Part shown: positions 1-64,000 of the stretch, piece after piece
Position numbering within the stretch: the first letter of the stretch is position 1
Layout of the letters: each line of letters opens with the position of its first letter
Assembly: GCF_026341125.1 (NCBI RefSeq)
Contig: NZ_JAPEOR010000001.1
Coordinates: forward strand, 3,224,001 to 3,288,000
Length of the DNA stretch: 64,000 nt
Source: Streptomyces sp. NBC_01142
Lineage (GTDB): Bacteria; Actinomycetota; Actinomycetes; Streptomycetales; Streptomycetaceae
Direction: 5' to 3'
Notes under the pieces: model-generated
What the model saw: the letters and a program-made list of their open reading frames with translations, nothing else
Told to the model about the DNA's origin: nothing
The model's database searches: none
Translations under genes and position numbers: made by a program

Positions 1-149
1 GGGACCGGCTTCTCGACCACGTCCACCGTGTGGAACCTCTGCCGCCACGGCAGCAGCATGTCGCCGTGCGCCTGAGCCACCCGGGCACTGATGTCGTCCT
101 GCAGTCCGGCATCGAACACGGGCAGGTAGGTGAAGGCCGAGGCGGAGAT
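1..149 (-). pseudogene. Universal stress protein fragment, runs off the window
   Basis: Reading leftward from 149, one frame stays open to the window edge and gives about 49 residues, including FTYLPVFDAG and a stretch beginning RVAQAHGDMLLPWRQRF. This resembles the start of the second domain of tandem universal stress proteins. There is no start codon: directly upstream the same frame is closed by a TGA, so the 5' end is missing and the piece is probably a gene remnant. It lies in opposite orientation to the other stress-protein remnant at 492-1406. The family call rests on sequence feel alone and the 3' end is outside the window. Confidence 0.5.
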
Positions 150-491
150 GCGTCACGAGCGAGACGTGAACTCTTCCTGCGACACGCCCGCATGCTCACC
201 ATGCTCACCTTTGGCTCGCTGAGGCGGGGGAAAGACCCGACGATATGGCGGCCCGTCGGTTCGCAGGGCCCGCTCCCGGGGTGTCCGGCTGTCGTTCGAT
301 CTGTCGGCTGGTGGGGGAATGGCGGTCCCACCAAGTCACGTCCGGGGACGGCCGCGACATCTGGGGAGCGCATCAAGCCGGGACCAGTGGTCCCCCGGCG
401 GGCACCTGATGGCCATCGCGTGTGGCGGGCGGTGCGGCGAGGCTGATGGGGCCGGTACGCCGGCGCTGTCACAGTGAAGGAGAGAGCCAAG
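150..491. other. Gap without a recognisable gene
   Basis: I see no convincing coding frame between the two stress-protein remnants. Several frames stay open only because of the high G+C content and give arginine-rich, motif-free products. The last ~20 bases hold the ribosome binding site of the next gene. Confidence 0.5.
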
Positions 492-1406
492 ATGCCTACG
501 GCCCCCGCCCCCCATGCCCACGGGCGTATGCCCGTAGTCGCCGGAGTCAGCCAATCCGACGCAAGCAGAACTGGCCTTGCCTGGGCCTCGGACGAAGCCG
601 CGCTGCGGCAACTGCCGCTGCGGCTGGTACACGCGCTGGAATGGCCGCCGGGAGCAGACCCCGACCCCCACGTCCCCCACCCGGAGCGCACCTGGAGCGC
701 CCATTTCCGGTCCGGCGGAGAGGCGGTGCTGCGTGAGGCTGTGGAGTTCGTCCACGCACGCCATCCGGGCTTGGAAGTCGAGGCGCGTTCCGCTGACGGT
801 CCGCGAGCCCGGGTGCTGGTGGAACAGGGTGCAGAGGCCGCTCTGTTGGTGGTGGGTGCGAAGCGGCTGAACGTGGCGGAGCAGCTGTTCACCGTCTCCA
901 CCCTTGGGGTCACCCTCACCGCCCATGCAGGGTGCCCGGTAGTGGTGGCCCGCGAACCCGAGCACGCCGTCGGCGAGCCGCCCCTGGTCGTCGTGGGGGT
1001 CGACGGGTCCGCCAATTCCCGCGATGCCATGGCGTTCGCCTTCGAAGAGGCCGCGGTGTCCGGGGCTCGACTGCGGGCGGTCATGGTGCGCTACGTCCAT
1101 CGCGAGCGCGCGGTAGGCGGCGAGCGGGCCGATGTCGAGAATCGCTCCAGGACCGAGCTGTCGGAAGCGACGGCGGGCTGGCGGGAGAAGTACCCGGAGG
1201 TTGAGGTTGACTATCGGGTGAGGTAGGGCCACCCGGCGCGGGCCTTGGCCCACACGGCCGCAAATGCGCGGTGCCTGGTGGTCGGGTCCCGCGGGCTCGG
1301 CGGCTTTCGCGGCATGCTGCTCGGCTCGGTGAGCCATGTGCTCCTCCATCAAGCGACCTGCCCTCTGATCGTGGTACCGCCGCGGGAAGGCATAGCCGCA
1401 TACTGA
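492..1406 (+). pseudogene. Universal stress protein, interrupted by an in-frame stop
   Basis: This is a tandem two-domain universal stress protein, a cytoplasmic nucleotide-binding protein type common in dormancy and hypoxia responses of actinobacteria. The ATG at 492 follows a GAAGGAGAG ribosome binding site. Domain one ends near CPVVVA; domain two starts with VVVGVDGSANSRDAMAF. A TAG at 1224-1226 stops the frame after 244 residues. The same frame then continues to a TGA at 1404-1406 with GSRGLGGFRGMLLGSVS, which is the family's ATP-binding signature (G-2x-G-9x-G-S). The stop therefore removes the nucleotide-binding end of domain two. Either a nonsense mutation or a small local rearrangement (the sequence around it reads YRVR where YRVVRGHP would be expected) would explain it. 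The full length would be 304 residues, the usual size. Confidence 0.8.
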
Positions 1407-1449
1407 ACGTCCTACAGCGACTGGGGGCACCTTCCGGAGGCCGGGTGAG

Positions 1450-1857
1450 GCATGCTCAATCCGACGGGGCGGTGTCGTAACCTCCGGCAAGGAGTGGACC
1501 GACGACGGTGAGGTCTATGAAGTGCACTCCCCAAAACGACGCGCGGTCAAGGCCACGCGGCCCGTGCCGATCCCGCCCTCCTTCGTGAGCACGCTGAGAT
1601 CACACATCGACTGGTTCGGCGTGGCGCCGGACGGCCGGCTGCCACGAGGCCTTACGACCTTCGGCACGCCGGGATCTCCTTCTGGCTGCACTCTGACGTG
1701 GACCCCGGCCCAATGCGCGCGCCGAGCCGGGCAGAGCATCGAGTGCTCTTCCGGCACTACGCCAAGTTCCCCAGGGCTGAGTGCCGGATCTCATCCGCGA
1801 CTGGTCCGCAACTGCTGGTCAGGAGTGGGAGACCGGTGGGAGGAGTTGGGATAGTCG
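1450..1857 (+). pseudogene. Tyrosine recombinase (integrase) C-terminal remnant
   Basis: The first frame reads KEWTDDGEVYEV followed by KATRPVPIPPSF and GVAPDGRL, the mid-domain signature of actinobacterial phage/plasmid integrases. It then jumps, with 30-50 expected residues missing, into PYDLRHAGISFWLHSDVDP, shifts to QCARRAGQSIE, and shifts back to VLFRHYAKF. Arg-His (LRHAG) and the catalytic Tyr neighbourhood (RHYAKF) are thus present but in different frames. At least two single-base shifts and an internal deletion make it non-functional. It lies just outside the left repeat of the island at 1984, so it may be a leftover of an earlier element or of the island's own integration machinery. 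Confidence 0.7.
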
Positions 1858-1892
1858 ATGCAATCCGGGCTGCTTTGTAATCGGATAGCGCA

Positions 1893-1932
1893 GAGGGCGC
1901 CTGACAGGCAGCAGCCCAGTTCAGGCGCCCTC
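1893..1932 (-). terminator. Hairpin terminator of the severed aldehyde dehydrogenase tail
   Basis: A perfect 12-bp inverted repeat (arms 1893-1904 and 1921-1932, GAGGGCGCCTGA and its complement, 16-base loop) sits 9 bases beyond the TAG of the aldehyde dehydrogenase remnant. It was probably the original terminator of that gene before the island separated the two. There is no clear U-run, as is common in streptomycetes. Confidence 0.6.
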
Positions 1933-1941
1933 TTCCTGGCC

Positions 1942-2010
1942 CTAGAAGAAGCCGAGCTTCTTCGGCGAGTAGCTCACCAGCAGGTTCTTCGTCTGCTGGT
2001 GGTACAGGCG
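1942..2010 (-). pseudogene. Severed 3' end of an aldehyde dehydrogenase gene
   Basis: The minus strand from about 2010 to the TAG at 1942-1944 reads YHQQTKNLLVSYSPKKLGFF, a close match to the C-terminus of the intact aldehyde dehydrogenase at 26752-28275, which ends [19 protein letters not shown]. Nothing upstream (to the right) continues the gene: the similarity ends at the 17-bp repeat 1984-2000. Codon use here (CTG CTG GTG AGC TAC TCG CCG AAG AAG CTC) is typical of the host. The intact copy's last codons (GTT CTT TGT TCA TAC AGC CCT CAG AAA CTT) are not. This piece is most simply the original chromosomal 3' end, displaced when the island integrated. Confidence 0.8.
1984..2000. repeat. Left attachment-site repeat (att core)
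   Basis: The 17-base sequence GTTCTTCGTCTGCTGGT is identical to 26794-26810. On both sides of the core the two copies diverge at once. One copy lies in the displaced tail of the aldehyde dehydrogenase gene, the other in the intact gene at the same codons (QQTKN). Together they mark the ends of the 24.8-kb island. Confidence 0.75.
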
Positions 2011-2177
2011 TCACGCGTCGCTGACCTGCGTAAAACGTGGCCACGTGTGGCTCGTTGGAGCCGTCGGCCCGGGAATGGTCCGGATCTTGTCCTCAGCGAG
2101 ACAAGTCTGGTCATCTGTTGATGCCGCACGGCTCAGCTCGTGGACAGCTCCAAGCGGATGTGTTGGGCCGCCCAGTG

Positions 2178-3047
2178 CTACGGCGAGGTGGGCAGGTGCG
2201 GGGAGCGGAGCACGAGCAGGGTGATCTCGCTGGGGGCGAAGACGCGGAACGGCGGGCCCCAGAAGCCGGTGCCGCGGCTGGTGTAGAGGAGGGTGCGGGT
2301 GCCGTGGTGGCTGAGGCCGGCGAGGGGGGCTGGTCGATGCGGACCAGGTGGTGGAAGGGCCAGATCTGGCCGCCGTGGGTGTGGCCGGAGAGTTGGAGGT
2401 CTATGCCGGCGGCTGCTGCCCGGTCGATGAACTTGGGCTGGTGTGCCAGGAGCAGGACGGGTAGGTCGGGGTTGGCGCCGTTCAGGGCTCCGGCGAGGTG
2501 GGCGCGGTGGCCTGCCAGGCCGGACGACTCGGCGGTGACGTCATCCACGCCGGCGACCACGAGGGTGTCGCCTCCGCGTTCGAGCAGCAGATGGCGGTTG
2601 CGCAGCGGCTCCCAGCCCAGCTCGTCCATCAGGTCGACCCAGCCCTGGGCCTCGCTGTAGTACTCGTGGTTGCCTGTGACGTATACACGGGCCCGGGCGG
2701 CCCGCACGGTTCCGAGTGGGGCGGCCTGGGCGCGGCGGCGTTCGGCCGTGCCGTCCGCGATGTCGCCGGTGTGGCAGACCAGGTCGGCTTCCAGGGTGTT
2801 CACCGTCTCGCACACCCGTGCCGACCACCGAGTGCGATCGAGCGGGCCGTAGTGGGTGTCGGTGATGAGGACGACGCGGATGCCGTCCAACCCGGCACCC
2901 AGCCTTGGGAGTTGCACGTCGAGTCGGCGCACGCGTGGCACGCGGCGGGCCTCGGCGTACCCCCCAGGCGAGCAGTACGGCGGTTATGCCGAGGACGGCC
3001 CAAGTGACGATGCGGGCCCGGTTCTGACTCCCGCCGACGTCGGCCAC
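2178..3047 (-). pseudogene. Metallophosphoesterase with two frameshifts
   Basis: This is a calcineurin-like phosphoesterase. The metal-binding motifs are all present in the longest frame: LITDTHYG, TGDIAD, TGNHEYY, LLLAHQP and SGHTHGGQIWP. The N-terminal membrane segment (IVTWAVLGITAVLLAWG) is in another frame, joined at a run of six C on the + strand (2960-2965). The C-terminus (TRTLLYTSRGTGFWGPPFRV, ending SPHLPTSP) is in a third frame, joined at a run of six G (2324-2329). Removing one base at the first run and adding one at the second restores a single protein. The frame also lacks a good start. Either the gene is decayed or both homopolymers are sequencing errors. Confidence 0.7.
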
Positions 3048-3282
3048 GGTCAGGGCGAGGCGGAATGGGACGCCGACCTGAACGGACCAGGTGAACAGGT
3101 GCCGAGCAGGGTGTCACCGATGATCGCGGCCCGGTCCTGTTGGGCCGGCCGTGGCCGCGCACCATCGCGAGCGGCATACGAGTGCGGGCCCCACTGAAGC
3201 CGGCCAAAGCACTCCCGCAACAGCGCGTTGACCTACCAGAGTGCCTTGCCGGCAACCGTCCCGAGGGCGCTTCTGCGCGGAA

Positions 3283-3338
3283 CCGTGAGACGACGAAGTC
3301 CCACCGGAACGCTCCGGTGGGACTTCGTCGTCTCACGG
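3283..3338 (-). terminator. Very long perfect hairpin downstream of the defence operon
   Basis: Arms 3283-3308 and 3313-3338 are perfect reverse complements over 26 bp with a 4-base loop (ACGC). The hairpin lies about 130 bases beyond the stop of the last gene of the minus-strand defence operon and before the decayed metallophosphoesterase. It is the likely transcription terminator of that operon, although there is no U-tract and the stem is much longer than usual. The flanking 3048-3282 and 3339-3469 show no gene I can support. Confidence 0.6.
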
Positions 3339-3469
3339 CTGACCCAATTTTGCCGAACTGACGTGTCACCACATGCTCAGCGGACGCCGCGACGATCCTG
3401 TTCTGCCTGTGCTGCGCCGAGGCATCCCGGGCCACGGCCCGTTCGCGGGATAGACGCACCGTTCCCGGT

Positions 3470-5407
3470 TTAGAGCGGTGGCTGGGCCGAACAGCCGCGC
3501 GGGCAGGAAGCGACTCGTCCCGCCTCACCGCAGGTGCCGCAGGTGGGGCAGACGGACTGGCCGGTGCGGTCCGCGGCCCAGCACGGAACCGCCAGGAGAA
3601 CGCCACCGACACGGCTATCGAGGTCAGGTTCGGGAGCACCGGTAGCGGCAAGGCCGTCCGGATCGAGCAACGGGAAGGTGTCGCCACAGGCCAGGCAGCG
3701 ACGGAGTTCCCACCGGGTATGGCACGAGGTGCAGGACGCTGCGAACAGGCCGTCCTCACGCGGCTCGAAGACCGTCTGGCGCTGAGGGCCGGCCTTGGCG
3801 CACACCGGACACACTTCGAGCAGTTCGGTCTTGGCGGCCGCGTCTTCCAACGCCGCACACAAGGTGCGCAATCGCCGGGTCTCGTGCTCGGTTGCCCGGC
3901 CACTGCCGTGCCGCCTGCGGGTCTGTTTCAGCAGTGCGGGGAGGCGCTCCAACTCGGCCGGGCTCGGGGCGCGCACGACCGCGACACCGTGAGGCCGGGG
4001 TTCGAGCCAGCCGCAGCCCGCCAGAGCGGAGCGATCGCCTGCGGGTACGGGCACGGTGTGGGGGTAGTCGCGCGCGTCAGCACCCAGTGTCGCCCATTGG
4101 ACTGCCCGCAGCAGGCGGCTGACGCTGAAAATGTCCAGGGGGGACAAAGGTGCGACGTCGACCTGCGGCTCGGGCGCGTCGCTGTAGCGATAACCGATCC
4201 GATAGGCGGCCCGGACGACGTCAGTCTCTGCGTCCTGACGTGCTTGAAGCAGTCCTGGATAGACGATCAGGTCGTTGTCGCACACGGCACTCGGCCGGTC
4301 GCGGCGGGATTCCGTGATCGCCGCAGCGACCGAGGAGGCGTCGGGAGCCGTGCACAGGTCGGTCGTGATCGGTACGACGCGGAGCACCTGCCGCTTGCGC
4401 CAGTGAAGGATGAAGTCGCCCGTCTGGGACCAGGTGACCGTCAGCGACTCGCCTCGCATGTGGAAGCGGGTGGTGCAGCCGGGGGAAGGAACCGGCTGGC
4501 CAGAGTCCGGGACTGCCTGTAGCAGCTTGCAGGCGAGCAGCAGAAGGAGGCTGGTGAAACGCCCGAAGGCGAAGAGGATCTCCTGTCGCCGACGGGCCGT
4601 TTCGGCTTGTCCGAGACGCGGGGTCTCGATTGCCGTACAGGCTTGCCAGAGCAGAGCCACCCTGCGGTAATGCGGATCACTGCTCAGCAGGTTCGTCGGA
4701 TGCAGTGCGCGCGGCGGTGCGGAGCGGTGGTCGACCGCGCGTGCCAGCGGCGAGCCCAGCATCACCTCCACTGCCGTGAGGGAGGATTCGAGTGCCCGCC
4801 GGCGCACCTCCGCGGCCGCCTGGTGCCGACCAGATTCCTCGATGTTCCTGAGTAGTCCGGCCAGGTCTCGTCGGGCCCGCCAAGAAGTTTCCTGCGAGGG
4901 CACGAGCAGGCCGTGTACATCGTCCACCATCCTGCTCAGGTCTCTGAGCTTGGCGATGCGCTGCTGCAGATAAGATCGCATCACGTTGAGGACGGCGATC
5001 GCGACCCGGTTCTCGTAGATGTCGGCGTTTTCCTCACTGCGCCGGGCCAGCAGACGGCTGGGCCGGACACCGGCGAGCGTATGCGAGGCCCAGTCCTCGG
5101 GGCGGGCGGCCAAACGCGCCGTCGCGCCGGCGGCAATCGAGCGCACCCGGGACGTCGGCAGGATTTCCTCCACCGCACGCAGGCGCGTGTACGGGCGGTG
5201 GCAAACCGTGCGCAGCGCCCCGGACTCCCGCTCGAAAGCGTCCTCCACCGGCAGGACTTCCGTCTCATCGGTGACGTCGAGGATGATCGGCGACATGGCC
5301 AGCCAGTCGTCGAGCGTAGTGGCCTCCTCGGCGAGACGGGCCGACACCGCTAGGAGGTGGCGGACGAGGAGAGAGCCGAGCTCCGGCTCGGCCGCCCCCC
5401 GGCTCAT
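3470..5407 (-). CDS. McrC-like DUF2357 protein with C-terminal zinc ribbons
   Basis: This 645-residue protein is the last gene of the six-gene operon; its ATG overlaps the stop of the McrB-like gene as ATGA (5404-5407), so the two are translationally coupled. The N-terminal half resembles DUF2357, the domain preceding the nuclease in McrC-type proteins: CHRPYTRLRAVEEILP, then SHTLAGVRPSRLLARRSEEN with the typical ENR. From residue ~533 it carries a cysteine-rich tail: CPVC, CTSC, CLAC, CPTC, then CGEAGRVASCPRGC, i.e. two or three zinc ribbons. In McrBC systems McrC is the partner that stimulates the McrB GTPase and cuts nucleic acid. I do not find a clear PD-(D/E)XK motif, so nuclease activity is doubtful; the zinc ribbons may bind RNA, DNA or ribosomes. 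Confidence 0.65.
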   Translation of the reverse strand: MSRGAAEPELGSLLVRHLLAVSARLAEEATTLDDWLAMSPIILDVTDETEVLPVEDAFERESGALRTVCHRPYTRLRAVEEILPTSRVRSIAAGATARLAARPEDWASHTLAGVRPSRLLARRSEENADIYENRVAIAVLNVMRSYLQQRIAKLRDLSRMVDDVHGLLVPSQETSWRARRDLAGLLRNIEESGRHQAAAEVRRRALESSLTAVEVMLGSPLARAVDHRSAPPRALHPTNLLSSDPHYRRVALLWQACTAIETPRLGQAETARRRQEILFAFGRFTSLLLLLACKLLQAVPDSGQPVPSPGCTTRFHMRGESLTVTWSQTGDFILHWRKRQVLRVVPITTDLCTAPDASSVAAAITESRRDRPSAVCDNDLIVYPGLLQARQDAETDVVRAAYRIGYRYSDAPEPQVDVAPLSPLDIFSVSRLLRAVQWATLGADARDYPHTVPVPAGDRSALAGCGWLEPRPHGVAVVRAPSPAELERLPALLKQTRRRHGSGRATEHETRRLRTLCAALEDAAAKTELLEVCPVCAKAGPQRQTVFEPREDGLFAASCTSCHTRWELRRCLACGDTFPLLDPDGLAATGAPEPDLDSRVGGVLLAVPCWAADRTGQSVCPTCGTCGEAGRVASCPRGCSAQPPL

Positions 5408-7767
5408 CGCCGACCACGCGAGCGGATCTCGTCGTCCAGCAGTAGTTGTGTCGCCGTCGGCTCGTGAGCGCTGTCGAACCGTGTCAGGCTTTCGACAAGG
5501 TCGGTGCGCAGTGTGTCGAGGGTGTCAGCATGGATGTCGTACCGCCCACGGACGGAGCGCAGGATGCGTGTGGCCAGCAGGTGGTCCAGTGCCTCCCCCG
5601 GACTGCCTCCGGCGGCCACCACGACGGGTGCGAACTCCTTGATCTGCATCTCGAGCCGATTGCCCCAGCCGATGCGCAGCTCCTCCGCGAAGCGACTGCG
5701 CCAGTGGGTGTCGAGAAATTCGATGATGCCGTCGGCCTGTGTGCCGTAGGTGGCCTGAGCCTCGCCGAAAGCATGGCTGATACGTCGGAGCCCGAGGGGT
5801 TCCGGCGGTGCGCTCGCCGTCACAGGCAGGTCCGGGTGCCGCCAGGGCAGTTCCAGGACGAAGGCCCGGTCATAGGTCTTGTCGGCAAAGCCGACGGTCG
5901 TTTCGTCATGGTTGGCTGTCCCGATGAACCAGACGTTCTCCGGAATGGCGAGGTGCGTTCCGTCGATGATCAGGTTGGCGGGGTTTCTGACTGGTGCTGT
6001 GGTCAGCGCCAGTCTGGGTCGGTCCTTGATGGCGAGGGCTGACAGCACTCCGCTGAAGTACTGTTCGGGATGGGAGAGGTTCATTTCGTCGAGGACGATG
6101 AAGAAGGGCCGGTCCTTGAAGGCGGGGCACTGAGCGCGGTACAGGGCTTTGGTGAACTCGGATTCATAGAAGATCCGGTCAAAGCTGTTGTAGTAACCCA
6201 TGAGGTCCTGCGGATCGCGCCAGCCGGCCTGGACGGGAACCACGGCGACACTGGTGTCACTGCCGAAGGCGGTGGCGAGCGCGCGGGCCAAGCCAGTCTT
6301 GCCGATGCCACTGATGCCCTGGAACAGATGGAGACGGCTCATCGCCATGCCCGCCAGGACCAGGCGCAGGTCCGACAGACGATAGGAAAGGCCGGCCTTC
6401 TGCCGAAGGGCCGCCTGCATATGGCGGACCAGATCGGGCATGCCTGGCACGGGCGCATCGGAAGGCAGGGGTGTGCCGAACTCCCGGTCCATGCGTGAGC
6501 AGGCCGGGAACACATGACCTTCCTTGCCGGCCTGGGCCGTGGCGTTGAGTTTGGCAGCTTCCTCGTTGAGGAGCTGCTGCAGTTGGCCGTTGGCGGCGCG
6601 CAACCAGTTGTTGGCTTCCAAATAATTCTGGCGCTCGTTGACCGCGATGCGGTCACGTTGCAGCGCGGACTCCAGCTCTCCACGCTCCCGCATCAGTTCC
6701 TCATTGTCGGCGGCGAGTTGCCGGACTTGCTGCTGCAGTTGCTCGAGCATGCGCCCGTCCGCCCGGGGCGCCGTGGCGTTCTCCTCCAGCAGGCGGGCGT
6801 TCTCGGCGCGGAGTTCGGTCATGCGCTCGACGACCTGCTCCAAGGTCATGCCGCCCAGGGATGCAAGAGCGCTGTCATACTCGTTGAGCCGAGCGCTCAG
6901 ACGCTCGTTGCCCTCAGCGAGGGCAGCCGCCTTCTGCCGGTACTCCTCCAGCTGCTGGACCAGCTGGCCGGTGCGGCTCGTCAGCTCGCGCTCGAACCGT
7001 TCCGCACGGCTGGCCTGTTGTTCCTTGAGCGCGGCTTTGAGGTGGGTGATGTCCTCACGTTCGTTCTCCAGTCGGATTTGTGCGGAGCGCAGGTCCCTCT
7101 CGCCCTGGGTCAGTTCGCTTTCCCTCTGGTCCAGGACCGTCTGCGCCTCGGCCAGGCGACGCTGTTCCTCGCTCCAACGGGCATGCCGGGCCTGACGTTC
7201 GCTGTCGAGGGCGTCCACGGCCACCTGCCGCTGCTCCGCCAGCCAGCTCTCCAGCTCACGGCCTGCCGCTAGACGGCGCTCTGCGAACTGTACTTCCGTC
7301 GATCGCTCACGGTCGGAAAGATCGCGCTCCCTGTGATCGAGGAGCTCCGTGCGGGTGTCCAGGGCGGCGCGTTCGTCCTGCACTGAGGCTGCGTCCTCTG
7401 CCTGGCGGGCAGCTGTGGCAGAGAGCTCCTCCGACTCGGCATGAAGCTGCTCTGCCTGTACCGTCAGTGCGTTCGCCGCGTCTTGCTGGCGCTTGGCGAG
7501 AGCGCGGTAGAGCTGCCACGCGTGTTCCAGGCCGGAGTCCGTGTCGACGGTCTCGTTCCCCGCCGCAAGGACCACCTGTGCCTCACTCGCCACCTGCTGT
7601 ATCTCCGTCAGCAGCGTGGCGGTGTCGTCGCTTCCTGTAGTGGTGCTGGACGCCACAGGAGCCGGCTGACGCAAACGGGTGGTTTCGCTGCGTTGGGAAG
7701 CAGCTGGCTGACCTGGCCACACCGCTCCCTTACCCTTCTGACGCGACCGCGTCTGCCTCTTCCCCAT
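5404..7767 (-). CDS. Coiled-coil McrB-type AAA+ GTPase
   Basis: This 787-residue protein has two parts. Residues ~55-415 are a long charged coiled coil rich in Glu, Gln, Arg and Leu (for example LNEEAAKLNA and LRAENARLLEEN). The C-terminal part is an AAA+ domain: Walker A GISGIGKTGLA near residue 482, Walker B FIVLDEMNLSHPEQYF near 554 (the McrB-like LDEMN form), and the sensor segment WFIGTANHDETTVGF near 614. McrB proteins form GTP-driven hexamers that act with McrC. A long coiled coil fused to McrB is the defining feature of the CoCoNuT branch of Type IV-like restriction systems. It starts 4 bases after the stop of the HEPN gene and overlaps the McrC-like gene. Confidence 0.8.
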   Translation of the reverse strand: MGKRQTRSRQKGKGAVWPGQPAASQRSETTRLRQPAPVASSTTTGSDDTATLLTEIQQVASEAQVVLAAGNETVDTDSGLEHAWQLYRALAKRQQDAANALTVQAEQLHAESEELSATAARQAEDAASVQDERAALDTRTELLDHRERDLSDRERSTEVQFAERRLAAGRELESWLAEQRQVAVDALDSERQARHARWSEEQRRLAEAQTVLDQRESELTQGERDLRSAQIRLENEREDITHLKAALKEQQASRAERFERELTSRTGQLVQQLEEYRQKAAALAEGNERLSARLNEYDSALASLGGMTLEQVVERMTELRAENARLLEENATAPRADGRMLEQLQQQVRQLAADNEELMRERGELESALQRDRIAVNERQNYLEANNWLRAANGQLQQLLNEEAAKLNATAQAGKEGHVFPACSRMDREFGTPLPSDAPVPGMPDLVRHMQAALRQKAGLSYRLSDLRLVLAGMAMSRLHLFQGISGIGKTGLARALATAFGSDTSVAVVPVQAGWRDPQDLMGYYNSFDRIFYESEFTKALYRAQCPAFKDRPFFIVLDEMNLSHPEQYFSGVLSALAIKDRPRLALTTAPVRNPANLIIDGTHLAIPENVWFIGTANHDETTVGFADKTYDRAFVLELPWRHPDLPVTASAPPEPLGLRRISHAFGEAQATYGTQADGIIEFLDTHWRSRFAEELRIGWGNRLEMQIKEFAPVVVAAGGSPGEALDHLLATRILRSVRGRYDIHADTLDTLRTDLVESLTRFDSAHEPTATQLLLDDEIRSRGRR

Positions 7768-7771
7768 GGCG

Positions 7772-9220
7772 TCAGTTCACCTTCTTGCTGTTCGTGGATC
7801 GGTCACCACTCAGATCGAGCAAGTGGCGGGCTGCTTCGTAGGCGAGAGTCCGGATGTGCTCAAGCTCGTCGGGTGCCGGGGCACCGGTCGGTCCGTGGGT
7901 CGCGTTGTTGCGCAGTATCCGTGACCGGTCGAGATCTTCCAGGAGTGTGGGGCGCCGCCGGATGAACGTGACGAACGGATGCTGCGGATTCTCTCCGGCC
8001 GCCCAGACTGCCTTGATGATGTCTCCGGCCAGCCCGTTGGCCGGCGCTCTGCAGTACTTGCGCATCTCGGGCGGCACAGAGGTGGCGCCCAGGCGCTGGG
8101 CGGTCAGTACGAATGCGCGCTCCCGTACTCCTGGCTCCCTGGATGGCGGCAGTCGGGCGGGGAAGCGGTCGTTGAGCCCGGGAAGTATGCACTCGAAGAC
8201 ACGGATCGCATTGCGTGCGGCGTTCTCGCGTTCCCGCGCGGTGTCCTTGAGAAGCGCCAACTCGATGTCCGCGAGATGAGCCAGCACCTCCGGGTGGTCC
8301 CGGATCTCCTCGCCGAGCATGCGTACGACGTCGGCGCGGGCCTCCTCGGCGAGTTCCTGGTCGACCCTGCGTGCGGTGGCGGTCCGGTCGCGGCGGCTCC
8401 CGCCGAGCAAGCCGTCGATCAGTCGGCCCAAAGGCTCGTCGCTTTCGGCGCGGGCCACCAGGAGATCCGCCAAGAAGCGCCCGTCCCCCACTGCGAACGG
8501 ATCCTCGACGGTCCACATACGCCCGGACCCGTCGTCGTCCTCGACGACGTAGCACACCACATAGGCGGCGATCGCCGTGCCATGGAAGCCGATCCGACGA
8601 GCCGCTACCACGGTGTCGGACGTGCCGCGGGAAGCACCACGAAACCCACGAGCAGCCAGGTCGTGGCTTTTGCAGGCTTGCAGCACATCTCGTTCCGACG
8701 GGCGCATCGAGGAACCGCCGGCCCGAAGCGTCAGCGCGCTGACCTCCCGGGAGGCACCGGCCGTGCCGAACTGAATGGTGACCCAGCGGCCGCGATGCTC
8801 TCGCAGATCGGCTCGTACCGGATCGGCGACCAGGATACGAGGCAACAGCACTCCGGTGGCCGGATCCTGGAATACCCGGACGAGCTGGGGATCCGTCTCC
8901 GCCACCTCCCCCTCGGCGACGGTACGCCGCCCCGCCTCGGTCAGCTTCAGCCCGGGCTCCATAAGCCGCCCCTCTACAAGCCGGGCGATCACCGTGCGGC
9001 ACAGGGCGGTGTCCAGGCCGATCAGCCGGGACAGGTCACCGACGTCCCGCACTCCGGCGGCGCACAGACGCAGCACCACGGTCTGGAAGACGTCCAGTGT
9101 GCGGGAGTAGCCGGTCGGCGCCGTCACCTGGTGGACCCACACCGGCAGCAGAACGGGCCGATACCGCTTCTGAGGCGGAAATGCCAGCTGGAAGACGGGT
9201 GTCTCACGGTCGAACGACAC
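7772..9220 (-). CDS. HEPN-motif protein of the defence operon (predicted RNase)
   Basis: This 482-residue protein is not a named family to me. The GTG at 9220 is chosen because a GGAAGGGGG ribosome binding site precedes it and it overlaps the helicase stop by 17 bases; longer frames run into the helicase gene. Near residue 438 it reads RILRNNATHGP: R-x4-H in an RNxxxH arrangement, the catalytic signature of HEPN ribonucleases, followed by a final helix (ELEHIRTLAYEAARHLLDL) as expected. The N-terminal third contains a winged-helix-like stretch (LSRLIGLDTALCRTVIARLV) and the middle a beta-rich part. HEPN proteins in defence systems cut tRNA, rRNA or mRNA to stop growth of infected cells. Its position between helicase and GTPase genes suggests it is the RNase effector. 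Confidence 0.6.
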   Translation of the reverse strand: MSFDRETPVFQLAFPPQKRYRPVLLPVWVHQVTAPTGYSRTLDVFQTVVLRLCAAGVRDVGDLSRLIGLDTALCRTVIARLVEGRLMEPGLKLTEAGRRTVAEGEVAETDPQLVRVFQDPATGVLLPRILVADPVRADLREHRGRWVTIQFGTAGASREVSALTLRAGGSSMRPSERDVLQACKSHDLAARGFRGASRGTSDTVVAARRIGFHGTAIAAYVVCYVVEDDDGSGRMWTVEDPFAVGDGRFLADLLVARAESDEPLGRLIDGLLGGSRRDRTATARRVDQELAEEARADVVRMLGEEIRDHPEVLAHLADIELALLKDTARERENAARNAIRVFECILPGLNDRFPARLPPSREPGVRERAFVLTAQRLGATSVPPEMRKYCRAPANGLAGDIIKAVWAAGENPQHPFVTFIRRRPTLLEDLDRSRILRNNATHGPTGAPAPDELEHIRTLAYEAARHLLDLSGDRSTNSKKVN

Positions 9221-12200
9221 GGCCGTCCGCCCCCTTCCGACACAGTTCCAGAAACGCGGCGAGGGGCGCGACCGCCTTGGGGCTGTCGGGCCCGAACATG
9301 TCGTCGTCACCCACGACGGCCAGCAGCCGCTGCTGGCGGCTCATCGCCACGCACAGTCGGTTGGCGACGGTCAGGTGGCCGTAAGCGCGCTTGACGTCGG
9401 TTCGCGCGGCCGGTGCGCAACTGCGCACGGTGGAGAGATAGGTGACGGAGAACTCCATGCCTTGGAAGGCATCTACGGTGCCGACTCGTAACCGGTCGAG
9501 CGGCGCGCCGTCCGCGTCACGGCACAGCCGGGGCACGGGGCGCCATCCACCCGCATCGGTGAACTCGGCGAGCCCGGCCTTCTTCAGCTCCTTCCACACC
9601 TCGGTGACCTGCGCGGCGTAGAACGAGATGACGCCGAACGTCATGTTCGGGTGCCGCTCGACTTGCGCGGCTATCTCCGCTGCGATGACAGTGGCTTCAG
9701 CGTGCCGGGTGCGGCTCGTCCCCCGTTGCGTTTCAGCGCCCGCAGACAGCGGCACGCGAAGCCACACCGCAGGGACCTCACCGTAGCGGTCGATCCCGTG
9801 AGTGAAGTCGGCCGCTTCGCGGCCGTTGCGCAGTTTCCCTGGGTAGAAGTTGTCGCTGACGAAGCTGCCGAGCACCGGGTGCATGCGGAACTGGGTGTCG
9901 AGACGGACGAACCGGGGATGCCCGTCGGACGAACCGTGCTCCCACTGCCGTGCCAGTCGCTGGAACAGACTTTCCTGCAGCCGGTCGCGGACGTCCTCGC
10001 CGAGCGAGCTCAGCTCGCGCTCCACGTCGGGTTCCAGCATGTGGGGGAGCTGGGCGTGATCGCCGACCAGCACGATCCGGCGGCGGGCCTGGGCGAGGGG
10101 GATCAGGAGATCCAGCGGGTTGGCCCGGGCCGCCTCGTCGACGACGACCGACTCGAAGACTCCGTCCTGACGGCCGACGTCCACCATGGCTTTGGAAACG
10201 GCCTGTTGGCAGGTCGAGGCCAGCGAGACGGTGTAGGCGCGGAGGGTGTCATCGACGCCTTCCGGATCGCTGCGCAGATCGTCTCGGTAATCGAGCAGTG
10301 CCGCGGCTATGGCGTCGGGTGACCGGGTCACCGCTTCCGCGAGTTGTGCTGCGAACCGGTCGAGGAGGTCGGCGATCGTGGGATCGGCCACGGTGACCTC
10401 TGGCAGCCGAATGCGCGCGGTGAGACTGTCGAGCAGGGCGTCGCGCAACGCGGCAAGTGAGTTGAGGAGTTCAGGCTGGGGTGAAGCGCTACTGGCCGCT
10501 GTACGCAGCGACTCCTGGTAGGAGATGCCGTCGAAGAGCGGGGAGTCGGCGAGGTCGAGCCGTGTCAGCAGTGCTCGAGCCGCGCGGGGCCCGTCGTCCT
10601 CGAACCCGGTCACCGTGCAGCGCAGCGACCGGATGTAGGGCAGGAGGTCCGCGCGCAGGTCGGGGTCGGCCATGGTGGCGGCCCGAATGCGATGCCTCTC
10701 AGCTCTGTCTCTGAGACTGCGGAGTTCGCCGACCAGTGAGGGGTCGGATATGTCTCCAAGCTGGGTGACTACTTGGTCGAGGAATTGGGGCAGGAACTCG
10801 GGCGGAACGGGTGCCGCCCGGTAAGTGGCGGCCAATTCGGCGGCGGCTCGCCGAGCAGCGAGATGCTGTCCCACCGGGCGTTCACGTAGCCGCAGGTCGG
10901 CGGCGCGGGCTGCGTCAATGCGCCAGGTGTCCAGCGCGACCTTGCTGCCCCGGCCGCGGGAGTCCACCTTGAGCGGCGGTAGCCCAAAGACCCAGCCTCG
11001 CGTGACCAGATGGTCCACCGCCGCATGCTGGAAGCTTGTCAACAGGGTGCTGCCGGCTACCTCTCCGCCCTGAGCGAGATCACCCAGTTGATTCACGAGA
11101 GCAGCGATCACCTGCGTTTTGCCAGTGCCCGGCGGTCCTTGGATGATCGCGACATCGGGGGTGTTGAGCGCGGTGAGCACCGCCTCCCGCTGGGCCGGCG
11201 TCGGGCCATGGGGTGCGAAGCAACTGAGCGCGGAAGAAGAGAGCTTCGTGATCCGACGTCTTGTCGGCTGCGGCCAGCTACCTCCCTCTAGCAGAGTCGG
11301 TAGCGCGGGAATGTGGGTCCCGTCGATGCGCAGCTTTTGCATGGCTTTCTCGCGCCGGTCGAGCCGACGCTGATCTCCGCGGTGTGCCAGGTAGAGCCAG
11401 CCCTGGGGCGGTGGGTCCTTCTGGTCGTTGAGGGTTGCGGCGAGCCGTAGGGTCTCGGTGACGCTGTCGTACCCGAGCGGTTCACCGATCCAGGCCCGTA
11501 CCTTCTGCGCACGCGAAGCGACCAGCCACTCCCGATCGGTCATCGCGGTGTCTGACACGGAGGCCGGAACTTCTGCTGCGGCCTCGATCTCGACGCGTTC
11601 GGCCGCTGTTGTGCTCTCCAGGGCGGCTCGCGTGCGGGGCAGCGCCCGATGGAGGTCCACCGTGAACACGCAACGGCCATCTGACTCGACCTTGACCTTG
11701 GTGTAGCGGATGGTCCCGAAATCGCGAATCCGGCCCCTGATGTGGCGGGCCTCTAGTTCTTGGTATCTGTCCCACATGGCCAGGTAGCCGTTCTGGTTGG
11801 CCACCAGGTCGAGGCCCTGCTGTATTCTCTCCCGGTCTCGCTGTCTGGCCGTCACGTCGCGGAAGTCGATTGACCCGACGGCCAGTGCCTTGTGGCTGGC
11901 GCCGCGCTGATCGTGGACCGAGCTGAGTAGGCGGACAATACGGTAGTCGGCGCTGTTTTTCTCGACATCGGCCATGAGCCCTGGTCCGTGCACCCGGAAG
12001 CCGACTTCATAGCTGCCGGCTGGTCCGGCCGAGACCACCAGGCGCCTGGCGTTAGCTGGAGCCCCGGGCCGGGGCTCCAGGAAGAGCTCTCGCCTCATGA
12101 ACTCCATGACGGAAGCGACGTTGACGGTGTCCGCGCGGTCCGCGTACTTGGCGGTGTCCTCCAGGACGGCGTCATCGACGTCGAGCAGCAGGCCGGTGCT

Positions 12201-12617
12201 GAGCGGCACAGCGAGTCCTACGGCGGGAGCATAGATGTGCACCCGCAAGGTGAAGGGTTCGTCGGCCGGCGCCGCGGGTGGATGCGGATTACCGGTACGG
12301 CGCCGGGGCGGTGCGGCGGGCGTGGGCGGCTTCGGCCGGGTCGGATGCGCAGTGACCGTCACACAGCTGCTCCCGGCTGCCTCGACTTCATCGAGCCTCC
12401 GTTCGTCCTCGGGACTCGCTGGCTTGATCCCGAACGTGGCGGAGTCGGTGACCAGGTCGAGTAGTCCTGTGGGCCGACGGTAGAGGCGGACCTCGCTGCC
12501 ATCGGGAATGATCTGGCCGGCGAACCCCTGCGGCACTCGGTGCCACAGGAAGGACACGAAGACCGGCTCTCCCGGCATACGGGCGGGCATGACTGGCCCC
12601 CTGGGGCGAACGCTCAC
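9204..12617 (-). CDS. UPF1-like superfamily 1 helicase
   Basis: The GTG at 12617 overlaps the kinase stop as GTGA and follows a GGAGGCGAGCAG ribosome binding site, giving 1137 residues. The first ~480 residues are a family-specific N-terminal region, including a Pro-rich linker near residue 120 and a beta-rich part around RGRIRDFGTIRYTKVKV. The helicase core follows: Walker A GPPGTGKTQVIAAL near 491, motif II VVVDEAARANPLD (DEAA, as in UPF1/Dna2) near 822, VGDHAQLPHML, QFRMHPVLGSF near 906, TVDAFQGMEF near 1050, and NRLCVAMSRQQ. This group translocates on RNA or DNA. UPF1-like helicases are a regular partner of CoCoNuT-type McrBC systems, which fits its place in this operon. Confidence 0.8.
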   Translation of the reverse strand: MSVRPRGPVMPARMPGEPVFVSFLWHRVPQGFAGQIIPDGSEVRLYRRPTGLLDLVTDSATFGIKPASPEDERRLDEVEAAGSSCVTVTAHPTRPKPPTPAAPPRRRTGNPHPPAAPADEPFTLRVHIYAPAVGLAVPLSTGLLLDVDDAVLEDTAKYADRADTVNVASVMEFMRRELFLEPRPGAPANARRLVVSAGPAGSYEVGFRVHGPGLMADVEKNSADYRIVRLLSSVHDQRGASHKALAVGSIDFRDVTARQRDRERIQQGLDLVANQNGYLAMWDRYQELEARHIRGRIRDFGTIRYTKVKVESDGRCVFTVDLHRALPRTRAALESTTAAERVEIEAAAEVPASVSDTAMTDREWLVASRAQKVRAWIGEPLGYDSVTETLRLAATLNDQKDPPPQGWLYLAHRGDQRRLDRREKAMQKLRIDGTHIPALPTLLEGGSWPQPTRRRITKLSSSALSCFAPHGPTPAQREAVLTALNTPDVAIIQGPPGTGKTQVIAALVNQLGDLAQGGEVAGSTLLTSFQHAAVDHLVTRGWVFGLPPLKVDSRGRGSKVALDTWRIDAARAADLRLRERPVGQHLAARRAAAELAATYRAAPVPPEFLPQFLDQVVTQLGDISDPSLVGELRSLRDRAERHRIRAATMADPDLRADLLPYIRSLRCTVTGFEDDGPRAARALLTRLDLADSPLFDGISYQESLRTAASSASPQPELLNSLAALRDALLDSLTARIRLPEVTVADPTIADLLDRFAAQLAEAVTRSPDAIAAALLDYRDDLRSDPEGVDDTLRAYTVSLASTCQQAVSKAMVDVGRQDGVFESVVVDEAARANPLDLLIPLAQARRRIVLVGDHAQLPHMLEPDVERELSSLGEDVRDRLQESLFQRLARQWEHGSSDGHPRFVRLDTQFRMHPVLGSFVSDNFYPGKLRNGREAADFTHGIDRYGEVPAVWLRVPLSAGAETQRGTSRTRHAEATVIAAEIAAQVERHPNMTFGVISFYAAQVTEVWKELKKAGLAEFTDAGGWRPVPRLCRDADGAPLDRLRVGTVDAFQGMEFSVTYLSTVRSCAPAARTDVKRAYGHLTVANRLCVAMSRQQRLLAVVGDDDMFGPDSPKAVAPLAAFLELCRKGADGRVVRP

Positions 12618-14035
12618 CTGCTCGCCTCCACAGCCATCAGACGCACCCAGCGGTGGATCACACCCTGCCTCCCGAAGTGAAGCGTCCAGGCGCGGCCGTC
12701 GACAGGCACGGTTGCCTGGCTTCCCTGGCCGATCTCCCGCCATGGCCGTCCGTCTTGATGGTCCAGCCAGAGACTGTCGCGCGAAAGGTTCAGCACGGTG
12801 GCGTCCTGGCTGTGAAGCCGCAGCTGTGCGACCACCGAGTCAGGTCGATCCGGGGCGGGTGAGGTATGCCGGGCGGTCAGAGTCGTCTCGCCGCCGGGAC
12901 GCAGTGCGGTGAAGTCGGGCAGAGGAACTTCCGAGAGCTGGATACCAGGGGTGTCGTCAGTGCTCCCCGATCGGTCTTGCGGCTCGGTACCCACCGGACC
13001 AGTCAGTCCGTGGCGCAGCACCCAGACACGGTCGCGGGGTCTCCGGCACGCGAGGCAGGAGGGGGCGAAGACACGGTAGGTCCATCCGCACTCCGGGCAC
13101 TCGATGGTCTGTCCCGCAGCGGAGTGCAGGGCCGTGGCCCACCGGGCAGCCGACGGCCGGAGGAGGGGATTGGCCACGGCGTCCACGAAGCACTGTGAGG
13201 CCAGGTCCCACAGCTGACCGGACAGGAGTTCCTGCCGTGGTGTGATACCCAGAGTGCACTCATTGGTGCGGTCGGTGGGGTGGTCGATCCATGGAAGGCG
13301 GAAACGGTCTGCGTACTCCTCTTGGTAGGCGGGGTCGGAGTCCAGGACCTCGTCGCCCCGGAACGGGTGACTGGCCGTGAGGGTCTCGAAGATCAGAACG
13401 CCGAGTGCGTGTGCGTCGGCCAGAGTGGTGGCTCCGCTGTGACCCGACACGATTTCCGGTGCCCCGTACCCGGGGGTGTGTACCGGCGCGGATCCGACGG
13501 CCGAGGCCAGACCGAGGTTGTCCACGTCGATGAGACGGATTTCCTGTTGCTGGGTAGCGGCGGAAATCAGCACGTTGGAGGGTGACAGATCCTGGTACAC
13601 GATGGCACGCGCGTGGAGCCGGGCGACGGCGTCTGCAAGTTTGGCCAGCAGCCGCAGTCGGCGTTCCAGACCCCCGGTGCGCAGATACCAGGCTGCCAGG
13701 TCCTCCTCGTCGGGGACGCACAAGGTGTCCAACGGGACCATCTCATTGGCCAGTTCCATTACATAACCGAGCTTCGGCGGGGCGAGCAGGGCGAGTACGC
13801 CGGCCAGCGGAACACCTTCCAACGGAAGGCGCTGGATACGGCGCAACCGAACGTGAACAGCCTCTGCTGCTTCCTGAGTCGGAGCAGTGATTATCTTTAC
13901 GGCGGTTCGTCCGCCTCGGGCCAGCCATACTTCGCCCTGGCCGCCGGCTCCGATCGAGTGGGACAGCGACCAGAGCTGGTGGTACTCGTCCTCGACGGGC
14001 CGCAGCAGGCCGCCGAGATCCCAGCGCGATGCCAC
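12614..14035 (-). CDS. TerY-P-type protein kinase with zinc ribbon
   Basis: This 473-residue protein has an N-terminal Ser/Thr kinase fold: glycine loop GAGGQGEVWLA near residue 28, lysine in AVKII, catalytic loop YQDLSPSNVLI near 145, metal-binding loop LIDVDNLG, and APE in YGAPEIV. HRD is replaced by YQD and DFG by DVD, with both aspartates and the Asn kept, so activity is plausible. Residues ~310-330 form a zinc ribbon or knuckle (CPECGWTYRV then CLACRRP). The rest is a beta-rich domain resembling FHA-like folds (VLNLSRDSLWL, WTLHFGRQG). The gene starts 33 bases after the VWA gene and overlaps the helicase gene. Kinase plus VWA protein is typical of TerY-P triads; the phosphatase member is not here. 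Confidence 0.75.
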   Translation of the reverse strand: MASRWDLGGLLRPVEDEYHQLWSLSHSIGAGGQGEVWLARGGRTAVKIITAPTQEAAEAVHVRLRRIQRLPLEGVPLAGVLALLAPPKLGYVMELANEMVPLDTLCVPDEEDLAAWYLRTGGLERRLRLLAKLADAVARLHARAIVYQDLSPSNVLISAATQQQEIRLIDVDNLGLASAVGSAPVHTPGYGAPEIVSGHSGATTLADAHALGVLIFETLTASHPFRGDEVLDSDPAYQEEYADRFRLPWIDHPTDRTNECTLGITPRQELLSGQLWDLASQCFVDAVANPLLRPSAARWATALHSAAGQTIECPECGWTYRVFAPSCLACRRPRDRVWVLRHGLTGPVGTEPQDRSGSTDDTPGIQLSEVPLPDFTALRPGGETTLTARHTSPAPDRPDSVVAQLRLHSQDATVLNLSRDSLWLDHQDGRPWREIGQGSQATVPVDGRAWTLHFGRQGVIHRWVRLMAVEASR

Positions 14036-14068
14036 AGGGTGCCTTTCCTCTCGCCGTGTCCCGCCGAT

Positions 14069-14743
14069 TCAAGCGCCGAAGTCGGACAAATCGTCGGGAC
14101 TCAGTACCGGCGCCCGGTCTGGACGAGTACTTCGAGCCTGCTGGGTGACCGTGACCGTGACCCAGCGGAAGTACTGCTGGATGCGTCCGACGTCTTGTGC
14201 CTCGAACACGCCGTTGGCCTCGTCGCTGACGAAACGGCGCAGCACGGCTTTTGCCTGCTCGGTCATGTCGGGACCGATGGCGACCGCCAGCCGGTTGGCT
14301 CTAGAACCCTTCGGGGAGTTGAGCAACCGGTCGAGGGCCTCTTCCCACTCGTCGGTGGGCATTCCGTCGGACACGAGAACAAGTGTGGGAGAGAAGGACC
14401 TGGTTGGGACGGCTGCTTCGTCACGCAGCACCGCATCAGCGAGTTCGAGGGCGGCACCAAGCGGGGTGCCGCCTCGGGCCTCCATGTCGGTCCAGGATGC
14501 ATCGGCTGCGGGCACCATGTCCTGATGCAGTTCAGCCCGATCACGGCTGAAGGCGATCACTCCGACGTGGATGGTGCCTCGCCCGATATCGGCCGTAGCG
14601 AAATCGTCGAGCATGCGACGGATGCACTCATTGAGCACATCGATCTTCTCCCGGGGTTCTCCCATGCTCCCACTAACGTCCGCCAGTACGAGTACTGGTA
14701 ACGGACGTGCCTTCGCGGCCATAAAACGCGGCGCGGCACCCAC
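14069..14743 (-). CDS. VWA (TerY-like) protein
   Basis: This 224-residue single von Willebrand A domain protein has an intact metal-ion-dependent adhesion site: VLADVSGSMGEP near residue 21 (DxSxS), then the Thr/Asp loops in RGGTPLGAALELAD and LVLVSDGMPTDEWEEAL. The GTG at 14743 follows a GGGGGACATC ribosome binding site. It is the first gene of the six-gene minus-strand operon. In TerY-P modules the VWA protein binds kinase and phosphatase partners and is thought to gate the associated effector by phosphorylation; here only the kinase is present. The protein is cytoplasmic, with no signal or membrane segment. Confidence 0.8.
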   Translation of the reverse strand: MGAAPRFMAAKARPLPVLVLADVSGSMGEPREKIDVLNECIRRMLDDFATADIGRGTIHVGVIAFSRDRAELHQDMVPAADASWTDMEARGGTPLGAALELADAVLRDEAAVPTRSFSPTLVLVSDGMPTDEWEEALDRLLNSPKGSRANRLAVAIGPDMTEQAKAVLRRFVSDEANGVFEAQDVGRIQQYFRWVTVTVTQQARSTRPDRAPVLSPDDLSDFGA

Positions 14744-14837
14744 GATGTCCCCCCATCGCTCTCACCGCACTAGTGGCTGCAAACCGACACGCCTAGTTGC
14801 GGCAAGGTCATTCCTGACGCTGAGGCAGACCAAGGTA

Positions 14838-15269
14838 CTACGTGTCGCATCTTGCGTGCAGTCCGTGACAGCTGGGGATGTTGGTCGTTGTGGCGGAGAA
14901 GCGTTGAAAGTTCACGGCCACGAGGTAGCGACCGGCTCCGTAGGCGGCGGTGCTATGACTGGAGGGCGTCGGGATCCGTGGAGGCTCTGACGTGCCCCTG
15001 CTGTGGCGCTGCGCCGCCATCTCCAGTACCACGAGCCGGAAGCTCCAGACGAACGGCCCCCGTTCCGTGCCCTCGTCGGCTGCGATCAACGTGAGCACCT
15101 GGTCCACGCTGTCGATCTCGGTGAGTAGAGGGTAGTTCGGGCCGAGCGCGCCGATGTGTCTGCTCCCACGCCTTGAGCACATAAACCGGTCCGGCCACGT
15201 CCAGCCATTCACGACCAGGTACCGCGTAGCGGCGTCGGTCACGACGCCAGGCTCGATCAGCAACGGCAC
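14838..15269 (-). CDS. Hypothetical protein upstream of the VWA gene
   Basis: This is a possible 143-residue protein from a GTG at 15269 (a TTG at 15278 is equally likely); no clear ribosome binding site separates them. The stretch GALGPNYPLLTEIDSVDQVL and GPFVWSFRLVVLEMAAQ look like genuine folded protein and have host codon use, but the last 45 residues are poorly biased, and a frame change near 15170 cannot be excluded. It has the same direction as the VWA operon and ends 94 bases before it, so it may be its first gene or a decayed remnant. I recognise no family. Confidence 0.35.
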   Translation of the reverse strand: MPLLIEPGVVTDAATRYLVVNGWTWPDRFMCSRRGSRHIGALGPNYPLLTEIDSVDQVLTLIAADEGTERGPFVWSFRLVVLEMAAQRHSRGTSEPPRIPTPSSHSTAAYGAGRYLVAVNFQRFSATTTNIPSCHGLHARCDT

Positions 15270-15438
15270 CTCGTGCAACGATCCTCGTACCCGTGTGAGC
15301 GGGCTGGTATGGCAGGCGCAACGGAGCGGCCGGACGCGGGAATCGACGGGTTCACGCCGACCGCCGTTTCCGCCCCTTCCTCTTCCTCGACGATCTACGA
15401 TCGGTGACCGAGGGATCACACAGCAAGGGGGGCGGGGG
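15270..15438. promoter_or_regulatory. Divergent promoter region of the island's two large units
   Basis: This gap separates the minus-strand defence operon (with its possible leader gene) from the plus-strand sacsin-like gene. No clear -35/-10 pair or operator stands out by eye. A strong GGGGGGCGGGGG-type ribosome binding site at 15427-15438 precedes the plus-strand ATG. Confidence 0.35.
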
Positions 15439-18400
15439 ATGATCGCTGAGCCGGGCGGGTGGACGGCGGCCGAGGTGGAGCAGGCGATCCGGGCGGCCGA
15501 GGAACTCATGGACCGCGAAGGGCTGGCGGGCGGGGTGGAGGTGGCGGAACCGGTCGGGCCCGAGGCGACGTGTGCGGCCGTCGAGCGGCTCGGACGTCTG
15601 TTCGTGGAGCTGCCCGGACAGATGCGGTACGGGCTGCGCCAGCAGCGGGACAACGGCGGGGACCTGTCGACCGACCCGCTGCAGGGGCTATCCGAGATCG
15701 TGCAGAACGCCGACGACCTCGGGGCGAAGCAGGTCAGGATTTTCGTACGTGACACGGAACTTCTGGTAGCGCACGACGGGCGTCCCGTACGGCTGACCGA
15801 TGTGATGGCGCTGGCCATGCCGTCACTGACAAGCAAGGACGACGACCCTGACGCCACCGGCCGGTTCGGCATCGGGCTCATGACCCTCCGGCGTCTGTCC
15901 CCGGTCCTGGAGATCTTCTGCGGCTTCTACCGCGTCCGGATCGGGGACCCCGACTTGTCCCTCGCCGACCCATTTTCGGGCCCCTCCTGGTTCGCTGAGG
16001 ATGGTTGGACGGTCCTGCGCATTCCGCTCGCCACCCCCGCCGACGTGCAGGTGCAGGATGTCGACGACTGGCTTGCCGCATGGGGTGACGAGGCGCTGCT
16101 CTTCCTCGACCACGTGCGCACGGTTGAGCATCAACGGGAGGGCGGTTACGTACACACCCGCCTCGCCCTGAAGTGGGGCGAACTCGATGCCTACGAGGCC
16201 GTCATCGGCGGTCGGGACACCGTGATCGACGTGTGCACGGCCCGGTCACCCGGCGGCATGACCTGGCAGGTCAGCGTTGCCGCCGTGCCGAGCCCGCCGG
16301 ACGTGCCGCGGATCCGGAAGGCTGCGGGCGAATCGACCGGCCTTGCCGTCGCGATCCCGCTGCACGAGGGCGCGGGCGACGAGGTCGCCGGGCAGGTACA
16401 CGTCGGACTGCCCGTGACCGAGCTGGGACTTCCGCTCCGGGTCGGTGCCCAGTTCGATCCGAACCCGAGCCGTCAGCACCTCAACGACACCCCGTGGAAC
16501 CAGGCGCTACTTCCCCTGCTGGCCGACCTCTGGGCCGCCGTAATGGTGCGACAGCTTCGGTTGAACCCGACCGCGGCCTGGCGGTGCCTGCCCTTGCCGC
16601 ACGACGTCCGGTCGCCCAAGGGGCCTGTACGTGACCTGGAGCTGCAGTTGCTGGCCCTTGCGCGCGCGAGGGTGTCGTACGAACTGCGCCTGCGGACGCC
16701 GCTCTACGGTGACCTCGGACTCGCCGACCTCGCCGTTGGTGACGGGGCGCTTCTGCGAGCGCTCTCGGAGGCGGAAATCGCGCAGGTGGCTGGGCGTACG
16801 GCCGTATTGCCTCCGGCGGCGCGGGATGCGGAGGGTCGGTGGCAGGGCGTGCTCGAGGACTGGGCCGAACACGACGGTGCCGCGCCCGGGACCGTCACCG
16901 TTCAGATGGCTGTGGACGCGCTCCTCGGAGATGCGTCTCGGAGCCCGAAGGCGACGGTTGCACTCGCTTCCGTCGCCATCGCCGAGGGCGAGACCCAGAA
17001 GCTTCGATGGCACAAGTGGCTGGTGGACGTATCCGGAGCACGGCACCGGGTGCCCGGGTTCGGAGGCGCAGAGCTCTTCACCGACAAGGCGCAGGGGCTC
17101 TCGAAGGTGCTGGGGCTCAGCCGCGCCCTGCACCCGGCCTTCGTCGCCGAGACCGGGGAAGCGGCACGAGTCCGTACGTGGCTGAAAGGACAGCAGGTCT
17201 TCGTCACGGGCGCGGATCCGGCGCCCGCCATCCGCCAGCTCGCCGCCCGTGGCACCCGAAAGGACATCGCGCCTCTGCTCCTGGACGACGACCAACTGGT
17301 GGCGCTGCGCGAGGGGTTCCTGCGCGTCCCCGCGAAGGAGCGCCAGCGGCTGGGCAAGGACGTGGGCCGCGCCGTCCTGCTGCACGGCCGCGGGTTCGGG
17401 CCCGGCGGCCGTCAGGAGGATGTACAGGTCAGACCAGCGGATGCCTACCTGCCGGCCGGGTTGGACAGTGTGGACCGGGAGGACAGCTTCGAGACAGCCG
17501 CAGGTACCGCCACCGGTCTGACGTGGCTGCGACCCCGCTATGTTCAGATCCTGCCTGGGGCGGGGACGGGTCTGGGCGCCCGAGCCTTCTTCCACCTGCT
17601 CGGTGCCGAGAAGGGACCGCGGCTGCGGCCGCACCCCGAAGTCGAGCAAAGGTTCACTGCTTCCTCCCCGAGCGAGGGTCTGCCGGCCCAGGTCCCGGGC
17701 AGCCCTGTGGAGAGGTCGCAGGACCTCCGGAACAAATCGGCCACCTACACCCTGGAGGACTGCGACAGCCCTGACCTGATGGCCGTCGTCCATGACATCG
17801 CCGCCGAGAAAGACGGGCTGGTACGACGCCGGCGGGCAGCCGCGCTGCTGCGGGTGCTGGGACGCAACTGGGGCGCCTTGTCCGAGCACCACAAGGTCCG
17901 CGCCGTCTGGGACTACCACACATGGAACCCCTGCGGGGAGACGGACGGCTTCTGGCTGTGGCAATTGAAGACCACGGCGTGGCTGGACAACCAGGACGGC
18001 GCACCGACCGCTCCCCATGGCCTGCGCGAGCGCACGACCAGTACCGTCGCCGTCTACGGTGCGGACAGTGGCGGATTCCTGCATCCCGACCTCCAGCAGG
18101 CGGTGGGCAGACGAGGAGAGGTGCTGGTCGCTCTCGGTGTCACCGGCGAGCCGGGTGTCGCCGACCTCCTGGAGGCGCTGCGCCGACTGCGTGCCCGGGA
18201 AGCCGACGCCCCCGACCATCCGGCGGCGCAGCTCCTCTACCGGGCGCTCGCTGAGCGACTGGCCGCCCACCGAGGCAAGGACGCCGCGCAGGTGACCGCC
18301 ACCGTCGTGCGTGCCTTTGGGCAGGGCCGCGGACTGGTTCTCACGTCACTGGGATGGCGTCGGCCGGGCGACTGCTTCCGCGGCCTCCCGGTCTTCGGCC

Positions 18401-19995
18401 GGTGGGCCGCCTTTGCGCCGTCGTTCAAGGGCAGTGACGCCCTCTGGGAGACCCTCGCAGTTCCGGCGGCCGGTGTGGAGGACGCAGTACGGGTCGTCAG
18501 GGAGGTGGCCCGCGAGGCGAGGGAGGAGCGAGGAGTGCGGGCGCCGGTCGACGCCGAAGCCGAGACCGTGATGCTCGAGACCCTGCAGATGCTTGCCCGA
18601 ACGGCCCGCGAACACCCCGAGAAAGTGACCGCCTCCCTCGTGGGGAGACTGCCGTTGCGTACGAGCGGGGGCTGGACCAGTAAGCGCCCGGTTTACGCGG
18701 CAGACGCGACGTTGGTCGAGGCGCTGGGCTCGCGGATCCCGGTGTGGCTGCCGGGCGCGGAACTCGAACAGTTCAGGGCGCTCCTCGGACCCCTGCGGGT
18801 GACCGAACTGGGAGCGGCGGACATGACTTTCCGTCCCGCGGAGGACCAGCCCGTCGACAAGGAATCGACCGACCTGGTGCGTCACGCGCTGGATCTGCTC
18901 CGTGAGGACCTACAGCGCAACGCCATCGCCGTCGCGGGATCCCTGGACTGCCCGTGGGAGGACTTGGCCGAGGTCGAGGTGCGGATCACCTCGTCGCTGG
19001 AGTGTCTGGTCAACCTCCCCGGTGGGGAACCGGTGCGGGGGCCGGTGCGTACCGCCCTCGACCGGGACTTCCGCACGCTATGGACGGTGGACCGCGAGTT
19101 GTTGAGGCGACCGTCAGAGGCGGGCCGGGCCATCGCAACTCGTTTCACCGAGGACCGGCGGCAGGTCGCCCACTCCTGGGCGGCCGCCTACGACGAGGCG
19201 GAGCGCGGAAGAGAAGCGGTGCGGCTCGAGCTGGCCGAGGAGCGGGTCGCACAGGATCAGGTGGCGACTGATGCCAAGCGTGCCCAACGCCTTGCTGCGC
19301 TGGAGACCGAAGTCAAGACGGCACAGAACAAGGCAGACGGCCGTACGCCCGCGTCGGCACCCCTGCCCTCGGTCACTGCTCGCCCGGCCCCGGTCGTCCC
19401 GGTCTCGGCGCCGCGAGAATTCGTCGATCCGGCAGCTCTCCGCATCACTGGCATCCGCCGGACCACCCAGGCGTTGCCATCCGCTGGTGATGTGCCCGGG
19501 GCTAGCGGAGGTGCATCCGTCAGGGCCCGCCTTACCCCGCACGCCTACGCACCGGCCGTGCCAGCACCGCGTCTGGTCCCTCCTGCCCCCAACATCGACC
19601 GCCAGGAGAAGGTGGCTCTGGACCTCCTGCGCAAGGTTCTGGGCACGGAGCAGGAACCGGAGTGGCTGCGCGATCTACGACACCAGCACGGGGTGGGCGC
19701 CGACGCCGTGGACGCGCTCAATCGGTTCTACGAGCTGAAGACGACCTATGGACCCGAGCAGGACACGGTGACACTCACCGCCAAGGAATGCGAAAGAGCG
19801 GCCTCGGGAGCCGAGTTCTTCCTCGTCGTGGTATCCGGACTCGCAGCAGACTCGAATCCTGTCCTGCGTCTCGTCCCCGATCCGCTGCATCAACTGCGCA
19901 TCCGCCCGAACGGAAACGTCATGCTCACCGGGATCAAACAGTCCGGAAGCCTCATCATCGAATTCGGCGCAAGGGGGGAATCGGAGCGTTCTTGA
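15439..19995 (+). CDS. Sacsin-like ATPase with C-terminal DUF3883 domain
   Basis: This 1518-residue protein starts at the ATG at 15439 directly after a very purine-rich ribosome binding site; longer upstream frames lack sense. The N-terminal domain is a GHKL/Hsp90-type ATPase as in sacsin: N-box LSEIVQNADDLGA near residue 85, G1 VAHDGRPV near 110, G2 GRFGIGLMTLRRLS near 140. A very large middle part has no motif I recognise. A helical segment follows (LELAEERVAQDQVATDAKRA), then a Pro-rich linker. The end (~1387-1510) is a DUF3883-type, restriction-endonuclease-like domain (HGVGADAVDALNRFYELKTT with Asp and ExK, then GAEFFLVVVSG). Such proteins recur in prokaryotic defence islands. It is transcribed away from the six-gene operon. 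Confidence 0.75.
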   Translation: MIAEPGGWTAAEVEQAIRAAEELMDREGLAGGVEVAEPVGPEATCAAVERLGRLFVELPGQMRYGLRQQRDNGGDLSTDPLQGLSEIVQNADDLGAKQVRIFVRDTELLVAHDGRPVRLTDVMALAMPSLTSKDDDPDATGRFGIGLMTLRRLSPVLEIFCGFYRVRIGDPDLSLADPFSGPSWFAEDGWTVLRIPLATPADVQVQDVDDWLAAWGDEALLFLDHVRTVEHQREGGYVHTRLALKWGELDAYEAVIGGRDTVIDVCTARSPGGMTWQVSVAAVPSPPDVPRIRKAAGESTGLAVAIPLHEGAGDEVAGQVHVGLPVTELGLPLRVGAQFDPNPSRQHLNDTPWNQALLPLLADLWAAVMVRQLRLNPTAAWRCLPLPHDVRSPKGPVRDLELQLLALARARVSYELRLRTPLYGDLGLADLAVGDGALLRALSEAEIAQVAGRTAVLPPAARDAEGRWQGVLEDWAEHDGAAPGTVTVQMAVDALLGDASRSPKATVALASVAIAEGETQKLRWHKWLVDVSGARHRVPGFGGAELFTDKAQGLSKVLGLSRALHPAFVAETGEAARVRTWLKGQQVFVTGADPAPAIRQLAARGTRKDIAPLLLDDDQLVALREGFLRVPAKERQRLGKDVGRAVLLHGRGFGPGGRQEDVQVRPADAYLPAGLDSVDREDSFETAAGTATGLTWLRPRYVQILPGAGTGLGARAFFHLLGAEKGPRLRPHPEVEQRFTASSPSEGLPAQVPGSPVERSQDLRNKSATYTLEDCDSPDLMAVVHDIAAEKDGLVRRRRAAALLRVLGRNWGALSEHHKVRAVWDYHTWNPCGETDGFWLWQLKTTAWLDNQDGAPTAPHGLRERTTSTVAVYGADSGGFLHPDLQQAVGRRGEVLVALGVTGEPGVADLLEALRRLRAREADAPDHPAAQLLYRALAERLAAHRGKDAAQVTATVVRAFGQGRGLVLTSLGWRRPGDCFRGLPVFGRWAAFAPSFKGSDALWETLAVPAAGVEDAVRVVREVAREAREERGVRAPVDAEAETVMLETLQMLARTAREHPEKVTASLVGRLPLRTSGGWTSKRPVYAADATLVEALGSRIPVWLPGAELEQFRALLGPLRVTELGAADMTFRPAEDQPVDKESTDLVRHALDLLREDLQRNAIAVAGSLDCPWEDLAEVEVRITSSLECLVNLPGGEPVRGPVRTALDRDFRTLWTVDRELLRRPSEAGRAIATRFTEDRRQVAHSWAAAYDEAERGREAVRLELAEERVAQDQVATDAKRAQRLAALETEVKTAQNKADGRTPASAPLPSVTARPAPVVPVSAPREFVDPAALRITGIRRTTQALPSAGDVPGASGGASVRARLTPHAYAPAVPAPRLVPPAPNIDRQEKVALDLLRKVLGTEQEPEWLRDLRHQHGVGADAVDALNRFYELKTTYGPEQDTVTLTAKECERAASGAEFFLVVVSGLAADSNPVLRLVPDPLHQLRIRPNGNVMLTGIKQSGSLIIEFGARGESERS

Positions 19996-20128
19996 CTTTC
20001 CTCCCGGGGACATGGCCCTCGCCTGTTACGGACTCGAGCCAGCTGAGCGGGCGGCGCAGGACCGTGGCCTCACCCGCGCTCGCCGGTTCGGGGCTGGTGC
20101 ACCCGGGACCGGGTGAGGACGTGGGTGC

Positions 20129-20275
20129 TCAGGCACCCGTCCGGTCACGCACCGGGATTAAGGGTGCCGTCCACGATCCACAGCCGATCCGCCGCGTCGG
20201 CAGGACGGGCGGCCGGCTCGATGGCCAGGAGAGGCCGCAGCCGCTGGATGACCCGGCACACGGTCGCCGGCGCTT
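20129..20275 (-). mobile_element. IS5-type transposase fragment
   Basis: The minus strand reads EAPATVCRVIQRLRPLLAIE and ADRLWIVDGTL, which resembles the segment of streptomycete IS5-family transposases leading to the first catalytic Asp (WIVDGTLIPVRD). One extra base after DGTL moves the continuation LIPVRDRTGA into another frame, which then stops. Only about 45 residues remain, with neither end repeat visible. The fragment is fused to the truncated gene on its right at about 20275, so an insertion followed by deletion probably cut that gene. Confidence 0.55.
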
Positions 20276-20632
20276 CTCCAGGACGGGGCCGAGCGCCGGA
20301 TCTAGCATCTCTCGGTCGGCCAAGAATGTCACCTTGGCATCGAAGTTCCGGGCGATGTCCCTCAGTTTCGACTTGGAGATCACCCGGGCCTCGATCGAGG
20401 GAATCTCCGCCGCCGCTTCTTCGTGCCCGTGGGCCGCGAGGTCCCTGCACTTCGCCAGCAGGCCCGTCAGCAGCTCCTGATCCCACAGCGCGGTCTGCAC
20501 CGTCCGGTGAAGGATCAGCTCTGTCACACTGTCGAGGAGTATGTACGCCAGCCGCAGGTGAGGCACCCGCCCTTTCTCGATCAGCCCCTTCGCCTCTTCG
20601 AGTTGCACGACTATCAGTTCCAGGCGCTCCAT
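20276..20632 (-). pseudogene. Truncated helical protein, HEPN-like N-terminus
   Basis: From an ATG at 20632 about 118 residues have good codon use: MERLELIVVQLEEAKGLIEK, then LAYILLDSVTELILHRTVQ, and a region ending EMLDPALGPVLEK. The pattern of amphipathic helices recalls HEPN-type proteins, whose usual continuation (a YRNEAYHR-type RxxxxH segment) would follow exactly where the IS5 transposase remnant takes over at ~20275. The gene therefore seems cut off just before its catalytic part. No firm family assignment is possible. Confidence 0.45.
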
Positions 20633-20768
20633 ACCGACCTCTCCCTCGCACTGCTCGACATCATCCTGCCTCGCAGCGCAGGCGGACGGGCTTGCCAGTT
20701 CCGTAGCACAGCAAGGACGGTCGGCCCTCGGGCAGGAGCGCCGTCAACCCTGCAGTCGTGCCGGAATC

Positions 20769-21776
20769 TCAGGTCCATGGGACGGGCTCGGTCTCGCCGA
20801 CCCACCTGTTGGTCCTGGAGAGGTCCTGGTAGGAGCCTCGGTAGCCGATCGAGCGGAGTACCAGCAGCGCGAGGTAATGGCGGGTTAGTAGCCAGGTCTC
20901 GGTGACCAGTCCTTTGGCTCCGTATACGGGCTCTTGTGTCTCTTTGGGATGCACAAGACGGTTCCGGACTCGTGTGACGACGTCGGCGCCATCCGCCGAC
21001 CGGGGTTCGTTCACTTGCTGCCCGGTCGCGAAGGAGGCGGTCGCCGGCAGATGGGCTGCGCGCACCCTTAGATCTACCCCGGCGTCCGTCAAGAGTGTGC
21101 GCAGCTTCCTATGGGCCGGCCAGGCGCGGGATGTGAACTCGGCTTCGGTGAGCCGACCACTGAGCACCAGCTCCTGCCACATCACGTGTTCCAGTCCGGC
21201 AGCTCCACTCATGATTCGCTGTTCGACGAACCCTCGGTCGGCAATGGCAGTGATCGCGTACTGCATCTGCAGGCGGAGCGCCTGTCCCGTGCCTGAATCG
21301 CGGAAGGCGGGCAGGATGCTGGCCAGCAGATCTGCCAAGGATGCCTGGTCTTCGGGGTACCACCAGCCGGAGCTGATGCGGCGTGCCGGGTCGCAAAGCA
21401 TCGGGCCCCACTGGCCCCACACCGTCTGTTCGTGGTCGTTCTGGCCAACAGGCAGGGCGGGGGCGACCCACCGGCCGAGCGCAAAGGACAGCCCGACGTG
21501 CATGGCACTGAGGACCGGGGTGACCTCGGCTCCGGTGAACGTGGTTCCGTTTAGCCGACGGATCTCCATTGCGTGGGTCATGACGTAAGTATCGGTCTGG
21601 CGCACGTCAGAAAGGACGGCCTCGTGGTCGGGTCGAACGTCAAGCGTGATCCTCCACCCGTCCGCCTCGTACACACTGCGGCCGGCGGGCACCAGTCGTG
21701 GAGTTCCATCGGCAACGTGAGCTGCGAGGTGGGCTGACCCGTGCCATCGGGGCAGGTTAAACCTGTGCGACGACAC
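20769..21776 (-). CDS. ApeA-like HEPN protein, probable 5' frameshift
   Basis: From a GTG at 21776 this is 335 residues. The N-terminal part is beta-rich (SVYEADGWRITLDVRPDHEA); the C-terminal part is helical and carries VTRVRNRLVHPKE near residue 270, an R-x4-H HEPN ribonuclease motif, followed by a long final helix. The layout matches ApeA-type abortive-infection proteins. Upstream in another frame, from an ATG at 21897, runs MDRTNLSLLDLGFELPV and VSGWSNGTSFGEPTAPLDR, which looks like the true N-terminus of the same protein. One base change around 21775 would join them. The gene is thus either shortened with a new start or inactivated. Confidence 0.55.
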   Translation of the reverse strand: MSSHRFNLPRWHGSAHLAAHVADGTPRLVPAGRSVYEADGWRITLDVRPDHEAVLSDVRQTDTYVMTHAMEIRRLNGTTFTGAEVTPVLSAMHVGLSFALGRWVAPALPVGQNDHEQTVWGQWGPMLCDPARRISSGWWYPEDQASLADLLASILPAFRDSGTGQALRLQMQYAITAIADRGFVEQRIMSGAAGLEHVMWQELVLSGRLTEAEFTSRAWPAHRKLRTLLTDAGVDLRVRAAHLPATASFATGQQVNEPRSADGADVVTRVRNRLVHPKETQEPVYGAKGLVTETWLLTRHYLALLVLRSIGYRGSYQDLSRTNRWVGETEPVPWT

Positions 21777-21897
21777 GGTCCAGGGGAGCGGTGGGTTCCC
21801 CGAAGGAAGTGCCGTTGGACCAGCCGCTCACAGTATCCCTAGCAGATACTGGCAGTTCGAAGCCGAGATCAAGGAGACTCAGGTTCGTCCTGTCCAT

Positions 21898-22270
21898 AGA
21901 GGCGGGGTCGTGGTCCTCCGGTTTGTACACTCCATGAGATCCCGAGCTTCGGCGAGCAGTGGTCGAGCTGGACAACCCCGGGCACTTCAGTCCCGGCTGA
22001 TCCGGGTAACCGGCCCGTCGTAGAGGGTAATCGGCTCCCCCGGCGCGTTGAATGGATACACCGGTGACAGGGGGGTCTCAGCATTGAGCCTCTAAGGTGC
22101 GGCGCATGTCTACCCCATCAACTGGACGCTGCCGGGGAGCGACTGGGGAGACTCAACTGTGCAAAAGGCATCGTTGTAAAGCCCCTGGGACATCGAACTC
22201 AAGGCAAAGCTCCAGGCCGCCCTCGTCCTCAAGCTCTCTGAAGCCACCCGTACTGAGGTCAAAACACCCT
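21898..22270. other. Gap with unresolved coding remnants
   Basis: No intact gene. On the plus strand one frame reads YPINWTLPGSDWGDSTVQKA, meets a TAA, then continues WDIELKAKLQAALVLKLSEA with host-like codon use. It may be the rest of a decayed gene of unknown family. Confidence 0.4.
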
Positions 22271-22840
22271 TTACGCCTCCGACCACGATCCATATCCAGG
22301 ACGGATCCTTGGGCCTGGGTGGCCTGTTGCCGTGCTGTCGACCAGGTGGAGGCGTTCGGTTTACCAGGGCGTCCGGTGGAGCCGTCGAGGTAGGTGGCGG
22401 CCGCTGTTATGACGCGTAGTCGTAGCGGCGAGCGCGGGCTACTGTGAGGTGGGGATGCAGAGGACGTTCGGCGAAGGCGACGTCTCAGTCTCTGACTCGC
22501 GCCCGTACTGCTGCGGCCAGCTTGTGCAGTCTGTCGAGGCCGCCCTCCATGCGGCTCCACGGCACTCGCTTGTCGAAGTGTCCGCCGCCGAGCAGCGCCA
22601 GCTCGAAAGGGGGCAGCTGCCAGGCCGGCGAGGGGCGAACTAAGCCGCTCGACGGCCTGTACGGCACCAGTTGCTCGCCCAGGAAGGCCAGGGTGATGTG
22701 CCATCGATGCGATTCCAGCGCAGGTTGGGATAGGCGGCGTAGGCCGGGCTCAGCGGGTGCGCCAGCTCGTTCTTCGCATCGTCGGGAGGCGCGAGGGCGA
22801 TGAACGCGTGCAAGGTGGCGGGCTGGGACGGTTCGGTCAC
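22271..22840 (-). pseudogene. thpR: RNA 2',3'-cyclic phosphodiesterase (ThpR/LigT), multiply disrupted
   Basis: Starting with a GTG at 22840 the sequence reads AFIALAPPDDAKNELA and LRWNRID. It then loses one base (TTGG to TGG near 22703) and continues in the next frame with HITLAFLGEQLV. It shifts twice more (VERLSSPLAGLAAA, then PPFELALLGGGHFDKRV) and meets an in-frame TGA after VRARVRD. Past that it goes on FAERPLHPHLTVARARRYD, and finally in another frame TERLHLVDSTATGHPGP to a TAA at 22271-22273. Both HxTx motifs (HITL, HLTV) of the 2H phosphodiesterase family remain recognisable. At least four lesions show a decayed gene. The enzyme opens 2',3'-cyclic phosphates on RNA ends. Confidence 0.8.
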
Positions 22841-23041
22841 GGATGTCTTCTTACCTCATGCGTTTGCGGGGCTGAAGCCTGACTGTCCGCTGCGCACCCC
22901 TGGATGCCATCCCGGTGGAAGCCTGTGGTTCAGTGTGGGTGGACTTCATTTGCGTGTATACCCAGGGCGTGGACGCGTTGGATGAGGTCGTCCGGGTACG
23001 GCTGGCGCTTGATGTCAGTGGCACGCGCGACACTTATCTGC
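22841..23041. other. Short gap with a possible coding remnant
   Basis: A plus-strand frame reading VWVDFICVYTQGVDALDEVV and ending at a TGA at 23056-23058 has host-like codons but no start. It overlaps the start region of the next gene and could be an upstream gene fragment or its missing N-terminus after a frameshift. Confidence 0.3.
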
Positions 23042-26000
23042 GTGTCCCACTCCGATGAGCATCACCACGTACCGCACGCCCCCGGCTTGAACCCTGCAAC
23101 AGCGGCCGACGCCGTAGAGGAGCGCTGGGAAGCCTGCGCCGCAGATCCCGCGCTCAGTACCCCGCCATCGTCGGGACACCCGGGTAATACTCCGCCAGGC
23201 GAAGACCTCGATCTACACATCGGCTGGGACCGCTTCGAGAAGCTCCTCGTCGCGGTGTGCCGTGGTGTACGGGGCTTGAGGGAAACCAAGTTTCGCCGCT
23301 ACGGCGTCGAAGGACAGGCCCAGCACGGCATTGACCTGGCCGGACGGGAACCGGACAGCAGCTACACAGTCGTCCAGTGCAAGGACTACCAGACTTTCAC
23401 CACCGCTGACCTGCGGGCGGCCGTCAAGAAGTTCACTGAGGGCAAGCGTCCGTTCGACGCCCGACGACTCATCGTTGCCACCTCTGCCGAGACCCGCACA
23501 ACCCAGCTGGAGGACGAACTCGGCAAGCTTCAGAACACGCATGCCGACCTGGACCTTGAGCTGTGGGGCTCCGAACAGATCAATGAGTACCTGCGCTATC
23601 TCGGCGACGTGGTCGCCCGGTTCTGGACCCGCGAGACCGCGGAGACCTTCTGCACTGGAGCGCCTCTGCTGGGGGTGCCCGTGCCGTTGCCGGACCGTCA
23701 GGAGTGGGCAGAGAGGATCCTCGTCGGCCCACTGCGGACGAACGATGTCCTGTCCGTCCTGCGACGAGCCGACGAACAGCTGTCGACGACACCGGAGGAG
23801 TCCGCCCGGCTCTATGGCGAGTTGGCGCAGCGACTCGACGACGAAGGTTTCCGTGGACATGCTGACACCCTGCGCGGCAAGCAACTCGATGCGCTCGTTG
23901 CTGCCGAGCGCACGGATGAAGCCGTCGTTCTAGCAGCGGAGCTCGCGGTCGCTGCGCTGCACTACGGAATTCGGGATGAGGCGAGGAGACTCATCCATCG
24001 GATCCGCGGACTGGCCCAAGGCGATGCGGCCTCCGAAACACCGCCGGGCGCTAGAGTGCAGCGCCACATCCAACTGGTGCGCGCCGCCGTCGACAGTGCC
24101 CTCCACCCCCTTGGCCACGTCGCGACTCTGATCGAGGCGTTGCGCGAAACCTCGCCTGACGAGCCTGCGTACCAACCCCTACTCGTCCTGCTGGCGGCCG
24201 AGAACCTCCTGGCCGCAGACTCGGACAGTCTGAAGAGCTTCGGCCCCATCATCGACGCCGCGATCGAGCGCGCAGGCTCCGAGGGCTCGGGACAGATCGA
24301 ACGCGTTACGGAGGATGCCGTCATGCGCCTGCGTCTGGTGCGCGCCGAGTACGACGATGCTGAGCGCATTGCGCTCAGGAAGCTGGCCCGGTACCACCAA
24401 GTCCCGGGTCGTCACGCGGCGTTGATCAATGCACGAGAGGCACGCCGTTGCGCTCTTGAAGGGCGCGCCGAATCAGCAGTGGAGTGCTGGCGAGACGCGG
24501 TTCACGAGTCCATCAACGCTGGACTCCCCGAGGACGCCGCCGACTGGCTGTATGCCGTACGGGCCGTGAACGTCCAGTACGGTCCGCTCACAACGGACAT
24601 CGACGACGAACATAGGCTGGCTCAAGCTCTGCGGACCACCGGCCGCGGCCGGCTTCTTAGCCGGGTCCGTTCTCCGAGGGAGCAGGCCCTGTCGGCTGTG
24701 GTCGCAGGCAAGCCTGTCGAAGCGGCTCTGTCCGCCCGGCGCTGGCTCACCGACACAGTGATTACGGGCAACTGGGCAAGCGAGTCCGAGGCCCTCACGT
24801 TCCTCGGGGACCTCTATCGCGACAGTGGCGAACTGGATCTGGCTGCCCAGCATTTCCAACGCGCGGGCCGGGCTAAGAAGCTGGAGAAGATCGCTGCCAA
24901 GGGCGATCACATTTTGCCAGTGGGCCCTCTAAGCGATGCACCGTGGTGGACGCTGCACGCTCGCGCGGCACTGATTGCGGCGCAGGCGGATCTACTCGAT
25001 GACGACACGGCTGCTGCTCACCTCACCGCACTGCTGGCTCTCACCGAGCGCGGCAGAACGGGTGAGTTGATGGAATCCCCACTTCGCCACCTCACGCATC
25101 AGGCCACACGCAGCGCCTGTGCTCTCGGGGCGCGAGGAACGCCGACTCAGGCCCAGACTCTCCTCGACCTGCTTGCCGCCGATGTGACACGAGGACCCAA
25201 CCAATACCACTTCTCCGACGACGGACACGCAACGGCGTGTGTCGCCATCGCCAGGGTCCACTCCAGCCTCACGGCAAATGCCCTCACGCGACTCTTCGAT
25301 CTGGCCGACGGCGGGGCCGATAAGGCACTGAAACTGGTCGTGGAAGATGAGGTGGTCAAACTGCTAACGGAGCGGGAGGATCTCGCTGCTCTTCGTGCAC
25401 GGGTGTCTCAACTCGACGACAAAGGTCTGTACTTGGCTGACGTCGCACGGATGGCCATCGACCCTGGGCATCCAGCAGTACGGGGAAATGCCGAGCAGGC
25501 ACGCGACCGCATCCTGCGACGGCCCGCCCCGGACCCAGGCCGCGCCGACCTCGGCACGAGGCTGGTGGAAGACTCCTACTTGGTTGGCAGCCTCCACATC
25601 AATGCGCGCAAGACGTGCCTCGAAAGGCTCATGGACATCGCGGCCGACCCCCGCGAGATCGCTATGGCACGGCAGGACGCCATCACCGGTGCCCGCAACC
25701 TGGTCATCGACCTGCCGGTCGAAGTCCATCGGCAGACGTTCCTGCTAGCCAAGGAGTACGCACTCGGGAAGCGGGATGGAAGCTACCTGGACGGAGAAGT
25801 GACCGGTAGTCCCCACCCGCTCAGCTCGTTCAAGATCTCCGGCGGTTCGGCGTCGCTCCGCGGAAAGGGGCTACGGCTGGCTGAGGTGTCCGCCACTGAC
25901 CCTGAGGACCACGTCTGGGTACGCCACCAGGCAATCAGTCTGCTCTCCGAGCAGGACACCGAGATCCTTCATGATGTAGCCGTGACGCTGTCTCAACTCC

Positions 26001-26305
26001 CGCACGACGTTACATCTCGGATCGGCCTTGGCATCCTTGCCGCGCACGGTTACGTCGGTGTCCGCCAGGCGGGTGCGGTCCTCTGCATGCGTCATCCCGC
26101 TCACCATAGGGACACGATCCTGCAGTTGGCGCGGGACGGTGACTTTCGTGTGCGCCGCGTCCTGGCGGAAGCGGCAGCTCTGGCGGCCCCGGAAGCAGCC
26201 GAACTATCCGCGGAAGTCCTGCAAATCCTCTCCCGCGACGTCCGGCACAGCGTTCGCGCAGCCTCCATCGGTGCGCAGTCCCAGAAGCCAGGAGTGCCTA
26301 GCTGA
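23042..26305 (+). CDS. Mrr-type nuclease fused to long helical-repeat region
   Basis: With the GTG at 23042 this is 1087 residues; a more upstream ATG at 22904 is in frame but its extra 46 residues are unconvincing, and neither start has a good ribosome binding site. Residues ~60-200 form a restriction-endonuclease-like domain: HIGWDRFEKLLVAVCRGV, then QHGIDLAGRE with the catalytic Asp and YTVVQCKDY (Q-x-K) near residue 111, the form seen in Mrr-like nucleases. The rest (~250-1087) is helical, with TPR-like repeats (LTFLGDLYRDSGELDLAAQH) and HEAT-like repeats at the end. No P-loop is visible, so this is not a STAND ATPase. I infer a defence nuclease with a repeat-type sensor. Confidence 0.6.
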   Translation: MSHSDEHHHVPHAPGLNPATAADAVEERWEACAADPALSTPPSSGHPGNTPPGEDLDLHIGWDRFEKLLVAVCRGVRGLRETKFRRYGVEGQAQHGIDLAGREPDSSYTVVQCKDYQTFTTADLRAAVKKFTEGKRPFDARRLIVATSAETRTTQLEDELGKLQNTHADLDLELWGSEQINEYLRYLGDVVARFWTRETAETFCTGAPLLGVPVPLPDRQEWAERILVGPLRTNDVLSVLRRADEQLSTTPEESARLYGELAQRLDDEGFRGHADTLRGKQLDALVAAERTDEAVVLAAELAVAALHYGIRDEARRLIHRIRGLAQGDAASETPPGARVQRHIQLVRAAVDSALHPLGHVATLIEALRETSPDEPAYQPLLVLLAAENLLAADSDSLKSFGPIIDAAIERAGSEGSGQIERVTEDAVMRLRLVRAEYDDAERIALRKLARYHQVPGRHAALINAREARRCALEGRAESAVECWRDAVHESINAGLPEDAADWLYAVRAVNVQYGPLTTDIDDEHRLAQALRTTGRGRLLSRVRSPREQALSAVVAGKPVEAALSARRWLTDTVITGNWASESEALTFLGDLYRDSGELDLAAQHFQRAGRAKKLEKIAAKGDHILPVGPLSDAPWWTLHARAALIAAQADLLDDDTAAAHLTALLALTERGRTGELMESPLRHLTHQATRSACALGARGTPTQAQTLLDLLAADVTRGPNQYHFSDDGHATACVAIARVHSSLTANALTRLFDLADGGADKALKLVVEDEVVKLLTEREDLAALRARVSQLDDKGLYLADVARMAIDPGHPAVRGNAEQARDRILRRPAPDPGRADLGTRLVEDSYLVGSLHINARKTCLERLMDIAADPREIAMARQDAITGARNLVIDLPVEVHRQTFLLAKEYALGKRDGSYLDGEVTGSPHPLSSFKISGGSASLRGKGLRLAEVSATDPEDHVWVRHQAISLLSEQDTEILHDVAVTLSQLPHDVTSRIGLGILAAHGYVGVRQAGAVLCMRHPAHHRDTILQLARDGDFRVRRVLAEAAALAAPEAAELSAEVLQILSRDVRHSVRAASIGAQSQKPGVPS

Positions 26306-26707
26306 TCCCTTCCTACCCCCAACGAGCTTGCGGCAACGGCCGCTGCCTCGCCTTCTCCGCCCGCGCCCACAGACCGAGGTCGTGGGCGCAAAGCGAGTAG
26401 CGAAGATTCGTGCACCTCCGCAAACAACGAGAACGTGGCGTCATCCCGGACCGCGACACCGTCGGCATGTGCTGAGGGCCAGTCTCGTGGCGCTCAACGA
26501 CCTTTAGACAACCCGAGAGCCCACTACCGTGTGACCACACCCGTCACCCGACGTCGTCCGCACTTCTTCGGATGCTTTGCCCCGCCGGGGGCGACGTGAC
26601 GTAGTGCCCCCAGCTGGTCCGTGGCTGGTCCGGGATGGGCGCAGTTCCATAGTGAACGGGTCCGGAACGTTGCTGAGCGGTCACGGATAGTGGCTGCACC
26701 CTGTGGG
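26306..26707. other. Right-end gap of the island without a gene
   Basis: I see no protein frame with convincing codon use and no integrase or excisionase here. It contains a Trp/Gly-rich plus-strand repeat-like phrase (two copies of GCTGGTCCG about 15 bases apart near 26612-26635). Confidence 0.4.
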
Positions 26708-26737
26708 TGCCTGGAAAGGTAAAGCTCCCTCCAGGCA
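26708..26737 (-). terminator. Hairpin downstream of the aldehyde dehydrogenase gene
   Basis: Arms TGCCTGGA (26708-26715) and TCCAGGCA (26730-26737) pair perfectly with a 14-base loop, 14 bases beyond the TAG at 26752. It probably ends transcription of the choline operon. It lies on the island side of the attachment repeat, so the island brought its own terminator. Confidence 0.5.
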
Positions 26738-26751
26738 ACCAACTTGAGGCT

Positions 26752-28275
26752 CTAGAAGAAGCCAAGTTTCTGAGGGCTGTATGAACAAAGAACGTTCTTC
26801 GTCTGCTGGTAGTGGTCCAGCATCATCCGGTGGTTCTCGCGACCGATCCCCGACTGCTTGTAGCCGCCGAACGCCGCGTGCGCCGGGTACGCGTGGTAGC
26901 AGTTCGTCCAGACCCGGCCCGCCTGGATCGCGCGGCCCGCCCGGTAGGCCGTGTTGATGTCACGGGTCCATACCCCCGCGCCGAGGCCGTACAACGAGTC
27001 GTTCGCCGTCTTGATCGCGTCGTCGAAGTCGCTGAAGGAGGTGACGGCGACGACCGGGCCGAAGATCTCCTCCTGGAAGATCCGCATACGGTTGTCGCCC
27101 TCGAAGACCGTGGGCTGGACGTAGTAGCCACCGGCCAGCTCGCCGCCGTGGTCGATGCGCTGACCACCCGCCAGAATCTTTGCGCCCTCCTGCTGGCCGA
27201 TGTCCAGATACGAAAGGATCTTCTGGAGCTGGTCGTTGGAGGCCTGGGCTCCGATCATGGTGTCGGTGTCCAGGGGGTGACCCGGCACGATCTGCTCGGT
27301 GCGGGCGATGCCCGCCTCCAGGAACTCGCTGTAGTGACCCCGCTGGATCAGTGCCCGCGACGGACACGTGCAGACCTCGCCCTGGTTCAGCGCGAACATC
27401 GTGAAGCCCTCGAGTGCCTTGTCCCGCAGATCGTCGTCGGCCGCCCAGATGTCGTCGAAGAAGATGTTCGGCGACTTGCCGCCGAGCTCCAGGGTGACCG
27501 GCTTGATGTTCTCGGAGGCGTACTGCATGATCAGCCGCCCCGTCGTGGTCTCCCCGGTGAAGGCGATCTTCGCGACGCGCGGACTGGAGGCCAGTGGCTT
27601 GCCGGCCTCCGCGCCGAAGCCGTTGACGATGTTGACGACGCCCGGCGGCAGCAGGTCGGCGATCAGGCTCATCCAGTAGTGCACGGACGCCGGGGTCTGC
27701 TCGGCCGGCTTGAGGACGACCGCGTTGCCGGCGGCCAGGGCGGGCGCCAGCTTCCAAGTCGCCATCAGGATGGGGAAGTTCCACGGGATGATCTGGGCCA
27801 CGACCCCGAGCGGCTCGTGGAAGTGGTACGCGATGGTGTCGTCGTCCACTTCGCTCAGGGTGCCCTCCTGGGCGCGCAGAGCCCCTGCGAAGTAGCGGAA
27901 GTGGTCGATGGCCAGCGGTATGTCCGCGGCCAGGGTCTCGCGTACCGGCTTGCCGTTCTCCCAGCTCTCCGCGACCGCGAGCTGTTCGAGGTTCGCCTCC
28001 ATCCGGTCAGCGATCTTGAGCAGGATGTTCGCGCGGTCGCCGGCCGCGGTGCGGCCCCAGCCGGGGGCGGCGGCGTGTGCCGCGTCCAGTGCCCGCTCGA
28101 CGTCCTCGGCGGTGCCGCGGGCGATCTCGGTGAAGGGGCGGCCGTTGACCGGGCTCGGGTTCTCGAAGTACTGGCCGCGGGCCGGCGGGACATACGCGCC
28201 GCCGATCCAGTGGTCGTAACGGGACTCGTACGAGACGATCGCGCCGTCGCTGCCCGGCGCTGCGTATCGGGTCAT
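26752..28275 (-). CDS. NAD-dependent aldehyde dehydrogenase
   Basis: This 507-residue protein has the usual length for ExaC/acetaldehyde-type dehydrogenases. The ATG at 28275 is preferred over 28281 because it lies 8 bases after GGGAGG. Key features: [20 protein letters not shown], the cofactor loop [11 protein letters not shown], the general base in LELGGKSPN, and the catalytic Cys in [12 protein letters not shown]. It oxidises aldehydes to acids with NAD+ in the cytoplasm, and is the last gene of the choline operon, 99 bases after the GMC oxidoreductase. The last 13 codons (from GTT CTT TGT TCA) are A+T-rich and follow the 17-bp island repeat, so the C-terminus was replaced on integration while keeping the protein nearly the same ([12 protein letters not shown] for LVSYSPKKLGFF). 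Confidence 0.9.
26794..26810. repeat. Right attachment-site repeat (att core)
   Basis: This is identical to 1984-2000 over 17 bases and lies inside the aldehyde dehydrogenase coding region, over the codons for QQTKN. To its right the sequence is native gene, to its left the island's substitute 3' end. Confidence 0.75.
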
Positions 28276-28374
28276 CTCCATGGCCTCCCGGTGAGGGTGC
28301 CGCCCGCCTCTGGGCGGCGCTCGCCGCGAGGCTAGGTGCCGGGACGTTGCAACCACGTTGCGGTGGAGGGCCGT

Positions 28375-29940
28375 TCAGGATTCCTTGATCATGTCGGAGC
28401 ACTTCTCGCCGATCATCATCGTGGTGATGCACGGATTGACCGCGGGCAGGAACGGCATGATGGACGCGTCGGCCACCCGCAGCCCGCTCACACCCTTGAC
28501 CCGCAGCTGCGGATCGAGCGGCGAGTCCGCGTCGTCCGCCGCGCCCATCCGCACCGTGCCCGCCGGGTGGTAGACGGTGTTGTGCGTCTCGCGGATGTAC
28601 GCGAAAAGCTCTTCGTCACTCCTGGCATCCGGACCGGGCGCCAGCTCCGCACCGGCCCAGTCGGCCAGCGGAGCCTGGGCGGCGATCTCGCGCGCGAGCC
28701 GGAGCCCGTACGTCATCACCCGGATGTCGTGCTCGTGCGTGAAGTAGCGCGGGTCGACCTTCGGCTTGTCGCGGAAGTCGCGGGTGCGCAGCCGGACCGT
28801 ACCCATCGAGCGGGCCCGGGTGACGTTCGGCGTGAGACAGAAGGCATTGTCCGTGGTGGGGTAGCCGCGCCGGTAGGTGTTCATGTCGAACGGCACCGAG
28901 CCGTAGTGGAACATCAGGTCCGGCCGGTCCAGGCCCGGTTCGGTGTCCGCGAAGATGCCGATCTCCCACCACTGGGTGGAGGAGGTGACCATGGGCTGCT
29001 TCGCCTCCCACATGATCACGCCCTCGGGATGGTCCTGGAGATGGGATCCGACACCGGGGGAGTCCACCCGGACCTCCACCCCGCACTCGCGCAGATGCCC
29101 GGCCGGTCCGATGCCCGACAGCATCAGCAGTTTCGGCGAGTCGATGGCCCCGCAGGCCACGATCACCTCGCGCCGCGCGTGTACCGCCCCGGTGTGAATG
29201 GTGTCGGGCTCCAGATACTCGACGCCCGTGCAGCGCCGGCCGCCGTCGTCGAACAGCAGCCGCTTGGCCTGCAGTCCGGTACGTACTTCCAGATTCGGCC
29301 GCTTGCCGAGGATCGGGTGCAGATAGGAGACCGACGCGGACGAACGGGTGCCGTCCTCACGGGCGTTGATCTGGAACCAGTGCGCGCCGCGCATCACCGT
29401 GGTGCCGGTGTTGAACGGCATGGTGGGGATGCCCGTCGCCGCGCAGGCCTCGAGCAGAGCAACACCGCACGGGTCGTGCGGCGAGATGGTGCGGAGGGTG
29501 ACCGGGCCCGAGCGGCCATGGTGGTCGCCGGGCGCGTCGTTGGTCTCCAGCCGCTGGTAGAGCGGGAAGCAGTCCGCGGCGCTCCAGCCGGAACAGCCCG
29601 TCGCGCCCCACTCGTCGAGGTCCTCCGCCGGTGCCCAGAACGCGATGCAGGAGTTGTGCGAGGAGCAGCCGCCGAGCACCTTGGCGCGGGCGTGCCGCAT
29701 GAAGCTGTTGCCGTTCTCCTGCGGTTCCACCGGATAGTCCCAGTCGTAGCCGGACTCCAGCAGGGCCATCCAGCGGTCGAGCCGGAGGATGCTGTCGTCG
29801 CCGATGTCGGAGGGGCCTGCCTCCAGTACGCAGACGCTGATGTCCGGGTCCTCGGACAGCCGCGCGGCGACGACGGCGCCGGCCGTACCGCCGCCGACCA
29901 CGACGTAGTCGAACTCGGCCAGGGGGCTCTGAGCGGGCAT
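28375..29940 (-). CDS. betA: GMC oxidoreductase, choline dehydrogenase type
   Basis: This 521-residue flavoprotein starts at the ATG at 29940. The FAD-binding dinucleotide fold is at the N-terminus (YVVVGGGTAGAVVAARLSED, then VCVLEAG). GMC signatures follow: VLGGCSSHNSCIAFWAP and ACGAIDSPKLLMLSGIGPAG. The catalytic region near the end includes YHPAGTVRMG and PCITTMMIGEKCSDMI. The likely reaction is choline to betaine aldehyde, the first step of glycine betaine synthesis. That substrate is inferred from the neighbouring betaine aldehyde dehydrogenase and permease; other alcohols are possible. It follows the permease gene by 21 bases. Confidence 0.8.
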   Translation of the reverse strand: MPAQSPLAEFDYVVVGGGTAGAVVAARLSEDPDISVCVLEAGPSDIGDDSILRLDRWMALLESGYDWDYPVEPQENGNSFMRHARAKVLGGCSSHNSCIAFWAPAEDLDEWGATGCSGWSAADCFPLYQRLETNDAPGDHHGRSGPVTLRTISPHDPCGVALLEACAATGIPTMPFNTGTTVMRGAHWFQINAREDGTRSSASVSYLHPILGKRPNLEVRTGLQAKRLLFDDGGRRCTGVEYLEPDTIHTGAVHARREVIVACGAIDSPKLLMLSGIGPAGHLRECGVEVRVDSPGVGSHLQDHPEGVIMWEAKQPMVTSSTQWWEIGIFADTEPGLDRPDLMFHYGSVPFDMNTYRRGYPTTDNAFCLTPNVTRARSMGTVRLRTRDFRDKPKVDPRYFTHEHDIRVMTYGLRLAREIAAQAPLADWAGAELAPGPDARSDEELFAYIRETHNTVYHPAGTVRMGAADDADSPLDPQLRVKGVSGLRVADASIMPFLPAVNPCITTMMIGEKCSDMIKES

Positions 29941-29961
29941 CGGTTCTCCAGGATCAGAGGA

Positions 29962-31548
29962 TCAGGGGGCGGCGGCCGGGGGCTGCGGCGGCGAGTCCGC
30001 GGCCTGGAACCGGTGCTCGGCGAGCACGCCGGTCTTGTGCCGCTGTACGAACCAGTAGTAGGCGAAGCCGCCGAGCGCGACGACGCCGATGAAGAGGAAC
30101 GCGCCCCAGCGCAGATACCAGTGCTGCGGTCCCGTCGCGTTGTAGACCTCGGCGCGCGGCCAGGCGAGGTTGAGGGACATGGCGGCGCCCCACAGCACGG
30201 CGACGATATTGATCGGCAGACCGAGTTTGCCGAGCGAGAAGCTGCCTTCGGCGGGCTTCCAGGTGCCGCGCAGCCGCCGGATCAGCATGGGCGTGGTGAC
30301 CAGCAGATACGCCAGGTAGATCATGATGATCGCGATGCTGGTGATCACCGAGAAGATCTGCGGCTGGTTGATGTTGATCACCAGGATGATGACGCCGATC
30401 GCACCGATCACGACGGCAGGCACCACGGGCGTCTGGAAGCGCGGGCTGACCCGGGCGAGCACCGAGCCTGCCGGCAGGTTGTTGTCCCGTGCCATGGCGA
30501 ACATCAGCCGGATGCCGGCGGCATGAACGGCGAGGACGCAGACGGTGATCGCGACGACGACGCACCACAGGAAGATCTCGCCGATGGTCGCGCCGAGCGT
30601 CACCAGCACCACGTACTGCAGACCGCTCGTGCTGAGCTCCTTCGCGTTCAGATCCGGCACGGCCATCAGGGCGAAGAGCAGGATCAGGCCGCCGATGAGG
30701 AAGGACGCGATGAGCGCCCGCAGGATGGCGCGGGGCGCGTTGCGGCTCGGATTGTGCGACTCTTCGCCCAGTGACGACGCCGTGTCGAAGCCGTACATCA
30801 CATACGCGGAGGCCAGCGACGCGGTGAGGAAGGCACCGAAATAGCCGAGGGGCTGGCCGCTGCCGAGTCCGTACGTGTCGGTCAGGACGGTGCTGGGGCC
30901 GCGGGTGATGTGTGCCGCCAGGCAGATGATCAGGGCGACGGCGGCGATCAGCTCGATGAACACACCCGCGGAGTTGATCCGCGCCATGAGCTGGACGCCG
31001 AAGGCGTTGACCGCAGTGGAGAACAGGATGAGCACCGTGCCGAGGAGTACGGCGTTGGCCGCCGCGTCGTTCGTGCCGCTGCCGTCACCCACGAACTGGA
31101 ACGATTCGTCGATCTGCGGCAGCGTGACCTGGTAGGCCAGCGCCACGGCCGAGAGCGTCACCATGGTGGCCGTCATCATCATCCAGCCGCCGAGCCAGCC
31201 GATGTGCGGCCCGCCCATGCTCTTGGCCCAGTTGTAGACCGAACCGGCCACCGGGTAGCGGGCGGCCAGCTCGCAGAAGCACAGGGCCACCATCAGCTGG
31301 CCGACGAAGACCATCGGCCAGGACCACCAGTAGGCGGGACCGCCGAAAGCCACACCGAAGTAGAACAGCTGGAAGGTTCCGGTCAGGATCGAGATGTAGC
31401 TGATCCCGGCGGCGAAGGTGTGGAAGTTGCCCAGGGTGCGCTTGAGTTCCGGCCGGTAGCCGAGCTCGCCCAGCGCGTCGTCGTCGTGTTCGGTCTGGGT
31501 CCGGGCGGGGCCCGCGGGCTCCGGCCCCTGGCCGGCCTCCGTACTCAT
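29962..31548 (-). CDS. APC-superfamily permease
   Basis: This 528-residue membrane protein has about twelve hydrophobic segments, opening with LKRTLGNFHTFAAGISYISI and containing PVAGSVYNWAKSMGGP, the amino acid/choline transporter family signature. The ATG at 31548 overlaps the stop of the betaine aldehyde dehydrogenase gene as ATGA and follows GAGGTGG. It probably imports choline or a related amine or amino acid for the enzymes on either side. The N- and C-terminal tails are hydrophilic and cytoplasmic. Confidence 0.85.
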   Translation of the reverse strand: MSTEAGQGPEPAGPARTQTEHDDDALGELGYRPELKRTLGNFHTFAAGISYISILTGTFQLFYFGVAFGGPAYWWSWPMVFVGQLMVALCFCELAARYPVAGSVYNWAKSMGGPHIGWLGGWMMMTATMVTLSAVALAYQVTLPQIDESFQFVGDGSGTNDAAANAVLLGTVLILFSTAVNAFGVQLMARINSAGVFIELIAAVALIICLAAHITRGPSTVLTDTYGLGSGQPLGYFGAFLTASLASAYVMYGFDTASSLGEESHNPSRNAPRAILRALIASFLIGGLILLFALMAVPDLNAKELSTSGLQYVVLVTLGATIGEIFLWCVVVAITVCVLAVHAAGIRLMFAMARDNNLPAGSVLARVSPRFQTPVVPAVVIGAIGVIILVININQPQIFSVITSIAIIMIYLAYLLVTTPMLIRRLRGTWKPAEGSFSLGKLGLPINIVAVLWGAAMSLNLAWPRAEVYNATGPQHWYLRWGAFLFIGVVALGGFAYYWFVQRHKTGVLAEHRFQAADSPPQPPAAAP

Positions 31549-33014
31549 TCGAACCACCTCTGCGGACTCGGCGAGAGATTGCGCCAGATGTGCTTGGCCT
31601 CCTGGTACTCGGCCAGTCCGGCCGGGCCCAGCTCTCGGCCGAAGCCGGACTGCTTCATTCCGCCCCACTCGGCCTGGGGCACGTAGGGGTGGAAGTCGTT
31701 GATCCATACGGTGCCGGCGCGCAGCTTCGACGCCACCCGGTGCCCCCGGGCTACATCCTGCGTCCAGACCGCTCCGGCCAGGCCGTAGACGGTGTCGTTG
31801 GCGAGGGCGACCGCCTCGTTCTCGTCACGGAACCGCTCCACGGTGAGCACCGGGCCGAACGATTCGTCGCGTACCACCGACATGCCCGGGGTGCACTCGT
31901 CCAGCACCGTCGGCAGGTAGTAGTAGCCGTCCTGCAGGGACGGGTCGTCGGGCCGCTTGCCGCCGCAGCGCAGCACCGCGCCCTCGGACAGTCCCGCGGC
32001 CACGTAGGCCTCGATCTTGGCGCGGTGCGCGGCGGAGATGAGCGGTCCGGTGCGGGCGTTCTCGTCGAACGGGCCACCGAGCGGGATCGCCCGGGCCCGC
32101 TTGACCACCTCCTTGACGAAGGCGTCGTGCAGCTCGTTCTGGACCAGCAGCCGCGCTCCGGCCGAGCAGACCTGGCCGGAGTGCAGGAAGACCGCCATCA
32201 GGGCGTAGTCGACCGCGGCGTCGAAGTCGGCGTCGGCGAAGACGACATTCGGATTCTTGCCGCCGAGCTCCAGGGCGACCTTCTTCACCGTGGGGGCAGC
32301 GGCGGCCATGATGCGCCGGCCGGTGACGAGCCCGCCGGTGAACGACACCAGGTCGACTCTCGGGTCCTCGCTCAGCGGTGCGCCCGCCGTGGGTCCCGCG
32401 CCCAGGACGAGGTTCGCGACCCCGTCGGGCAGCCCGGCCTCGGCCAGCAGCCGCATCAGAATGATGGCGGTGTGCGGGGTCAGCTCGCTGGGCTTGAGTA
32501 CGAAGGTGTTGCCCGCGGCAAGCGCCGGGGCGACCTTCCAGGCGGTCTGCAGCAGCGGGTAGTTCCATGGGGTGATCAGCGCACACACGCCGACCGGCTC
32601 GTGCACCACCCGGCTGTCCGCCTCGGGGTTGCCGGCGTCGACGATGCGGTCGCTGCCGCCCGAGGCGGCCAGGTTCCCGAAGTAGCGGAAGCAGTTGGCG
32701 ATGTCGTCCATGTCGTACTCGCTCTCGACGAGCCGCTTCCCGGTGTCCAGGGATTCGGCTCGGGCGAGTGCGTCCTTGTCACGTTCCAGCAGGTCGGCGA
32801 CGCGTAGCAGCAGCCGGCCCCGCTCGGCCGCGGGGGTGGCGGGCCAGGGCCCGCGGTCGAAGGCGTCCCGGGCCGCGGCGATCGCCGCCGCGGCGTCCTT
32901 GGGCCCTGCCTCGTCGACGGTCGCGACGAGGGTGCCGTCGGCGGGGCAGCGGATCTCGCGTACCTGCCCGTCGACAGCGGCGGTCCATGTACCACCGATG
33001 AACAGCTCCGGCAT
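31545..33014 (-). CDS. betB: Betaine aldehyde dehydrogenase
   Basis: This 489-residue aldehyde dehydrogenase begins MPELFIGGTW after a GGAGG site. Catalytic features: TPWNYPLLQTAWKVAPALAA, FTGGLVTGRRIMA, LELGGKNPNVVF (general base) and HSGQVCSAGARLL (nucleophilic Cys). Its likely role is NAD-dependent oxidation of betaine aldehyde to glycine betaine, an osmoprotectant. Gene order regulator - betB - permease - choline dehydrogenase, with overlap to the permease gene, supports this substrate. Confidence 0.85.
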   Translation of the reverse strand: MPELFIGGTWTAAVDGQVREIRCPADGTLVATVDEAGPKDAAAAIAAARDAFDRGPWPATPAAERGRLLLRVADLLERDKDALARAESLDTGKRLVESEYDMDDIANCFRYFGNLAASGGSDRIVDAGNPEADSRVVHEPVGVCALITPWNYPLLQTAWKVAPALAAGNTFVLKPSELTPHTAIILMRLLAEAGLPDGVANLVLGAGPTAGAPLSEDPRVDLVSFTGGLVTGRRIMAAAAPTVKKVALELGGKNPNVVFADADFDAAVDYALMAVFLHSGQVCSAGARLLVQNELHDAFVKEVVKRARAIPLGGPFDENARTGPLISAAHRAKIEAYVAAGLSEGAVLRCGGKRPDDPSLQDGYYYLPTVLDECTPGMSVVRDESFGPVLTVERFRDENEAVALANDTVYGLAGAVWTQDVARGHRVASKLRAGTVWINDFHPYVPQAEWGGMKQSGFGRELGPAGLAEYQEAKHIWRNLSPSPQRWFE

Positions 33015-33143
33015 GGGGGCTCCTCCGGGTTCGGACGGTCATGCCCTGTCGTGCTCCATCTACCGACAGTAGGGAGAGTGAGCGGTGTTCGCAGTGTGGA
33101 AGCGGTCATCCGGTGGGAACGTCATCGGCCGCACGTTCGAACA

Positions 33144-33155
33144 GGCGCATGCGCC
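33144..33155. promoter_or_regulatory. 12-bp perfect palindrome after the GAF regulator gene
   Basis: GGCGCATGCGCC lies in the 158-base gap between the regulator stop and betB. It could be a weak terminator stem or an operator in front of betB; nothing decides between these. Confidence 0.3.
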
Positions 33156-33172
33156 GGCCCCGGGCGGAGCCG

Positions 33173-34426
33173 TCACGTACCCAGCCAGGCGTCGAGTTCG
33201 TGCACGCGAGCGAGCGCGGACGGCCGCTGGTGTGCGGGGAGGACGGAGGCCAGGGCCCGCCACACCACCAGGTCGTCCTCACCCCACGGGGTGTACGCCC
33301 AGTCGGCCAGCAGCCCCGGATCACCGCGTGCGATCAGCGCCGCCCGCAACTGCTCCTCGAGCCTGCGCCGCAGCCGCACCACCGCGGGTGACTGCGAGGC
33401 GGGCAGCAGCGGACCGGCGTACGCGCTCATCGCCCCGGTCACCGCACCCGCAGCAAGCCGCCGCGCCACCGTGTCGAAGTCCGCGTCGACGGGCACGGCG
33501 AGGCGGTACGGGCGCGAACGCAGCAGCCCGGGACCGAGCAGATGGCGCAGCCGGGACAGTTCGGCCCGCAGCGTGACCGGGGTGACCGTCTCGTCCTCGT
33601 ACAGCTCCACCAGCAGCTCGTCGCCGCCCATGCCCTCCGGGCGGCGGGCCAGCACCACGAGGATCTCGCTGTGCCGACGGCTCAGGCGCACCTTGCGCCC
33701 ACCCGTCACCAGCAGAGCCTCGTCCCGCCCCAGCGCCGTCAGCAGCACCCGGCCGGCCGCGGGCGGTGGGGCGAGCAGCGCCAGCTGCGACTCGGCGGCC
33801 CGCGCCACGGCCCCGACGAACGCAAGGCTGTGCGGATGCGCCAGCCGGTCCCCGCCGGTGATGTCCACCGCGCCGAGCACCCGCCCCGTGCCCGGGTCGT
33901 GGATGGGAGCAGCCGCACACGTCCAGGCCTGCACGGGCCGCCGGAAATGCTCGGCGGCGAAAACCTGGACGGGCCGGTCCACCGCTATCGCCGTGCCCGG
34001 CGCGTTCGTCCCGGCGACCGCCTCGGCCCAGCGGGCGCCCGGCACGAAGTTCATCCGGCCGGCCTTCCTGCGGGTGGCCGAAGGCCCCTCGACCCAGAGC
34101 AGCCGTCCGTGCGCGTCGCAGACCGCGACCAGATGCTCGCCGTCCATGGCGTACGCGCCTGTCAGCTCCCGGACCAGCGGCATCGCCCGCGCCAGCGGGT
34201 GGCTCGAGCGGTACGCGCCCAGGGCGTCTTCGTCCAGCTCGACGCCCGCGGTGCCCTCCGGACTGACATGCGCACGGGCCGAGCGCCGCCAGGAGTCGGC
34301 GACCACCGGACGTACCGGACGCTCGACCCGTCCCACCGTCAGATACGCCTCGTACGCGCGGCGGAGCGCGGCGGTCCGCTCCGCCGGATCCACGCCGGAC
34401 TCCAGGGCCACCCATGCGTCGCTCAA
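33173..34426 (-). CDS. GAF-domain transcriptional regulator of the choline operon
   Basis: This 417-residue protein starts at a TTG at 34426, chosen because AGGAGG lies 5 bases upstream and no later start has a site. The N-terminal part resembles AcoR-type activators (VVADSWRRSARAHVSPEG), followed by a GAF sensing domain (~70-220; GTAIAVDRPVQVFAAEHF, GAVDITGGDRLAHPH). The C-terminal part has a winged-helix region (VRLSRRHSEILVVLARRPEG, VTLRAELSRLRHLLG). No sigma-54 ATPase domain is present. Lying first in the same direction as betB, it probably controls the choline/aldehyde genes in response to a small ligand. Confidence 0.75.
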   Translation of the reverse strand: MSDAWVALESGVDPAERTAALRRAYEAYLTVGRVERPVRPVVADSWRRSARAHVSPEGTAGVELDEDALGAYRSSHPLARAMPLVRELTGAYAMDGEHLVAVCDAHGRLLWVEGPSATRRKAGRMNFVPGARWAEAVAGTNAPGTAIAVDRPVQVFAAEHFRRPVQAWTCAAAPIHDPGTGRVLGAVDITGGDRLAHPHSLAFVGAVARAAESQLALLAPPPAAGRVLLTALGRDEALLVTGGRKVRLSRRHSEILVVLARRPEGMGGDELLVELYEDETVTPVTLRAELSRLRHLLGPGLLRSRPYRLAVPVDADFDTVARRLAAGAVTGAMSAYAGPLLPASQSPAVVRLRRRLEEQLRAALIARGDPGLLADWAYTPWGEDDLVVWRALASVLPAHQRPSALARVHELDAWLGT

Positions 34427-34483
34427 CTCGGCCTCCTGAGGCCATCGTGAACCTGTCCGCGGTGCCCGACAACCGTCCCTGCG

Positions 34484-35065
34484 TCAGACAAAGTTGACGA
34501 GACGGATATAGCGCACCCAGTCCCAGTACGGACCGGGATCGGAGTGGTCCGAGCCGGGCACCTCGTGGTGACCGATGATGTGCGCCCGGTCCTTGGGGAT
34601 GCCGTACCGGTTGCAGACGGAGGCGGTGAGCGCCGCCGACTGCGTGTACATCGCATGGGTGAAGTACGAGGGCTGGTCCACCCAGCCCTCGTGCTCGATG
34701 CCGATGCTGCGTGTGTTGTAGTCCCAGCTGCCCGCGTGCCAGGCCACATTGCGTTCCTGTACGCACTGCGCGACATAGCCGTCCGCCGAGCGGACCACAT
34801 AGTGCGCGGAGACCTGCCGCGCCGGGTCCTGGAAGATCCCGACGGTGTCGGCGAAGGTCTCCTGGGCGACATGGATGACCACATACTCGACGGGATACTC
34901 CGAGGGGCGGTCGGATGCCGTGTAGTTGGCCGTCGTCGCGGGCGTCCAGTGGCCGAGCGGATAGTCGGTGTCGGCCCTGGCGGCAGCCTGGGCGCGGCCC
35001 GCGGGCAGCAGGACGCCGGCGGCGGCCGCTGCAGCGGCACCCCGGAGCAGTCGTCTACGGTCCAT
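34484..35065 (-). CDS. Secreted N-acetylmuramoyl-L-alanine amidase
   Basis: This 193-residue protein starts at the ATG at 35065 behind GGAGAGGC. A Tat-like signal peptide opens it (RRRLLRG followed by an Ala-rich stretch and a cleavage-type AQA). The mature part is an Amidase_2 (type 2, PGRP-like) zinc domain: YVVIHVAQETFAD, SAHYVVRSADGYVAQCV, IGIEHEGW and IIGHHEVPGSDHSDPG supply the metal-binding histidines. It would cleave the bond between MurNAc and the stem peptide in peptidoglycan outside the cell. It ends 57 bases before the GAF regulator gene begins. Confidence 0.85.
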   Translation of the reverse strand: MDRRRLLRGAAAAAAAGVLLPAGRAQAAARADTDYPLGHWTPATTANYTASDRPSEYPVEYVVIHVAQETFADTVGIFQDPARQVSAHYVVRSADGYVAQCVQERNVAWHAGSWDYNTRSIGIEHEGWVDQPSYFTHAMYTQSAALTASVCNRYGIPKDRAHIIGHHEVPGSDHSDPGPYWDWVRYIRLVNFV

Positions 35066-35602
35066 GGGGGGAGCCTCTCCTGTGGGGGTGTCGGGGGTCG
35101 GTGCAGTACGGCGGCGACCTCCCGCAGATGGCGGTGGAACCGCCCTGAGGATCCCTTGCCGGCAGCCACTCCTTGCGGATCTCGGCGACAGGGGTGTGGT
35201 TGGTGTCGCAGACATGGGGCCGGTGGGGCGCGCGCGCCCGCCCGGTGCTCGGCCCGTACGCGCCCAGCCGCGGGAGGCCGTGGTCACGGACCCGCCACCG
35301 CACCGGGGCCGGCGGAGAGACTCGACGCCGACGGCCACACGGAAGGCACCTCCGAGAGGCGCCCCAGCCGGTCGGAGTGACCCGGCCGCTGTCTCGATCC
35401 GCGGCCAGGGCACCACCACCCGGGGTTGCGCCCGGCCCGCGAGGCGGTTCTCGGCGTACCGATCGCGGCCGGGCAGCCCTTCGGCGTACCGATCGCGCGG
35501 CGGAGGCAGTCCTCGGTGGCCAGGCCGAGCGTTCCCCCGCCTACCGAAAATCTCCCGGGTGAACTCCTCCTGACGCGCCGCCATCACACTCGCGCGAACC
35601 GT
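35066..35602. other. Intergenic region with a short direct repeat
   Basis: No gene supported in 537 bases. The phrase CGGCGTACCGATCGCG occurs twice (near 35453 and 35481) about 28 bases apart. It should contain the amidase promoter. Confidence 0.45.
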
Positions 35603-36892
35603 TCAGCCGGCCTCGCCGAGTACCTCTGCCTGCACTCCCGCCAGCGCGGCCGCCGGATCGTGGTCCGCCGGCCCGGCCGGCGCCCATCGCCCGCGCTCCT
35701 TGCGGTACGGCCACCAGCGGCCGTCACGCCCCACGCGCAGCTGCACCTCGGCGCCCACCACCGTCCAGCGGCCCGAGCCGCCCGCCCGCAGCCGCGGCCG
35801 GTCGGTGTCCTCCCAGGCCTCGGCGAGCTGTGTCCTCGCCCGGGCGAGGACCTCGGACTCGGGCGTCCACTCCTCCTCGAGCACCGCGAGCGCGGCCGTT
35901 CCGCCGTACCGCCAGGCGCGTACGGCCAGGTCCAGCTCGGTGCTCCGGCGCAGCGTGCCCGCGGCGAGACGTCCCGCGACCATCGGGCCCGGTGCCGCGG
36001 CCGCCAGCCGCACAGCGTCCTGACTCTGCGTCAGCTCCACGTTCAGTGGCTGTTGCCGATGCCCGGGGGAAAGCGCTTCCGTGAGCATTCGGTGCGCCCG
36101 CGCGGCCGCGTCCGCGGCCAGGAACTCCAGCGCCGCGGGGTCGAGCCCCGGAGCGGGAGGGGTCTCCGTGTCCAGGGCGGGTGCCCGGCCGGGCACGTCG
36201 GGCACCGGCGGGGGAGCGGGCAGCGGCGGCAGGACGTCCCGCGCCGAGAACGCTTCGTCGGCCCGCACCCCCACGCGTGTCCGCCCGGTCTCCTGTCCCG
36301 GCGCCGCGGCGCCCGCCCGCGCCACACTCCGTATCTGCAACTCGTCCAGCAGCCGGCGCTCCCCGCGCCCCCGCATCAGCAGCAGCACGAACGGATCCTG
36401 GTCGAGCAGCCGCGCCACCTGGTAACACAGGGCCGCCGTGTGTGGGCAGTGGTCCCATGCCTCGCAGCTGCACGCGGGCTCCAGATCGCCGATCCCCGGC
36501 AGCAGTTCGACCCCGGCCGCCGCCGCGTCCTCCACCAGATGCGGCGGCATCTCGCGGTCGAGCAGCGCCGCGATATGGCCCGCCCGGTCGACCGCCATGT
36601 CCAGGAAGCGGTCCCACTCCTGCGCACTCAGCTCCTGCAACAGCACATCGCTGCGCTGCGCGGTGCCGTCCCGGTCCCGTACGACGGCGGTGATCCGTCC
36701 GGGACGTACGGACACGGCTCCCACCGCACCCTCGCGCGCGTGCCTGCGGCCCTTCTTCAGCTGCTCGCCGTCCAGCGCTGTGTCCTCCAGCGCCTTGAGC
36801 CAGGCCAGGCCCCACCATGTCTGCGCGAACCCCCGGCCCCGCGTCGGCGGCAGCGCGGCGAACGTCCGCTCGATCTCGTCCCTGCCGCTCAT
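35603..36892 (-). CDS. SWIM zinc-finger protein
   Basis: This 429-residue protein starts at the ATG at 36892, overlapping the helicase stop as ATGA. It carries a SWIM zinc-binding motif, PACSCEAWDHCPHTAAL (CxC...CxH), near residue 140, and an Arg/Pro-rich middle. SWIM proteins next to SNF2 helicases are a standing pair in actinobacteria, probably a DNA-binding partner of the helicase; the function of the pair is unknown. The conserved opening AALPPTRGRGFAQTWWGLAW is typical of this family. Confidence 0.85.
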   Translation of the reverse strand: MSGRDEIERTFAALPPTRGRGFAQTWWGLAWLKALEDTALDGEQLKKGRRHAREGAVGAVSVRPGRITAVVRDRDGTAQRSDVLLQELSAQEWDRFLDMAVDRAGHIAALLDREMPPHLVEDAAAAGVELLPGIGDLEPACSCEAWDHCPHTAALCYQVARLLDQDPFVLLLMRGRGERRLLDELQIRSVARAGAAAPGQETGRTRVGVRADEAFSARDVLPPLPAPPPVPDVPGRAPALDTETPPAPGLDPAALEFLAADAAARAHRMLTEALSPGHRQQPLNVELTQSQDAVRLAAAAPGPMVAGRLAAGTLRRSTELDLAVRAWRYGGTAALAVLEEEWTPESEVLARARTQLAEAWEDTDRPRLRAGGSGRWTVVGAEVQLRVGRDGRWWPYRKERGRWAPAGPADHDPAAALAGVQAEVLGEAG

Positions 36893-39846
36893 CGCCCGCT
36901 CCCTCGCAGTTCCACCAGATCCGCCAGTTCGGCGTCGGTCAGTTCGGTCAGCGCGGCCTCGCCGGAGCCGAGCACGGAGTCCGCCAACTCCCGTTTGCGC
37001 GCGAGCATGTCGGCGATCCGGTCCTCGATGGTCCCCTCCGCGATCAGCCGGTGCACCTGCACCGGCTGGGTCTGACCGATGCGGTAGGCGCGGTCGGTGG
37101 CCTGCGCCTCGACCGCGGGGTTCCACCAGCGGTCGTAGTGCACGACATGCTCGGCGCGGGTGAGGTTCAGTCCCGTGCCCGCCGCCTTCAACGACAGCAG
37201 GAAGACGGGCACTTCGCCGTCCTGGAAGCGGTTCACCATCGCCTCGCGCTCGGCGATCGGCGTGCCGCCGTGCAGGAACTGGGTGGGTACTCCCCGGGCC
37301 GCCAGGTGCGTCTCGAGCAGCCGTGCCATCTGCACGTACTGAGTGAAGACCAGCACGCTCGCGTCCTCGGCGAGGATGGTGTCGAGCAGTTCGTCCAACA
37401 GCTCCAGTTTGCCGGAGCGGCCGGCGATCCGGGGCCGTTCCTCCTTGAGGCTGTGCTCCTTCAAGTACTGCGCCGGGTGGTTGCAGATCTGCTTGAGCGC
37501 GGTCAGCAGCTTCACCACCAGGCCGCGCCGCTCCATGCCGCCGGCCTCCGCGATCGCGGCGAGGGTCTCCCGCACCACCGCTTCGTACAGGCCTGTCTGC
37601 TCCCGGGTCAGTGACACGGCCCGGTCGGTCTCGGTCTTGGGCGGCAGCTCGGGCGCGATGCCCGGGTCGGACTTGCGTCGGCGCAGCAGGAACGGCCGTA
37701 CCAGCGCGGCCAGTCGCTGGGCCGCGGCCGGGTCGTTGCCACTCTCCACCGCCTGCGCGTAGCGCGTACGGAACGTGCCGAGACGGCCGAGCAGTCCCGG
37801 CGTGGTCCAGTCGAGGATCGCCCACAGCTCCGAGAGATTGTTCTCCACGGGTGTGCCGCTCAGTGCGACACGCGCCTTCGCCCCGATGGTGCGCAGCTGC
37901 TTGGCGGTCGCGGAATACGGGTTCTTGACGTGCTGCGCCTCGTCGGCGACGACCATGCCCCACGCCACCTGGCCGAGCCTCTCGGCGTCCAGCCGCATCG
38001 TGCCGTACGTCGTGAGCACGAACTCTCCGTCCGCCAGGGAGTCGAGACCGCGCGAGGAGCCATGGAAGCGGCGGACGGCGGTGCCGGGCGCGAACCTCTC
38101 GATCTCGCGCTGCCAGTTGCCCATCAGGGACGTCGGACAGACGACGAGGGTGGGGCCGGCGGCCGACTCGTCGGTCTGCCGGTGCAGATGCAGCGAGATG
38201 AGCGTGATGGTCTTGCCGAGGCCCATGTCGTCGGCGAGACAGCCGCCGAGGCCGAGCGAGGTCATCCGGTGCAGCCAGTTCAGGCCGCGCAGCTGGTAGT
38301 CGCGCAGCGTGGCGGTGAGCGCCGTGGGCTGACCGATCTCCAGCTGCCCGCCCTCGGGATCGGCGAGCCGGTCGCGCAGCTGCGCCAGCCACCCCGACGC
38401 CTGCACCTCGACACGGCGGCCGTCGACCTCGGCCGAGCCGGTCAGTACGGCGCCGAGCGCATCGACCGGAGTGAGCTTGCGGTCCTGGCTCTCGCGGGCT
38501 CGCCGGGCCTCCTCCGGGTCGATGAGCACCCATTGGTCGCGCAGTCGCACGACAGGACGATTCGCTTCGGCGAGCAGGTCCAGCTCGTCCCGAGTGAGCT
38601 GCTGATCTCCCAGTGCGAACCACCAGTTGAAGGCGAGCAGGGCGTCCGCGGACAGGAAGGACGGCAGCCCGGAACCGTCCTTCTGCGGGCCCTCGCCCGC
38701 GGCGTCCTCCTCCGGCGGGCCGATCACCGCGCGCGCGGTGAGTGTGCGCGCCATCTCCTTGGGCCAGTGCACCTGGACGCCGGTCGCCGCCAGTGTCCGC
38801 GCCGCCTCGCCCAGCAGCTCGGTGACCTCTTCGTCGGCGAGCTCGATCGCGTCCGGCACGGCGGCATGGAGCAGCGGGGTGAGCGGCGCCCAGACGCGGG
38901 CTGCCCGTCGCAGCGCGAGCAGGGCGTCCATCCGGGAGCGCGGCCCGAACGTGGTACCCGTCCGCCCGCCTCCCGCCCAGACCTCGGCGGCGTCGGCGAC
39001 GAGCGTCGGATCGCTGACGCTGTGTATCTGGAGCACGGCGCGGAAGGCCGGCTCCGCGCCCGCAGCGTCGGCCTGCCCGAGACCCGGCAGCTCGATACGC
39101 AGCGAGAGCCGTACGCCCGCGTCATGGCCGGCGGCGACGTCCGCGGCCCAGCCGCGCTGGTCGGGCAGCCGCTGCGGCTCGCGCGCCGCGAAGGCGGGGC
39201 CGCCCGCGGCGAGTTGCGCCGCCGGGGTGCGCGGCAGCCCGTCGGCGACCGCGTCGAGGAACGTCCGCAGCAGCCCCTCCGGTGCGGGCAGCAGGACGGG
39301 ATCTGCCTGGTCGTCCAGCGGCACGGCGTGCGCGGCGGCCGGCATGGACGCCGCGAGCGTACGTACCCGCTCCAGGTCGTCGGTGGTCAGCGGGCCGACC
39401 CGCCAGGCGTCGTGATCGGTGGCGGTGAGACCCGGCAACAGCAGCCCTCGTGCGGCGAGTTGGAGAGCGAGGATCGCCGCCGCGCCCCAGAAGGCGGCCG
39501 CGGGGGAGGCGTCGGCGCCGGCCCGGGCCCGGGTGAGGACCGGCAGGGCGTCCCGTACGGGCATCAGCAGCGCTCGTACGGCATGGGGGCGGCCGTCGTC
39601 CGTGACCACGGTGAGCGGCTCGACGGAGCCGGGCGCCACCGGGGGCCGGTCACCGTCGGGGCGCCAGAACGCGATACGGCCGGTGCGGGCCGGGTCTCCG
39701 GGCACGAAGACCGCGGAGCAGCGGGTGAGGTCGGCGAGGGCTGCCTCGGCGAGTGCGCGTTCCGTGGGGCCGGGTTCCGGGAGAGCTGCTTCGGTAGGGG
39801 CCGGTTCGGTAACCGGGGAGGGTGTTGCCGCGGGGAGCCTGTGCAC
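36889..39846 (-). CDS. SNF2-family helicase
   Basis: The likely GTG start at 39846 gives 985 residues; a TTG at 39867 is the alternative. The N-terminal ~450 residues are the SNF2-associated region of bacterial homologues. The ATPase core follows: DYQLRGLNWLHRM, CLADDMGLGKTITLI (Walker A), VVADEAQHVKNP (DEAQ box), LSGTPVENNLSELWAI, then the second RecA lobe with VFTQYVQMARLLE, LSLKAAGTGLNLTRAEHVVH and ATDRAYRIGQTQPVQVH. These enzymes translocate on double-stranded DNA. The SWIM gene overlaps its 3' end. Confidence 0.9.
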   Translation of the reverse strand: MHRLPAATPSPVTEPAPTEAALPEPGPTERALAEAALADLTRCSAVFVPGDPARTGRIAFWRPDGDRPPVAPGSVEPLTVVTDDGRPHAVRALLMPVRDALPVLTRARAGADASPAAAFWGAAAILALQLAARGLLLPGLTATDHDAWRVGPLTTDDLERVRTLAASMPAAAHAVPLDDQADPVLLPAPEGLLRTFLDAVADGLPRTPAAQLAAGGPAFAAREPQRLPDQRGWAADVAAGHDAGVRLSLRIELPGLGQADAAGAEPAFRAVLQIHSVSDPTLVADAAEVWAGGGRTGTTFGPRSRMDALLALRRAARVWAPLTPLLHAAVPDAIELADEEVTELLGEAARTLAATGVQVHWPKEMARTLTARAVIGPPEEDAAGEGPQKDGSGLPSFLSADALLAFNWWFALGDQQLTRDELDLLAEANRPVVRLRDQWVLIDPEEARRARESQDRKLTPVDALGAVLTGSAEVDGRRVEVQASGWLAQLRDRLADPEGGQLEIGQPTALTATLRDYQLRGLNWLHRMTSLGLGGCLADDMGLGKTITLISLHLHRQTDESAAGPTLVVCPTSLMGNWQREIERFAPGTAVRRFHGSSRGLDSLADGEFVLTTYGTMRLDAERLGQVAWGMVVADEAQHVKNPYSATAKQLRTIGAKARVALSGTPVENNLSELWAILDWTTPGLLGRLGTFRTRYAQAVESGNDPAAAQRLAALVRPFLLRRRKSDPGIAPELPPKTETDRAVSLTREQTGLYEAVVRETLAAIAEAGGMERRGLVVKLLTALKQICNHPAQYLKEHSLKEERPRIAGRSGKLELLDELLDTILAEDASVLVFTQYVQMARLLETHLAARGVPTQFLHGGTPIAEREAMVNRFQDGEVPVFLLSLKAAGTGLNLTRAEHVVHYDRWWNPAVEAQATDRAYRIGQTQPVQVHRLIAEGTIEDRIADMLARKRELADSVLGSGEAALTELTDAELADLVELRGSGR

Positions 39847-40166
39847 AGCGATGGATGCATTCCTCAAACTTGACTACTGGATCGGAGTCGCCGAGGGTAC
39901 TCCACACCGCACCCCCGCCGCGCGCTTCGTGTCCGTGACGTGGGTCACTTCGGCCTGAGGGGTGCCTGGGTGGGGTGCCCGGTTGGGGTGCTTGCGGGGG
40001 TGTAGTCAGCACCACCCTGCGCCCCTGGCTGGCCCCCGCTGTGTCCGGGGGGTGGCGTCATGGCCGCGAAGGGGCACTGATACGTACGTTTTCTCAGGTC
40101 AGCGCAGTGAGTACGGCCGGCGCACGGCTCAACGCAAGCGCACGGCCCCACAGACCGGAGACCGCC
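39847..40166. promoter_or_regulatory. Divergent promoter region, helicase and desaturase
   Basis: About 320 bases between two divergently transcribed genes. No gene is supported; promoters for both must lie here but no consensus pair is clear by eye. Confidence 0.4.
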
Positions 40167-41261
40167 ATGCCCCAGGCCACCGCCACCCTCGCGGCCCCCG
40201 CACCACCTGCCCCAGCGCCCGCCCCAGGAGTACGCCCGGCCGCAGGGAGCGATTTCGCCCCGCTGCTGCGGACCGTCAAGGAGCAGGGACTCCTGCAGCG
40301 TCGCTGCGGCTGGTACGCCCGAGGGATCACCGTCAACCTGTTCGCGCTGGCCGCAGTGATCACGGGCATGGCTCTGACCGGCGGCTCCTGGTGGGTGCTG
40401 CTGCTGGCGCCGCTGCTGGCCGTCCTGTCCGCCCGTACCGCCTTCGTCGGCCATGACGCCGGGCATGCCCAGATCACCGGCGACCGCCGCAAGAGCCGGA
40501 TCATCCAGCTCGTCCATGCCAATCTGCTCCTCGGCATGAGCCAGGAATGGTGGAACGACAAGCACAACCGGCACCACGCCAACCCCAACCACATCGAGAA
40601 GGACCCGGACGTCGCGGCCGACATCCTGGTCTTCACACAGAAGCAGGCGGTGGGCCGTGCGGGACTGCGGGGCTGGCTCACCCGGCACCAGGCCTGGCTG
40701 TTCTTCCCGCTGACCACCCTCGAAGGCATCGCGCTGAAGGTCTACGGATTCCAGGCCGTGTTCTCCAAGGAGGCCGGCGCCCGCCAGACAACCCGCTCAC
40801 GCGCCGTCGAAGGGCTGCTGCTGCTCGCCCATGTCGCGGCGTACGCGACCCTGCTGCTGACCACGATGCCGCCGGCCCACGCCCTGGTCTTCGCGCTCAT
40901 TCACCAGATGCTCCTCGGTCTCCACCTGGGCATGGCCTTCGCGCCGAACCACAAGGGGATGGAGATGCCCGACGAGGAGAGCGAAGAGCGCTGGGGCCAT
41001 CTGCGCCGACAGGTCCTCACCTCCCGCAACATCCGGGGCGGACTCGTCACGGACTGGTTCCTCGGCGGGCTCAACTACCAGATCGAGCACCATCTCTTCC
41101 CGAGCATGCCGCGCCCCCACCTGCGGCTCGCCCAACCACTGGTGCGCGCCCACTGCCGCTCCCTCGGCGTCGCGTACACGGAAACGGGCCTCATGGATTC
41201 GTACCGCCAGGCACTGACCCACATGCACGAGGTCGGCGAACCGCTGCGCACCGCCGCATAG
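40167..41261 (+). CDS. Membrane fatty acid desaturase
   Basis: This 364-residue protein starts at the ATG at 40167 after CCGGAG. The three histidine boxes of membrane di-iron desaturases are present: HDAGH near residue 95, HNRHH near 132, QIEHH near 305. Four to six hydrophobic segments surround them. The Q in the third box is the form of acyl-lipid (front-end-like) desaturases. The enzyme introduces a double bond into membrane fatty acyl chains using O2 and a ferredoxin or cytochrome-type electron donor. It is followed after 69 bases by a small membrane protein gene. Confidence 0.88.
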   Translation: MPQATATLAAPAPPAPAPAPGVRPAAGSDFAPLLRTVKEQGLLQRRCGWYARGITVNLFALAAVITGMALTGGSWWVLLLAPLLAVLSARTAFVGHDAGHAQITGDRRKSRIIQLVHANLLLGMSQEWWNDKHNRHHANPNHIEKDPDVAADILVFTQKQAVGRAGLRGWLTRHQAWLFFPLTTLEGIALKVYGFQAVFSKEAGARQTTRSRAVEGLLLLAHVAAYATLLLTTMPPAHALVFALIHQMLLGLHLGMAFAPNHKGMEMPDEESEERWGHLRRQVLTSRNIRGGLVTDWFLGGLNYQIEHHLFPSMPRPHLRLAQPLVRAHCRSLGVAYTETGLMDSYRQALTHMHEVGEPLRTAA

Positions 41262-41330
41262 TGGAACCGTGGAGCGTGCACGCGCGTTCTCACAGCAGGA
41301 GCGGCCGCGGCCGCGAAGGAGGCGTCGGGG

Positions 41331-41513
41331 ATGACCACACGTACGAAGATCGTGATCGGGGGAGTGGCCGTAGGCCTGCTCCTGTGGCCGTTGATCGGAT
41401 TCTGGCTGTCGCTGTTGGTGGTGATCGGGGTGCCGACGGTGGCCTATCTGATGCTGGACCCCAGCCAGCGCCGCAGGCTGCGTCGCATCAACCGCAAGGA
41501 GATAGGCCGCTGA
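41331..41513 (+). CDS. Small membrane protein (60 residues)
   Basis: MTTRTKIVIGGVAVGLLLWP opens a 60-residue protein with two adjacent hydrophobic segments and a basic tail (QRRRLRRINRKEIGR). A GGAGG site precedes the ATG at 41331. It lies in the same direction as the desaturase gene, 69 bases after it, and may be co-transcribed. Function unknown; I recognise no family. Confidence 0.6.
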   Translation: MTTRTKIVIGGVAVGLLLWPLIGFWLSLLVVIGVPTVAYLMLDPSQRRRLRRINRKEIGR

Positions 41514-41957
41514 CGGGCTCCGGCTCAGGGCCCTTCACCGTGCCGGCAGAGTCGAGGACGATCACCGGCACGGAGAGGAGCTGCGCGCGACGGGGCGTGC
41601 ACAAGCCCGGGATCGTGAGCAGCGTCAGGGCGGGCGGAGTGGTACGGCCCGGCGGCACGATCGCCATAGAACTGCCGGACGGGCCGCACCGGCCGGACGG
41701 GCCGCACGAACCGCACCGGCCGCTCGAGCGCGTCTGGAGCAGACCTTCAGCGCGGCGCGAGAGAATCGGCCCCATGGCCGCCCGCGGATCTGCCGATCGC
41801 ACGGTCCGCGGGCGCTGCGCAGGATCAGCTCTCCTCAGGAGTCGCGCGTCAGCTCCACCAGCCTTCCGTAAATCACTTGCCTTCATGATCGGTCCGCTGC
41901 GAGTGTGACGCGCATGATGACTGGAAAGGGGGCCTCGCGATCCTTCGGTGATCGCTG
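41514..41957. other. Intergenic region with short G+C-rich repeats
   Basis: No gene supported. Around 41678-41730 the phrase GGACGGGCCGCAC recurs with CCGCACCGGCCG, a small imperfect tandem array that could form hairpins. Confidence 0.45.
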
Positions 41958-44900
41958 ATGGCCGCACCCCGCACACCCCGAACCCCGCCCCGGACCCACC
42001 CCGAGCCGTTGACTCCGGCGTGGCTGGCGGCCCACTTCGACGCACTGCCCTTCCCCGCCCGCTCCGCTGCCCTCGCGCGGTACGCAAGGACGCTCGCCCC
42101 GAACGCCTATGCCGCCCTCAAGGGCGCACTCGACGCCGGTGACACCGACCAGCGTCACACCGCTCTCTTCCTCGCCGTCGCCCGCCGGGACCTCGACACC
42201 GTCGCCGCGGCGCTCGGCGATCCGCTGCTGCGCCGCCGTGCGCTCTCCGCCGCGATACGGCTGCCCGTCTCCGAACAGGCCCTGACCGAGCTGGCGTTGA
42301 ACGACGCCAGCTCGGTACGTCACGCGGCGTACCGCGTGCTCCGGCTCAGCCGCCGCACCGCTCTCGCCGACACCCTGGTCCCGCACGTGCATGCACGCCA
42401 CGGTGCGCAGGAGGCGGCGCGGCTGCTCATCGCCTGCTCCCCGGCGACTGTCGGGCAGTGGCTCCCCACCTGCGAGCCCCCGCCCGGAACCCTCGCCACG
42501 CTCGCCCGCACCGCCCCCCTGGCCGTCGCGGAACACCTCGCCACCGGGCACGAGAGCCGGAGCGCGGCAGAGCGCCGGAAGTATCTGCGTGCCCACAGGC
42601 TTCTCGCCGCCGTCGTCGCCGAACGCGACCCGGCCGCCGGGCTGCTCCTGCTGGCACGCACCCCCGGCCTGATCACTCCCCGCGCCGCAGTCGCACTGCT
42701 GCGCCGCCCCGCCGACGTACTCGACATCCTGCGCAGGTGCCCGGCCGGTCCGGACGGCACTCCGCGAGAGCTTCTCCGGCTCAGGTCCGGCTCGCTTCCC
42801 CGCTCCGTACTGCGCGCCGTCCGCGCCCTGCCGCCGGACGACCTCACCGCCCTGGTCACCCGCTGCCACACCGACCGCACACGCTTCCACCACCCGGGAC
42901 GCCAGGAAACCGCCCCCGACCCCCTGCTCGTACTGCTGCCGCCCGGCGAACGCCGCCGTACAGCCGAGGCGCGCATCGCCGACCGGACCAGCCTGCGCAT
43001 CATCCAGCCCGCCCTCGCCGCCCTCGCCGGCGAGGACCGGATCGAGCTGATCACCGCTGCGCTGGAGCGCAGCGGACGCAGCCCACTGAGGCTCAGCCGC
43101 TACCTGGCCGTCCTGCCGCTCGACCGGGCGGAACCCCTCCTGCGGGTACAGACCGAACAGCACCGTGCGCACCACCGCATGTTCGCCTGGCCCGCTCTGC
43201 TCGCCTGCGCCGAACTGCACGGCGATCCACAGGAGTTCGCCAGGATCGTCGCCTCCTGCGAGCGAGCCTGGCACGACCAGAACGATGTGCGGCGCTTCGC
43301 CCTGGAACAAGTGGCCGGTGCCCCGCTCCGGCTGCTCGCCGCCGTGGAGGAACGGGTGCTGCGCGACGCCTCGCTCACCGCAGTCCAGTCGCGCGACAGC
43401 ACGGCGGACACGCTCGCCGCCCTGGAACGATGGCTGCGCCGCACCACCGAGCACGCGGCGGCGCGCGGCAACGGCGACCGGGCCGCGTACGCCGCCCGAC
43501 TGCTGTGTGACGTACTCACCGACCCCAGGCGCACCGGCCCGAACAGCGCACTCCGTCTGGACGCCGAAGCCGCCCGGGTCATCTGGTCCGCCGCGGCGGA
43601 CCAACTGCGGCCGCACGCCGGACACTTCGTGCCACTGGCCGAACTCCTTGCCCCTCATCTCGCCGAACTCCCCGAACTCGACTCCCTCGTACGGCGCACG
43701 CTGGAGGACCACGACGATCCGGAACTGGCAGCCCGGGCCGCCTCGGCCTGGACCGCCCCGGCCGGGCCGCGCGAAAGCCGCTGCGCCGAACTGCTGCGGC
43801 TCGACCCGTCGTTCGCGGTCGTCCCCACCGTCCTGCGCACCCTCGCGGAACGGCGCACCGATCTGCTCGACGACGTCCTCGCCGCTGCCCGCGACAACGG
43901 ACTGCGCGGACGCGTCAGGCCGCGGTCCGCACCCTGGGCGCCCCGGGTGCGCCCTGCCGTGACGGGTCGCTGGCTGCCGTTCCAACGCCGTGCCTGGTAC
44001 GAGCAGTCGGCCGCGGTCGCCGCCGACGAATGGGCGCCGGTACGGACCCGGACCGATGCCGCGGCCGCACTGCGTGACCCGGGGCAGCTCCTTGCCCTCG
44101 CCGAACAGGCGCCCCAGCCGGTCTCGGCCGCGGCGCTCGGCGCACTGGGTGGGATCGACGCCATGGAGGACGCCATGCGCGGGCACGTGACGGCGGTGCT
44201 GCTGCGGCACGCGGGCACGGGTGGCGCACGCGGCAGGGCGGCCATGGCTTCCGTCCGCCGAGGGCTCGACACCCTGCCGGACCGCGAGGCGATTGCCCTG
44301 CTGACATCCCTCCTGCACGACCCGGCCGCCCCCGTCGGCACCCGCAAGGAGGCGGCCCGCGGGCTGGGCATGCTCCCCGGCGACGACGCCTTCGCCGCGC
44401 TGGTTGCGGCCTGGGACCTGCCGGAACAGCACCGGGACGTACGGGCAGTGCTGGCCAGGTCCCTGCTGCGCGCGATCGACGCCGACGGCATTGCGCAGCG
44501 CCTGTGGGACCACGTCCGGGAACCGGCCGTCAGGGACGTGGTGATCACCACCAGGACCGACGCCGTCCCGAGCAAAGCGGCGCCCGCTTACACCCGGTTC
44601 CTCGCCCGTCTGCTGGACGCCTGCGGGGAGGGCGACGAGGAGTCCGCGTACGACGGGGAGACCGCGGTCGCCGTGTCCTACGCCCTGCACGCCTGGTCGG
44701 CCGCCGACCCGGAGGCCGGGTACGCCGCGCTCGCCGCGGCGGCCCTCAAACCCCTGCACACACCGCGGGTATGGGAGCCGGCCGTCGCGTATCTGGGATG
44801 CCACGGCGGCGACCCGAGGGCGAGGGGCCCGCTCCTCGAGCTCCTGCGCGCGCTGCTGCGGCGGAGGCACGACGAGAAACCGGACATCAGCGCCTGGGCC

Positions 44901-45404
44901 GTGCGCCGGCTCGACGTCTGTGCCGCCGGGCTCACCACCTACTCCGTCGCGTCGGGCCCCATGCCGCTCGCCGATCCCGTGGTCGGCATCCTGGAGGAGG
45001 CAGGGCTGTTCGCCCGCGCCGCCCGGCTCCGATGGGAAGCAGCGATAGCCGCCCTGCGGTGCGGAGATCCGGCACCCGCCCGCTGGGAACGACTGCTGTG
45101 CCTGATCGAGGGCGGACCGGATCGGCTGCGCCTGGACGACGACCGCACACTCGCGGACCTCGCGCCCGGCGAGCACGGCCGGACGATGCTGGCGGTGGTC
45201 CGCCGTCTGCGCGCACGCGGCACACCGGCCGCGGGCCGGTGTGCCCTCCATCTGGTGCGCCGGATCGGCGGTGCCACCTCGTGGGAGAGCCCTTGGCTCG
45301 GCGAAATCGAGGCGCTGCGCACCCATCCGGACCACGACACGGCACTCGCCGCGCTGCTGGCCGGCCCGGTGCCGGGGGCGGGCCGGGTGCAGGACGGCTG
45401 TTGA
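41958..45404 (+). CDS. Large HEAT-like helical-repeat protein
   Basis: This 1148-residue protein starts at the ATG at 41958. It is alanine/leucine/arginine-rich and helical throughout, with units resembling HEAT repeats, for example SVRHAAYRVLRLSRRTALAD and GTRKEAARGLGMLPGDDAF. No catalytic motif, signal peptide or membrane segment is visible. HEAT-like proteins act as protein-binding scaffolds; its partner and role are unknown. Transcribed toward, and ending 6 bases from, the convergent gene at 45411. Confidence 0.7.
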   Translation: MAAPRTPRTPPRTHPEPLTPAWLAAHFDALPFPARSAALARYARTLAPNAYAALKGALDAGDTDQRHTALFLAVARRDLDTVAAALGDPLLRRRALSAAIRLPVSEQALTELALNDASSVRHAAYRVLRLSRRTALADTLVPHVHARHGAQEAARLLIACSPATVGQWLPTCEPPPGTLATLARTAPLAVAEHLATGHESRSAAERRKYLRAHRLLAAVVAERDPAAGLLLLARTPGLITPRAAVALLRRPADVLDILRRCPAGPDGTPRELLRLRSGSLPRSVLRAVRALPPDDLTALVTRCHTDRTRFHHPGRQETAPDPLLVLLPPGERRRTAEARIADRTSLRIIQPALAALAGEDRIELITAALERSGRSPLRLSRYLAVLPLDRAEPLLRVQTEQHRAHHRMFAWPALLACAELHGDPQEFARIVASCERAWHDQNDVRRFALEQVAGAPLRLLAAVEERVLRDASLTAVQSRDSTADTLAALERWLRRTTEHAAARGNGDRAAYAARLLCDVLTDPRRTGPNSALRLDAEAARVIWSAAADQLRPHAGHFVPLAELLAPHLAELPELDSLVRRTLEDHDDPELAARAASAWTAPAGPRESRCAELLRLDPSFAVVPTVLRTLAERRTDLLDDVLAAARDNGLRGRVRPRSAPWAPRVRPAVTGRWLPFQRRAWYEQSAAVAADEWAPVRTRTDAAAALRDPGQLLALAEQAPQPVSAAALGALGGIDAMEDAMRGHVTAVLLRHAGTGGARGRAAMASVRRGLDTLPDREAIALLTSLLHDPAAPVGTRKEAARGLGMLPGDDAFAALVAAWDLPEQHRDVRAVLARSLLRAIDADGIAQRLWDHVREPAVRDVVITTRTDAVPSKAAPAYTRFLARLLDACGEGDEESAYDGETAVAVSYALHAWSAADPEAGYAALAAAALKPLHTPRVWEPAVAYLGCHGGDPRARGPLLELLRALLRRRHDEKPDISAWAVRRLDVCAAGLTTYSVASGPMPLADPVVGILEEAGLFARAARLRWEAAIAALRCGDPAPARWERLLCLIEGGPDRLRLDDDRTLADLAPGEHGRTMLAVVRRLRARGTPAAGRCALHLVRRIGGATSWESPWLGEIEALRTHPDHDTALAALLAGPVPGAGRVQDGC

Positions 45405-45410
45405 AGCAGG

Positions 45411-46214
45411 TCAGGCCGGGCGCACGGCTATCGTGTCGAGGGCCTCGAGGAGCTTGGGCAGTGCGAACGCGCGGCCCACCGGCAGCACCTCGCGCGGTTC
45501 CTCGTCGAGCAGGACGAAAGCGATGTCGTCGGTCCTGGCGACGAGGGACCAGCCGGGACCGTCGGCGCGCAGCATCCGCGCCCCGCCCGGCGCGAAGCTG
45601 GAGCGGACCCGCCCGGGCGGCGGGGGCGACTCCGCATAGGCGCCGGCCTCCTTCAGCGCCCGCCGGACCCCCTGGTGCAGCTCCTGCCGCTCGTCGGCGG
45701 GTGTGTCCGGCGTGGCGAACGCCTCGTCGTCGTCGATCTGGTGCCGCCACTCCGCCCACTGGAGCGCGATCTCGTCCGCACCCAGCCGGCGCTGGGCGGG
45801 TCCCCAGGCGTCGGTGTCGGGCGGCGCGAGCGGCGGCCGGTCACCCTCCTCGGGCGGCGGATCGTGGGGCGCGGGCACGCCGGGCGCCGCGACCGCGACG
45901 GCCACCGGCCAGCCGGGGAGCGCGGCGACCACCGTGCGTTCACCGGGCGACAGGTCGTACTCCATGCCGCAGTCCCAGGAAGCGATCGCGACCGCGACGA
46001 GTGAGACATCGTCGATCACGACCGTCCACCGGGCTCCGTCGGAGTCCTGGCCGATCACCAGCCCGTACCCCTCGGCGTACGGCTCCAGGCCGAGCGCCGC
46101 GCACGCGGCGGGGAAGTCGTCACCGAGCACGCTCGGGAACTGCGCCGGCGTCATCAGCACCGCGGTGAGCACATACAGCGCGTCGTCGTCGACGGCTTCG
46201 CCCGTCCCTGCCAC
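45411..46214 (-). CDS. Conserved hypothetical protein
   Basis: This 267-residue protein starts at a GTG at 46214 directly after AGGAGGAGGGTGCC. It is acidic, with ALYVLTAVLMTPAQFPSVLG near the start and an acidic Pro-rich linker in the middle. The C-terminal part (DGPGWSLVARTDDIAFVLLD) looks like a small beta domain. No family or catalytic residue is recognised; cytoplasmic by absence of signals. Confidence 0.6.
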   Translation of the reverse strand: MAGTGEAVDDDALYVLTAVLMTPAQFPSVLGDDFPAACAALGLEPYAEGYGLVIGQDSDGARWTVVIDDVSLVAVAIASWDCGMEYDLSPGERTVVAALPGWPVAVAVAAPGVPAPHDPPPEEGDRPPLAPPDTDAWGPAQRRLGADEIALQWAEWRHQIDDDEAFATPDTPADERQELHQGVRRALKEAGAYAESPPPPGRVRSSFAPGGARMLRADGPGWSLVARTDDIAFVLLDEEPREVLPVGRAFALPKLLEALDTIAVRPA

Positions 46215-46345
46215 GGCACCCTCCTCCTACCCGTCCGTTCGTTCGTCGGCGCACCTTAACCAGTGAGTAACCCCCTCGTCGAGGGTCCGCGGAACGAAAG
46301 TGGTCCGGCCTGTTCCGCGCCGCGGTTCCGGCACCACGCCGAGCG

Positions 46346-46645
46346 TCAGGCGGCGGGCAGGCCGAGGAGAGCACGCGCCACCGTCTGGGGAGACTCGTCC
46401 CGCTCGCGGGCGAGGGCTATGACCGCGCGGCAGGCGAGCTCACTGATCCCGAACGACAGCGCCTCGGGGGACACCCAGGTCGCGGCCTGGTCGATCTGCT
46501 CCTGATCGTCCTCCGCACACGCGGACACATAGACCGCGGCGGCCTCGAAGATATTGTGCTGCCGGGCGGCGGGTCGCGAGGGCCGCCGTACGGCCGCGGT
46601 CTCATCGGGACGGAACGCGAGGAACTTGCGGATTTTCTTGATCAC
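46346..46645 (-). CDS. Small conserved hypothetical protein
   Basis: This 99-residue protein starts at the GTG at 46645, 8 bases after GGAAGG. A basic N-terminus (IKKIRKFLAFR) precedes an all-helical part, FEAAAVYVSACAEDDQEQID and ACRAVIALARERDE. No motif or membrane segment. The helical C-terminal half may be an interaction domain. Transcribed in the same direction as the PadR gene, 80 bases downstream of it. Confidence 0.55.
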   Translation of the reverse strand: MIKKIRKFLAFRPDETAAVRRPSRPAARQHNIFEAAAVYVSACAEDDQEQIDQAATWVSPEALSFGISELACRAVIALARERDESPQTVARALLGLPAA

Positions 46646-46725
46646 AGGGACCACCTTCCCCCAGGGGCGGCGGATACCGCCAATCTTTCAAGTCTTCCAT
46701 TCCTGGGCGGAGTTGGAACGGCCCG

Positions 46726-47262
46726 TCAGTGCCGGTCTCCCGGCGCGAGGGAGTCGATCGTGGCGTGCAGCCACGCGAGCTCGGCCTCGCTGGTGGCACG
46801 GGCGACGGTGAGGATGCCCTTCCGGAACGGATCGCCCAACTCCTCGGCGCTCAGCGGACGTTCACCGTCGTAGAAGAAGCTGGCGGGCTGCTCCAGGAAC
46901 GTCAGACGCCGCCGCAGTACGGCCGTTTGCGCCGCGCCGTCCTCCAGATGCCGCAGGAACGCGAGCAGGGTGAACCACCTGTTCTCGTCGGTGATTTCCC
47001 CCTGCTCGGGCTCCGCGAGCCGACGCAGCAGCTCACGGCGTCCGTCGTCGGTGAGGGTGAGGACATGGCGGGGCGCGGCGACGGAGCCCGGCTGGGTCTC
47101 GCGTGCCAGGAGACCGGCCTTCTCGAGCCGCTTGATCGCGGGATAGAGCGTGCTCTCGGCGACCGGTCGCACATGTCCGGTCAGCGCGGTGATGCGTTTG
47201 CGCAGTTCATAGCCGTGCAGTGGGGTGCCGTACAGAAAACCGAGGATGGCGAGCTCGAGCAT
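46726..47262 (-). CDS. PadR-family transcriptional regulator
   Basis: From the ATG at 47262 this has 178 residues (an in-frame GTG at 47280 adds six). The N-terminal winged helix is typical of PadR: MLELAILGFLYGTPLHGYEL, then ESTLYPAIKRLEKAGLLARE and LTLTDDGRRELLRRL. The C-terminal part is the helical dimerisation domain (Vir_act_alpha_C type). Divergent from the alpha/beta hydrolase gene, which it may repress. If the GTG is used, the TATAAC 8 bases before it would make a leaderless transcript. Confidence 0.8.
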   Translation of the reverse strand: MLELAILGFLYGTPLHGYELRKRITALTGHVRPVAESTLYPAIKRLEKAGLLARETQPGSVAAPRHVLTLTDDGRRELLRRLAEPEQGEITDENRWFTLLAFLRHLEDGAAQTAVLRRRLTFLEQPASFFYDGERPLSAEELGDPFRKGILTVARATSEAELAWLHATIDSLAPGDRH

Positions 47263-47290
47263 GCCCGCATTCTGCCGCACATACGGGCGT

Positions 47291-47314
47291 TATACATCAT
47301 GAGTGAGATACATC
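47291..47314. promoter_or_regulatory. Direct ATACATC repeats in the PadR/hydrolase divergent region
   Basis: ATACATC occurs twice (47292-47298 and 47308-47314) with nine bases between. The left copy overlaps a TATAC/TATAAC-like -10 element for either direction. It is a candidate operator for the PadR protein or a promoter core, although PadR sites are usually ATGT...ACAT palindromes. Confidence 0.35.
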
Positions 47315-47398
47315 GGTGTCGAGGTATGCTCGTCGAATGCCGCGGGGCAACAGGGGGCGGCAGGCACGTGTGAGTTGATGAACATGGGGAGAGCGACA

Positions 47399-48160
47399 GT
47401 GCGACAGGCCCGATTCGACCCGCAGGGCAGTTTCATTCGCTGGACGGAAGCGGCGGGCGAGGGACCTGCGACGGTGTACGTACACGGACTCGGCGCGGCC
47501 TCGGCGGCGTACCACGCGCACATAGCGGCGCGGCCGGAACTGACCGGCCGCCGCTCGCTCTTCGTCGATCTGCCCGGACACGGTCTCAGCGACCGGCCCT
47601 CCGGCTTCGGCTACTCGCTGGAGGACCACGCGGCCGCGCTCGCTGCCGCACTCGACGAGGCCGGAGTGCGCGGCGGCGAGCTCGTGGGGCACAGCATGGG
47701 AGGGGCCGTCGCCATCGTGCTGGCATACCGCCGACCTGATCTGGTGGCACGGCTGACCGTCACGGAGGCCAACCTCGACCCGGACCCGCCGGTGACGGCG
47801 GGCAGCAGCGGGATCGCCGGGTACAGCGAGGAGGAGTTCGTCCACGGCGGCGGCTTCGCGCGTGTGCTCGAGCGGGTGGGGCCGATCTGGTCGGCGACCA
47901 TGCGCCTGGCCGACCCGCTCGGTCTGCACCGCAGTGCGAGGGGGCTGATCCGTGGTACGCACCCCACGATGCGCCGGATGCTGATGGAACTGCCGGTCGA
48001 CCGTACCTATCTGCAGGGCGCGCGGAGCGGTGAACTCGAGGGCCACGAGGAGCTGGTGTCCGCCGGCGTACGGGTAGTGACCATTCCGGACGCCGGGCAC
48101 AACATCATGTTCGACAACCCGGCAGCGTTCGGACGGGCGGTCGCGGCGGCTCAGCTCTGA
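47399..48160 (+). CDS. Alpha/beta hydrolase
   Basis: The GTG at 47399 follows GGGGAG by 6 bases and gives 253 residues; an upstream ATG at 47303 is less likely. The fold's landmarks are present: oxyanion region TVYVHGLGAASAAY, DLPGHGLSDRPSG, nucleophile elbow GELVGHSMGGAVAIV (Ser), and the final His in PDAGHNIMFDNP. It is a cytoplasmic esterase or lipase-like enzyme of unknown substrate, divergent from the PadR regulator. Confidence 0.85.
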   Translation: MRQARFDPQGSFIRWTEAAGEGPATVYVHGLGAASAAYHAHIAARPELTGRRSLFVDLPGHGLSDRPSGFGYSLEDHAAALAAALDEAGVRGGELVGHSMGGAVAIVLAYRRPDLVARLTVTEANLDPDPPVTAGSSGIAGYSEEEFVHGGGFARVLERVGPIWSATMRLADPLGLHRSARGLIRGTHPTMRRMLMELPVDRTYLQGARSGELEGHEELVSAGVRVVTIPDAGHNIMFDNPAAFGRAVAAAQL

Positions 48161-48232
48161 GGGGCAGTCCCGCGGGGGGCGGCCCGAGGGTGTTGTCTGC
48201 GGGGTCCTGCCGGGACTTGTGGGTCCTGCGCG

Positions 48233-48832
48233 TCAGTCCTGACGGACGGCCAGGGCGAGGAAGCGGTCGTCCTCGTCCACGTACGAGGTCATCCGCCACC
48301 CCGAACCGGCCAGCAGGGGGCCCAGGCTGGGCTCGGCGCGCAGATCGTCATCGGTGATCTGCCGTCCCTGGCGGGCGGCGAGGGCCGCTCTGCCGATGGG
48401 GTGGAAGAGCGCCAGCCGGCCGCCGGGCCGCACCACCCGCGCCAACTCCCGCAGATTCGCGCCCGGCTGCGGCAGATGGGCGATCAGCCCGGCGGCGAAC
48501 ACCGCGTCCAACGTCTCGGCGCGCAGCGGCAGTCGCGCCACATCGGCGAGCAGCAGCACGCCGTGCTCGCCGCGCCCGGCGCGCCGTGCGGCGTCCAGCA
48601 TTGCGGGTGTCAGGTCGGCCCCGAGCACCGTTCCCCCGGGCCCCACGGCGGACCGCAGCGGCGGCAGGGCGCGGCCGGTGCCGCAGCCTGCGTCGAGCAC
48701 GGCGTCCCCGGGACGCAGCCCCAGTTCGGCGACGGCTGCGGCGTAGGCCGGGCCGTCGTCGGGAAATCGGGTGTCCCAGTCCGCCGCCCGGGCGGCGAAG
48801 AATTCCTGTACATGCGTGTGGTCGTCAGCCAT
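48233..48832 (-). CDS. SAM-dependent methyltransferase
   Basis: From the ATG at 48832 this is 199 residues. The class I methyltransferase motifs are clear: motif I AVLDAGCGTGRALPPL, then VLGADLTPAMLDAARRA, VLLLADVARLPL and LRELARVVRPGGRLALFHP. Methyltransf_11-type. The substrate cannot be read from the sequence. It converges with the hydrolase gene. Confidence 0.85.
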   Translation of the reverse strand: MADDHTHVQEFFAARAADWDTRFPDDGPAYAAAVAELGLRPGDAVLDAGCGTGRALPPLRSAVGPGGTVLGADLTPAMLDAARRAGRGEHGVLLLADVARLPLRAETLDAVFAAGLIAHLPQPGANLRELARVVRPGGRLALFHPIGRAALAARQGRQITDDDLRAEPSLGPLLAGSGWRMTSYVDEDDRFLALAVRQD

Positions 48833-48983
48833 GAGGACATGATCCCTCGGCGACTCGGGCGACCGTACGGTGCACACGTTCGACCGCGGCACGATCGTTC
48901 AGAAACATCTCTCTGTCATATTCCATCAGCTTTCGAAATGCGCCCCCAGGGCGCGCCCCCGGCGGGGCTAGCGTCCCTGAGCC

Positions 48984-49817
48984 ATGGGACACCTGGACCA
49001 CACCGCCTTCGGCTTGCTGACACCCGTACTGTCGTACGCGATGGCCGTCATCGGCGCCGCCCTCGGGCTGCGCTGCACCGTACGTGCACTCGGCGCGAGC
49101 GGGCGTTCCCGCCGCAACTGGCTGATCACCGCGGCATCCGCGATCGGCACCGGCATCTGGACGATGCACTTCGTCGCGATGCTGGGCTTCGCCGTGCGCG
49201 GCACCGATATCCACTACAACGTGCCGCTGACCGTCCTCAGCCTGCTCGTCGCGATGCTGGTCGTCGGCGCCGGAGTCTTCTGCGTCGGCCACGGCCGCGA
49301 CCGGATGAGGGCACTGCTGATCGGCGGGCTCAGCACCGGGCTCGGCGTGGCCAGCATGCACTACCTGGGCATGGCTGCCCTGCGCCTGCACGGTTCGGTC
49401 CGGTACGACCCGCTGCTCGTCGCGCTCTCCGTCGTCATCGCGGTGGTCGCCGCGACCGCGGCCCTGTGGGCGGCGCTCAACATCAAATCGCCGGTCGCGG
49501 TCGCCGTCGCCTCGCTCGTCATGGGGGCGGCGGTCAGCAGCATGCACTACACCGGAATGCTCGCGGTCAGTGTCCAGGTCGTCCCGGGCGGGGGAGAGCT
49601 GCCCGGGGCCACGGCGATGCAGTTCATCTTCCCCCTCGCCGTCGGCCTCGGGTCGTACCTCTTCGTCACCTCCGCGTTCGTCGCGCTCTCTCCCACGGCG
49701 CACGAACGCGACGCTTACACCTCGGCCGAGCGAACGGCCGACACCGTCCCCGTGACCGCACCCCCGAGCACCGCCACGGCTGCCCACACCCCCGCTACCC
49801 CCGCCACCAACGCCTGA
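48984..49817 (+). CDS. MHYT-domain integral membrane sensor
   Basis: This 277-residue protein has seven hydrophobic segments and the three repeated signatures of the MHYT family: TMHFVAMLG near residue 60, SMHYLGMAAL near 124, SMHYTGML near 186. MHYT domains are thought to bind copper or sense O2, CO or NO in the membrane. No output domain is attached (the tail is a Thr/Ala/Pro-rich stretch). The next gene, the conservon sensor kinase, starts 47 bases later in the same direction, so it probably supplies the signal to that system. Confidence 0.85.
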   Translation: MGHLDHTAFGLLTPVLSYAMAVIGAALGLRCTVRALGASGRSRRNWLITAASAIGTGIWTMHFVAMLGFAVRGTDIHYNVPLTVLSLLVAMLVVGAGVFCVGHGRDRMRALLIGGLSTGLGVASMHYLGMAALRLHGSVRYDPLLVALSVVIAVVAATAALWAALNIKSPVAVAVASLVMGAAVSSMHYTGMLAVSVQVVPGGGELPGATAMQFIFPLAVGLGSYLFVTSAFVALSPTAHERDAYTSAERTADTVPVTAPPSTATAAHTPATPATNA

Positions 49818-49864
49818 CCGGCGAGGCCGCCGCACCCCAGCCCCGTATCCGGAACGAGGAGGCC

Positions 49865-52468
49865 ATGCGCATACCCCGCAGGACCCCGGGCGCCGACACC
49901 GCGTCCCCGCAGCCACTGCCACCCGCCCCGGCGGCAGCCCGCGGACGACGCGCGCACGCCGGGCCCCCCGCAGTCGAACACACCGGCCAGGAGCCGCGAG
50001 CCGAAGCGCCGCAACCGCAGCCCCCGGCCGTCGTACGCGGGCGAGGGCTGCTGGGGCCCAGGACCGTACGCGCGAAGATCATTTGTCTGCTGATGGTGCC
50101 CGTCGTCTCGCTGCTCGCCCTCTGGGGCTTCGCCACCGTCACCACTGCCCAGGACGTGGCGCGACTGCGCTCGCTGGAGCGGGTCGACTCACAGGTCCGG
50201 GAACCTGTGGCGGCCGCCGTGGCGGCCCTGCAGGCCGAACGGCGCGCAGCGGTACGTCAGGTGGCAGCCCCCTCGGACGAGCGCGCGGCCGCGTTCCAGC
50301 AGGAGGTCCGCAGTACCGACGAGACCGTGAAGCGGCTGCGTCTGGACGATGAGCACACGGTCGCCGCGGGCGGCGACATCCCGCGCGGTGTGGCAGGGCG
50401 GCTCGAGGACTTCGTCACCCGGACCGAGGAATTGCGCACCCTCCGCGCCGCCGTCGTCGGCCGCAAGGCTGCCTGGGACGACACCTACGAGCAGTACTCC
50501 GCCGCCGTCACCGGCGCGTTCGACGTCCTGGGAGCCCTCACCCGGATGCAGGCGGCAGCACCCGGCTCCGACGCCCGGGTCCTCCTGGAGTTCGCCCGGG
50601 CCGGCGAGATGCTCGCGCGGGAGGACGCCCTCCTCACTTCGGCGCAGCTCACCAAGTCCCTCGACGCGGTCCGGCAGAGGCTGTTCACCGGAGCCGTCTC
50701 GACACGCAGGAGCCTTGCCGAATCGGCCGTCACGGACCTGCGGGGGCCCGAGGCGGCAGCGTGGCGCGAACTCGCCGCTCAGAGCGTCTACCGCCAGTTG
50801 CAGACGGCCGAGGACAGGGTGCTTGCCGCGCCCGCAGGACGCAGGGCGGCGGAGGCGGTCCCGGCCGAAGCCTGGGACAAGGCGCATGCCACCGTCCGCG
50901 ACGATCTGCACGGCATTGAGACGGACGCCCGCCGGAGCGCCGCGGACCGTGCCGACCCCCTCGCGGGCTCCCTCCGCACCGGGGCCGGAGCGGCCGTACT
51001 CCTCGGACTCGTCGCCGTCGCCGCCTCCTTGGTCATTTCCGTACGCATCGGCCGTGCGCTCGTCGTCGAACTGATCAGCCTGCGCAACAGCGCACTCGGG
51101 ATCGCCCGGCACAAGCTGCCGCACGCGATGCGCAGACTGCGTACCGGCGAGACCATCGACATCCAGGCCGAAGCACCGCCCGGACCCCCCGCCGAGGACG
51201 AGATCGGCCAAGTCGGCGAGGCGCTCGGAACCGTTCACCGCGCCGCACTCCGCGCCGCCGTCGAGCGGGCCGAACTCGCCGACGGCATCTCCGGCGTCTT
51301 CGTCAACCTCGCGCGCCGCAGCCAGATCCTGGTCCACCGCCAGCTCACCCTGCTGGACACGATGGAGCGTCGCGCCGACGACCCCAACGAGCTCGGCGAC
51401 CTCTTCCGCCTCGACCATCTCACCACCCGAATGCGCCGCCACGCGGAGAGCCTGATCATCCTGTCGGGCGCCGCGCCCGGGCGGGGCTGGCGCGTGCCCG
51501 TCCCGCTGACCAACGTCGTACGGGCCGCCGTCTCCGAAATCGAGGACTACGCGCGCGTGGAGGTACGGCAGCTCCCCGAGACCGCCATCGTCGGCGCCGC
51601 AGTCGCCGACATCACCCATCTGCTGGCCGAACTCATCGAGAACGCCGCCCAGTTCTCTCCGCCGCACACCAAAGTGCGCGTCAGTGGCGAACCGGTGGGC
51701 AACGGATATGTGCTGGAGATCGAGGACCGCGGCCTCGGCATGGGCAAGGACGCCCTCGTCGAAGCCAACCGGCGGCTCGAGGAGTCGGAAGCCCTGGACC
51801 TCTTCGACAGCGACCGTCTGGGACTCTTCGTCTCCAGCCGGCTCGCCGCGCGCCACGAGATCAGGGTCCAGCTGCGCACCTCGCCCTACGGTGGCACGAC
51901 CGCGGTGGTCCTGCTGCCGACCGCGGTGCTGCAAGGCGCACTCTCCGCGGGGGCGGGCTCCCGCGGCGCCCCCCGCCCGGACGAGGAGAAACCGCAGGCC
52001 GCGCGGCCCGAACCAGCCCCGCGTACGCAGGGCGCACCAGCCCCGCGTACCCAGGGCGTACCCGTCCCGCGTACCCAGGGCGTACCCGTCCCGCGTACCC
52101 AGGGCGTACCCGTCCCGCGTACCCAGGGCACACCCGCCCCGGCCGGGGCACCCCGCCGGGTGCTCGCGGCACAGAGCGAGACCCCCTCTCCGCCGCGCGT
52201 CACCGCGCTGCGCCTGCGCGGCGCTCCACCGCAGACCCAGGACGGTGAACTCCCGCGCCGCGTCCGGCAGGCGCACTTCGTCCCGCAGCTGCGCGAAGAG
52301 TCCCGGGCCGAAGAGCCGGAAGACCTCGCCGCCGGCCCGGAGGAAACCCCCGAACGTACCCCCGAGCAGGTACGGGACCGGATGACGGCGTACCGCAACG
52401 GCTGGACCAGAGGCGGCGGCGCCGCACCCGGCACAGCTGCCGCAGGCAGAGAAGGAGACGAAGCATGA
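49865..52468 (+). CDS. cvnA: Conservon sensor kinase-like protein (CvnA)
   Basis: This 867-residue protein starts at the ATG at 49865 after ACGAGGAGG. It has a membrane segment (~76-95), an extracellular nitrate/nitrite-sensing (NIT)-type helical domain (EPVAAAVAALQAERRAAVRQ), a second membrane segment (~375-395), a HAMP-like region and a GHKL ATPase domain with LIENAAQFSPPHTKV, EDRGLGMG and GLFVSSRLA. The histidine region is of the DHLTTRMRRHAESLIIL kind, as in CvnA proteins, which lack a classic H-box. A Pro-rich tail (see the repeat) follows. It works with CvnB, C and D as a GPCR-like membrane complex. ATGA overlap with the next gene. Confidence 0.88.
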   Translation: MRIPRRTPGADTASPQPLPPAPAAARGRRAHAGPPAVEHTGQEPRAEAPQPQPPAVVRGRGLLGPRTVRAKIICLLMVPVVSLLALWGFATVTTAQDVARLRSLERVDSQVREPVAAAVAALQAERRAAVRQVAAPSDERAAAFQQEVRSTDETVKRLRLDDEHTVAAGGDIPRGVAGRLEDFVTRTEELRTLRAAVVGRKAAWDDTYEQYSAAVTGAFDVLGALTRMQAAAPGSDARVLLEFARAGEMLAREDALLTSAQLTKSLDAVRQRLFTGAVSTRRSLAESAVTDLRGPEAAAWRELAAQSVYRQLQTAEDRVLAAPAGRRAAEAVPAEAWDKAHATVRDDLHGIETDARRSAADRADPLAGSLRTGAGAAVLLGLVAVAASLVISVRIGRALVVELISLRNSALGIARHKLPHAMRRLRTGETIDIQAEAPPGPPAEDEIGQVGEALGTVHRAALRAAVERAELADGISGVFVNLARRSQILVHRQLTLLDTMERRADDPNELGDLFRLDHLTTRMRRHAESLIILSGAAPGRGWRVPVPLTNVVRAAVSEIEDYARVEVRQLPETAIVGAAVADITHLLAELIENAAQFSPPHTKVRVSGEPVGNGYVLEIEDRGLGMGKDALVEANRRLEESEALDLFDSDRLGLFVSSRLAARHEIRVQLRTSPYGGTTAVVLLPTAVLQGALSAGAGSRGAPRPDEEKPQAARPEPAPRTQGAPAPRTQGVPVPRTQGVPVPRTQGVPVPRTQGTPAPAGAPRRVLAAQSETPSPPRVTALRLRGAPPQTQDGELPRRVRQAHFVPQLREESRAEEPEDLAAGPEETPERTPEQVRDRMTAYRNGWTRGGGAAPGTAAAGREGDEA
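52013..52132 (+). repeat. 24-bp tandem repeat in the CvnA tail
   Basis: Five near-identical 24-base units encode PAPRTQGA/PVPRTQGV octapeptides. Three units are identical except for the last bases of the third. The array lies in the disordered Pro-rich tail after the ATPase domain and is expected to vary in copy number between strains. Confidence 0.85.
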
Positions 52469-52890
52469 TCGAGCACGAGTCAGCCGCAGCCCGCCACCCC
52501 TTCGGCGGCGACCTCGACTGGCTGCTGGACGATCTCGTACTGCGGGTCGGCGAAGTCCGGCACGCTGTCGTGCTGTCGGGCGACGGCCTGCCGGTCGGCG
52601 CCTCCACCGCACTGACCCGCGAGGACGCCGAGCATCTGGCCGCCGTCGCCTCCGGATTCCACAGCCTCGCCAAGGGCGCGGGACGTCACTTCCACGCCGG
52701 GGGCGTACGCCGGACGATGGTCGAGATGGACGACGGCTTCCTGTTCGTGGCAGCGGCAGGCGACGGCTCCTGCCTCGCCGTACTTACTGCCGTCACCGCC
52801 GACATCGGCCTGGTTGCCTACGAGATGGCCCGCCTCGTCAAACGTGTCGGCGAGCATCTGCGCACCCCGGCACGCTTCATCACGACGTGA
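52465..52890 (+). CDS. cvnB: Roadblock/LC7-domain protein (CvnB)
   Basis: This 141-residue protein (ATG at 52465, overlapping the CvnA stop) is a roadblock/LC7 protein. Features: LDWLLDDLVLRVGEVRHAVV, SGDGLPVGASTALTREDAEH, then FLFVAAAGDGSCLAVLT. Such proteins act as GTPase-activating or scaffold partners of Mgl/Cvn-type GTPases. GTGA overlap with the next gene shows an operon. Confidence 0.9.
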   Translation: MIEHESAAARHPFGGDLDWLLDDLVLRVGEVRHAVVLSGDGLPVGASTALTREDAEHLAAVASGFHSLAKGAGRHFHAGGVRRTMVEMDDGFLFVAAAGDGSCLAVLTAVTADIGLVAYEMARLVKRVGEHLRTPARFITT

Positions 52891-53288
52891 CCGCTATGAC
52901 TGACATGCCCGGCAGTCAGTGGTACGACGCCGAAGCCGGCCCGCTGGTCCGCCCGTACGCGATGACGGGCGGGCGGACCAAGCCCGGCCCCAGCAACGTC
53001 CGATTCGACCTCATCGCGCTCGTCGTCGTCGATGCCGAGGCACCCGGCTCCGCCGAGGATTCCCTCTTCGGCCCCGAACACCGGGCCCTGCTCACCCTGT
53101 GTCGCTCAGAAACCCAGTCCGTCGCCGAACTCGCCGCCGACGCAGACCTGCCCGTCGGCGTCGTCCGCGTGCTCCTCGGCGACCTGCTCGAGGCGGGCTA
53201 CGTGAGAGTGAGCCGGCCCGTGCCGCCCGCTCAGCTGCCCGACGAGAAGATCCTCAGGGAGGTGATCGACGGCCTGAGAGCTCTCTAG
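52887..53288 (+). CDS. cvnC: DUF742 protein (CvnC)
   Basis: This 133-residue protein starts at the GTG at 52887 in a GTGA overlap with cvnB. It is a DUF742 protein: LVRPYAMTGGRTKPGP and a winged-helix-like part ADLPVGVVRVLLGDLLEAGY. It is the third member of the conservon; the usual fourth gene, the GTPase, does not follow directly but lies at 54497. Confidence 0.88.
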   Translation: MTAMTDMPGSQWYDAEAGPLVRPYAMTGGRTKPGPSNVRFDLIALVVVDAEAPGSAEDSLFGPEHRALLTLCRSETQSVAELAADADLPVGVVRVLLGDLLEAGYVRVSRPVPPAQLPDEKILREVIDGLRAL

Positions 53289-53323
53289 CGTGAGAAGCTG
53301 TGGTGGTGCGCGTCAGGGGAGGC

Positions 53324-53590
53324 GTGACAAGCCAGGGGTTGATCTCGATGTTCGCGGTACTCGCTCTTCTGCTGATCGCCACGCTCGCGGTGACGGGCAT
53401 GACGGCGCTCACCACAGGGCGCATGTTGATCCCGTGGCTCCGGCGCAGCGTCACCCGCCCGCGGATGTGGGGAGCGGGCGCACTGCTGCTGGCAGTCGGC
53501 CTCACGAAGCACGACGGGGTGCTCATCATCGTCTCCGGGTTCGTGGTGGTGGTCCTGGCGCAGCTGCTCAGGCCGTCGCCCACCGGGTGA
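53324..53590 (+). CDS. Small membrane protein after the conservon
   Basis: This is about 88 residues from a GTG at 53324; an earlier GTG (53300) or the ATG at 53348 are alternatives. Two hydrophobic segments, MFAVLALLLIATLAVTGMTA and DGVLIIVSGFVVVVLAQLL, are joined by a basic loop. It lies 35 bases after cvnC in the same direction and may belong to its operon. Family not recognised. Confidence 0.5.
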   Translation: MTSQGLISMFAVLALLLIATLAVTGMTALTTGRMLIPWLRRSVTRPRMWGAGALLLAVGLTKHDGVLIIVSGFVVVVLAQLLRPSPTG

Positions 53591-53632
53591 GCACGAACCT
53601 CGCGGTGCGCCGGTGACCGGGCGGGCGTGTGC

Positions 53633-54217
53633 TCAGGGCGTCCGTTGCCGGGCTTCCCGCAGCTCCCAGTCGGCCTTGGTGAGGGCGTACTCGACATCGC
53701 CGAGTCCGGAGCCTTCGATGACATCTGGCCACTCCTCGAAGAAAGTTCGTACGTAACGCAGGCCGGCCTTTTCCATCACGCGCCGCGAACGCGAATTGAC
53801 CGTCATCGTGTTCGCGGTCACGCGCTGTACGCCCAGCTCCGTGAATCCCTTGCGGATCAGGGCGAGAGATCCTTCCGTTGCCAGACCGCGGCCCCACGCC
53901 GCCCTCCTCAGCCGGTAGCCGAGCTCCACCACGGCACAGCTGTGGTCCTCCAGCGGCCGCAGTACGAACCAGCCCAGAAACTGCCCTGTCCCCCGCTCTT
54001 CGGCCGCCCAGAACACACGGTCGCCGATGCACGGACAGTCATGGAGAAAGCGTGGCAGAACCTCGGTGCGGATGGCGTCCCGCGTGGTCGGCCGGCCTCC
54101 GTTGATGAAGCGCATGACGTCGGGATCGTTGTCGAGGCCGAGCAGCCGGTCCACGTCCCCCTCGCTCTCGCTGAAACGACGAAGCGCGAGACGGTCGGTC
54201 TCCAGAAAGATGGACAT
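53633..54217 (-). CDS. GNAT-family N-acetyltransferase (RimJ/RimL type)
   Basis: This 194-residue protein begins MSIFLETDRLALRRFSESEG at the ATG at 54217. The acetyl-CoA-binding motif is RRAAWGRGLATEGSLALI, and NSRSRRVMEKAGLRYVRTF is typical of the RimJ/RimL subgroup, which acetylates protein N-termini or small amines. It lies on the opposite strand between the conservon's C and D genes. The upstream 54220-54330 contains imperfect repeats of ATGGGCAT(C/G)GA with no gene. Confidence 0.8.
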   Translation of the reverse strand: MSIFLETDRLALRRFSESEGDVDRLLGLDNDPDVMRFINGGRPTTRDAIRTEVLPRFLHDCPCIGDRVFWAAEERGTGQFLGWFVLRPLEDHSCAVVELGYRLRRAAWGRGLATEGSLALIRKGFTELGVQRVTANTMTVNSRSRRVMEKAGLRYVRTFFEEWPDVIEGSGLGDVEYALTKADWELREARQRTP

Positions 54218-54496
54218 GCCCCGATCCTGATTACCGCGGGCTTCGCCCGCCAGCGAATATTCGCTCGTCGCTCGCATGGGTATCGGATTGCGCATCGAAA
54301 TGGGCATGGAAATGGGCATCGAGTGGGCGAGGAACAGTCACAACGATCTAATAGCGATCCATACCCTCGGACCACGGCCCGAATTGCCATGCTGGCTGCG
54401 TACTTTGCTGACCCTCGAGCCTCGAAGACTGTTCTGACCTGTGGGTTTCCCGAACAGGTCGCGCATCGTGAGGCTCACTCTTGAGAGAAGTGATTC

Positions 54497-55102
54497 ATGA
54501 CCTCCGAGAGCTCCGACAGCACCGGTGGGGAGAACACCGCCCTCGCGCTGAAGATTCTGGTCGCCGGCGGCTTCGGCGTCGGCAAGACCACCCTGGTCGG
54601 CGCGGTGAGTGAGATACGTCCCCTGCGCACCGAGGAACCGCTCAGCCAGGCGGGCGCCACGGTCGACGACACCGGGGGCGTGGACCGGAAGACCACGACG
54701 ACTGTCGCCATGGACTTCGGACGTATCACCATCCGCTCCGGCCTGTCCCTCTACCTCTTCGGCACGCCCGGACAGGACCGCTTCTGGTTCCTGTGGGACG
54801 AACTGTCCCAAGGCGCGCTGGGGGCCGTCGTCCTCGCCGACACCCGGCGTCTCGGCGACTGCTTCCCCGCCGTCGACTACTTCGAGCACCGCCGGATCCC
54901 CTTCGTCGTCGCGGTCAACTGCTTTGCCGAAACCCGCACCTACGGCGCCCACGAGGTCTCCCGAGCCCTTGATCTCGACCGTGGGACACCGGTTGTGCTG
55001 TGTGACGCGCGTGACCGCGATTCGGGAAAGGAGGTGCTCGTACGGCTCGTCGAGTACGCGGGGCGCATGTACACCGCCCGACTGCTCGACTCGGTCGGCT
55101 AG
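54497..55102 (+). CDS. cvnD: Conservon GTPase (CvnD)
   Basis: This 201-residue Ras-like/MglA-type GTPase starts at the ATG at 54497. P-loop LVAGGFGVGKTTLVGAVSEI, the switch region with DFGRITI and GTPGQDRFWFLWDEL, and VAVNCFAETRTYG are the nucleotide-binding features. It normally directly follows cvnC. Here it is 1.2 kb away, past a small membrane-protein gene and an opposite-strand GNAT gene. It is followed after 83 bases by a second roadblock gene. Confidence 0.9.
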   Translation: MTSESSDSTGGENTALALKILVAGGFGVGKTTLVGAVSEIRPLRTEEPLSQAGATVDDTGGVDRKTTTTVAMDFGRITIRSGLSLYLFGTPGQDRFWFLWDELSQGALGAVVLADTRRLGDCFPAVDYFEHRRIPFVVAVNCFAETRTYGAHEVSRALDLDRGTPVVLCDARDRDSGKEVLVRLVEYAGRMYTARLLDSVG

Positions 55103-55185
55103 CCGCACCTTGCCCTGTCGTCCCTCGTACGAAAGGCTTACGGCAACGGGGTGACGGGGAACGTACGAGCGGGGAGGACCGACCA

Positions 55186-55593
55186 ATGCCGTTGGACAAG
55201 GGACTTGACTGGCTGCTGGACGACCTGACCAAGAGGATCGAGCACATACGTCACGCGCTGGTGCTCTCCAACGACGGCCTGGTGACGGGAGCGAGCACCG
55301 GTCTGGCACGGGAGGACGCCGAACACCTGGCCGCGGTCTCCTCCGGCCTGCACTCCCTCGCCCGGGGCTCGGGACGCCATTTCCGTGCGGGCAAGGCACG
55401 CCAGACCATGGTCGAGTTCGACGAAGCGCTGCTCTTTGTCACGGCGGCGGGTGACGGAAGCTGCCTGTGCGTACTGAGTGCGGCCGAGGCCGATGTCGGT
55501 CAGGTCGCCTACGAGATGACGCTGATGGTCAACCGGGTCGGCGAGCACCTGGGTGTCGCGGCCAGGCAGCCGGGCGGCAACTCGGGCTTCTGA
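55186..55593 (+). CDS. Second roadblock/LC7 protein
   Basis: This 135-residue protein (ATG at 55186, GGGGAGG upstream) is a close relative of CvnB: LDWLLDDLTKRIEHIRHALV, NDGLVTGASTGLAREDAEHL, LLFVTAAGDGSCLCVLS. It lies next to cvnD and may be its specific partner, or it is a copy of CvnB. The unit CvnD plus roadblock here looks like a half-conservon. Confidence 0.88.
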   Translation: MPLDKGLDWLLDDLTKRIEHIRHALVLSNDGLVTGASTGLAREDAEHLAAVSSGLHSLARGSGRHFRAGKARQTMVEFDEALLFVTAAGDGSCLCVLSAAEADVGQVAYEMTLMVNRVGEHLGVAARQPGGNSGF

Positions 55594-55712
55594 CCCGGAC
55601 GGATGCCGGCTCAGGACGGCGTCGTGCGGGTTATCCACAGGCCGGGCGAGATGTGACTGCGGCGGGCTACGGTCGTCACCGAGAGTATTCACACCTCACG
55701 GGGGAGACCGTC

Positions 55713-56594
55713 ATGACGGTGAAGGAAGCGGCGGCGCGCAGCCTGGCGTTCGGCCGGGCCGCACAGGCACTGGACCTCAAACGCGGAGAGTTCGATCTCG
55801 CGGTCCAGTTGGGGCATGTCCGTACGACGCCGGGGGCGAGCGGCGGACCACCGCGGGTCGCGCAGGAGGAGGTCGACCGTCTGCGCAGCGTGAGGGCGTT
55901 CCCGGACGCGCTGCGGGAGCGGGTGCGGACCGTCGGGACGGTGGAAGGCGCGCGGCTCATCTCCATCAGTCCGGCGCGTTTCACCCGGCTCGCCCGCACG
56001 GGCCACTTCACACCGATCCGGTTCTATCTGAACCGCTACCGGGCGGTCGTCTGGCTCTACCTGGCTGAGGAACTCAGCGAGTTCGCCACTGACCACCCCG
56101 ACCTGCTGCGTGGCAGAACACCGCCCGCTCTGCGGGCCGTCCTGGACGCCGGCGAGGACCGGCGTGCGCGCAACTGGCGGGGCCGACGGCTCGGACTGCT
56201 GCTGCGAACGACCGAGGACCCGTGGGAGCGCGCGGCAGCGATCGCCTCCGTGCTCGATCCCGTCGCGGTGGCGGAGGTGGCGGCCGATCCGTACGAACGC
56301 TCGCATCTGCGGGTCCTGAGGCCCGAACTGGTCCCGGGCCGCCCGGAGTCGCAGGCCGCGCGCGAAGTGGTCGAGCGGCTGCTGCTGGCGGACCACCCGG
56401 ACGAGATCCTCTGGCACCGGGTGAGCCTGGCCGAGGCGCTCAAGGCGGCGCGTGAACTCCGCCCGGCGCCACGCCCCGCTCCCAGGGCCGACCGCCGCGC
56501 ACTCGCCCGGCCCGCAACGGTGACTGCGGTGCGCCGGACTCCACGCGGTCTGCTGACCCGCCTTCGCTTCAGAAGGGCGGCTCCCGTGCTGTGA
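55713..56594 (+). CDS. DUF6397-like protein
   Basis: This 293-residue protein starts at the ATG at 55713 after GGGGAGA. A helix-turn-helix-like N-terminus (TVKEAAARSLAFGRAAQALD, GEFDLAVQLGHVRTTPG) is followed by RLRSVRAFPDALRERV and a basic C-terminus. It resembles the streptomycete DUF6397 family of unknown function; DNA binding is plausible. No signal or membrane segment. Confidence 0.65.
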   Translation: MTVKEAAARSLAFGRAAQALDLKRGEFDLAVQLGHVRTTPGASGGPPRVAQEEVDRLRSVRAFPDALRERVRTVGTVEGARLISISPARFTRLARTGHFTPIRFYLNRYRAVVWLYLAEELSEFATDHPDLLRGRTPPALRAVLDAGEDRRARNWRGRRLGLLLRTTEDPWERAAAIASVLDPVAVAEVAADPYERSHLRVLRPELVPGRPESQAAREVVERLLLADHPDEILWHRVSLAEALKAARELRPAPRPAPRADRRALARPATVTAVRRTPRGLLTRLRFRRAAPVL

Positions 56595-56601
56595 CGGGTT
56601 G

Positions 56602-57111
56602 TCAGTGTGCCCCTGGAGCGATCTGACCGGGCGCCAGGGTGGTCGGCCAGAGAGTGAGGGTCTGACCGTCGAGCGAGACGTACTGGTCCGGATGGGCGTC
56701 CCGCACGGCCGTCACGTCCTGCGCGTCGAAGTGGCCCGTCAGCAGGACCAGTCCGTTCTCATGGGACGCCGCCGTCCAACTGCCGGCGGGCCAGACAGTG
56801 ATGACATCGCCGTCGCGGGTCACCTGACGGGCGGGCAGCGCCGTCCGTACGAGTTCCAGGTCCTCGTCGCCGAAGTCGCCGACGAGACGGACCAGTGAAC
56901 CATGCCGCTTGATGGTCCGGGCGCGGGTGGGCCACGGACCCCGCGGACGGGCGGAGGGCGCAGCGTCGTGGTACCCGGCCGCGTCGTGACCGGCCGCGGC
57001 GAAAGGGGAGTGTGAGCCATCGGGAACGGCTTCGTGGTCCGCGCGGGAGGTGACCTGAAGCGTATTCGCACCTGCACTGCTGCGCGGAGAGCTTCGTTGT
57101 GACTCAGGCAT
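56602..57111 (-). CDS. Hypothetical protein
   Basis: From the ATG at 57111 it has 169 residues; an ATG at 57135 is an alternative and neither has a clear ribosome binding site. The N-terminal half is low-complexity, Ser/Pro/His-rich. The C-terminal half has two similar beta-rich units (HGSLVRLVGDFGDEDLELVR and NGLVLLTGHFDAQDVTAVR), suggesting an internal duplication. No family is recognised. Confidence 0.5.
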   Translation of the reverse strand: MPESQRSSPRSSAGANTLQVTSRADHEAVPDGSHSPFAAAGHDAAGYHDAAPSARPRGPWPTRARTIKRHGSLVRLVGDFGDEDLELVRTALPARQVTRDGDVITVWPAGSWTAASHENGLVLLTGHFDAQDVTAVRDAHPDQYVSLDGQTLTLWPTTLAPGQIAPGAH

Positions 57112-57236
57112 GGAGGTGCCCCATATCTGCATCTGAAGGGAAGAGTTACGGATCAGCGAGCCGACGTCTCGAAAACCGTAGAGCTTTGCGTTTGCAATCA
57201 CAAGGGGATTCTGAGGCCGATGGTGTAACAGATGCA

Positions 57237-57266
57237 GTGACAGAACTTCCGGTGACAGAACTCCCG
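57237..57266 (+). repeat. 15-bp tandem repeat upstream of tdh
   Basis: GTGACAGAACTTCCG (57237-57251) is followed immediately by GTGACAGAACTCCCG (57252-57266), differing at one base. It lies 350 bases before tdh and may be a regulator site. Confidence 0.5.
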
Positions 57267-57523
57267 GTCCTTTGGAGCGGGATGCCGTCCCGCGCGAGCA
57301 GCTCCAGGAAGCCTTGCCTGGTGGGGTCCGCGTTGGCCGTGTGACGACACGTTTTCTCTCAAGATCCAGGACGCTTGACAACTGCAACGCGCTTCAGCAA
57401 CATCCGGCCAAACTGACCCAGGACCGCACGCATGAAGCTCCGCTGTGGGCCCGCTTAAGAAATCCTCGATGGACTCAGGGGTCCCGGCTGGGCAGATTGG
57501 TGCAGGTCCACTGACCGGAGCTG

Positions 57524-57559
57524 TCACAGCCTTCACAGCCCTTCACGGCTTTCACAGCC
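57524..57559 (+). repeat. TCACAGC-type repeats before tdh
   Basis: Four copies of TCACAGC/TCACGGC start at 57524, 57533, 57543 and 57552, nearly one helical turn apart. They lie 60-95 bases before the tdh ATG, where an activator could bind. Confidence 0.4.
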
Positions 57560-57618
57560 GTCGCCGGCATCGCAGCTGTGCCCGGTCAGCCCCTTGCCAC
57601 CAGCCTGGAGCCGCCGCG

Positions 57619-58647
57619 ATGAAGGCACTTGTCAAGCAGCACGCCGAGCCCGGGCTGTGGCTCATGGATGTGCCGGAGCCGGAGACCGGCCCCGGTGATG
57701 TGCTGATCAAGGTGCTGCGCACCGGCATCTGCGGCACCGACCTGCACATCAGGTCCTGGGACGGCTGGGCCCAGCAGGCCGTCACCACGCCGCGCGTCCT
57801 CGGTCACGAGTTCGTCGGCGAGGTCGCCGCCGTCGGTGCGGACGTCCAGGACATCGCGGTGGGCGACGTGGTGAGCGGCGAGGGCCATCTGGTGTGCGGC
57901 AAGTGCCGCAACTGTCTCGCCGGCCGCCGCCATCTGTGCCGCAGCACCATCGGCCTCGGCGTCGGCCGCGACGGAGCCTTCGCGGAGTACGTCGCCCTGC
58001 CTGCCTCCAATGTGTGGGTGCACCGTACGAAGGTGGACCTGGACATCGCCGCGATCTTCGACCCGTTCGGCAACGCCGTGCACACCGCCCTCTCCTTCCC
58101 GCTGGTCGGCGAGGACGTCCTGATCACCGGCGCCGGCCCGATCGGCATCATGGCCGCCGCCGTCGCCCGGCACGCCGGCGCGCGCAATGTGGTGATCACC
58201 GATGTGAGCGAGTCCCGGCTGGCGATCGCCCGCAAGGCCGGCGCCACCCTCGCCCTGAACGTCGCGCAGAGCGACATCGCCGAGGCACAGCGCCGGCTGG
58301 GGCTCAAGGAGGGCTTCGACATCGGCCTGGAGATGTCCGGCCGTCCCGAGGCCATGCGCGACATGGTCGACAACATGACGCACGGCGGCCGTATCGCCAT
58401 GCTCGGACTGCCCGCTCAGGAGTTCGCCGTCGACTGGTCGAAGATCGTCACCTCGATGATCACCATCAAGGGCATCTACGGCCGCGAGATGTTCGAGACC
58501 TGGTACGCGATGACCGTCCTGCTCGAGGGCGGGCTCGACCTCACCCCGGTGATCACCGGCTCCTACGGCTATGAGGACTTCGACGCCGCCTTCGACGAGG
58601 CCGCCACCGCCCGCAGCGGCAAGATCATCCTCGACTGGACCGTCTGA
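57619..58647 (+). CDS. tdh: L-threonine 3-dehydrogenase
   Basis: This 342-residue zinc-dependent medium-chain dehydrogenase starts at the ATG at 57619. Catalytic zinc ligands lie in [13 protein letters not shown] and [13 protein letters not shown]; the structural zinc site is [18 protein letters not shown] binding is [20 protein letters not shown]. It oxidises L-threonine to 2-amino-3-ketobutyrate with NAD+. The kbl gene follows after 30 bases, completing threonine breakdown to glycine and acetyl-CoA. The length is that of E. coli Tdh (341). Confidence 0.93.
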
Positions 58648-58677
58648 ACCTCCACCTCCCGAACTCAAGGAGCCCTC

Positions 58678-59865
58678 ATGTACGCGTCCGTCCGGGACGA
58701 CCTCGCCACCACCCTCGACGAGATCCGCGCTGCCGGTCTCTACAAGCCCGAGCGGGTCATCGGCACCCCGCAGAGCGCCTCCGTGTCCGTCGCCTCGGGC
58801 GACGTACTCAACTTCTGCGCCAACAACTACCTCGGCCTCGCCGACCACCCCGAGGTCGTTGCCGCCGCCAAGGAAGCGCTGGACCGCTGGGGCTACGGCA
58901 TGGCCTCCGTCCGCTTCATCTGCGGCACCCAGGAGATCCACAAGGAGCTCGAGCAGCGCCTGTCGGCGTTCCTCGGCCAGGAGGACACGATCCTCTACTC
59001 CTCCTGCTTCGACGCCAACGGCGGCGTCTTCGAAACCCTGCTGGGCCCCGAGGACGCGGTCATCTCCGACGCCCTCAACCACGCGAGCATCATCGACGGC
59101 ATCCGCCTGTCCAAGGCCCGCCGCCACCGGTACGCCAACCGCGACCTCGCCGACCTGGAGCAGCAGCTCAAGGAGGCCGTCGAGGGCGGCGCCCGCCGCC
59201 GCCTCATCGTCACCGACGGTGTCTTCTCCATGGACGGCTATGTCGCTCCGCTGGCCGAGATCTGCGACCTCGCGGACCGCTACGACGCGATGGTCATGGT
59301 CGACGACTCGCACGCCGTCGGCTTCGTCGGCCCCGGTGGCCGCGGCACCCCCGAGCTGCACGGCGTGATGGACCGCGTCGACATCATCACCGGCACCCTC
59401 GGCAAGGCGCTGGGCGGCGCGTCCGGCGGCTATGTGGCGGCCCGCGCCGAGATCGTCGAGCTGCTGCGCCAGCGCTCCCGCCCGTACCTCTTCTCCAACT
59501 CCCTCGCCCCGGTGATCGCCGCCGCTTCCCTCAAGGTCCTCGACCTGCTGGAGTCGGCCGACGACCTGCGTGAGCGCCTGAACGCGAACACCGCCCTGTT
59601 CCGTACGAAGATGACCGAGGCGGGCTTCGAGATCCTGCCCGGCGACCACGCCATCGCCCCCGTCATGATCGGCGACGCGGCCGAGGCCGGCCGGATGGCG
59701 GAACTGCTCCTGGAGCGCGGCGTCTACGTGATCGGCTTCTCGTACCCCGTCGTCCCGATGGGACAGGCGCGGATCCGGGTCCAGCTCTCCGCCGCGCACT
59801 CCACCGCCGACGTGGAGCGGGCGGTGGCGGCCTTCGTCGACGCACGAGCGACAATGGCTGGGTGA
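58678..59865 (+). CDS. kbl: Glycine C-acetyltransferase (2-amino-3-ketobutyrate CoA ligase)
   Basis: This 395-residue PLP enzyme of the alpha-oxoamine synthase family starts at the ATG at 58678 after AAGGAGCC. Landmarks: [45 protein letters not shown], and the PLP-binding Lys in [16 protein letters not shown]. It splits 2-amino-3-ketobutyrate with CoA into glycine and acetyl-CoA. It follows tdh in one operon and overlaps the LysR gene at its end. Confidence 0.93.
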
Positions 59866-60776
59866 TCGACCCCCGGCGGCTTCGTATTCTGCGGGCCGTG
59901 GCGGACCACCGAACGGTGACCGCCGCGGCGTCCGCGCTCTACCTCACCCCCTCGGCCGTCTCCCAGCAGCTCAACGCGCTCGAGCAGGAGACCGGCCACG
60001 CCCTGCTGATCCGCAGTGGCAAAGGGGTACGGCTGACGGCGGCGGGCGAGATCCTGCTCGCCCACACCCATGCCGTTCTCGCCCAGCTGGAGCGGGCCGA
60101 GGCGGAGCTGGCGGCGTATGCGGGCGGCGCGGCCGGCGAGGTCACGGTCGCCGCCTTCGCCACGGGTATCGCAGAGGTCGTTGCCCCGGCCATCGGGCGC
60201 CTCACCACGGAGCACCCGGACATCCGGGTACGGGTACGGGACGCCGAGGGCGACGAGAGCCTGCCGCTGGTGCTCGACGGCGAGGCGGATCTGGCCGTGG
60301 CGGTCGAGTACCGGGGCGCACCTCGAGAGGACGACCAGCGGCTGGCGCGCGTGCCGCTCTACGCGGAGCCCTTCGATGCCGTACTGCACGTCGACCACCC
60401 CCTCGGGCGGGGCGGACGCGTCGGGCTCGCCGAGCTCGCGGACAGCGACTGGATCGGCCCGTACCCCGGCAATCCCTGTCACGACATGGTGCTGCTGGCC
60501 TGTGAGCTCGCCGGATTCCAGCCGCGTCTGGTGCACTCCTCGGACGACTTCCGCGCCGTGGTCGCCCTCGCCGGGGCGGGCGCGGGCGTGGCGCTCGTAC
60601 CGCGCTCAGCGCTGTGCGGGATGGAGCTGAAGGACGTCGTCGTCCGGCCCGTGACGGGTCCCGCCGCGACCCGCAGGGTATTTGCCGCCGTACGCCGAGG
60701 AGCGGAACTGCACCCGCTGATCCGGCCGGTGCTCGACGCACTGGCCGGATCAGCGGGCGGGCTGTCCACCGACTGA
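59862..60776 (+). CDS. LysR-family regulator
   Basis: This 304-residue protein starts at a GTG at 59862 in a GTGA overlap with the kbl stop, so it is co-transcribed with tdh-kbl. The LysR helix-turn-helix lies at the N-terminus ([40 protein letters not shown]), and the C-terminal part is the periplasmic-binding-like sensor fold. LysR genes usually lie divergent from their target; here it follows in line, so it may control this operon or another. Confidence 0.88.
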
Positions 60777-60830
60777 GCAGGGAATCAGCAGGAGATCGGC
60801 AGGGATCGGCTCCCGCGATCGGGCAAGGGG

Positions 60831-61346
60831 TCAGTTCCCGGGCTGTGCCGCCGTCTCCATCGCCAGCTTGAGATTGCCCAAGGTGGTGCGGATGTTGCCG
60901 CGCTGGAAGTCGGCGAACGTATGCCCGCGGGTGGCCATCCTGTCGAAGGCGTTGGCCACCACGTCGGGCCAGGAGCGCCGATCGTCGGTCCATGTCTCGG
61001 TCACCCGGGTCCCGCCCTCGACCGCCTCGAACCGGTACTCCCAGGTGGCGATCCGGCCGGGCAGCACAGGCCGCCGTTTGCCGATGGCACGCACCCGGAA
61101 GGCGAAACGTTCACCCGGATCGGCGGCGGTCACCGTGCACCGCGTGGTCCAGCGCAGCGGCCCTCGTTTGTTGTAGCCGTCGAAGACCATGCCCACATAG
61201 GCCTGCTCACTGCCGTCGCGCACGGTCGCGCCGCGGTTCTCCGGGCTCCAGCGCCCCATCAGCGCGGGGTTGCTGACCTGCGCGTAGATCGTCGAGGGGG
61301 CGGCGTCGATGACGATGCTGTCCCAAACCGAGAGGGTGCGTGCCAT
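60831..61346 (-). CDS. SRPBCC-family protein (polyketide cyclase/dehydrase type)
   Basis: This 171-residue protein starts at the ATG at 61346. The START/SRPBCC helix-grip fold is recognised by DSIVIDAAPSTIYAQVSNPA, YRFEAVEGGTRVTETWTDDR and the long final helix (FQRGNIRTTLGNLKLAMET). Such proteins bind hydrophobic ligands or act as cyclases; the ligand is unknown. No secretion signal. Confidence 0.8.
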   Translation of the reverse strand: MARTLSVWDSIVIDAAPSTIYAQVSNPALMGRWSPENRGATVRDGSEQAYVGMVFDGYNKRGPLRWTTRCTVTAADPGERFAFRVRAIGKRRPVLPGRIATWEYRFEAVEGGTRVTETWTDDRRSWPDVVANAFDRMATRGHTFADFQRGNIRTTLGNLKLAMETAAQPGN

Positions 61347-61407
61347 GGGGTACGACTCCGATCCGTTGGGCGCCCGCCGCCGGCGGGTCGCCGTCCAGCG
61401 GTGATTG

Positions 61408-63024
61408 TCAGCTCCGGGGGCCTGGGGCATCTGCCAGGATGGCTGCTTCAACTGCATCGTAATCCTGGTCGTGTTGGCGTCGCGCTCGGGTACTCCGGGG
61501 GGTGAGGACGGTGCCGAGCCAGCCGGCGAGGAACCCGAGGGGGATGGAGACGAGCCCGGTGGTCGTGTAGGGGAACCAGGTGAAGTCGTCGTCGGGGAAG
61601 ATGGCTTGGGGCGAGCCGGAGATCAGCGTCGTGCCCGTGATGAGGACCAGGACACTCAGCGTGCCGACGACGAGAGTGCTCAGCAGTCCGGTGCGGGTGT
61701 AGCGGCGCCAGAAGAGGCTATAGACGAGCGCGGGAGCGATCGCGGAGGCGCCCAGACAGAAGGACAGGGTGACCATCGCCTGCAGGTTCAAGTGCCGGGA
61801 GGCGGCGGCGAGCATGATCGCGGAGAGACCGACCGCGGCCGCGGTGGCGCGGGCCAGCATCATCTCGGAGCTGTCGCGCAGTACCTTCTTGCGCTGCAGA
61901 CCGTGCGTGATGAGGTCGTGCGCGAGGGAGTTGGCGCAGGCGAGCGTGATACCGGCGACGGAGGCCAGCAGGGTCAGGAAGATCGCCGTGGTCATGGCCG
62001 TGAACAGCAGTGTCTCGAAGGTCGAGACTTCCGTGCCCATGATCGCCTGGCTGACCAGGAGGATCGAGGTCTTGCCCTGCGGGTCGGCAAGCGTGATCTG
62101 TTCGCGGCCGACGACCGCGGCGGCGCCGAAACCGATCACGGCGCTGAGCATGCCCATGACGACGACGGTGGAGACAGCCCAGGACATCGAGCGGCGTACG
62201 GCGGGCGCACTGCGCGAGCTGAACATGCGCATGGTGATGTGGGGGAGGCAGGCCGCACCCAGGACGACGGTCAGCTGCGTGCTGATCATGTCGAGTCCAC
62301 CGCCGTCGAACTGGAGACCCGGCGCGAGGTAGGCATCACCGGCTCCGCTGCCCCGCGCGGCGGCGTCCAGCAGGGCGGGCAGGCTGAAGTCGAAGCGGTT
62401 CAGAACGAGCGCGGCGATGGCGACGGCAGCCGCGAGCAGCACCACGGTCTTGACCAGCTGGATGAAGGCGGTGCCCTTCATACCGCCGATGGCCGCGTAG
62501 ATGATCATCAACAGGCCGAGCAGCACAATGGAGCCGGTCTTGAAGCCGGCGGCATCGATGCCCAGGACGAAGGCCAGCAGATCGCCCGCGCCCGCGAGCT
62601 GGAAGATCAGCAGGGGGAAGAGGGCGACGAGGGTGACGACGCACGCGGTGATACGGACGGCGGCGCTCGGGGTGCGCCGGGTCAGCACGTCGCCCATGGT
62701 GAACCGGCCGGCGTTGCGCAGGGGTTCCGCCAGCAGGAACATCAGCAGCACCAGTGAGAGTGCCGTGCTGAGGGCGAGCACGAGCCCGTCCTGGCCGACC
62801 AGCGAGATGACGCCGATGGTGCCCAGCACACTGGCGGCGGATATGTAGTCGCCGGCGATGGCGAGGCCGCTCCGCATGGGGGAGAGGGAGCGGTAGCCGG
62901 TGTAGAACTCGTCCAGGTCGTCGCGGTCCGGCCCGGTCATCACGCACAGCAGCAGGGTCACGGTGGTCACCGCGATAAAGGCGACGAAGGACATCGTCTG
63001 GGCCTCGGAACCGAATTCGGTCAT
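61408..63024 (-). CDS. Solute:sodium symporter (ActP/MctC-like carboxylate permease)
   Basis: This 538-residue protein has about thirteen hydrophobic segments. Features: DEFYTGYRSLSPMRSGLAIA, GDYISAASVLGTIG, MGDVLTRRTPSAAVRI and YAAIGGMKGTAFIQLVKTVV, the pattern of acetate/pyruvate-type symporters. It probably imports short-chain carboxylates with Na+ or H+. The ATG at 63024 overlaps the DUF485 gene's stop, the standard arrangement for this transporter pair. Confidence 0.88.
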   Translation of the reverse strand: MTEFGSEAQTMSFVAFIAVTTVTLLLCVMTGPDRDDLDEFYTGYRSLSPMRSGLAIAGDYISAASVLGTIGVISLVGQDGLVLALSTALSLVLLMFLLAEPLRNAGRFTMGDVLTRRTPSAAVRITACVVTLVALFPLLIFQLAGAGDLLAFVLGIDAAGFKTGSIVLLGLLMIIYAAIGGMKGTAFIQLVKTVVLLAAAVAIAALVLNRFDFSLPALLDAAARGSGAGDAYLAPGLQFDGGGLDMISTQLTVVLGAACLPHITMRMFSSRSAPAVRRSMSWAVSTVVVMGMLSAVIGFGAAAVVGREQITLADPQGKTSILLVSQAIMGTEVSTFETLLFTAMTTAIFLTLLASVAGITLACANSLAHDLITHGLQRKKVLRDSSEMMLARATAAAVGLSAIMLAAASRHLNLQAMVTLSFCLGASAIAPALVYSLFWRRYTRTGLLSTLVVGTLSVLVLITGTTLISGSPQAIFPDDDFTWFPYTTTGLVSIPLGFLAGWLGTVLTPRSTRARRQHDQDYDAVEAAILADAPGPRS

Positions 63025-63416
63025 CGGCGTGCTCCTTGCGGGCTCTGGGCGGCCTGGCGGCGGACGGCCTCGGCGAGCGGATCGACCCGGCGGCGTGCGG
63101 ACCTCTCGTACGCGGCCACGGCCACCAGCGTCACGGGGAGCTGGAGCAGGCCGAGCAGGAGGCCGAAGGTGAGGCCGCGGGTGATCTTGCCGGTCATCAG
63201 CCCCGGTGCGTAGGCGGAGAGGAGGAGGAAGAGGACGAAGTAGCCGAGCGCGGTCAGGGTCCCGACGCGGCGCAGCCGGCGGTAGGCACTGCTGAGCGCG
63301 GGCACATCGCTGGGGGGAGCGACGGGCGGCTCCGGGGGAGGAGGGGGATCCTGCCAGTAGTGCTGGGACGGTCCGGGCTGCTCGGGATATGAGGGCGGTG
63401 GGGAGTAGTACGACAT
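63021..63416 (-). CDS. DUF485 membrane protein, symporter partner
   Basis: This 131-residue protein starts at the ATG at 63416. A Pro-rich cytoplasmic N-terminus (YYSPPPSYPEQPGPSQHYWQ) is followed by two membrane segments, TALGYFVLFLLLSAYAPGLM and LTFGLLLGLLQLPVTLVAVA, the DUF485 layout. It is encoded immediately before and overlapping the symporter gene, as usual for YjcH-ActP pairs, and is probably a subunit or assembly factor. Confidence 0.85.
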   Translation of the reverse strand: MSYYSPPPSYPEQPGPSQHYWQDPPPPPEPPVAPPSDVPALSSAYRRLRRVGTLTALGYFVLFLLLSAYAPGLMTGKITRGLTFGLLLGLLQLPVTLVAVAAYERSARRRVDPLAEAVRRQAAQSPQGARR

Positions 63417-64000
63417 CGCTGCGTTCCTCGTATGCCTCGCGGTCGGCCGGGGCAGGGCATGCCGCGAGACCGGCACACGTTACCCGCGGGTAGGTGAATG
63501 CCGGAGCATTGTTGCATGGACTGTCTGGTCGGTCAGTTGTCTCGCGGGGCCGGATCTTTCAGCCCGTTTCGGGCGCCGTCGCCTGGCTGCCGCCGGGGAA
63601 GGTGAGGGTCGACGCGGGACGGCATCGCGGCGGGCGCAACCGCCGTGCGCACGGCCGCGCATCTGCGAACCCGCAGCTCGGAGCGTGTACGGGGGCGGAA
63701 CCTCGGCTCCGTGCCGCAGCCGCAGACGGACCGGCCCTCGTGGCCCAGCCCCCTCGCGCAGTGCCGCCGCGACCACTGACCACCTACGGATGTCACGTTG
63801 CGGCGGCGGTGCGAAATCGTGACCCGCGCACACGAGCGGCTCGGTACAGCGACGGCAGGCGTTCAGGTGAGTCCGCCGGGGTGCTGCTCCATGCAGACGC
63901 GGAAGGCGACGCACGCGTCCGATGCGGCGCAGGCGCTGTTCTGCCACGCCATCACGCCATCACGCCATCACGCCTCGGTCCGGCGCTCGGTGAGCGCCTT
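63417..64000. other. Intergenic region to the window edge
   Basis: No gene supported. The last ~30 bases read on the minus strand as the end of an open frame (KALTERRTEA then TGA at 63968-63970), possibly the tail of a gene beyond the window. A 28-residue frame (MAWQNSACAASDACVAFRVC...) just after it cannot be judged. Confidence 0.4.
63943..63973. repeat. 8-bp tandem repeat
   Basis: The unit ATCACGCC (or CACGCCAT) is repeated about four times near the right edge of the window. It could be slippage-prone and lies over the stop of the possible partial gene. Confidence 0.75.

Follow-up and report, generated by a model that had tools for sequence, protein, structure and literature searches.

Background

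A compact operon of Streptomyces sp. NBC_01142, in which a VWA protein and a kinase precede a helicase, a HEPN protein and a McrBC-like pair, raises the question of which known system it belongs to, and whether its VWA/kinase pair and its modified McrC set it apart from that system. The obvious candidates are the CoCoNuTs, whose hallmarks are an NxD motif in the GTPase and an McrB that carries a fused coiled coil (Bell et al., eLife 2024, PMC11090510). According to the main text of that paper, Type II systems combine a UPF1-like helicase (CnuH), a protein with a winged helix and one HEPN domain (CnuE) and a CnuC with an inactive PD-(D/E)xK fold and a zinc ribbon; in front of them there is usually a TerY-P triad (VWA, PP2C and kinase-zinc-ribbon), which is not counted as core of the CoCoNuT. 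Type III-A has, according to the same text, a second HEPN domain and a CnuCD that resembles Hsp70, and the 2024 census states that none of the NxD GTPases had been characterised at that time. Our literature search found no later experimental work on CoCoNuTs.

By setting gene content and order, motifs, and domain and fold matches beside the published description, we arrive at the reading that the operon is a Type II CoCoNuT (probability close to 0.9), i.e. one of the Type IV restriction systems predicted to target RNA, and that it represents an actinobacterial form in which TerY-P is cut to VWA and kinase.

A tightly packed six-gene operon

The window (the 64-kb stretch of a 10.1-Mb genome that was analysed) contains six minus-strand ORFs at 3470-14743 (Table 1) which, just as the original prediction had it, run in one direction with overlaps or gaps of no more than 33 bp. 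The VWA stop lies 33 bp before the kinase start, CnuE and CnuB are spaced by 4 bp, and CnuB and CnuC overlap by 4 bp; the same overlap holds for kinase and CnuH if the latter starts at GTG 12617, and CnuH overlaps CnuE by 17 bp with the CnuE start at GTG 9220. Both of these starts are likely internal to the longest ORFs, which begin at 12743 and 9310, respectively, and GTG 9220 is the start used by P0001, a CnuE homologue that is 96% identical.

Table 1. Features of the operon and its immediate flanks (positions in the window).
Feature	Position	Strand	Characteristics
VWA (TerY-like)	14069..14743	(-)	224 aa; MIDAS DVSGSM...GGTPLG...LVSDG; Pfam VWA_2 1.9e-8, VWA 3.5e-8
Ser/Thr kinase with C-terminal CxxC zinc ribbon	12614..14035	(-)	473 aa; Pfam Pkinase 7e-18
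CnuH, UPF1-like SF1 helicase	9204..12617	(-)	~1137 aa from GTG 12617; AAA_12 4.7e-31
CnuE, winged helix and one C-terminal HEPN	7772..9220	(-)	~482 aa; PF24409 5.5e-6, RNNATH
CnuB, coiled coil and McrB-type AAA+ GTPase	5404..7767	(-)	787 aa; Walker A GISGIGKT, NHDE (NxD)
CnuC, McrC-like	3470..5407	(-)	645 aa; DUF2357, inactive PD-(D/E)xK-like fold, C-terminal CxxC ribbons
Hairpin, likely transcription terminator	3283..3338	(-)	~130 bp past last stop
Upstream stretch, probable promoter and leader	14744..14842	(-)	common to Streptomyces operons

A genome collection (84,980 species) was scanned with patterns from the CnuC alignment, which yielded 27 loci. The same six-gene order is found in L001-L013, all actinobacterial (12 from Streptomyces and one, L013, from Paractinoplanes), and in one further actinobacterial locus (L040), that is, in 14 loci besides the window. 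Compared with five of these 14, the six genes show an overall dN/dS of 0.06-0.34; the VWA gene is the most constrained (0.06-0.13), followed by the kinase (0.09-0.18) and CnuH (0.11-0.16); the values are 0.14-0.25 for CnuE, 0.14-0.24 for CnuB and 0.20-0.34 for CnuC. The order shared with 14 other loci and these low ratios argue against a chance arrangement, and we consider the six-gene operon confirmed.

Gene content and motifs point to Type II

The CnuB signature reads GTANHDETT, i.e. NxD and not NxxD, and NxD recurs in all 32 CnuB rows aligned, one of which (L044, from an Enterobacter plasmid) was taken as Type III-A on the basis of its gene content. Profile matches are weak, with Pfam AAA_5 at 20.7 bits (cut-off 22), the PADLOC candidate PDC-M26A, and the McrB chain 6hz4_A at E 0.015, behind ClpC at 0.003. 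Residues 38-333 are free of proline, residues 76-440 have a 3.5-residue periodicity that was reached by 8 of 500 shuffles, and an SMC-like match extends over 104-392 (E 0.0019). Judged from its sequence, the GTPase thus appears to be fused to a long coiled coil, the CoCoNuT feature.

The CnuC protein matches DUF2357 (PF09823) with 27.9 bits (cut-off 23.3) and has FdhE-like zinc-ribbon cysteines. A search of its profile among solved structures did not turn up McrC; only in the fold comparison were McrC chains found, as the best matches of its structural model, covering the DUF2357 and nuclease regions (best Foldseek E 0.009, none below 0.001). No D/E-x-K is conserved across 18 rows. Together with the CxxC cysteines this bears out the earlier suggestion that the McrC-like member has traded its nuclease residues for zinc ribbons, and the protein is best described as a predicted inactivated PD-(D/E)xK fold with a zinc ribbon. 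The operon has the McrB-type AAA+ GTPase and McrC partner in common with classical McrBC, but differs from it in the NxD instead of NxxD motif, the apparently dead nuclease and the long coiled coil.

For CnuE, the wHTH profile PF24409 scores 26.8 bits, 0.2 below its cut-off of 27. The protein contains a single R[ND]xxxH (RNNATH), i.e. one HEPN domain, a call that has no Pfam match behind it and derives from the conserved RNNATH motif and a HEPN alignment. The Type III-A locus L044 has a kinase, CnuH and NxD CnuB that are homologous to those of the operon here, but its CnuE measures 718 aa against ~482, and the CnuC described here has no Hsp70 match in Pfam.

CnuH is hit by Pfam AAA_11/AAA_12 above cut-off, and its best sequence matches among solved structures are NAM7/UPF1 (4.4e-17); in keeping with Type II, this UPF1-like protein has an OB/stalk, and its Walker A is followed by a large insertion. 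An AlphaFold model of its N-terminal fragment (474 residues, window 11157-12578, mean pLDDT 77, pTM 0.49) contains an N-terminal beta domain that is HIRAN-like, with Rad5 177-286 as its nearest match, and a stalk/OB region resembling UPF1, SETX and Sen1, both with middling Z. SmpB and RTL-type folds were not seen among the matches listed, and the sole RelE/ParE-type row there, ParE2 (Foldseek rank 48, E 0.33), is not strong enough to be of use. In the main text of Bell et al. (PMC11090510), SmpB and HIRAN are both weighed for the CnuH N-terminus and SmpB is favoured. A HIRAN-like domain would leave room for the same operon to sense DNA, in that this N-terminus and the dead PD-(D/E)xK fold of CnuC would read single-stranded DNA ends or transcribed DNA, with HEPN cutting RNA; we regard this variant as unlikely, albeit the strongest of the alternatives considered here.

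In sum, the operon agrees with Type II, as described in the main text of Bell et al., in the order CnuH-CnuE-CnuB-CnuC, the NxD GTPase with coiled coil, the UPF1-like helicase, the one HEPN, the dead nuclease fold with CxxC ribbons in CnuC, and the VWA and kinase-zinc-ribbon genes upstream. It departs from that description by the absence of a PP2C and by a CnuC that lacks an N-terminal extension; moreover, a Pfam scan of 13 proteins of the window revealed no RtcR-like CARF gene. The CoCoNuT identity that was proposed at the outset, from the coiled-coil McrB, its McrC partner, the UPF1-like helicase and the RNase, is upheld by these features and by the NxD motif.

A VWA/kinase pair without PP2C

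Both VWA and Pkinase exceed their Pfam cut-offs. The three MIDAS motifs of VWA are identical in L001-L011, the kinase motifs AVK, YQDLSPSN and DVDN are retained, and all 16 PP2C-less rows preserve the MIDAS of VWA and the catalytic motifs of the kinase. Since purifying selection acts on the two proteins and their motifs are intact, the remainder of the TerY-P switch is apparently in use despite the missing phosphatase. With respect to the TerY-P triad, VWA and kinase-zinc-ribbon are therefore shared, but the PP2C third is absent and what is left is not a full triad.

A PP2C gene lies between VWA and kinase in 12 loci: L015-L022 and L025 from myxobacteria and proteobacteria, and the plasmid operons L042 (Deinococcus), L043 (Polaromonas) and L045 (Pseudanabaena); Pfam PP2C_2 was confirmed on two of the 12. 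The rest of the order, VWA-kinase-CnuH-CnuE-CnuB-CnuC, is common to them, and L043 is preceded by a sigma-54-interacting regulator and a DUF4258 gene, resembling the RtcR context that the published text gives for Type II. A PP2C profile built from these 12 operons, which also recovered the unseeded PP2C of L044 (2.2e-69), had no match in the 64-kb window, in line with the absence noted earlier, nor in L001-L013, L026, L040, L041 (the same locus as L012) and the extended flanks L046-L054. PP2C is thus absent from all 15 actinobacterial operons and from one myxococcal operon (L026); in each of the 16 the sequence between VWA and kinase, where the gene usually sits, was covered, and the search reached ~9-10 kb upstream of VWA in L001, L004, L006, L008, L009, L011, L013 and L026, 1.3-3.4 kb in L003, L012 and L040, and just ~0.6-0.7 kb in L002, L005, L007 and L010 (L014, L023, L024 and L027, loci that are truncated or in which most upstream genes are missing, were not counted).

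A phosphatase might act in trans, and in the genome studied here a VWA-PP2C-kinase triad occurs apart from the operon, near C1:2.414-2.417 Mb. As a constant partner of the operon such a triad is ruled out by the fact that no second VWA was found at E 1e-15 in G001, G003, G007 and G008. A phosphatase encoded elsewhere is nevertheless always possible, as PP2C_2 matches occur in 13 of 13 genomes searched.

The HEPN motif also differs between the two groups of operons. R[ND]xxxH is intact in 16/16 PP2C-less rows (nine of them re-aligned) and is also present in L043, L045 and L044, whereas in 10 of the 12 PP2C-bearing Type II rows (L015-L022, L025 and L042) the arginine at the aligned site is missing and the histidine stays. 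HEPN motifs can have the arginine one residue earlier, and this is the case at the HEPN site of L016, L017 and L022, so that the loss is firmer in the other seven rows. The pattern derives from few independent events and is an observation rather than a test.

Relationship of the actinobacterial operons to other Type II loci

Trees were made from the sampled operons and one III-A outgroup; L026, in which CnuB is broken by an in-frame stop, entered them with one open piece only, and the five-gene tree (19 taxa) left out L005 and other near-identical rows. The actinobacterial operons constitute one clade with 100/100 support both in the CnuH+CnuB tree and in the five-gene tree. In the former they group with the PP2C-less myxococcal L026 (89.7/85); in the latter that group is not recovered and L026 is placed elsewhere (20.1/55). 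The trees thus do not bear out a single loss of PP2C across phyla; one loss has their support for the actinobacterial clade only.

A second peculiarity concerns the start of CnuC. Between the CnuB stop and the first conserved CnuC block lie 67 codons in the window, and 66-68 in the window, L001-L011 and L040 taken together, versus 108-141 in the other rows, except for 79 in L026. An N-terminal extension of ~40-75 aa is thus missing in 13 of the 15 actinobacterial operons, i.e. in the main Streptomyces clade. It probably corresponds to the N-terminal beta-sandwich, which the main text of Bell et al. (PMC11090510) describes as shortened in Type II and which we took as descriptive, not defining, for the type.

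Do these traits, i.e. the VWA-kinase dyad and the shortened CnuC, amount to a distinct CoCoNuT subtype, as the original prediction held possible? The well-supported clade without PP2C and the loss of the extension speak for it, but all core genes are kept in Type II order, TerY-P is not core according to the published main text (PMC11090510), and the PP2C-bearing Deinococcus, Polaromonas and Pseudanabaena operons share the remaining gene order. Moreover, since the dead PD-(D/E)xK with zinc ribbon, taken at first as a sign of novelty, is the state published for the Type II CnuC, and VWA and kinase are those of TerY-P, the claim of an undescribed subtype was not substantiated, and we rate it still lower than the DNA-sensing variant. 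Set against the published main text, the actinobacterial branch without PP2C and the main Streptomyces clade without the CnuC extension are supported as new.

Likeness to Mokosh

Mokosh is contained in the PADLOC library of known and candidate antiphage systems. The PADLOC profile MkoA matches CnuH (3.2e-79, 265 bits), and MkoB matches the front half of CnuE (55 bits, profile 6-296 of 610). Taking the window with L018, L045 and L044, the CnuH matches amount to 264-311 bits, and the front half of MkoB is found on CnuE of the window, L012, L044 and L045, though not on that of L018 and L042; in other operons, MkoA thus matches 3/3 CnuH and MkoB 3/5 CnuE tested.

These matches could mean that the operon is a Mokosh-type system with split genes (kinase, helicase and winged-helix effector), to which the McrBC genes are linked by chance. 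Such a reading is very improbable. The PLD-like domain listed for Mokosh (PMC10952713) in the published text was not found in CnuE (no Pfam PLD match at E 0.1), kinase and helicase are separate genes, and CnuB and CnuC follow in 15/15 actinobacterial operons. Relative to Mokosh type I, the helicase and the front half of the winged-helix protein match, but the operon has its kinase apart from the helicase, a HEPN motif in place of PLD, and the McrBC pair added. Because the PLD-like domain was not found, we took the likeness as putative shared ancestry of a kinase-helicase-winged-helix core, and not as Mokosh membership. The word 'Mokosh' does not occur in the main text of Bell et al. (PMC11090510), and our literature search found no paper naming both Mokosh and CoCoNuTs.

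Flanks and carriage of the operon

The hairpin behind CnuC (-67.7 kcal/mol versus a shuffle mean of -35.4, z -8.6) recurs as a palindrome in L001-L003; it is missing from the consensus terminator list, which requires a T-run. At the other end, an alignment of 13 loci (blastn boundaries) shows ~85-100 bp before VWA to be common to the Streptomyces operons, more weakly in L040, and the DNA further upstream diverges in more distant loci; a scan for sigma-70-like promoters found no site on the operon strand at 14744..14842.

The adjoining divergent gene matches PADLOC TmtA with 1639 bits, which we take to be the Tiamat defence protein, and beyond it lie two ORFs that match nothing and a gene that weakly resembles Mrr. 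In L001 the stretch matching ~15.2-22.9 kb is swapped for 1.3 kb and 22868-26700 is retained at 99% identity; L004 does have the TmtA region, at 93%. Such cassette turnover beside the operon is as expected of a defence island. GC3 lies at 0.71-0.80 in the six genes and at 0.89-0.92 in the ORFs of the 26.7-33 kb stretch; the contrast is weak, however, because other ORFs (from a crude ORF caller) span 0.76-0.95 and those just past the operon end have 0.80-0.81.

The operon is carried by 9 of 392 genomes of the genus, including the one studied here and one (G191) with broken pieces only, and by 3 of 396 genomes in a phylum-wide sample, all of the same genus; wider carriage is indicated by the Paractinoplanes locus (L013) and by protein matches in Nonomuraea and Embleya. 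That the operon serves RNA surveillance in Streptomyces rather than defence, as the UPF1 relation of CnuH and the strong purifying selection might suggest, is scarcely credible in view of this patchy carriage, remnants included, and of a neighbourhood with a TmtA gene and cassette turnover.

Proposed working of the system

What the analysis shows is the gene content, the motifs, their conservation and, for the operons sampled, the lack of a PP2C. For the Type II CoCoNuT reading, we infer an antiphage role that would operate as follows. Either the VWA/kinase pair or the helicase would act as the sensor of infection, and the kinase would phosphorylate one or more proteins of the system. The UPF1-like CnuH would load on RNA, possibly at stalled ribosomes, and, via the winged helix of CnuE, switch on the HEPN domain of CnuE as an RNase. 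Two further parts, the coiled-coil-bearing GTPase ring of CnuB and the zinc-ribbon CnuC with its dead nuclease, would form a scaffold that grips nucleic acid, not a cutter. The output would be RNA cleavage by HEPN, of phage RNA and then host RNA, as no other nuclease recognised in the operon retains a known catalytic motif intact.

Without a PP2C of its own, the operon would have its kinase switch reset by phosphatases encoded elsewhere, or not at all. We tentatively consider a one-way trigger, in which phosphorylation by the kinase is not undone by a dedicated phosphatase and the cell is committed to RNA cleavage by HEPN, combined with the notion that Types II and III-A and Mokosh share a kinase-helicase-winged-helix core with exchangeable nucleases; in this combined form we think it improbable, to much the same degree as DNA sensing. 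The one-way trigger is in line with the HEPN motif being intact throughout the PP2C-less operons and mostly short of its arginine in the PP2C-bearing ones.

CoCoNuTs are widespread predicted immune systems, and the match of CnuH and CnuE to MkoA and MkoB links this family with Mokosh; given those matches, automatic tools may call such operons Mokosh. An operon that has kept its sensor, its kinase and a canonical HEPN motif, and that has lost the phosphatase, offers a clean test case for the role of the kinase.

HEPN site, CnuB stop and CnuC remnants in related loci

In the alignment of CnuE (winged helix plus HEPN), the arginine of the HEPN RxxxxH motif is missing from the aligned position in 10 of the 12 Type II operons that carry PP2C (L015-L022, L025 and L042), while the histidine is retained in all ten and, in three of them, an arginine stands one residue earlier. 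The myxococcal operon without PP2C (L026), from a metagenome assembly, has an in-frame stop within CnuB (8884-8886), which is either a real break or an assembly error. Another Streptomyces genome, G191, holds broken CnuC remnants (G191:C1:7315105-7315432; loci L036 and L038), and these point to a system in decay.

Genomic surroundings and annotation

The gene divergent from the operon covers positions 7-1483 of the 1486 of the PADLOC profile for TmtA, the Tiamat protein. Because the match begins only at ORF residue 105, the true start of this gene is probably further in. One of the actinobacterial relatives without PP2C (L001) retains 22868-26700 of the window at 99%; the adjoining TmtA cassette is missing there. 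The genome also encodes a separate VWA-PP2C-kinase triad, in whose surrounding 16 kb a search gave no match to CnuH, CnuE, CnuB or CnuC.

Features in the window and elsewhere in the genome
Feature	Position	Strand	Remarks
CnuH	9204-12617	-	PADLOC call MkoA
TmtA-matching ORF	15154-19995	+	1639 bits
Two ORFs (167 and 335 aa)	20129-21776	-	between TmtA and Mrr-like gene; no match in Pfam and PADLOC scans
Large ORF	22904-26305	+	weak match to Mrr-type restriction endonuclease (E 0.001)
VWA-PP2C-kinase triad, TerY-P-like	G000:C1:2414426-2417306 (L057 6427-9307)		apart from operon

PADLOC scores CnuH as MkoA here, in two PP2C-bearing Type II loci (L018 and L045) and in a locus of Type III-A gene content (L044), and CoCoNuT operons with such a CnuH may therefore be labelled Mokosh by automatic annotation.
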